A DNA stretch of 24,997 bases from a virus. The notes under the pieces are model-generated. The model was not told the origin of the DNA and searched no databases. It was given only the letters and a program-made list of their open reading frames with translations. How positions within the stretch are numbered: the stretch's first letter is position 1; every line of letters starts with the position of its first letter. The stretch spans positions 1 to 24,997 of the IMG/VR virus record IMGVR_UViG_3300006751_000119. One strand, given 5' to 3'. Of this stretch, positions 1-24,997 are shown piece by piece. The position numbers were made by a program, and so were the translations under genes.

Positions 1-3000
1 ACTTCATCAACATCATAATCACCTTCGAATATATTTAAAACATCAAAATCATTAACAATAGCAGTATTCCCATGCCTTTTCTTTAAGAATCCCTTTAATT
101 TAAGCACAGCTAAATCATTAGGAGCTGTTCTGGGGTATCTTGTTGTTAGAATACCTACCTGCCATTCACCTTTAGTTACTCTTGCAACTTCATCATGAAG
201 CATACCAAGGTTACCATTCTCAATCATATATTTCCATTGAGCTTCAGAATCCCTACCTAACTTTGCCCAAATTCCAGGTTTTTCCTTAGTTCCAACAAGC
301 ATGTCTTTTAAACTTTTCTGTTCTCCCTTTTGATTTACAACTCTCAAAACAATATCAGAACCTTTAAAATCTATTGAACCTGACCTAGCATTATCTGGAA
401 GCATTATTTCACCTGGGTCAACTTTTGTTTTACCAGGACCTTCTTTACCTTCACCAGTTCTAACTGAAATATCTAAGTTTCTAAATTTAAAACTTTGTTT
501 AATAACAGCTTTACCACCATATCTATCGCCTTTAGGGGTAATAGATTCTGGACTTAAAATAGGATCTAAAAATTGTGACTTTAAAGTGTTATGAAGGACA
601 TGTTCTCCCATCATACTAACATCACCCCCCATAGCAGCAATCTGTAAATGATGACCTAAATTTTTCAACTGTTGTGGTGAATTAGCTAAATCCTCAAGAC
701 TTGTTTTTAAATCAGCACCCTTTATTTTTAATAATGAAATTCTTTTATATAAATTGTCTTGAGTAAGTCTTCTAAGAATACCTTCCCCAGAATTAGCAGA
801 CGCACCTAATAATTGATCAATTTTACCTTTGTAAAAAGCATCGTAATAAGCTGCATGTTCTGTATTATTCATAAAATTAGCTAAAGAATATGATTGTCGC
901 GCATTCATTTCTACATCAGGAATAATTGTAACTCCAATTTTGTCCATATTCATAGTTTTGATATACTCAGATATTTCTTTACCTGAAATATTTAACATAC
1001 CATCTATATCTTTATCTATATATCTAATTCTATCTTGTTGTTTTTTAGGTAAATTAGCCCATTCAGCATCAGAAATAGAAGATTTCATCTTATCTGCACT
1101 CTTAGTCATAAGAATATCTAATCCTTTGTGTTTACCAAAGATATCAGCCTGTATATCAGGGTCATGAACAAATACTGTCTTGCCTAACATTAAGTAGTCT
1201 TTACCAGTAGAAGAAATTACTGGTTTAAAAACATTTGATCCTTTTCCTGAAACACCATAATAAAGTTCTAATATTCTTTTAAAATCTGCAGAGATAAATG
1301 ATATACTGTCAAATCCAGAAGCATCTTCTCTATTTCCAAGCATTTTTGTCCAGTCAGTACCTTTTTTCCTTAAAATCTTTTGTGTTTTTTTATCAGCCTT
1401 AATACTTGCTGTGCCCTCATCATTCCAAACAATAAATCCAACATCTCTTTTAGAAAAATCTTTTAGTAACTTTTTATCAGCTCCAGAAGAGTTACCTGCA
1501 AGTTGAAGCATTAAATTCTTATCCATTCTTTTAAATGAAGGTGTATGATAAAGACTAAATCTTTTCCCTAAATTAGCAAAGCCTTCAGAGGTCCCTCCAA
1601 TTATGTCTAAAAATTTATTCTCATTACCTTTTCCAGTAACCATTCTTTTAACAACAATGCTTCTCATAGCATCCTCGTGCGCTTCAGTCCAAGTATTAGA
1701 CTTTTCTAAAGTATTCATCATAGATTCAATCTTATCTCTAACTCTTCCTGTCGATGATTTTGCAAACTTCTTAAAAATTTCTGTTCTAAATAACTCTGTT
1801 ACTTCAGCAAAGCTAGTTCTAGGAACAGCAAGTGCATCTTTTGCATTCCCCATCCTTATTACTACTACACCTTTATGTTTGCCCTCAGCCCAGTCATGCT
1901 TTGAAATATTCTCATAAAAGTTCTTTACCAATTTCTTATTTTCTGCTGTATTAGAATAAGAATTAACGCTATGTGGAGATTCCATATCAAAAGCATTTAT
2001 TGATTTATTTAACAATCTTTTGCCAGTATACACTTGAGCAAATAATTCACCATCAACAAATACAAAAGGTATTTTAGAACCTTGAAGAAAATTAATAAAT
2101 GGATTCTTTTGTACGTTCTTGTTTCCGACAATTACTTTGTTATTACCAACCATTAATACATCAGTAGATACAGAACCATTTCTTAATACAAGCATTTTTT
2201 GAGTATCATCTTTAACTTGAACAAGCTTTTCTGCGTATTCTGGTTTAGAAAAAATATCCTTACCAGGTATTAAATCTTTACCAACTTTAACTTCCATAGA
2301 TTCAATTAAAGCTTTCATTGGATTTTTTGTTAATAAAGCTTTATCGAAATGTTGCTTTTGAACTTCAGCTTCTCCATATTTACTTCCATGACCAGTAGCA
2401 TCAGGAAAGTATTTATTAAAATAATCTTGTTGAGTCAAAGTTCCATGATTACCCTGAGATTTCTTATTCATGTAACTCTCTACTTCCATATTGGCAGCAT
2501 CAACCATCTTTTCTATATCGCTTGTTTTAACCCCAAATTTTTGTAACCATTCTTCTATTTTAGGCCTTAAAGATTCATCAGTCAATTTATCAGCATTTAA
2601 AACATAGTCTATAGTTCCCTTCTTCTTTTTAGTAGTTATTAGACCCTCACCTTGAAGAAAATTAAACAAAGCATCTGGATCATTCGTCCCTTCAAAATAT
2701 TTCTTAACACCTATATGTATAGGGTCAGAAGGGTCCATAGCTTTAACAAAGTCAATTAAAGTTTCTTGAGCATTTTGTTGAGCCTTTGTTCCAGCCCTTC
2801 TAAGAATATCCCTTAAAACTAATGCTTCATTTTTACCAAATGCATGGTCTCTAAAATTAATAGTATCACCTTCACCTATTAGTTTCTTCTTAGTGGTCCT
2901 GGAGGTACCTCTCTTTATTAAACCATCAACATACTCGTTATATTTATTTATAGCCTTATATACACGAGTTCTCTTGTCTTTAGGAGCGTTTATCATATCT

Positions 3001-5831
3001 ATCTTTTTAACAGAAAATCCAGTACCACCATCACCAAGAGTTGAATATTCAGCAAGAGGAATTCCTAATCCAGCTAGTTGATTTAAAACCGATATATCTT
3101 TACCGTCAATTTTAGTATCTCTAGCTATATCTACAAAGATTTTTTGTGTTACATCTGCTCTAAAAAAGTCAAGTAATTCTTTCTGAGTGATAATTTTATT
3201 ACTAGTTAAAAATGAATCTAATTTCTGCATCTGCTCAATAGATACTTCAGCTTTAGTTTGATTATCTCTACTTAATGACTTATTTCCTTTAGCTCCCAAT
3301 ATACCTAAAACAGAATTTTTTAAAGCATTCGCATTTCCAAGCTCCACCCCTTCAGCAGTTTTAACTGTTACATTCGGTCCAGCTAATAATTTATATCCAG
3401 TTAAAGTATTAGGATCTTTTTGAATTAGCCCTGAAGCTTCTAATTGAGGTAAAACTTGGTCATTCCATATAGGATTTTCAGTATCGCTAAAAAAGTTACC
3501 AAATCTTTCATGTCCCTTTTGAACACGTCTATGAAGAACAGGGAAAATTAAATCTGATAAGTCATTAAAATCAAATGTTCCACCTCTTTTATGGACATTA
3601 AATGTCTTTATCATACTAGCTTCACCAAAATTCAAAACCTCTATAAGTTTGCTTAATTCAGCCTCATTTCTAATGACAGCATTCTGTAATTGAGGATTTT
3701 CACTAGCAGACCCTTTCATAGTATTATGAATAGCCTCTAAAACATTATTAGCTTTATTACTGTAATCCTGAACATTTTTAAGGTTTACACCTTTAATCTT
3801 TCCTGCTTCAGCAAGATCCTGAATCTTTTGATCAATAACAATTCTTTTAGGAACAGTACCTAAATCACCACCTTCAGGAGTTTTTGTAGGGCCCCAATCT
3901 GTTATTTTAATCACATCATAAGCTGTTTTAATAACATTAGATTCCACATTGTCAATTATCTTTTCATTGATAGACTTCATCATAAAATCAAAATCTTTTA
4001 CAGTGTTTATTTTAACACCATCAAAATCGTTAGCTCTTATTGAAGCCTCTATAGCTTTAGCTTCTGCTTCTGTAATTAAAGCTTTAGGTTTTATGTATTT
4101 CTTAGGAGAGGCAGCTTGTAACCATTGATAATATTTATCAAACAATGGGAATGCTCTTTGAGTTCTGTATAAAGATGGAGATTTTTGAGATACTGAATTA
4201 CTTACTTCAATAGCTTCTGGAGTATCTCCAACTAAACTCAACTCTTCAGCCTTTCTATTAATCTTTTTAAACGTTCTATCTGTTAGAGGGTTTATATTAC
4301 TAAATTGACTTTCATGTAATGTAGGGATTGTATCATACAACCTTTGTTGAGGAATACCATAAGCATGTAATCCTCTTCTTAATTTTTGCATCTTAGGTAT
4401 ATTCATTTCAGGAGTTAAAGGCACTCCTTTTCTATTTAAAAATGCACCAATCATTAAAGAGGTCATAATATCTGTAGGGTCCATTTCATGCCCTCTAGCT
4501 ATATCTATAGAAGTTCTTATATTCATAATAGCAGTACCAAGTAAAACTCTTTTCCAATTAGCTAGGGTACTTTTGAAATCCTCAGTTACAGCAGCTTTCA
4601 TCATTTCCTTACCATAACGAACTCTTTCCTGATTTAATGCAATTTTTAAGTTTTTAACAGCTTCTGGCTTGGATATGGCCCCTTGAGATGATATTGGTCT
4701 TCTTAAGTCTATTGTTTTTTGACCAACCTTTACTGAATGTCTAAATCCGTTATCTTTAGCACTATCACCAATAATTTTTGAATTAGCTATAAGTTTATTA
4801 GTACTCATTTTATTGAAATGATTTCTACTAAATACAGCTTTAACACCACCTTTAAAATCAGTACTAGTAATAGATGATTTACCAGCTGCAGGTAACAATT
4901 TAAGGAAACCAAAGGCTGAACCAACTCCTACACCCCACAATGGAGCAGTCCAATCATATTCTCTATCTTCTCTTTTTGAATGAACAAATTCAGTAGCAGC
5001 GTCAATAAGACCAAACATAATACCTTCATTAATAACGCTACCCATTGCAAATCCCCATTTACTAGGATTTCTAGCCATAACAATATCAACAAAATCCTGC
5101 ATAGGTCTTGAGGTTACATTTTTCTTTATAGTTTCTTTTAGGATTAAAGCTTCTTTAGCTGTTATTGTTTTTTTTCTTACAGCTTCATTAGCTAAATTAG
5201 AAATGGCATCTGTAGCTCTTTTATTGAAGTTTTCTGCTACACCTTTACCAGCTTGATCCCATCTATGCTGATGGCTTAAACTGCTTATAGTTTTCTTAAC
5301 ATCCTTTTTAATGAAACTCATTTTAGCTTTAGTGCCAAACTGAGTTCTATGAGCTTTAGCTACAACATCATCCGCAGTCTTCTTAATAACATGCTCAACA
5401 GTCTCTGCTCCAGCTTTTTTAATAAATGGTTTAGCAACCATCTGGGTAGCTTTAGCACCTAACTTCATAGGACCACCATAAACAAAACCAACAGTACCAC
5501 CAATAGCTGACGTAACTTGACCTAATTTTGTTTTTGGAGTTAAATAATCTTCTTCAAATTCATCTGGAATAAGCCATCCAGGTACACCAAAAAAAGCAGT
5601 ATCTAATGCAGAATAGACAGGTAAACCTAAACCTTCCCAAACTAATCTACCAGCATCACCTGCATCAAAGCCTGATGGCTTCTGTAAAGGTGTTTGAGAT
5701 ATAGCTTCATCAGCTCCAGCTCTTTTTAATGGCTTTAAATCACTAGAATCAAAAATACTCTCTAATGATGTTTGCATTAATTTATCAGGATCTAAAGTTG
5801 ACCCCATCAAATCTTCTAAAGTTGTAACCAT
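1..5831 (-). CDS. Giant protein with two-barrel RNA polymerase signature; likely virion-packaged RNA polymerase (3' end outside window)
   Basis: I checked the reading frame triplet by triplet from ATG at 5831 to the window edge and found no stop, giving at least 1,943 residues; the C-terminus lies outside. Near the visible end are GDRYGGK (residues 1768-1774), GEIMLP (1807-1812), TRYPR (1897-1901), GFL (1914-1916), GNTAIVN (1921-1927) and GDYDVDE (1937-1943). R-x-P followed by GFL...GNT and D-x-D-x-D is the pattern of the second double-psi beta-barrel of crAss-like, YonO and QDE-1 type RNA polymerases, whose aspartates bind catalytic magnesium. K1774 or K1778 may be the first-barrel lysine (inference). 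The first ~1,700 residues match no family I know; glycine-rich hydrophobic stretches lie near 105-125 and 290-315, as in injected proteins. The gene follows four ejection-type genes, so packaging is likely. No good Shine-Dalgarno precedes the ATG; M9 (5807) is an alternative start. Confidence 0.82.
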   Translation of the reverse strand, partial: MVTTLEDLMGSTLDPDKLMQTSLESIFDSSDLKPLKRAGADEAISQTPLQKPSGFDAGDAGRLVWEGLGLPVYSALDTAFFGVPGWLIPDEFEEDYLTPKTKLGQVTSAIGGTVGFVYGGPMKLGAKATQMVAKPFIKKAGAETVEHVIKKTADDVVAKAHRTQFGTKAKMSFIKKDVKKTISSLSHQHRWDQAGKGVAENFNKRATDAISNLANEAVRKKTITAKEALILKETIKKNVTSRPMQDFVDIVMARNPSKWGFAMGSVINEGIMFGLIDAATEFVHSKREDREYDWTAPLWGVGVGSAFGFLKLLPAAGKSSITSTDFKGGVKAVFSRNHFNKMSTNKLIANSKIIGDSAKDNGFRHSVKVGQKTIDLRRPISSQGAISKPEAVKNLKIALNQERVRYGKEMMKAAVTEDFKSTLANWKRVLLGTAIMNIRTSIDIARGHEMDPTDIMTSLMIGAFLNRKGVPLTPEMNIPKMQKLRRGLHAYGIPQQRLYDTIPTLHESQFSNINPLTDRTFKKINRKAEELSLVGDTPEAIEVSNSVSQKSPSLYRTQRAFPLFDKYYQWLQAASPKKYIKPKALITEAEAKAIEASIRANDFDGVKINTVKDFDFMMKSINEKIIDNVESNVIKTAYDVIKITDWGPTKTPEGGDLGTVPKRIVIDQKIQDLAEAGKIKGVNLKNVQDYSNKANNVLEAIHNTMKGSASENPQLQNAVIRNEAELSKLIEVLNFGEASMIKTFNVHKRGGTFDFNDLSDLIFPVLHRRVQKGHERFGNFFSDTENPIWNDQVLPQLEASGLIQKDPNTLTGYKLLAGPNVTVKTAEGVELGNANALKNSVLGILGAKGNKSLSRDNQTKAEVSIEQMQKLDSFLTSNKIITQKELLDFFRADVTQKIFVDIARDTKIDGKDISVLNQLAGLGIPLAEYSTLGDGGTGFSVKKIDMINAPKDKRTRVYKAINKYNEYVDGLIKRGTSRTTKKKLIGEGDTINFRDHAFGKNEALVLRDILRRAGTKAQQNAQETLIDFVKAMDPSDPIHIGVKKYFEGTNDPDALFNFLQGEGLITTKKKKGTIDYVLNADKLTDESLRPKIEEWLQKFGVKTSDIEKMVDAANMEVESYMNKKSQGNHGTLTQQDYFNKYFPDATGHGSKYGEAEVQKQHFDKALLTKNPMKALIESMEVKVGKDLIPGKDIFSKPEYAEKLVQVKDDTQKMLVLRNGSVSTDVLMVGNNKVIVGNKNVQKNPFINFLQGSKIPFVFVDGELFAQVYTGKRLLNKSINAFDMESPHSVNSYSNTAENKKLVKNFYENISKHDWAEGKHKGVVVIRMGNAKDALAVPRTSFAEVTELFRTEIFKKFAKSSTGRVRDKIESMMNTLEKSNTWTEAHEDAMRSIVVKRMVTGKGNENKFLDIIGGTSEGFANLGKRFSLYHTPSFKRMDKNLMLQLAGNSSGADKKLLKDFSKRDVGFIVWNDEGTASIKADKKTQKILRKKGTDWTKMLGNREDASGFDSISFISADFKRILELYYGVSGKGSNVFKPVISSTGKDYLMLGKTVFVHDPDIQADIFGKHKGLDILMTKSADKMKSSISDAEWANLPKKQQDRIRYIDKDIDGMLNISGKEISEYIKTMNMDKIGVTIIPDVEMNARQSYSLANFMNNTEHAAYYDAFYKGKIDQLLGASANSGEGILRRLTQDNLYKRISLLKIKGADLKTSLEDLANSPQQLKNLGHHLQIAAMGGDVSMMGEHVLHNTLKSQFLDPILSPESITPKGDRYGGKAVIKQSFKFRNLDISVRTGEGKEGPGKTKVDPGEIMLPDNARSGSIDFKGSDIVLRVVNQKGEQKSLKDMLVGTKEKPGIWAKLGRDSEAQWKYMIENGNLGMLHDEVARVTKGEWQVGILTTRYPRTAPNDLAVLKLKGFLKKRHGNTAIVNDFDVLNIFEGDYDVDE

Positions 5832-5841
5832 CTATATATAT

Positions 5842-6927
5842 TTACTTAAAAGCATTATTTTTCCATGTGTCTTCCCAAAAAGAAAAATCCTGCAATTTAA
5901 AGTTATTGTATCTAGAATCTTCTATCATCTCATCCTTTTTAAGCCAATCAACATTTTGGACTGTATTTACATTAAAAGTTTTAGCATCAGAATATACATC
6001 GTAATCATGTTTTACAGAACCATATTCACTGCCATGCCCTTTATTAAACCAATTATCCTGAACACCACGACCACTTTGCCCTCTGAATTTACTCCCTAAT
6101 TCATTTCTAGGAATAAAATTTGCGTATAAGTCATTCATACTCAATCTACTGCCCTTAAGTAAATCAGCCTTTCCAGTTTTGCCTCTACTGTTAGCGTCCT
6201 TTATTTTACTTTTAGCTGATGCATTATTTTGAACCATATCTAAATAATATGTCATGACCTCATCTTTATCAAACAAAGCAATCGGTTCATGGCCTTCAAA
6301 AGCTCTAACTTTATTAACACTTTTAATATAAGTGTTCATAGATTCAAATCGTTCTTCTACCCAAGGAACATGTGATTTAGCTGCATCGATTCCTTGTTCT
6401 TGATTATAAAAAAGCGCCCCTAATATAGGAATGTTTTGTCCCGCATGATATCTACTAGGGTTCATATGTTTTAGAGTATTTTGTAAAAAAACTTGTTTTA
6501 GATTACCCATTTCAACAGCATCAGGAATATGATTGGTACTCCAAGTATAAAGATCTAAATGTTTAGTACTTTTAGTATTTTTACGTTCTGGATTCTGAAA
6601 CTGGGACAAATGACCTACTACTTTATGTGAAATATGTTTTCCAAATGCAAGTCCCGCTTCTTTCTTTGCTTTTTTGTAATTTGTTCCTGGATTTAAAGTT
6701 TCTTCAACTACAGAAAGATCTTGATCTGCTCCAAGTTCTGTAGGAGGTTTTAAGAAAGCTTCAGTAAGAGTTGTGGGAACTATCTTTTTTTGAGCATCTA
6801 TAGAATCTTGTTGTAGCTGTGCATTTAACTTAGCAAGATTTTCCTCAATTTGTTTCTGTCTATCTATATCACGCTGCTCAAATTGTGCTTCACTTTCTGC
6901 ATTTAAGCTGTCTAAAATACTTCCCAT
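5842..6927 (-). CDS. Hypothetical internal virion / ejection protein (361 aa)
   Basis: No family recognised. The ATG at 6927 is preceded by AAGGAGAAATA, a strong ribosome binding site. Residues about 10-48 form a charged, Gln/Glu-rich predicted coiled coil (AQFEQRDIDRQKQ...LAKLNAQLQQ). The remainder is hydrophilic and rich in Lys, Asn, His and Tyr, with no membrane segment, no cysteines seen and no catalytic motif I can name. It is the last small gene before the giant polymerase-like gene and ends 10 bases before that start. Position after the tail and fibre genes, among Gln-rich coiled-coil proteins, suggests a protein packaged in the head and ejected with the DNA, or a partner of the giant protein. 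That role is inferred from position only. Confidence 0.7.
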   Translation of the reverse strand: MGSILDSLNAESEAQFEQRDIDRQKQIEENLAKLNAQLQQDSIDAQKKIVPTTLTEAFLKPPTELGADQDLSVVEETLNPGTNYKKAKKEAGLAFGKHISHKVVGHLSQFQNPERKNTKSTKHLDLYTWSTNHIPDAVEMGNLKQVFLQNTLKHMNPSRYHAGQNIPILGALFYNQEQGIDAAKSHVPWVEERFESMNTYIKSVNKVRAFEGHEPIALFDKDEVMTYYLDMVQNNASAKSKIKDANSRGKTGKADLLKGSRLSMNDLYANFIPRNELGSKFRGQSGRGVQDNWFNKGHGSEYGSVKHDYDVYSDAKTFNVNTVQNVDWLKKDEMIEDSRYNNFKLQDFSFWEDTWKNNAFK

Positions 6928-6936
6928 TATTTCTCC

Positions 6937-8529
6937 TTAAATATTTTGGAAATTAACACTTTTTTGTAAATCAAAAGTAGCTTTTTCCAACTCTAGCCAT
7001 TCCATCATTTCATCTAATTTCTTTTGAGCATCTTTATCGCCTTTATCTATAGCATTATGATATGAAGCTTTCAAAGAATTAAGATTCTTAATATACCTTT
7101 GTTGTAATGCAAGGAATTTAGGATCTTTTGGGTCGATTTGTTGGATTTCCATTTCTCTAATTGCCATAACATCATCATATATACCTGCAGATTTCATATC
7201 TTGCTTCACACCCATCATTTGATCTAAACTTACAGGGTCTGTTATATATGCAGAAGTCTTATCGGCAACTGCTTGTATTTTGTTATATTTATTAAATGCA
7301 TCAGAAATAGTTGCAGACATATTTTGTTTTCCAGACTCAATTGCAGCAAGATCTTGTATAGCTTGTTGTGCTTCAGCAGGGTCTATACCTCTTAAATATT
7401 CAACTACACCACTTAAAGCTTCAGGCCCAGTGATAGATGAAGATAATAGATTGCTTATATGTTCTTGTCTTTTACCTTGGAAGGCAGCATTATCATCAGC
7501 ATAATCTTCAATTAAATCATAAACTTCTTCAAGTTCAACTAATTCTCCACCCCAATTAAGCGCAGGTTTATTATCTACTACTTGATAACCTATCATACCA
7601 GCATAATTAGCTTTCATAGAATCAAACTGTTTACCAGCAAGAACAACTGCAGGAGATCCTGCTAATTCACCTGCATATTTAACTTGTTTATCTCTTTCAG
7701 TATCTAACCATTTACTATATTCCACATTAGTCATGTAGTTTTTATTGTTCTCTACACCAGCTTGTATACCTTTTAATAAGTTCTTTAACTGTTGAGTATC
7801 TGTATGACTAATATACTGCATTCCATTTACATCTGTTTTTACTTCAATATCTGCAGGTATAAGATTCATTCCTTGTAATGTCATAATAGCTATAGGACTT
7901 AAAACCTCTCTATTGTAGTCTTTATTAGGAACTTCATTACCAAAAGTATCAACAGCAAATTCATTATTATCTAGCATAAGACTATTAGAGAAGAAAGTAT
8001 TGAAATCTTCTAAGTCTTGTGATGTCATCATATAAGGGCTTACATCACCACCTTGAGCAAATGTAACCTCAGGAGAAATCATCCCTCCACTAGCATACAT
8101 TCCATAACCTCTACCTATTTGATAGATCCTATTCCTTTGCATTAACTGATCATCAGTACCCTCTGTATCTAATCCTGCGTCCATTAAATTTTTAGTAACT
8201 GCAGCTATATTACTTTCTCTAACTGCTTGAGATTTTGTCATATCATAATTAATCAAATCAGGTTGTCCATTTATCCATTCTAATCCTGGATATTGAACTT
8301 CAAGATCTCTTTTCCATTTATCCTGTGATAATTCTTTTGTATTTTGATGTTCTACATTAATCACATCAAACTGATGTTGTCTTGCTTTATCTGCTTGTTC
8401 TTCTTTAAACCTTCTATCTCTAATTGCTTCTTCTGCTTGCAAATCTGATGCATATATATCAGCAGCAGCATCAGAAAGTATACTTAAAGCTCCTAAAGCC
8501 GCACTTATATTATCTTTACTACTAGCCAC
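6937..8529 (-). CDS. Hypothetical internal virion / ejection protein (about 530 aa, GTG start)
   Basis: Open frame ending TAA at 6937. Two in-frame GTG codons are possible starts, at 8535 and 8529. I chose 8529 because AGGAGG (8540-8535) lies 5 bases before it, whereas it abuts the other one. The gene overlaps the end of the upstream gene by 8 bases, so translation is probably coupled. Residues about 25-65 are a highly charged helical region (EEAIRDRRFKEEQADKARQ). A glycine-rich patch follows (YASGGMISPEVTFAQGGDV), then a mostly alpha-helical acidic body. No enzyme motif was found. It belongs to a run of four adjacent proteins that look like podovirus internal-core or ejection proteins; function is inferred from context. 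Confidence 0.72.
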   Translation of the reverse strand: MASSKDNISAALGALSILSDAAADIYASDLQAEEAIRDRRFKEEQADKARQHQFDVINVEHQNTKELSQDKWKRDLEVQYPGLEWINGQPDLINYDMTKSQAVRESNIAAVTKNLMDAGLDTEGTDDQLMQRNRIYQIGRGYGMYASGGMISPEVTFAQGGDVSPYMMTSQDLEDFNTFFSNSLMLDNNEFAVDTFGNEVPNKDYNREVLSPIAIMTLQGMNLIPADIEVKTDVNGMQYISHTDTQQLKNLLKGIQAGVENNKNYMTNVEYSKWLDTERDKQVKYAGELAGSPAVVLAGKQFDSMKANYAGMIGYQVVDNKPALNWGGELVELEEVYDLIEDYADDNAAFQGKRQEHISNLLSSSITGPEALSGVVEYLRGIDPAEAQQAIQDLAAIESGKQNMSATISDAFNKYNKIQAVADKTSAYITDPVSLDQMMGVKQDMKSAGIYDDVMAIREMEIQQIDPKDPKFLALQQRYIKNLNSLKASYHNAIDKGDKDAQKKLDEMMEWLELEKATFDLQKSVNFQNI

Positions 8530-9487
8530 CTTCACCTCCTGCTTTCATTTCTGCTATATAAGCTTCTAAATCACTTAATTGTTGTGATCCAGGGAATGTT
8601 TTTGTAGTTGTTGCCATATAATCACTTAAAGCTTGATTTTTTTGTGTATTGATACTTGTTAAAACATCATTATGCTGTTTTGCAGCTTCTTGAATTTTTG
8701 CTGTAGACTGCATACTGCCCTGTTTAGCTAAATCCTGCATTTGCTGATTCATTATTTGCTGAGTAGGATTAGCTCCTTCAAAACCTTGTTGAGCTTGCAT
8801 ATTTCTAGTTTGTTGAGCTGCTTGTTGACTCTGTTGAGCATGTTCAAATTGTAAAGCTCCTAATTCTCGCCCTTTTGTTTCCATAATATTACCTGATGGA
8901 CCTAAATCTTTTTGAGCTGATTCTAAAGTGTTTGTAAAACTTTCATCAGCTATACCTTTTGCTTGTTCTCTCATAGCAACTGTTTCATCATGACCACCAA
9001 GCCATCCGCCAAGTCCATGCTTACCAAATGTATGGTCCCATATTCCACCAAAAGTAAACCCTTCATCACTGGTAGCGCTCTGATATGCTCCATAAGCTAG
9101 GGTAGCGAGTGCTATTGTCTCCAAAACAAACTTTTCTTTTAATCCTGTATTAGGATTTATAGTAGATGAACCTAAGGCATTGACTAATTGCTTCCCCTTT
9201 TCTCCATATTTATCAATAAGAGTAGCTTCCCATTTATTAACATGAGTTAATTCATCATTTATTGTCCTTAAAGTTGAATCACCATATCTTCCTTGTCTAG
9301 AGAGTTGCAATAATGCTTTCTCTCTTTTTGACAAATGACCTCTACCTAAATCTTTTCGTGATTCTCCCCATTTTACAAAACCGCCACCATAACCACCAGA
9401 TGATCCAAATTGAGGTATATCATCTATAGCCATTGGTTCTCTTTCAACAGCTAACAAAGCTTTTTCTTCTTTTGACAATGCTTCCAT
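8522..9487 (-). CDS. Hypothetical internal virion / ejection protein, Gln-rich (321 aa)
   Basis: ATG at 9487 follows AAGGAAATT. A short motif occurs twice near the N-terminus: LSKEEKALLAVER (residues 4-16) and LSKREKALLQLSR (52-64), separated by a Gly-rich linker (SSGGYGGGF). Residues about 118-137 are moderately hydrophobic (FVLETIALATLAYGAY) and could contact a membrane. Residues about 205-265 are Gln/Ala-rich and predicted coiled coil. The C-terminus is Gly-rich (AGGEGG) and its codons double as the ribosome binding site of the next gene. Helical, Gln/Ala-rich proteins with a hydrophobic patch are typical of podovirus ejection proteins, but no specific family is recognised; the assignment rests on composition and position. 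Confidence 0.72.
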   Translation of the reverse strand: MEALSKEEKALLAVEREPMAIDDIPQFGSSGGYGGGFVKWGESRKDLGRGHLSKREKALLQLSRQGRYGDSTLRTINDELTHVNKWEATLIDKYGEKGKQLVNALGSSTINPNTGLKEKFVLETIALATLAYGAYQSATSDEGFTFGGIWDHTFGKHGLGGWLGGHDETVAMREQAKGIADESFTNTLESAQKDLGPSGNIMETKGRELGALQFEHAQQSQQAAQQTRNMQAQQGFEGANPTQQIMNQQMQDLAKQGSMQSTAKIQEAAKQHNDVLTSINTQKNQALSDYMATTTKTFPGSQQLSDLEAYIAEMKAGGEGG

Positions 9488-9494
9488 AATTTCC

Positions 9495-10271
9495 TTATTT
9501 AATTAATGAACTACCTAAACCACCAAGCAAACTTAGAGGTTGTAATCCTGGAACAAACATAGCTGCTGTAGAAAGCCCTAATGCTAATCCACGTCCAGCT
9601 TTTTGTTTTCCACTCAATTTTTTCCAATCTTTAGCAAGTGTACCTGCTCCATATAAAAGTCCAGCAGCTCCTAAAGCTTTTCCCATACCTTGACTTCCGC
9701 CTGTTATAGGGTTGCCCTTAGATTTTAAGCCTCCCCAAATATCTTCACCTATTCCCTTTACATCTTGACCTAATGTTTTTGGCCCTTCAGTAAATTTTGT
9801 TATTTTGCCTAGGTCTTTAGCTCCTTTAGCAGCGTTTTCCGCAGAAGCAGCTATATCTTTTCCAGAAACTGCAGTTTCACCCCAATCATCAGCTTCAGTT
9901 AACCAAGGATTATCTTTTAAGCCTTGCTTATATATATCTCCTCCTTTAACTCTTGCTTCCGCTACATTTTGAGCACTTGTACCTGCTTCAGTTATTTGAA
10001 CTCGCCCACTAGACGGAGTAAGCATTCTTTTTAAAGGGTTAGCCTTCATATAATCTTCTGACATTTCAAACATAGCATTACCTGATGCATCTTTCATGCT
10101 CATAGCATGAGCCATATCAGACTTCTGTGCTCCAGACCATGCTTTCCAAGCATTAGTCCCTATCTTACTAGCTGCAGAAAGATTCTGCTGTTGTCTTTCT
10201 TGTTGTTCCTGCATTCTCTGTTGCAGTCCTTGAAATTGTACCTGTGTATCTGAATAATCGTATGTAGCCAT
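9495..10271 (-). CDS. Hypothetical internal virion / ejection protein with hydrophobic Gly-rich C-terminus (258 aa)
   Basis: ATG at 10271 follows AAGGAAAGAAAT. Residues about 11-32 are a Gln-rich coiled coil (QFQGLQQRMQEQQERQQQN). The middle is Ala/Lys/Gly-rich. The C-terminal third has two glycine-rich hydrophobic segments (about 196-212, GKALGAAGLLYGAG; and 228-255, around ALGLSTAAMFVPGLQPL). That C-terminus looks able to insert into or cross a membrane, which suits a protein ejected into the host envelope during DNA delivery. No homologue was recognised by name. It is the first of four similar genes leading into the giant polymerase-like gene and follows the fibre gene after 29 bases. Confidence 0.72.
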   Translation of the reverse strand: MATYDYSDTQVQFQGLQQRMQEQQERQQQNLSAASKIGTNAWKAWSGAQKSDMAHAMSMKDASGNAMFEMSEDYMKANPLKRMLTPSSGRVQITEAGTSAQNVAEARVKGGDIYKQGLKDNPWLTEADDWGETAVSGKDIAASAENAAKGAKDLGKITKFTEGPKTLGQDVKGIGEDIWGGLKSKGNPITGGSQGMGKALGAAGLLYGAGTLAKDWKKLSGKQKAGRGLALGLSTAAMFVPGLQPLSLLGGLGSSLIK

Positions 10272-10300
10272 ATTTCTTTCCTTAATTATAGTTTATTAAT

Positions 10301-10882
10301 TTAAAATCTCCAACAAAATAACCTTAAGTATCCATCTTCCCAAGCTGTAAAACTTTGACCTGTACTTGCATCAGTATTATCAACAGAAAAAACATATTGA
10401 TTTCCTGTTCCAACATTAACTGTATTATTATCTTTCATATAAAAAGTTAACATAGATAAAGTACTATTATCATCATTTATAGCTGTAAAAGCGTTTGATA
10501 CACTAAATATCTCATCTGTATTTGAAGAATCTCCTTTTATATAAGCTTGCATCATAATAAATTTAGACCCCAAACCATGAGAAAAGTCATAATTATTTCC
10601 ATTACTTCCACTTCCAGTTGATATGTAAACCCAACCACTATCATAATTAGGAGCCGCAATACTTCGTAAACCTTTTCTAGAATTATTAGTAAACTTTTCA
10701 TGTCTATCAAAAGTCTTTGTATACATTTGACCTTTATACTTTGTATACTCCACCAAATCTCCATTCACAAATCTTTTTATAGATTCACCCTCTCTTATGT
10801 CTTTAGGGCTTGCAGATCCTTGGGATATAAAGGAAAGTTTATCCGCTTTCCTTTGCATAATTCTTCTTTCACTTGGTTCCAA
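10301..10882 (-). CDS. Short tail fibre / host-recognition protein candidate (193 aa, TTG start)
   Basis: The N-terminal part has the pattern GES..RFVNGDLVEYTKYKGQMYTKTF (roughly residues 32-60), an arrangement common at the base of short phage fibres, where a GE...G...Y.K..G..Y.. segment precedes the distal domain. From about residue 78 it is Asn/Ser/Gly-rich and beta-like (NYDSGWVYISTGSG, then FSHGLGSKF), ending in an aromatic tail (RLFCWRF), as in small receptor-binding domains. The longest frame begins at TTG (10882), 11 bases after GGAGA and preceded by an in-frame stop; an ATG at 10858 (residue 9) is the alternative. It follows the large tail protein gene after 62 AT-rich bases. Fibre function is inferred from pattern and position. 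Confidence 0.68.
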   Translation of the reverse strand: MEPSERRIMQRKADKLSFISQGSASPKDIREGESIKRFVNGDLVEYTKYKGQMYTKTFDRHEKFTNNSRKGLRSIAAPNYDSGWVYISTGSGSNGNNYDFSHGLGSKFIMMQAYIKGDSSNTDEIFSVSNAFTAINDDNSTLSMLTFYMKDNNTVNVGTGNQYVFSVDNTDASTGQSFTAWEDGYLRLFCWRF

Positions 10883-10944
10883 AAGTGTATATTTCTCCTA
10901 ATTTAACCTATAATATAATACATATAAATATATATTTTTCATAA
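10883..10944 (-). other. AT-rich intergenic spacer before the fibre and ejection genes
   Basis: At 62 bases this is one of the two widest gaps in the window (the other is 19717-19792). It is almost entirely A and T, includes the palindrome AAATATATATTT, and ends with the TAGGAGA ribosome binding site of the fibre gene. AT-rich promoter-like hexamers can be found, but none matches a consensus at proper spacing. A promoter driving the fibre-to-polymerase segment is possible but not shown. I see no terminator hairpin. Confidence 0.3.
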
Positions 10945-13497
10945 TTATTTTATATTTTTAGCACGATAAACTATTGATATATCGTTTATTTCAAAATCAG
11001 CATTAATATTTCCAGAAGCATAAAAGTATAATGCAATACTATAAATGTTGTTAGCTTCAGAAGATGTTGCTGGAGTTAATTCTGCAACAGTCCATTTATT
11101 AACATTATTAGCATCATCCAAAGGAGTATAATCAGACGACCCACTTGTAACACCATTAAAATTGTATTTAGTATCACCAGCAGTACCACCATTAACTGTA
11201 TATTGAATTTTTAAACCAGCACCTCCAGATCCGTCATTAGCCCTATCTTTATATGATATATAAACCTTATGAATCTTCTTCTTTACTCCTGGTAATCCAA
11301 AATCGAGATCTTTTGTCATAAAATATGGCATAGCAGCTGCTGGACTATCATTCCAGATTCTATTAGAAGCAGTATGATATCTCCACATAAGATCTCCATC
11401 TTTATCTACAATAAAATTAGATATTTGTCCAGTTACATTTAATCTTCCAGCTGATGATCTGTTTACTACCCAACTTTGAGTTAAAATATCATAAATAAAA
11501 ACTTGACCTTCTTGATCGTTAACACTATCTAAAACTAATAATTTTCTCTTTTTAGGCTGATACCCTATTGAAGGTGTATGGTTAGGAGCTGTAAATGTAT
11601 TCCAAGTATCAGATGAAACAATCCTCTTACTTTGTCTTTCTAATAAATTTTTAACTTCTTTACCATCATAAATATAACATCCATGTTCATTTACCCAAGC
11701 AACTCCAAAATCAGTTTTACATACAGCCGCAGGCCCCCATACTCCTTTAGTATCATAAGTTCCTTCAAGAAATTCATAATCTTGAGAAACATTTATTATA
11801 TGCAATTTAGTTCTTTTAAATTGGAGTAATCTATCAGCATAATTTTCAAGACAAGTAATCTCATCACCATCCCCTATAGTTACTTCAATAGTATTTTTAG
11901 AAGGTAAAACATCATAAGAGTTTATTGGAGATTTTAACATAGCATCTCCTTTAAAAACAAAGTCGTCCTTATCTCTATGTTTAACTGAATTATAGTTATC
12001 ATCTCCTGCTGGGGCTGGTTCTATATGACCATAATAGTTATAAGCACGATTAGTTACTTGAGCAATATTCCCAGCATATAACCTATTATTAACAATAGTA
12101 CCTGTCTTAAATACAGCATGTATTGAATCTTCTCCAGCAGGAACTCCGCTCATAGCCTCATAAGAAGGAGATGTTGGCTCTGAATCAAATTTTAACATAT
12201 TAGTATAAGTACTACTTCCTCCAGGACTCTTAACAACAGATTTACTTATAGGAAAAAATTCTTCATCATTTGCCCAAGGTATCCACAAATCACTTTCAAC
12301 CTTTTTTATACCCTTATCAAGATCAAATTCAAATAATAAAATTAAATCTCCGTATGGAACTTTAGCCTCATTAACTTCTCTAAAATAAATTCTACCTCCA
12401 GTTATCCTAGGGTTTAAGGGTGTAGGATGCTCTACCGAATCTGCTACAACTTCCTCATAAGCGTGTTTAGGTCTTACTCTTAATCTAAAATATTTAATAG
12501 AATCTTCCCACGTATCATCATAATTGCTACTGGCACCCATTATAGCTGGTAAAGATTCTTGTTTTTCATCATATATAAAAGACATAGAATACTGCTTAAA
12601 ACCTCTCCATCCACCTTCTTCAGTTGGTTCAGAAATTGAGGTCAGTAAAAAACGATCGTTATAATACTGATTAGGGGCTTGATCATTTCCCAGGGAACCT
12701 ACTACATATCCCTCCTCCTCCACTGAAACATTATCTGTAGACCAACTATTGGAATAAGAAAGTGCCAAAGGGGTGTCAGCATCACTATCTGGACCTTTTT
12801 TTACATGAGCAGAATTATTATAGCAATGTGTCTCAGATGTATACCAACCTCTAAAGCATTTCCCTGGAGTAGGAAATTGAGCAGCAGAATTCCCGACATT
12901 CGAAGACGAAGTATCAAGCCATGTACCAGTAAATCTATTTCTATGTATAAATCCAATCCAAGACGTTTTAAAACCTCTACCACCAGCAGACAAGATTATA
13001 TTATTAAAATCGGTATCAAAAGTTCTTATAACTCCTGCTGATGAAAAGAATATAGGATCTGGAACATAAACAGATTCACCAATATATGTAGATATTTGAT
13101 AAGGATTCGTTACTCCGCCCCAGTCATCATCACTATAACTATAAGTTCTTATTGTACCAAAATCAGCATTTTTAGTATTAAATGATAAAACATACTCATC
13201 CCCTTCAGGTTCTAATAATGAAACTTGCGTCTCCCAATAATAAGGTTTAGCAATCTCATGCATTTTTGGATGATCCATTCTTGTAAAAAAAAGACCATAT
13301 CCAGCAGGCATTTGCCCTCCAGGACCTCCTGTAATGGTAGGATGAGCTTCATCATCTCCCATTAAAACGATTCTCCCTAAATGACTAACATCAATATCTT
13401 GAGCAAATTGCAATTCATTATCATCGAAATCTCTAGGGTCAGACTCATCGTTTAATCCACCATGAAATTGATCTATCTTATAAACTTGCTTAGGCAT
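10945..13497 (-). CDS. Large beta-rich tail structural protein, tube/nozzle-like (850 aa)
   Basis: The N-terminus has the form KIDQFHGGLNDESDPRDFDDNEL...DIDVSHLGRI, a pattern typical of phage tail tubular or nozzle proteins (F-x-G-G-x-N...P-R-x...D-N-E...a-x-x-v-D...G). The body is beta-rich with propeller-like units (GDGDEITCLENYADRLLQFK, then GVAWVNEHGCYIYDG and GQVFIYDILTQSWV). I place the start at ATG 13497, which follows AAGGGGATGT and overlaps the 3' end of the 30-codon gene upstream by 8 bases. The frame stays open to 13542, but that extension has no ribosome binding site and lies inside the micro-gene. The size and its position just before the fibre fit the main distal tail component of a short-tailed phage. 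The fold assignment is inference. Confidence 0.82.
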   Translation of the reverse strand: MPKQVYKIDQFHGGLNDESDPRDFDDNELQFAQDIDVSHLGRIVLMGDDEAHPTITGGPGGQMPAGYGLFFTRMDHPKMHEIAKPYYWETQVSLLEPEGDEYVLSFNTKNADFGTIRTYSYSDDDWGGVTNPYQISTYIGESVYVPDPIFFSSAGVIRTFDTDFNNIILSAGGRGFKTSWIGFIHRNRFTGTWLDTSSSNVGNSAAQFPTPGKCFRGWYTSETHCYNNSAHVKKGPDSDADTPLALSYSNSWSTDNVSVEEEGYVVGSLGNDQAPNQYYNDRFLLTSISEPTEEGGWRGFKQYSMSFIYDEKQESLPAIMGASSNYDDTWEDSIKYFRLRVRPKHAYEEVVADSVEHPTPLNPRITGGRIYFREVNEAKVPYGDLILLFEFDLDKGIKKVESDLWIPWANDEEFFPISKSVVKSPGGSSTYTNMLKFDSEPTSPSYEAMSGVPAGEDSIHAVFKTGTIVNNRLYAGNIAQVTNRAYNYYGHIEPAPAGDDNYNSVKHRDKDDFVFKGDAMLKSPINSYDVLPSKNTIEVTIGDGDEITCLENYADRLLQFKRTKLHIINVSQDYEFLEGTYDTKGVWGPAAVCKTDFGVAWVNEHGCYIYDGKEVKNLLERQSKRIVSSDTWNTFTAPNHTPSIGYQPKKRKLLVLDSVNDQEGQVFIYDILTQSWVVNRSSAGRLNVTGQISNFIVDKDGDLMWRYHTASNRIWNDSPAAAMPYFMTKDLDFGLPGVKKKIHKVYISYKDRANDGSGGAGLKIQYTVNGGTAGDTKYNFNGVTSGSSDYTPLDDANNVNKWTVAELTPATSSEANNIYSIALYFYASGNINADFEINDISIVYRAKNIK

Positions 13498-13582
13498 ACA
13501 TCCCCTTAATAATAGGGAGAGGCATAGTATAATCATAACCAACTAAAACAATACCAGCTCCGTGTAACCCCTCCCTATACAT
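13490..13582 (-). CDS. Micro-gene, 30 codons, translationally coupled on both sides
   Basis: ATG at 13582 overlaps the stop of the 61-residue gene (TAATG), and its own TAA (13492-13490) lies inside the start of the 850-residue tail gene (ATGCCTAA, 8-base overlap). AAGGA lies 3 bases before the ATG, a short but usable ribosome binding site. The product begins MYREGLHGAG, has a hydrophobic centre (IVLVGYDY) and ends PLPIIKGMYA. It fills what would otherwise be an 84-base gap between two genes in a genome whose genes otherwise abut. No homologue is recognised. It may be a real small virion or membrane peptide, or a coupling leader that feeds ribosomes to the tail gene. Seen directly: frame and overlaps. 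Inferred: that it is translated. Confidence 0.6.
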   Translation of the reverse strand: MYREGLHGAGIVLVGYDYTMPLPIIKGMYA

Positions 13583-13767
13583 TAGTCCTTAATTAAAGCG
13601 TCTTTAACTACATCTTCAACACTATCCCAGATAGCGTCTAAGATTTTAGCTTCTGTTTTTTCTGAAATAAATGGAATATCTACATTCTCATTCATTTTAG
13701 AAATCATCTTAGCTTTCATTTCATCATTGAATATATATCCAGCGACTATTTTGCCAAAACCTGACAT
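13582..13767 (-). CDS. Small conserved-type phage protein of unknown function (61 aa)
   Basis: ATG at 13767 follows AAAGGAGATAAAT, an excellent ribosome binding site. The sequence is a short amphipathic helical protein: MSGFGKIVAGYIFN, then NVDIPFISEKTEAKILDAI and an acidic end. The segment VDIPFISEKTE...ILDAI resembles short proteins found near structural or holin genes of other phages, whose function I cannot name. There is no true transmembrane segment. It sits between a small beta-sandwich protein and the 30-codon micro-gene and shares the TAATG junction with the latter. Confidence 0.7.
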   Translation of the reverse strand: MSGFGKIVAGYIFNDEMKAKMISKMNENVDIPFISEKTEAKILDAIWDSVEDVVKDALIKD

Positions 13768-13785
13768 ATTTATCTCCTTTATTTA

Positions 13786-14265
13786 TTATGCTGTTTCTGC
13801 TACAAATACTTCCATATCACATGAAGCTGTGTCCGCATCTGCTGTAATAGACTTTAAATCACCAAGTGATACCGTCAATCCGCTCCCAGCTATTGCATCT
13901 AACACATCAGCCATACCTCCTGATATATCACCAGCAAAGACGAACGTTCTTCCAGCATCTAATTTAATAGCAGCTTCATCATCATTTTCATTAGCAAATG
14001 TTAAAATAATATGATTAGTATCATCAAGATTTGTAAATCTTATATACTGCACTTTAGCAGGAATTGATTGTCCTGCAGCCATTGCTGATGAAAAAGTCAT
14101 AACGGTAGCTTCAGTTGTTGTAACTGTTAGTATCCTTCTATCTACATTAGCAATACTACCAATAGTATAAGATTGTACACTTCCATAATCTTTATTATTA
14201 ATAGTGATAGCTTCTGACATTGTTACAGTCATTGTAGCGGCAGCGTAACTACTCGATCTAGCCAT
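13786..14265 (-). CDS. Small beta-sandwich virion protein candidate (159 aa)
   Basis: ATG at 14265 follows AAGGAGATAAAGT and overlaps the previous stop by 8 bases. The protein is rich in Thr, Ala, Ser and Val with alternating hydrophobic residues, as in all-beta decoration or fibre-associated proteins. A central stretch (VQYIRFTNLDDTNHIILTF, then IKLDAGRTFVFAG) follows the pattern V.YI...NL........ G..F.F. A related pattern is seen in the proteins at 15815-16339 and 17662-18147. It has no enzyme motif. A role as a minor capsid or tail decoration is inferred from composition and context. Confidence 0.72.
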   Translation of the reverse strand: MARSSSYAAATMTVTMSEAITINNKDYGSVQSYTIGSIANVDRRILTVTTTEATVMTFSSAMAAGQSIPAKVQYIRFTNLDDTNHIILTFANENDDEAAIKLDAGRTFVFAGDISGGMADVLDAIAGSGLTVSLGDLKSITADADTASCDMEVFVAETA

Positions 14266-14473
14266 ACTTTATCTCCTTTTGTTTTTTATACTTACACTTA
14301 AAATTTTTAGGTGAATGAGCTAAACTTTCTAATATTTTAAGGCGATCTTCTAAATTCTTCACCTTTTCATCCAACTCATTATCCTCAAAAACATAAGATT
14401 TTATTTTATCCAAACTAAATTTATCAACTATAACCTTTATAACTTGATTTAATATAAGTTTTGGTATTATCAC
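14258..14473 (-). CDS. Small coiled-coil protein in putative lysis cassette (71 aa, GTG start)
   Basis: GTG at 14473 overlaps the upstream TGA (GTGA), a classic coupled junction. Residues 1-30 are amphipathic (MIIPKLILNQVIKVIVDKF), and 32-52 are a charged coiled coil (NELDEKVKNLEDRLKILESL). The tail is very basic (KCKYKKQKEIKYG), and its codons supply the AAGGAGAT ribosome binding site for the next gene. No family recognised. It is the third of three consecutive short proteins with a hydrophobic or amphipathic N-terminus and a coiled-coil C-terminus, so a shared membrane-associated role is plausible. No strong ribosome binding site of its own is visible, which fits dependence on the upstream gene. 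Confidence 0.65.
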   Translation of the reverse strand: MIIPKLILNQVIKVIVDKFSLDKIKSYVFEDNELDEKVKNLEDRLKILESLAHSPKNFKCKYKKQKEIKYG

Positions 14474-14718
14474 TCTAAATCCATTAGAATTTCTTCTAGT
14501 CTATTAAATCTATCATCTAATTTAGTTTCTATTGTAGCTACCCCTATTTTAAGGTCAACTATTGCGTCCTCATTAACTTTAACTCTTACAACAGTTTTAG
14601 CCTGATCTGATTTAATTGTTTCTATTTTTTCAGTTGATACTCCATGAGTATAAATTATACCTCCAAGTACAGTTATCATTGTCAGTAACGTTCCTATTGA
14701 TATTTTCTTGTCAATCAT
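14470..14718 (-). CDS. Small single-pass membrane protein with coiled coil (82 aa); holin/lysis candidate
   Basis: ATG at 14718 directly follows the upstream TAG, with GGAGGA 8 bases before it. Residues about 7-24 are a predicted membrane segment (SIGTLLTMITVLGGIIYT) preceded by two lysines. The remaining 58 residues are charged and predicted helical or coiled coil, ending acidic (RFNRLEEILMDLE). One N-terminal membrane helix plus a coiled coil occurs in small holin-like and accessory lysis proteins and also in unrelated phage membrane proteins, so the call is tentative. There is no lipobox and no endolysin next to it. Confidence 0.68.
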   Translation of the reverse strand: MIDKKISIGTLLTMITVLGGIIYTHGVSTEKIETIKSDQAKTVVRVKVNEDAIVDLKIGVATIETKLDDRFNRLEEILMDLE

Positions 14719-15012
14719 CTAATCTTCCTCCATTTTACGCAAAAACTTATGTTTTAGGCCGTTTCCTGATAAATGGGCTATAATGTCCACTAAAGCTTTA
14801 TATTGCCTATTTAACCCCTTCTGCTCGATTTGCATCTTTTTCTGTTGATCTATCAATTTAATAATAATACCTTCCAACCTCTTGAAGTCTTGGTCTAGTT
14901 CGCTCATAAGAGTAGATTGAATGAATCGATTTTGTTTCCAAATGAAAAACCCGAACGCCATTGCTACCGCCACAGGTATTCCAAATTGTTCCAATATCGT
15001 AAGTATATCCAT
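14719..15012 (-). CDS. Holin-like single-pass membrane protein (97 aa)
   Basis: The ATG at 15012 shares its A with the upstream TAA (TAATG), and GGAGGAAAATA precedes it. The N-terminus is short, followed by a hydrophobic helix at about residues 9-25 (QFGIPVAVAMAFGFFIW). Charged coiled-coil sequence follows (QDFKRLEGIIIKLIDQQKK...) with a basic C-terminus. Layout and length resemble the BhlA/UviB type of holin-like proteins (one N-terminal helix, charged tail); that comparison comes from general knowledge of the family, not a search. Together with the next two genes it makes the best candidate lysis group in the window. It could instead be a membrane anchor of unrelated function. Confidence 0.68.
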   Translation of the reverse strand: MDILTILEQFGIPVAVAMAFGFFIWKQNRFIQSTLMSELDQDFKRLEGIIIKLIDQQKKMQIEQKGLNRQYKALVDIIAHLSGNGLKHKFLRKMEED

Positions 15013-15797
15013 TATTTTCCTCCATTAATAAGCTCCCCCCACAGCGAAGTTCGTCCATTAATTATTTGTATAATATGTACTGTAAATAAACCCTTAGCAT
15101 AAAAATCAACAATGGCAAAAGCATGAGCCCAATTAATTCTTCTATTAGCCAACCACTCATTTGAGTCTGGCCCCATATCTTTCAGACACCCAATGCTCCA
15201 TGCACTCTTTGGTCCATCCATATGAGTTGCGCTCATCTGCTGTAAATCGTGCCAATGTCCATACATTATATTGCATCCTAACTTCCTAATGTGGTTAGCA
15301 GTATGATATTGACCACCATATTGATGCCCATGATAAAAGTATAATTTTCCCATTTTAAGATGTTTTCCGAATTGATAGTATTTGTAGCCGCGCTCACTAA
15401 GCCGAACAGCATTAGCAAATCTATAATGAGGTATATAGGGGTACTTTTCAACTGCCATATTAAGCCAATTGTCATGATTACCCTCAGTAATATACTTTTC
15501 TGTGCAACCGACTTTATCCAAAGACTCATCGATTTGATCCATTCCACTATTAACATCTTTTATATCCTTATCAAAATCTTTTATTAAGTATTCTAATGGT
15601 GGGGCCTTTCTTCTTTTAAACTTCCAAGCTGAAAAACCTTCCCACTCTCCAACGTCACCCAAATCTATATAAGCATCTGGTTTAACTATTTCAATCGTTT
15701 TCTTAAGGCAATTTATAGCCTTTTGATCATGCAATGGAAAGTGTTTATCTGGTGTTACTATTACACGTTTTACAACGCCAGTATCCACTTTTGGCAT
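15012..15797 (-). CDS. Calcineurin-like metallophosphoesterase (261 aa)
   Basis: All the hallmark metal ligands are present in order: D17-x-H19 (TPDKHF), G47-D48 (LGDVGEW), G106-N-H-D109 (EGNHDN), H156-G-H158 (YHGHQYGG) and G180-H-x-H183 (GHWHD). This is the calcineurin-type phosphoesterase site with two metal ions, so an active phosphodiesterase or phosphatase is likely; the substrate cannot be told from sequence. Length is normal for a single-domain member, with no extra domain. ATG at 15797 follows AAAGGAGTAATT. It lies inside the structural gene cluster between a beta-sandwich protein and small membrane proteins, and its last codons provide the GGAGG site for the holin-like gene. A role on nucleic acid or nucleotides late in infection, or in the virion, is inference. 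Confidence 0.9.
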   Translation of the reverse strand: MPKVDTGVVKRVIVTPDKHFPLHDQKAINCLKKTIEIVKPDAYIDLGDVGEWEGFSAWKFKRRKAPPLEYLIKDFDKDIKDVNSGMDQIDESLDKVGCTEKYITEGNHDNWLNMAVEKYPYIPHYRFANAVRLSERGYKYYQFGKHLKMGKLYFYHGHQYGGQYHTANHIRKLGCNIMYGHWHDLQQMSATHMDGPKSAWSIGCLKDMGPDSNEWLANRRINWAHAFAIVDFYAKGLFTVHIIQIINGRTSLWGELINGGK

Positions 15798-15814
15798 AAT
15801 TACTCCTTTATTTA

Positions 15815-16339
15815 TTATAAGTCATCTATTATAGCATACACCTCAGCTTGTATTTCTCCTTGAGGTGAACCGCTACCTCTATCTTTTTGATCTGAAATAA
15901 CATGAATATTTTCGATTGCAGTATTTAATTTAGCAAACCAACATTCTCCTGGGCCTATTTCTATACAATCTCCAGATGTATAAGCTGCTGCACCTGCATC
16001 TAAACATAAATAAATACTATCAGCTGTATTAGCTGTTCCATCGCCTTCTACACTTCTATGTTTTATAAATAAAAATTTTACTTTATCCGAACCTGGAGCT
16101 ATACTAGCAATAGATGAGCCAGTATTTACTCCATTACTAGCTGCAGCAGGTCCTGTTTGAAGAAATGACGTTGCTGCTATTAAATCTGTAGAACTTGTAG
16201 TAATATCAGTCAACTGATAATACCATCCCTCTGTAGCATTTGCTGGTTGATATGATACAGTTATATCGTCAAGTTGTTTAGATATAGTATCTGGTAAAAG
16301 AGTTGGTCTTACCATTATTGAAGCAGCATTGTTTGCCAT
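15815..16339 (-). CDS. Beta-sandwich virion protein candidate (174 aa)
   Basis: ATG at 16339 follows directly on the upstream TAG; the nearest Shine-Dalgarno-like AGAGGA is 12 bases away, so coupling is likely. The C-terminal half (KFLFIKHRS, then TADSIYLCLDAG, SGDCIEIGPGECWFAKL and IHVISD) can be aligned by eye with the protein at 17662-18147 (LVYIKHTG, AADTLKVAIDG, SGDGVILAELVNGEAIAF, FILISGD). The two are probably paralogues with a shared beta-sandwich. The Gly-Pro-Gly-Glu turn is typical of small phage decoration or tail proteins. The N-terminus is unrelated to that of the paralogue. The structural role is inferred from this and from the neck-gene context. Confidence 0.75.
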   Translation of the reverse strand: MANNAASIMVRPTLLPDTISKQLDDITVSYQPANATEGWYYQLTDITTSSTDLIAATSFLQTGPAAASNGVNTGSSIASIAPGSDKVKFLFIKHRSVEGDGTANTADSIYLCLDAGAAAYTSGDCIEIGPGECWFAKLNTAIENIHVISDQKDRGSGSPQGEIQAEVYAIIDDL

Positions 16340-17389
16340 CTAAAAGAATCCTCTCACTATATAAGGACCTCTTTTTCTAGAAGAAGCTCCTTTTTCCATT
16401 TGTTTTTTAAATAATCTCATAAAAAATTCTCTACCTTCCATATCTCTCATATCCTCAGAAAGTTTAGCTTTAACATAATAAACTACAGCTTGTGCTTGAT
16501 ATTCTGTTAAATCTAACTCAAAAGATTCATCTTCTAAAGCTTCTATACCTTCATATACAGATATTTGCTCATAAAATATATTATATATACTAACTGTATC
16601 ATTTCCTGCAGTTGTAACATTTGCTGCTGTAGATGTATAATCTCCATCGGCATCAATAGTTATTTGATTATTAACATTTAATGCTCCTGAATTAGATGTA
16701 TCACTTAAAGAAAATATTCCATTACCATCAGCATTAACAGCATTTTCCACAAATATATAAGATGTTCCTCTGTAATCCTGCGCATCTTTAAAAGCTTCAA
16801 TATCCATTTTTTGAGTATTTGTATCACCTATATAAAGTTCATCTGCAATATCAACTACAATATCAGTTAATACTGAAGGTTTTAAATTGCATTTAGTTTT
16901 TAATGTTAAAATACCAGTTGCTGACCCTGCAGATTTAACTTGATGAAGTCCAGACCATCTTCCAGAACCTGAAATATAAATCCAATCATCAGCTGCAAAT
17001 AAACTTGATAAGTCAGCTACATCACTAGCACCATAAGTAAATAATAATAAATTAGTACCATTAGATCCCCAACCTATAAATCTATGGAAATCAGAACCTT
17101 CTGTTAAAGTACTTTGAATATTAAATGTCGGAGTATAAGAGTACTCTATTTCAATTCCTTTTGAAATACTCTCAGTAGGACTAGTATATTTTTCATACAT
17201 AGTATCAGAAGTTGAACTTCCACTACTAGGTATCCATTGCCCTCCTGCTGCTTCACAAGTAGCCTTTGTTGTATATCCAGATAAAGTACAATGAGCTACC
17301 GCTAAGAAACCACTAGTAGAATGACTAGATTCTTCGACTATTGCAACTTTATTTCCTTTATTATAATATGCGTATCTTTTAAATGCCAT
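16340..17389 (-). CDS. Neck/adaptor-type structural protein, C-terminal partner with inserted domain (349 aa)
   Basis: I chose the ATG at 17389 because GAGG lies 6 bases before it and it overlaps the previous gene by only 11 bases; the frame stays open upstream to 17479. Residues 33-52 hold a small cysteine motif (HC...GYTTKATCEAAGGQW). Then comes a beta-rich middle (WGSNGTNLLLF...DDWIYISGSGRWSGLHQV), probably inserted. The C-terminus (EYQAQAVVYYVKAKLSEDMRD, then FKKQMEKG...RKRGP) is the helical end typical of head-tail adaptor proteins of marine podoviruses. With the 93-residue gene upstream it seems to make up a complete adaptor in two pieces. Function is inferred from these resemblances and from position. 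Confidence 0.77.
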   Translation of the reverse strand: MAFKRYAYYNKGNKVAIVEESSHSTSGFLAVAHCTLSGYTTKATCEAAGGQWIPSSGSSTSDTMYEKYTSPTESISKGIEIEYSYTPTFNIQSTLTEGSDFHRFIGWGSNGTNLLLFTYGASDVADLSSLFAADDWIYISGSGRWSGLHQVKSAGSATGILTLKTKCNLKPSVLTDIVVDIADELYIGDTNTQKMDIEAFKDAQDYRGTSYIFVENAVNADGNGIFSLSDTSNSGALNVNNQITIDADGDYTSTAANVTTAGNDTVSIYNIFYEQISVYEGIEALEDESFELDLTEYQAQAVVYYVKAKLSEDMRDMEGREFFMRLFKKQMEKGASSRKRGPYIVRGFF

Positions 17390-17660
17390 CTGTATCCTCT
17401 GTAAAAGGTTCATAAACTGATCTTGGAATGCTTCTATACTCACTATCACCATTTTCATGATTCTTACATCTAATATCAAGAATTTTCACAGCGTTATTAG
17501 GTAATTGGTAAAACCTTTTACCTGCCTCTATATCTATTCTAGTAGTTTCTACGTGAGTTTCAGAAGACATAGCTATTTCTTCTAAAGCTTCTTTTATATA
17601 AATAACTGCACGTCCAGTTTCAACTACGCCAGCTCTTTCCATTATATCTACAACTTTCAT
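17379..17660 (-). CDS. Head-tail adaptor N-terminal-type protein (93 aa)
   Basis: The order of elements matches the N-terminal half of phage adaptor or connector proteins: a helix (ERAGVVETGRAVIYIKEALEEI), the segment THVETTRIDI, then F/Y-x-L-P (RFYQLPNNAVKILDIRCKN), a Tyr-Leu-Pro turn followed by a strand that in known adaptors faces the portal. It ends at 17379, where the 349-residue gene begins with an 11-base overlap in another frame. The start ATG (17660) is one base after the upstream TAA and has no clear Shine-Dalgarno, so coupling is likely; an ATG at residue 7 is an alternative. Whether this is a free small protein or half of a split adaptor is discussed in the findings. Confidence 0.75.
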   Translation of the reverse strand: MKVVDIMERAGVVETGRAVIYIKEALEEIAMSSETHVETTRIDIEAGKRFYQLPNNAVKILDIRCKNHENGDSEYRSIPRSVYEPFTEDTDGI

Positions 17661-17661
17661 A

Positions 17662-18147
17662 TTAAGTCGCCACTATTAAAGTTTCTGCACCCACATGGTT
17701 ATCACCACTAATTAATATAAATGCACCAGTTATACCTAGTCTTGGAAAAGCAATAGCTTCTCCATTAACAAGTTCAGCTAAAATAACTCCATCACCAGAA
17801 ACTCCTGAAGTTGCTGAACCATCTATTGCTACTTTTAATGTATCTGCAGCTGCTGAAGCGTTTGTTGTACCAAATAAATACCCTGTATGTTTAATATATA
17901 CTAAATCAGTATTAGTATCAAATGATAGTATTGATCCATTAGAAGTAACAGCTGTATTAACTCCGTCAGCCCATCCACCTGCAATTGTTGTGTCTCCGCT
18001 ATTAGATGTTATTTCTCCACTACCGCCTAAACTTCTTCTAACATTTTCATTAATAACTTCAATTTCTTGATTTACACCATCAGCAGCATCCATTAATATT
18101 TTAGGCGTAACTGATACCGCAAATGATGTTTTATTTGTATTTGCCAC
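17662..18147 (-). CDS. Beta-sandwich virion protein candidate (161 aa, GTG start)
   Basis: GTG at 18147 follows immediately on the upstream TAA; AGGAGA sits 6 bases upstream, so the GTG is well supported. The C-terminal half matches the 174-residue protein at 15815-16339 (YIKH, AADTLKVAIDG, SGDGV, GEAIAF, ISGD). The N-terminus (FAVSVTPKILMDAADGVNQEIEVINENVRRSL) resembles a virion attachment helix-strand region. Low-charge Thr/Ser/Gly/Val-rich composition fits an all-beta structural protein. Its place between the neck protein and the adaptor suggests a head-tail joining or decoration role; this is inference. Confidence 0.74.
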   Translation of the reverse strand: MANTNKTSFAVSVTPKILMDAADGVNQEIEVINENVRRSLGGSGEITSNSGDTTIAGGWADGVNTAVTSNGSILSFDTNTDLVYIKHTGYLFGTTNASAAADTLKVAIDGSATSGVSGDGVILAELVNGEAIAFPRLGITGAFILISGDNHVGAETLIVAT

Positions 18148-19716
18148 TTATTGTCTCCTTTTTTGCTGCGCTTTTTGTGCTCTATCAGGACTTACCATAA
18201 ATTGAAAAGCAGCATCATATTGTTGTTGTAATTTCATAGATCTTTGATGATATAAATCAATGTCCATTTTCACTTTTTGTACTTCTGCTGAATATTTTTG
18301 TGTTTCAGCTGATAATTTACTTACTTCTTGAACCTCTCTATTAACTTCAGCAGAATAAGCACTTAATTCTGCTTGGTACTTCTGAATAGTTTGATCTTCA
18401 TCTTTTGATGATAACTGAGCATTTTGAACAGCTTTTTGAAACTCAATTTGATATTGAGCGTTTTCTTTATTAAATAGATTTAAATTATTTTGCAAATCTG
18501 CTGAATATTTCTGTGTAGAAGTTGTTCTATTAATTTGCCATAACTGCAATTCTTTTTGAAAATTTTGTGTGTATTCTTGGACTTCTTTATTAACATTAGC
18601 TGTATAAACTGAAAGTTCAGCCTGATATTTTTGAATAGCCTGGTTATCGTCTCCAGCAGACAATTGAGCATTCTGTATAGATCTTTGAAGTTCTGCTTGA
18701 TATTCTGCATTTTCTTTATTAAATGTATTTAAATTATTCTGCATATTTTGTTGATACTCTTGTATTTGCCCTCCAATAACTTGCATTCTTGAAGCAACCA
18801 TTTCAGAATCTTCTTCTGTATTAAGCCAAGTATTAGCATCTGAAAAATCAGGAGCCACTGCAGGTTGAACATAAGTAGGTGCTGTTGTAGTAAACGATAT
18901 AGAATTATCTGATATCGAAGGAGGTACTGGAGGAAGTGCACTGATAGATAAATCACTAATACTAGGAGCAGCATCTAAAGCTAATACAGGAGTTTCATAA
19001 GTAGGAGCTGATTGACTAAAAGATAAAGAATTACTACTTAAAGTAGGAACTGCTGGTAATACTGGAGTTCTAAGAGTTATAGAACTTAAAGCACTCGGCA
19101 TACTATGAGCTGCACTTACTAATTTATCTAAAACTTTTATAGAAGCATATAAAAGAACTAAAAATACTTTATTTTGAGGAAACCAACCTATATCATCATG
19201 CAAAACAGTTAATTGTCTGCCCTCTGAATTTTCAGGGAATTGATTTACAGCATAAACTTTACCTCTATTACCAGTAGTACTAAGCCTATTAGGAACTGGA
19301 AAAATCTCAATTACTTTATTATCAAGAGTATATACAGGATTAAATGCAGATGCATAATGTATACTACTTTTATCAGTAACTCTTGACTTTAAATCTGGAC
19401 TAATAAATCTACAAGCTCTCCAATCATTTGAAGTCCCAGATTCTCTAACAACATTAACTACTCTACCAACATCAAACTTATTTATTTCTGTATTGCTACT
19501 TGTAATATATGCTTTAGTAAATTGAAATGTATCTTCTGGAGCAAGTTCTTTCATTCTATTTGTAATTTCTAAAACTCCATCTCTAAGATAAATTGAAGCT
19601 TGATCCTCTGTGGGATCTGAACTTATAGTAACTCCAGTTAGAGCTTCTATTTTAGTTTTAAAACTTACAGGTGTAGCAAAATTATCACCACCTAATTCTT
19701 CGTATTCTAAACTCAT
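18148..19716 (-). CDS. Neck/tail structural protein with duplicated coiled-coil domain (522 aa)
   Basis: ATG at 19716 follows AAAGGAATAA. Residues 1-205 are a globular domain (KIEALTGV, YLRDGVLEITNRM, WRACRFISPDL, FPQNKVFLVLLYASIKVLDKL) resembling structural proteins encoded beside the neck genes of marine podoviruses. Residues about 206-292 are Pro/Ser-rich with a repeated unit (NSLSFSQSAPTY at 229 and NSISFTTTAPTY at 271). Residues 305-500 are Gln/Asn-rich coiled coil with a 62-residue segment repeated at an 83-residue offset (NNLNTFNKENAEYQ at 327, NNLNLFNKENAQYQ at 410). The long coil could be a whisker or collar fibre; that is inference. The upstream hairpin may affect its expression. 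Confidence 0.78.
   Translation of the reverse strand: MSLEYEELGGDNFATPVSFKTKIEALTGVTISSDPTEDQASIYLRDGVLEITNRMKELAPEDTFQFTKAYITSSNTEINKFDVGRVVNVVRESGTSNDWRACRFISPDLKSRVTDKSSIHYASAFNPVYTLDNKVIEIFPVPNRLSTTGNRGKVYAVNQFPENSEGRQLTVLHDDIGWFPQNKVFLVLLYASIKVLDKLVSAAHSMPSALSSITLRTPVLPAVPTLSSNSLSFSQSAPTYETPVLALDAAPSISDLSISALPPVPPSISDNSISFTTTAPTYVQPAVAPDFSDANTWLNTEEDSEMVASRMQVIGGQIQEYQQNMQNNLNTFNKENAEYQAELQRSIQNAQLSAGDDNQAIQKYQAELSVYTANVNKEVQEYTQNFQKELQLWQINRTTSTQKYSADLQNNLNLFNKENAQYQIEFQKAVQNAQLSSKDEDQTIQKYQAELSAYSAEVNREVQEVSKLSAETQKYSAEVQKVKMDIDLYHQRSMKLQQQYDAAFQFMVSPDRAQKAQQKRRQ
18322..18756 (-). repeat. Direct repeat encoding coiled-coil segments
   Basis: Two in-frame segments (about 18571-18756 and 18322-18507, 249 bases apart) encode near-identical 62-residue coiled-coil units of the 522-residue protein; NLN-FNKENA-YQ, QNAQLS and IQKYQAELS recur at matching positions. 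Many codons differ, so the duplication looks old rather than a recent slippage. Confidence 0.8.
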
Positions 19717-19735
19717 TTATTCCTTTAGTCTAACC

Positions 19736-19769
19736 CACCCCCCTGAGAGAACACACTATCAGGGAGGCG
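19736..19769 (-). ncRNA. mRNA stem-loop after the decoration genes
   Basis: In the minus-strand transcript CGCCUCCCUGA pairs with UCAGGGGGGUG (11 pairs, two of them G-U) around a 12-base loop. On the plus strand the two G-U pairs become A-C mismatches, so the fold suits the transcribed strand. It lies in the 76-base gap between the second decoration gene and the 522-residue neck gene. No U-run follows, so it is not a standard intrinsic terminator; a processing or RNA-stability role is more likely. The gap otherwise holds only the downstream AAAGGA ribosome binding site. Confidence 0.6.
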
Positions 19770-19792
19770 AGTCATTATTTATTTACCAGTCA

Positions 19793-20215
19793 TTAACTTA
19801 TAGTTATGCCTGCAGCTACTTTGCCTAAGCCGCCAATTATATACCAAGCAGAACCATCACATACTAATTTAAACCAATCGCCAGCAACTGCCTGACCATC
19901 AACAAAATTAATTTGCGTATCTGTTCCATCTGAAGTATCAGCTGTAGAATCTGCACCAGTATCTACACTACCAAGAATGTAGTCTGATGAAGAAGCAGAA
20001 GACACAACATAATTAGCGCCCGAAGGAGCAGTTTTTACCACAACAGTAACAGTCCATCCTGCATTACCAGAACAAGCAGGTAAAGTAGTTGTAAAAGCTC
20101 CAGCTAAGTCTAAAAAAAAGACCTTACCACTATCGCCTTGTCCTAACGTACTTGCTGCTGTTAAGGATTCGCAATGATTTCCAGCCCAGCCATGACTTGC
20201 ACCTAATTTAGCCAT
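19793..20215 (-). CDS. Capsid decoration protein candidate (140 aa)
   Basis: ATG at 20215 follows TAGGAGGTAGATA, an unusually strong ribosome binding site that suggests high expression. The sequence reads as an all-beta domain: DSGKVFFLDLAGAFTTTLPA, WTVTVVVKTAPSGANYVV, then INFVDGQAVAGDWFKLVCDG and WYIIGG. The pattern LP...G....V.V..A..G and GD...L.CDG..WY..GG is common to small decoration or head-fibre proteins of marine phages. The preceding 202-residue protein has a looser version of the same order of elements. Located second after the capsid gene. The decoration role is inferred from pattern and position. Confidence 0.78.
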   Translation of the reverse strand: MAKLGASHGWAGNHCESLTAASTLGQGDSGKVFFLDLAGAFTTTLPACSGNAGWTVTVVVKTAPSGANYVVSSASSSDYILGSVDTGADSTADTSDGTDTQINFVDGQAVAGDWFKLVCDGSAWYIIGGLGKVAAGITIS

Positions 20216-20225
20216 TATCTACCTC

Positions 20226-20834
20226 CTATACTGCTGATGTAGCAAATGTAGCATTCACTGCACATGAACCTAACTCAGAACCCCTGAAGCCAAGCTTCCA
20301 GTATCCTTTTTCTTCACAGAACCACACAAGCTCTGCTCCGATGTTAGATTGATTATTACTAGCGGTTGAAGCTATTACTAGAGTATTATGAGTTCTAGCA
20401 GTAGTTACAATAGTACCACCACCAGTCGCTACTGCTTGTACCCAGCTTTGTAGACGATTTGGCTTCATTAATTGCCCATCACCATTATTTTCTACAGTCA
20501 ACATTAGAGTACCTTGATCATAATAGTCCCCACTAGCAGTTGTAAACGTAATTGATTGACCACCATCAGCTTGAGCATTAAATCTAAACACAACTAATGC
20601 GCCTACAGTTGCAGAAGGGAGCACCATTGCTGCTGCTGCACCGTCTCCGTCCCATAAACTACCATTAACATGTCCTTCTTTTAATGTGTAACCTGTATCT
20701 GTAGCGGCATCAGCTTTAGCTTCATAACCAAGATGAGCCCAATCCCAGCTTAAATAAGCTAGTTTGTTTTTTAGCATTTTTGCATTTCCTAAGATACTAT
20801 CAAAGGAATTTTGTCCATATAAAGGATTAGCCAT
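20226..20834 (-). CDS. Capsid decoration protein candidate (202 aa)
   Basis: ATG at 20834 lies 14 bases after the capsid stop and follows AAGGGGGATATGAATA. After a short helical N-terminus (ILGNAKMLKNKLAYLSWDW) comes an all-beta domain: MVLPSATVGALVVFRFN, GQSITFTTASGDYYDQG, then ELVWFCEEKGYWKLGFRG. The order of elements (LP...G...V.F, ..SI.F...S.DYY.QG, ...C....W...G) parallels the 140-residue protein that follows. It has an extra C-terminal tail (SCAVNATFATSAV). No enzyme motif. A gene directly after the major capsid gene usually encodes a decoration or stabilising protein; this is inferred. Confidence 0.76.
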   Translation of the reverse strand: MANPLYGQNSFDSILGNAKMLKNKLAYLSWDWAHLGYEAKADAATDTGYTLKEGHVNGSLWDGDGAAAAMVLPSATVGALVVFRFNAQADGGQSITFTTASGDYYDQGTLMLTVENNGDGQLMKPNRLQSWVQAVATGGGTIVTTARTHNTLVIASTASNNQSNIGAELVWFCEEKGYWKLGFRGSELGSCAVNATFATSAV

Positions 20835-20848
20835 TATTCATATCCCCC

Positions 20849-22408
20849 TTACGTCCACAGAGCGTGAGTCTCAGGACAACACCACTCCATGCCAGCTTCA
20901 GTTAAGATTTGATCTACTCTACGATCGACTCCTGAGTTCTCTAATGTCTGAACCCCTACGTAGACTGAAGTATCTCTGTTAATACCATTACCAACCAATG
21001 GTCTATATGCAGCATATTTCATATTGATACCTAACATTTTAACATTAGTACCATCTAAGTGAACATTTCTTGCTACATTCATATCACCATATACAGTTGA
21101 TATAGTTGTAATATCAATACCAAACACTTTTTTCTTACCAGCTATAGAGAAATCTGCTCTATAATTAGGCGAGATTTCAATATTATTAGCAAAGTATCCA
21201 GATAATTTATGCAACCAATTGTAAACTGCTGTAGAACAGAAGAATACAGTTGAACCTGCATTGTTGTATCTAGGATCTAACATTGCTGATAAATCATCCA
21301 AGAATGAATCTTGTGTTTTAGTAGCTGTATTTAAACTAAAAGAGTTACCATAAGTTGAAATAAAGTTAACAGCACCTTCTGTTGTGTTCACGCCACTTGT
21401 AGTAGCTTGAGAACCAAACAATAATGCGTTTTCAATATCCCATTTATGTTCAATTAGTTTTTCTTTCCAGATTCGAGCCCATTCGTTACCTTCATATTTT
21501 AAAACTGTAGCTCTATCAGTATTATTCATCACTGCTGAAGTTTTGAATATCTGAGTTTGACCATAGTTTGTAGAATATGGTTGGTCTGCCCAAGTTTCTG
21601 GATAACCAGTACCAACACCATGTGCTGACCCAACTACATAACATTTAAAGCTTTCCATAAATTCTGAAGACTTTGTTGTTGTAGTTACAGTAGCATCATA
21701 TGCTAAACCAGCCGCAGAATCATCTGTTATATCAGAACTAGCTACTGCATTTGTAAAAAATACAGCTGAACCAGAACCCTTAACACATGTTGCATTCACA
21801 ACAGCTTTGTTAACACCAGTAGCTGCTGCTGAAGAACTTTCTGGTAATGTATCAAGATCTACACTATTAACTTTCCATAGTGAATAACCTGAAACTGTAC
21901 CAGCATCTGCATTAGCTGCTGTTGATCCATGTGGTATTTTAATTATCTGACCAGGTATAAAGAACTTTGGTTGAGTTCCTTCTGCACCTTCGTAATAGTC
22001 AACAGCTTGTCCATATATATTTTGCATATTACCGTCATTATTGTAATCGGTAAAGAATGAAAATGTATATACATTACCTGCTGCAGGAGTCCCAGTTGTT
22101 GAGGGATCTGTTGCAGGTATAGATATTGCTGCAGTACTAAAGTCAGACATATAAGCATAACGCTTAGTATAAGACGATCTTTTTTCAGTAAATTTGAAAG
22201 TAGGATCATCTGTAGCTTTTTTAGAAACCATGCTTAGAAATCTAAAGAATGGATCTTGCGACAACGCTAATTCTGATACATAGTTACCGAAGTTATATTT
22301 TCTTCGTAACGCACCAGTATTATACGTGGAAGCAGTAGATCCAGTCAGAGCATTTCTACCTTGGCCACTATATAGGCTATTACCGCCTATAGTATTACTA
22401 TCTGCCAT
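20849..22408 (-). CDS. Major capsid protein, HK97-fold type (519 aa)
   Basis: ATG at 22408 follows CAAGGAGATAAA. It sits directly after scaffold and portal and is followed by decoration genes, the normal place for the major capsid protein. Recognisable segments are the N-terminal arm and first conserved part (YNFGNYVSELALSQDPFFRF, residues 38-57; KFTEKRSSYTKRYAYM, 72-87), the middle helix (KYEGNEWARIWKEKLIEHKW, 304-323, then NALLFGS), and the C-terminal shell part ending MEWCCPETHALWT with adjacent cysteines at 510-511. Residues about 95-245 are a Ser/Thr/Ala-rich beta region that looks like an inserted surface domain. It resembles coat proteins of the SU10-related marine podovirus type, by eye only. 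Confidence 0.9.
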   Translation of the reverse strand: MADSNTIGGNSLYSGQGRNALTGSTASTYNTGALRRKYNFGNYVSELALSQDPFFRFLSMVSKKATDDPTFKFTEKRSSYTKRYAYMSDFSTAAISIPATDPSTTGTPAAGNVYTFSFFTDYNNDGNMQNIYGQAVDYYEGAEGTQPKFFIPGQIIKIPHGSTAANADAGTVSGYSLWKVNSVDLDTLPESSSAAATGVNKAVVNATCVKGSGSAVFFTNAVASSDITDDSAAGLAYDATVTTTTKSSEFMESFKCYVVGSAHGVGTGYPETWADQPYSTNYGQTQIFKTSAVMNNTDRATVLKYEGNEWARIWKEKLIEHKWDIENALLFGSQATTSGVNTTEGAVNFISTYGNSFSLNTATKTQDSFLDDLSAMLDPRYNNAGSTVFFCSTAVYNWLHKLSGYFANNIEISPNYRADFSIAGKKKVFGIDITTISTVYGDMNVARNVHLDGTNVKMLGINMKYAAYRPLVGNGINRDTSVYVGVQTLENSGVDRRVDQILTEAGMEWCCPETHALWT

Positions 22409-22431
22409 TTTATCTCCTTGTTAGAGTTAAA

Positions 22432-22464
22432 GTTTGGACAGATTAAAAAATTATCTACCCAAAC
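22432..22464 (-). ncRNA. mRNA stem-loop ahead of the capsid gene
   Basis: In the minus-strand transcript GUUUGGGUAGAU pairs with AUCUGUCCAAAC (12 pairs, two of them G-U) around a 9-base loop containing six U. On the plus strand two pairs become A-C mismatches. The stem includes the scaffold stop codon and ends 14 bases before the AAGGAG of the capsid gene. It could be a processing or stability element or could reduce scaffold-to-capsid read-through. There is no U-run after the stem, so a terminator is unlikely. Confidence 0.6.
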
Positions 22465-23354
22465 AAGTTATCTACGCTATCATTATTGCCAAGGATACTA
22501 TTAAATACATCTCTTTCTTCAGAGACAGTTTCTCCTTGACTGTTAGCTCCACTAGCAGACTTGGGTATATTCCTAACATTTCTCATTTGATCCATCATTT
22601 CTTGCTTTGTATTAGAAGCAACATTTTTAGCAACTTTATTTTGATTTAAAATAACATTTATATCATCTAAAGTCATAACATGCTGTTTAGCATCAGCTTT
22701 AAAAGCTTCAAACTGCTCTTCATTCATATTATGTTTTGCTTTAAACTCAGCCTCTTGTTGCTCTTTTTGTTTAGCAATATAGATTTGTTGAGCTCTTTGC
22801 TGTTCTGTTTCAACCATTTCTCCAACTCTTGATTGAACTAACTTATCTACGTGAGCATTCATAAGTTTAGCACTATCAGAATCTGGATCGGTCATCGCTT
22901 CTTGTTGATCGAAAACAAAATCTTCATCAAGTTTTAATTCATTTTGAATTGATTTTGCAGGCTCTCCGCCTTGAACCAAATAGTTACGAACATGATCTAC
23001 AAGTCCACTATCATTTTTCATAGCATCAAGAACAGGCACAAATTGTTCAACCTCTTTGTATCTGTCTCTCCACTTCACGGCCTCTCTACTACTGTCAGTA
23101 TATCGTTTTTCCCAGTCTGTGCCGCGATTAGACTGTTCCGCCACTCTATTGGAGCCTTCTTCATTATTAGCGCGGGTTACCTGTTCGGGACCGCTTTCTT
23201 GAATTGGGGTTGCCTCAGTGTCTACTATTCCACCATTAACTTGGTCATCAAGATCACTAAAGAAGTTCTCGGAGCCTGAATCAGATCTAGCTTCAGCAGC
23301 GTCTAAAGAATCTGCTTGCATACCAATCTCAGGGTTACCTTGTGTTTCTTCCAT
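22455..23354 (-). CDS. Capsid assembly scaffolding protein (299 aa)
   Basis: ATG at 23354 follows AAAAGGAGAAATC. The protein lies between portal and major capsid genes, is very acidic at the N-terminus (ENFFSDLDDQVNGG), and is Gln/Glu-rich and helical in the middle (QRAQQIYIAKQKEQQEAEFK), as expected of a scaffold that fills the procapsid and is then removed. Near the end comes a short basic helix (KNVASNTKQEMMDQMRNVRN), followed by an acidic tail ending VDNLFG; podovirus scaffolds use C-terminal helices to bind coat protein, so this part is the probable capsid-binding end. No protease motif is present. Function is assigned from composition, length and position rather than from sequence identity. 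Confidence 0.85.
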   Translation of the reverse strand: MEETQGNPEIGMQADSLDAAEARSDSGSENFFSDLDDQVNGGIVDTEATPIQESGPEQVTRANNEEGSNRVAEQSNRGTDWEKRYTDSSREAVKWRDRYKEVEQFVPVLDAMKNDSGLVDHVRNYLVQGGEPAKSIQNELKLDEDFVFDQQEAMTDPDSDSAKLMNAHVDKLVQSRVGEMVETEQQRAQQIYIAKQKEQQEAEFKAKHNMNEEQFEAFKADAKQHVMTLDDINVILNQNKVAKNVASNTKQEMMDQMRNVRNIPKSASGANSQGETVSEERDVFNSILGNNDSVDNLFG

Positions 23355-23382
23355 GATTTCTCCTTTTATTCTAGTTTATAGT

Positions 23383-24997
23383 TTATTCATTTTTGGTTGT
23401 ATTTTCCAAATCTTTTCTTACTTCTTCTAATATAGATACAGCTTCACGCTGATTAGATTTTATATTCTCTTGAACGGCTTGCTGGTTAGCTTGTACATTA
23501 TTAGCCATTACATTACGCAATAATTTCTGTTGGCCTTCTGTCTGAATATACTCTTTACTCATATTAGCTTTAACTTGCTCTTTCTTCTTAGTAATCTCCA
23601 TATCTGCTTGCATTACTTTACCTTTAATACCAGCTTGAACAAGTTGTCTTTCAAGAGTTTCAATTGTGCCATCTTTATCTTTCATAGCTTCTTGTAACTG
23701 TGATAGTTGACCTTGAAGTTGAGCGTATAAAGATTTACGTTGAACAATTTTATCTTTATTCTTAATATCTGTTTCTGCTAATACAGCAACATCATCAACA
23801 ACTCCTAGTCTCATTAACTCTTTTAATTCTTCAAGATAAGCCCATCTATTAACAGGCATTGTAGAACCAGAAATAACTCTTACATCATATTTTTGAGCAG
23901 ATATATCCATAGATTTACCTATAGCTTCGCCCATATCATTATAAACGGGTATATTTATTTCTTGTTCCTTTCCTTCCTGAATTGCATTAGGTTGAATTAA
24001 TCTAAATCTTTTATTAGCTGTATATGTAGCTTGAGAATATTGCAAAACTAACCTTCCTAATCTTTCTAATGACGGCTCTATAGATCCATTCATCCATTGC
24101 TTAATCCTTCTTGTTCCATATTCATCTAATGCAAGCATACCTCTATAAGTCTCACTAGCTCCACCAGCATCACCCATCATAGAACTATAAATACCAGCTA
24201 AGTACTCAACATCTTGTTTGCTTTCTTGAACTATGCTATAAAATGCGTTAGCTAATGGCGCTGGTTGTACTGGTGTAGGAGGAGTTACTCCTGGTCTAAT
24301 AGGTAGTAATGCTCCTGGACTAGAAGAGTACTTCTCCCAAGTTTCAGCGTCTATAGAGCCTTCTTCATACATCCATCTCAGACTACTGCCGAGTGAAGCA
24401 TTATGTACCATAAGTTGATGAGATTTATTTATTTCTTGTTGCTTACCTATTAATGGAGCAACTGCACTCATTGGATATGGAGTACCTGTCCATTTAAAAT
24501 GAAAAGGGACAATAGGATATTCAGTTATAGTATCTGGTAATACATTCTCATATATAAGTTTATCACCAACTATACAAGTTTGTTTAAGTCTTGTTACATA
24601 AAATTGTATTGAATCAACTATAGTTTCTGCTGTTTTAGGATTCTTAGAAAATTGTTTGAATTCTTTTTCTGTAACAATTATATTCTCAATTTTAGAAGCT
24701 TCTGCTTGAAGTTGACTCATGCATTGTTGTTCAAATGTCTGAAGTTGCTGCATCATCATTTGCTGTGCTTTTTCTATTTCCAGCTTATATCTTTCAGGAA
24801 GCATATCACCCTTTTGAACAGCTTCTTGCATTTGTTTGTCTTGTTCAAGCAGTTGAACTTCTAGTTCTTTTTGCATTTCCATTACTTGAACTTTACATTG
24901 TTCTTGAATTTGTTTTAGAACTTTTTCATCAGGTGGAACTCTAAAAAATACACTTACATTAGAGACTTTAACTTTTTCATAAACTTCAAAAAATTCA
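23383..24997 (-). CDS. Portal protein (C-terminal part; 5' end outside window)
   Basis: The frame is open to the window edge (visible residues begin EFFEVYEKVKVS), so the internal ATG at 24882 is not the true start. Visible features typical of podovirus portal proteins are a strand-rich wing region (YPIVPFHFKWTGTPYPMSAV), the helix PLIGKQQEINKSHQLMVHNA, the segment VEYLAGIYSSMMGDAGGASE (tail-facing loop and stem helix), a following helix (RIKQWMNGSIEPSLERLGRL) and a crown-like helix (NRWAYLEELKELMRLGVV). The last ~130 residues are a Gln/Lys/Glu-rich coiled coil, a barrel-like extension. The portal forms the DNA entry and exit ring at one capsid vertex. The gene ends with TAA at 23383, 28 bases before the scaffold start. 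Confidence 0.9.
   Translation of the reverse strand, partial: EFFEVYEKVKVSNVSVFFRVPPDEKVLKQIQEQCKVQVMEMQKELEVQLLEQDKQMQEAVQKGDMLPERYKLEIEKAQQMMMQQLQTFEQQCMSQLQAEASKIENIIVTEKEFKQFSKNPKTAETIVDSIQFYVTRLKQTCIVGDKLIYENVLPDTITEYPIVPFHFKWTGTPYPMSAVAPLIGKQQEINKSHQLMVHNASLGSSLRWMYEEGSIDAETWEKYSSSPGALLPIRPGVTPPTPVQPAPLANAFYSIVQESKQDVEYLAGIYSSMMGDAGGASETYRGMLALDEYGTRRIKQWMNGSIEPSLERLGRLVLQYSQATYTANKRFRLIQPNAIQEGKEQEINIPVYNDMGEAIGKSMDISAQKYDVRVISGSTMPVNRWAYLEELKELMRLGVVDDVAVLAETDIKNKDKIVQRKSLYAQLQGQLSQLQEAMKDKDGTIETLERQLVQAGIKGKVMQADMEITKKKEQVKANMSKEYIQTEGQQKLLRNVMANNVQANQQAVQENIKSNQREAVSILEEVRKDLENTTKNE

Follow-up and report, generated by a model that had tools for sequence, protein, structure and literature searches.

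Virion RNA polymerases with two barrels have been described in crAss-like phages, in jumbo phages and in a few Thermus phages. The virion RNA polymerase of phage N4 has a T7-type single-subunit fold. When 23 two-barrel families were compared, many had no significant sequence similarity beyond the surroundings of the DxDxD motif (PMC10770324). In phage P23-45, the two-barrel virion RNA polymerase (vRNAP) gp96 is fused to a giant virion protein, the tape measure (PMC10770324). RDR2 and QDE-1 are single chains with the order DPBB1-connector-DPBB2 (PMC8713982), as in the family that we describe here. (DPBB1 and DPBB2 are the first and second barrel.) For gp66 of Cellulophaga phage phi14:2, we drew on its deposited record and on PMC10770324, PMC8713982 and PMC7886860. 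The crAss-type enzyme has precedent outside Crassvirales, because Flavobacterium phage Fpv2 (locus L091, KU599878) carries one inside a giant "structural protein" of ~4,400 amino acids. As a kind, then, the single-chain two-barrel virion RNA polymerase is already known; as far as the searched sequence collections and the literature show, the branch that we describe is new, as are its phages and its N-terminus.

Our locus very probably encodes a virion-packaged, single-chain two-barrel RNA polymerase of a divergent crAss-type branch outside Crassvirales. Our computations establish the family and its active-site residues, its match in fold and its place in the genome, while packaging and activity are what we infer. 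The window (the whole stretch of DNA that was analysed) is an entire IMG/VR record of exactly 24,997 bases, and its edge is the end of the record. The giant gene reads from an ATG at 5831 on the minus strand to position 3, 1,943 codons in all, and is cut there by the end of the record. The open frame and its motifs (GDRYGGK, GEIMLP, TRYPR, GFL, GNTAIVN and GDYDVDE) lie exactly where the original prediction had placed them. With no sequence past this edge in the record, we completed the left part of the protein from relatives. Complete family members have ~2,750-3,000 amino acids, so the window carries roughly the first two thirds. In relatives, the polymerase extends ~870-1,000 residues past the DxDxD motif; the window protein stops one codon after it, and its completeness therefore rests on relatives. 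The gene and its parts are as follows.

3..5831, minus strand: giant gene of the two-barrel RNA polymerase, codons 1-1943 of an expected ~2,850, cut by the record end
2286..5831, minus strand: N-terminal region, residues 1-1182, almost all helical in the AF2 model and conserved in the family
1077..1334, minus strand: first barrel (DPBB1), residues ~1500-1585, with FDSISFIS, FKPVISS, GKT and DILMTKSADK (from residues identical in 43/43 and the gp66 alignment)
1224..1226, minus strand: invariant first-barrel lysine K1536, 43/43 identical, aligned to gp66 K1012
1179..1181, minus strand: invariant first-barrel lysine K1551, 43/43 identical, aligned to gp66 K1027
1089..1091, minus strand: invariant first-barrel lysine K1581, 43/43 identical, aligned to gp66 K1065
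510..530, minus strand: GDRYGGK, residues 1768-1774, ahead of the second barrel (G1772 in 42/43)
396..413, minus strand: GEIMLP, residues 1807-1812, start of the second-barrel region, counterpart of E-x-x-x-P in crAss RNA polymerases
6..143, minus strand: core of the second barrel (DPBB2), TRYPRTAPND...KGFL...GNTAIVN...DYDVD (from the profile score)
114..143, minus strand: TRYPRTAPND, from residue 1897 (this motif and the next three placed in the translation)
residues 1913-1916, minus strand: KGFL
51..71, minus strand: GNTAIVN, residues 1921-1927
3..35, minus strand: NIFEGDYDVDE, residues 1933-1943
6..20, minus strand: predicted metal-binding DxDxD (D1938, D1940, D1942), 43/43, aligned to gp66 D1361, D1363 and D1365

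Successive searches of IMG/VR returned 23, then 48, then 5 relatives' loci, from at least 51 distinct viral contigs. We counted conservation in an alignment of 43 family proteins, using the residue numbers of the window protein. Eight residues up to the start of the second-barrel region (D1508, S1509, K1536, K1551, T1552, K1581, N1652 and G1807) and ten beyond it (P1900, T1902, D1906, F1915, G1921, D1930, E1936, D1938, D1940 and D1942) are identical in all 43. Two of the aligned homologues have diverged to as little as 16% identity across the N-terminal 1,182 residues; given such divergence, the identity in 43/43 indicates that the second-barrel motifs are conserved beyond chance. The fourth position of the DxDxD motif is V, A, I, F or Y, never the glycine of the YonO-type and cellular enzymes (DxDGD).

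A two-barrel scaffold that has lost polymerase activity, with no role but that of a giant protein inside the virion or ejected from it, would account for the huge size, for the place among unassigned structural genes and for the speed at which most of the chain diverges. We nevertheless consider it highly improbable, as the three aspartates and the three first-barrel lysines are strictly invariant in 43 proteins that share ~16-25% identity elsewhere. Were catalysis lost, such invariance would be unexpected.

Relatives were found neither in 50,697 phage records (tblastn, E ≤ 1) nor in the GTDB genome collection; 14 pattern matches in bacterial genomes were rejected, as they are not relatives. 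Weak matches to caspase-7 (E = 0.12) were dismissed as chance. Profile searches with the giant protein against Pfam, PHROGs and PDB sequences gave nothing significant. However, Pfam and PHROGs also miss gp66 of phi14:2 itself, so their null results are uninformative.

We then compared the family with ten crAss-type RNA polymerases using HHalign, with 100 column shuffles as the control. The cropped regions gave a single alignment over both barrels (score 63.6, probability 87, E = 3.8e-6), as compared to a mean of 17.8 and a maximum of 25.9 for the shuffles (n = 100). With each barrel on its own, the scores were 41.0 for the second (E = 3.5e-6; shuffle maximum 19.2) and 18.6 for the first (shuffle maximum 17.5). 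With uncropped full-length profiles, the register was unchanged and the score was weaker (P = 0.008). All catalytic positions are paired between the family and gp66. For the relative L025, the pairs in the first barrel are D1540-D962, G1558-G980, K1572-K1012, K1587-K1027 and K1617-K1065, and those in the second barrel are R1929-R1322, P1931-P1324, G1952-G1345, D1969-D1361, D1971-D1363 and D1973-D1365. The first two first-barrel lysines are 15 residues apart in both the family and gp66, and the three lysines of gp66 are invariant as well. Ahead of the second barrel, G1807 of L025 (which corresponds to G1772 of the window protein or its neighbour) is aligned to gp66 G1245; at the start of the second-barrel region, the crAss-like phage cr8_1 reads EIMLP where the window has GEIMLP. 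In both the family and the crAss type, the motif is D[YFL]D[VIAFY]D, in most cases with K next, and R-x-P lies ~39-40 residues upstream; a glycine occupies the fourth position in cellular enzymes and in YonO, gp64 and gp96. HHalign detected no similarity to the single sequences of these last three. Thus, of the kinship that had been proposed with crAss-like and YonO-type polymerases, the crAss-like part holds (this is the closest enzyme), and YonO gave no support. The same alignment, together with the invariance in 43/43, bears out D1938, D1940 and D1942 as the predicted metal ligands.

The alignment also shortens the unrecognised N-terminal part, which had been put at 1,700 residues or more. 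The first barrel lies at residues ~1500-1585, outside the positions 1-600 given in the original prediction, and the match to the crAss RNA polymerase profile begins near residue 1430, so ~1,200-1,400 residues are unrecognised. Our AF2 model of the N-terminal region (pLDDT 74.9, pTM 0.52) found no solved fold like residues 1-1182 in a Foldseek search of the PDB (the best E was only 0.59), and the N-terminal profile found nothing below E = 0.16 in the PDB. We speculate that these ~1,200-1,400 helical residues might help with packaging or with crossing the tail and the envelope.

For the polymerase region, we predicted the structure (AF2) of residues 1300-2499 of the relative L003 from an alignment of 21 sequences. 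(L003 is 50% identical to the window protein over the last 200 residues.) The model has a pLDDT of 74.6 and a pTM of 0.70. As had been proposed, its best solved match by Foldseek is a crAss-like RNA polymerase, the vRNAP of phi14:2 (6vr4_A; E = 7.5e-10, probability 1.00, 1,206 columns), followed by RDR2 from maize (7.5e-6) and Arabidopsis (2.9e-5) and then by multisubunit beta' chains. Against BFVD, Foldseek returned two viral proteins at 2.5e-53 and 3.8e-35, ahead of numerous proteins of crAss-like phages. The superposition is poor and the global TM-scores are low (for gp66, 0.28 by query), which is no surprise in a chain of several domains whose packing is uncertain; that the packing is uncertain follows from the modest TM-scores and from the confidence of the five models, which spans 59.9 to 74.6. 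The model places a 34-residue helix after the DxDxD motif. Past the motif, the sequence does not match gp66 significantly (4 of 100 shuffles score as high as the real alignment), so the bridge helix and the trigger loop are putative.

Two independent tests, structure and profile-profile alignment with shuffle controls, thus identify a two-barrel RNA polymerase. If the aspartate-rich loop were instead a metal- or calcium-binding surface loop of an unrelated giant protein, with the likeness to polymerases due to convergence, then the silence of the Pfam, PHROG and PDB sequence profiles and of the comparisons with single sequences of YonO, gp64 and gp96 would be natural. Yet Pfam and PHROGs are just as silent about gp66, and the polymerase match emerges independently from the fold search and from the profile alignment over both barrels, so we give this explanation almost no credence.

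We next consider where the polymerase gene lies. It is at the end of the structural block, behind genes with no assignment, and in the same direction as the capsid, portal and tail genes. The relevant genes of the window, and the gene that follows the polymerase in a relative, are these.

5842..6927, minus strand: upstream gene, 361 amino acids, candidate virion cargo or ejection protein (from its position)
6937..8535, minus strand: upstream gene, 532 amino acids, candidate virion cargo or ejection protein
8522..9487, minus strand: upstream gene, 321 amino acids, candidate virion cargo or ejection protein
20849..22408, minus strand: major capsid protein (phrog_1328, E = 1.6e-7; 55-75% identical in 18 relatives)
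23383..24996, minus strand: portal protein, cut by the window end (phrog_156, E = 2.8e-36)
14649-17423 of relative L025, outside the window: ~900-amino-acid partner gene after the polymerase

The block also contains a metallophosphoesterase (15012-15797; phrog_221), and g075 of phi14:2 belongs to the same family. Small genes of similar size lie among the head and tail genes (13786-14265, 15815-16339, 17662-18147, 19793-20215 and 20226-20834) and possibly encode decoration or fibre proteins. At 16340-17660, two overlapping frames (16340-17479 and 17379-17660) may be one gene split by a frameshift, either programmed or a sequencing error.

The terminase, portal and capsid families, together with the genome size, support placing the window phage outside Crassvirales, as had been suggested. 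The large terminase subunit (TerL) of the relatives is phrog_38; in phi14:2, TerL, portal and capsid are phrog_6681, phrog_6547 and phrog_11589, and phrog_6681 was not found in the 7 relatives searched. Several relatives have genomes of 54-56 kb, one with a 123-bp end repeat, as compared to ~90-100 kb for Crassvirales. (One 111,116-base record, G021, which holds locus L101, has two phrog_38 matches ~60 kb apart, at 11.8 and 72.0 kb, and is possibly a concatemer or two copies. In another, G013, adjoining genes for a JAB-like peptidase, a weak match, and a ThiF/E1-like domain at L075:7254-8859 resemble a ubiquitin-like conjugation pair.) CRP-810, a weak capsid match, was set aside: its 2,016-amino-acid protein has neither D-x-D-x-D nor a profile match.

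In every relative with a long enough flank, the gene right after the polymerase is conserved, nearly always with ~890-950 amino acids. This partner has no convincing Pfam match and no significant HHalign match to gp65. By tblastn it weakly matches (E = 8e-3) the C-terminal part of a 2,328-amino-acid protein of Rhizobium phage TM29, which we rejected as a relative of the polymerase because it lacks D-x-D-x-D. In a search of shared intergenic 12-mers for an early-promoter motif, A/T-rich words and words resembling ribosome-binding sites were at about the shuffle level, with one genome marginally above it.

Two-barrel RNA polymerases that are not virion proteins exist (PMC10770324), and the enzyme could be one of these, made early by the host polymerase and serving middle or late genes, like YonO or gp64 of P23-45. 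This seems improbable, given that the gene lies in the structural block and, in the relative G002, runs opposite to the helicase gene; that the closest enzyme by both fold and profile is a virion one; and that a giant non-polymerase N-terminus is often found in vRNAPs. That the polymerase is packaged is suggested by this position and by analogy with gp66.

In the model that we infer for this virion enzyme, D1938, D1940 and D1942 of the second barrel would hold Mg2+, and the first barrel would bring K1536, K1551 and K1581 into the same active site, for catalysis on a DNA template. The ~870-1,000 residues past the DxDxD motif would hold the bridge helix, the trigger loop and the clamp. The polymerase would travel inside the particle of a short-tailed phage, alongside the cargo proteins that the adjoining genes encode, and would enter the cell with the DNA, perhaps with the help of its N-terminus, to transcribe early genes without the host polymerase. 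More broadly, it is likely that the injected two-barrel RNA polymerases of these ~55-kb phages outside Crassvirales form a widespread lineage of their own, with their own translocation module of ~1,200 residues and their own ~900-amino-acid partner. If so, crAss-type virion transcription would be an ancient strategy that otherwise distinct phage lineages have in common or have exchanged.

Our results add ~50 contigs of phages with the crAss-type enzyme and with other capsid, portal and terminase families. As at least 50 relatives carry this enzyme and their capsid genes are not crAss-like, the crAss-type virion enzyme appears to be more widespread than described. The family is invisible to Pfam and PHROGs, and the paired signature (K...K...K in the first barrel, then R-x-P...D-x-D-x-D) can annotate giant "structural" genes of uncultured phages. 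A system of intermediate size (~2,850 amino acids, ~55-kb genome) would be suited to testing how a large enzyme is packed and injected and what its N-terminus does. The family also bears on how phage RNA polymerases relate to those of RNA interference.

Among the known systems, the N4 enzyme is likewise a giant virion polymerase of a short-tailed phage. The T7-type family PF00940 is not among the Pfam matches of the window protein; a search for it had no match in nine relatives, nor in any control genome. By fold, only gp66 matches better than RDR2, but RDR2 has DLDGD where the family has DxD[VIA]D, and RDR2 and QDE-1 have no giant N-terminal extension and no phage context. P23-45 gp96 has DFDGD, with its barrels near the N-terminus of a 5,002-amino-acid tape measure; it has no profile similarity to the family and comes from a long-tailed phage. 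Fpv2 (Fipvunavirus, Caudoviricetes, with no order) also has a crAss-type polymerase outside Crassvirales, with a DYDID motif, but it clearly matches gp66 by tblastn (E = 5e-22), whereas our family finds no phage record even at E = 1. The closest system is gp66 of phi14:2 and other Crassvirales (PDB 6VR4). The family differs from it in sequence (~12% aligned identity), in having ~560 more residues ahead of the aligned region, in its downstream partner, in its TerL, portal and capsid families, and in its ~55-kb genome (vs. ~100 kb). In spite of these differences, gp66 is the best fold match, with both barrels in one stretch; it has the same lysine and aspartate positions; its motif is D-x-D-[VI]-D, mostly followed by K, rather than the DxDGD of cellular and YonO-type enzymes; the length after the motif is similar (~870 residues in the family vs. 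815 in gp66); and its gene lies behind the virion proteins of phi14:2 and is followed by one large gene, for the RNA polymerase-associated gp65.
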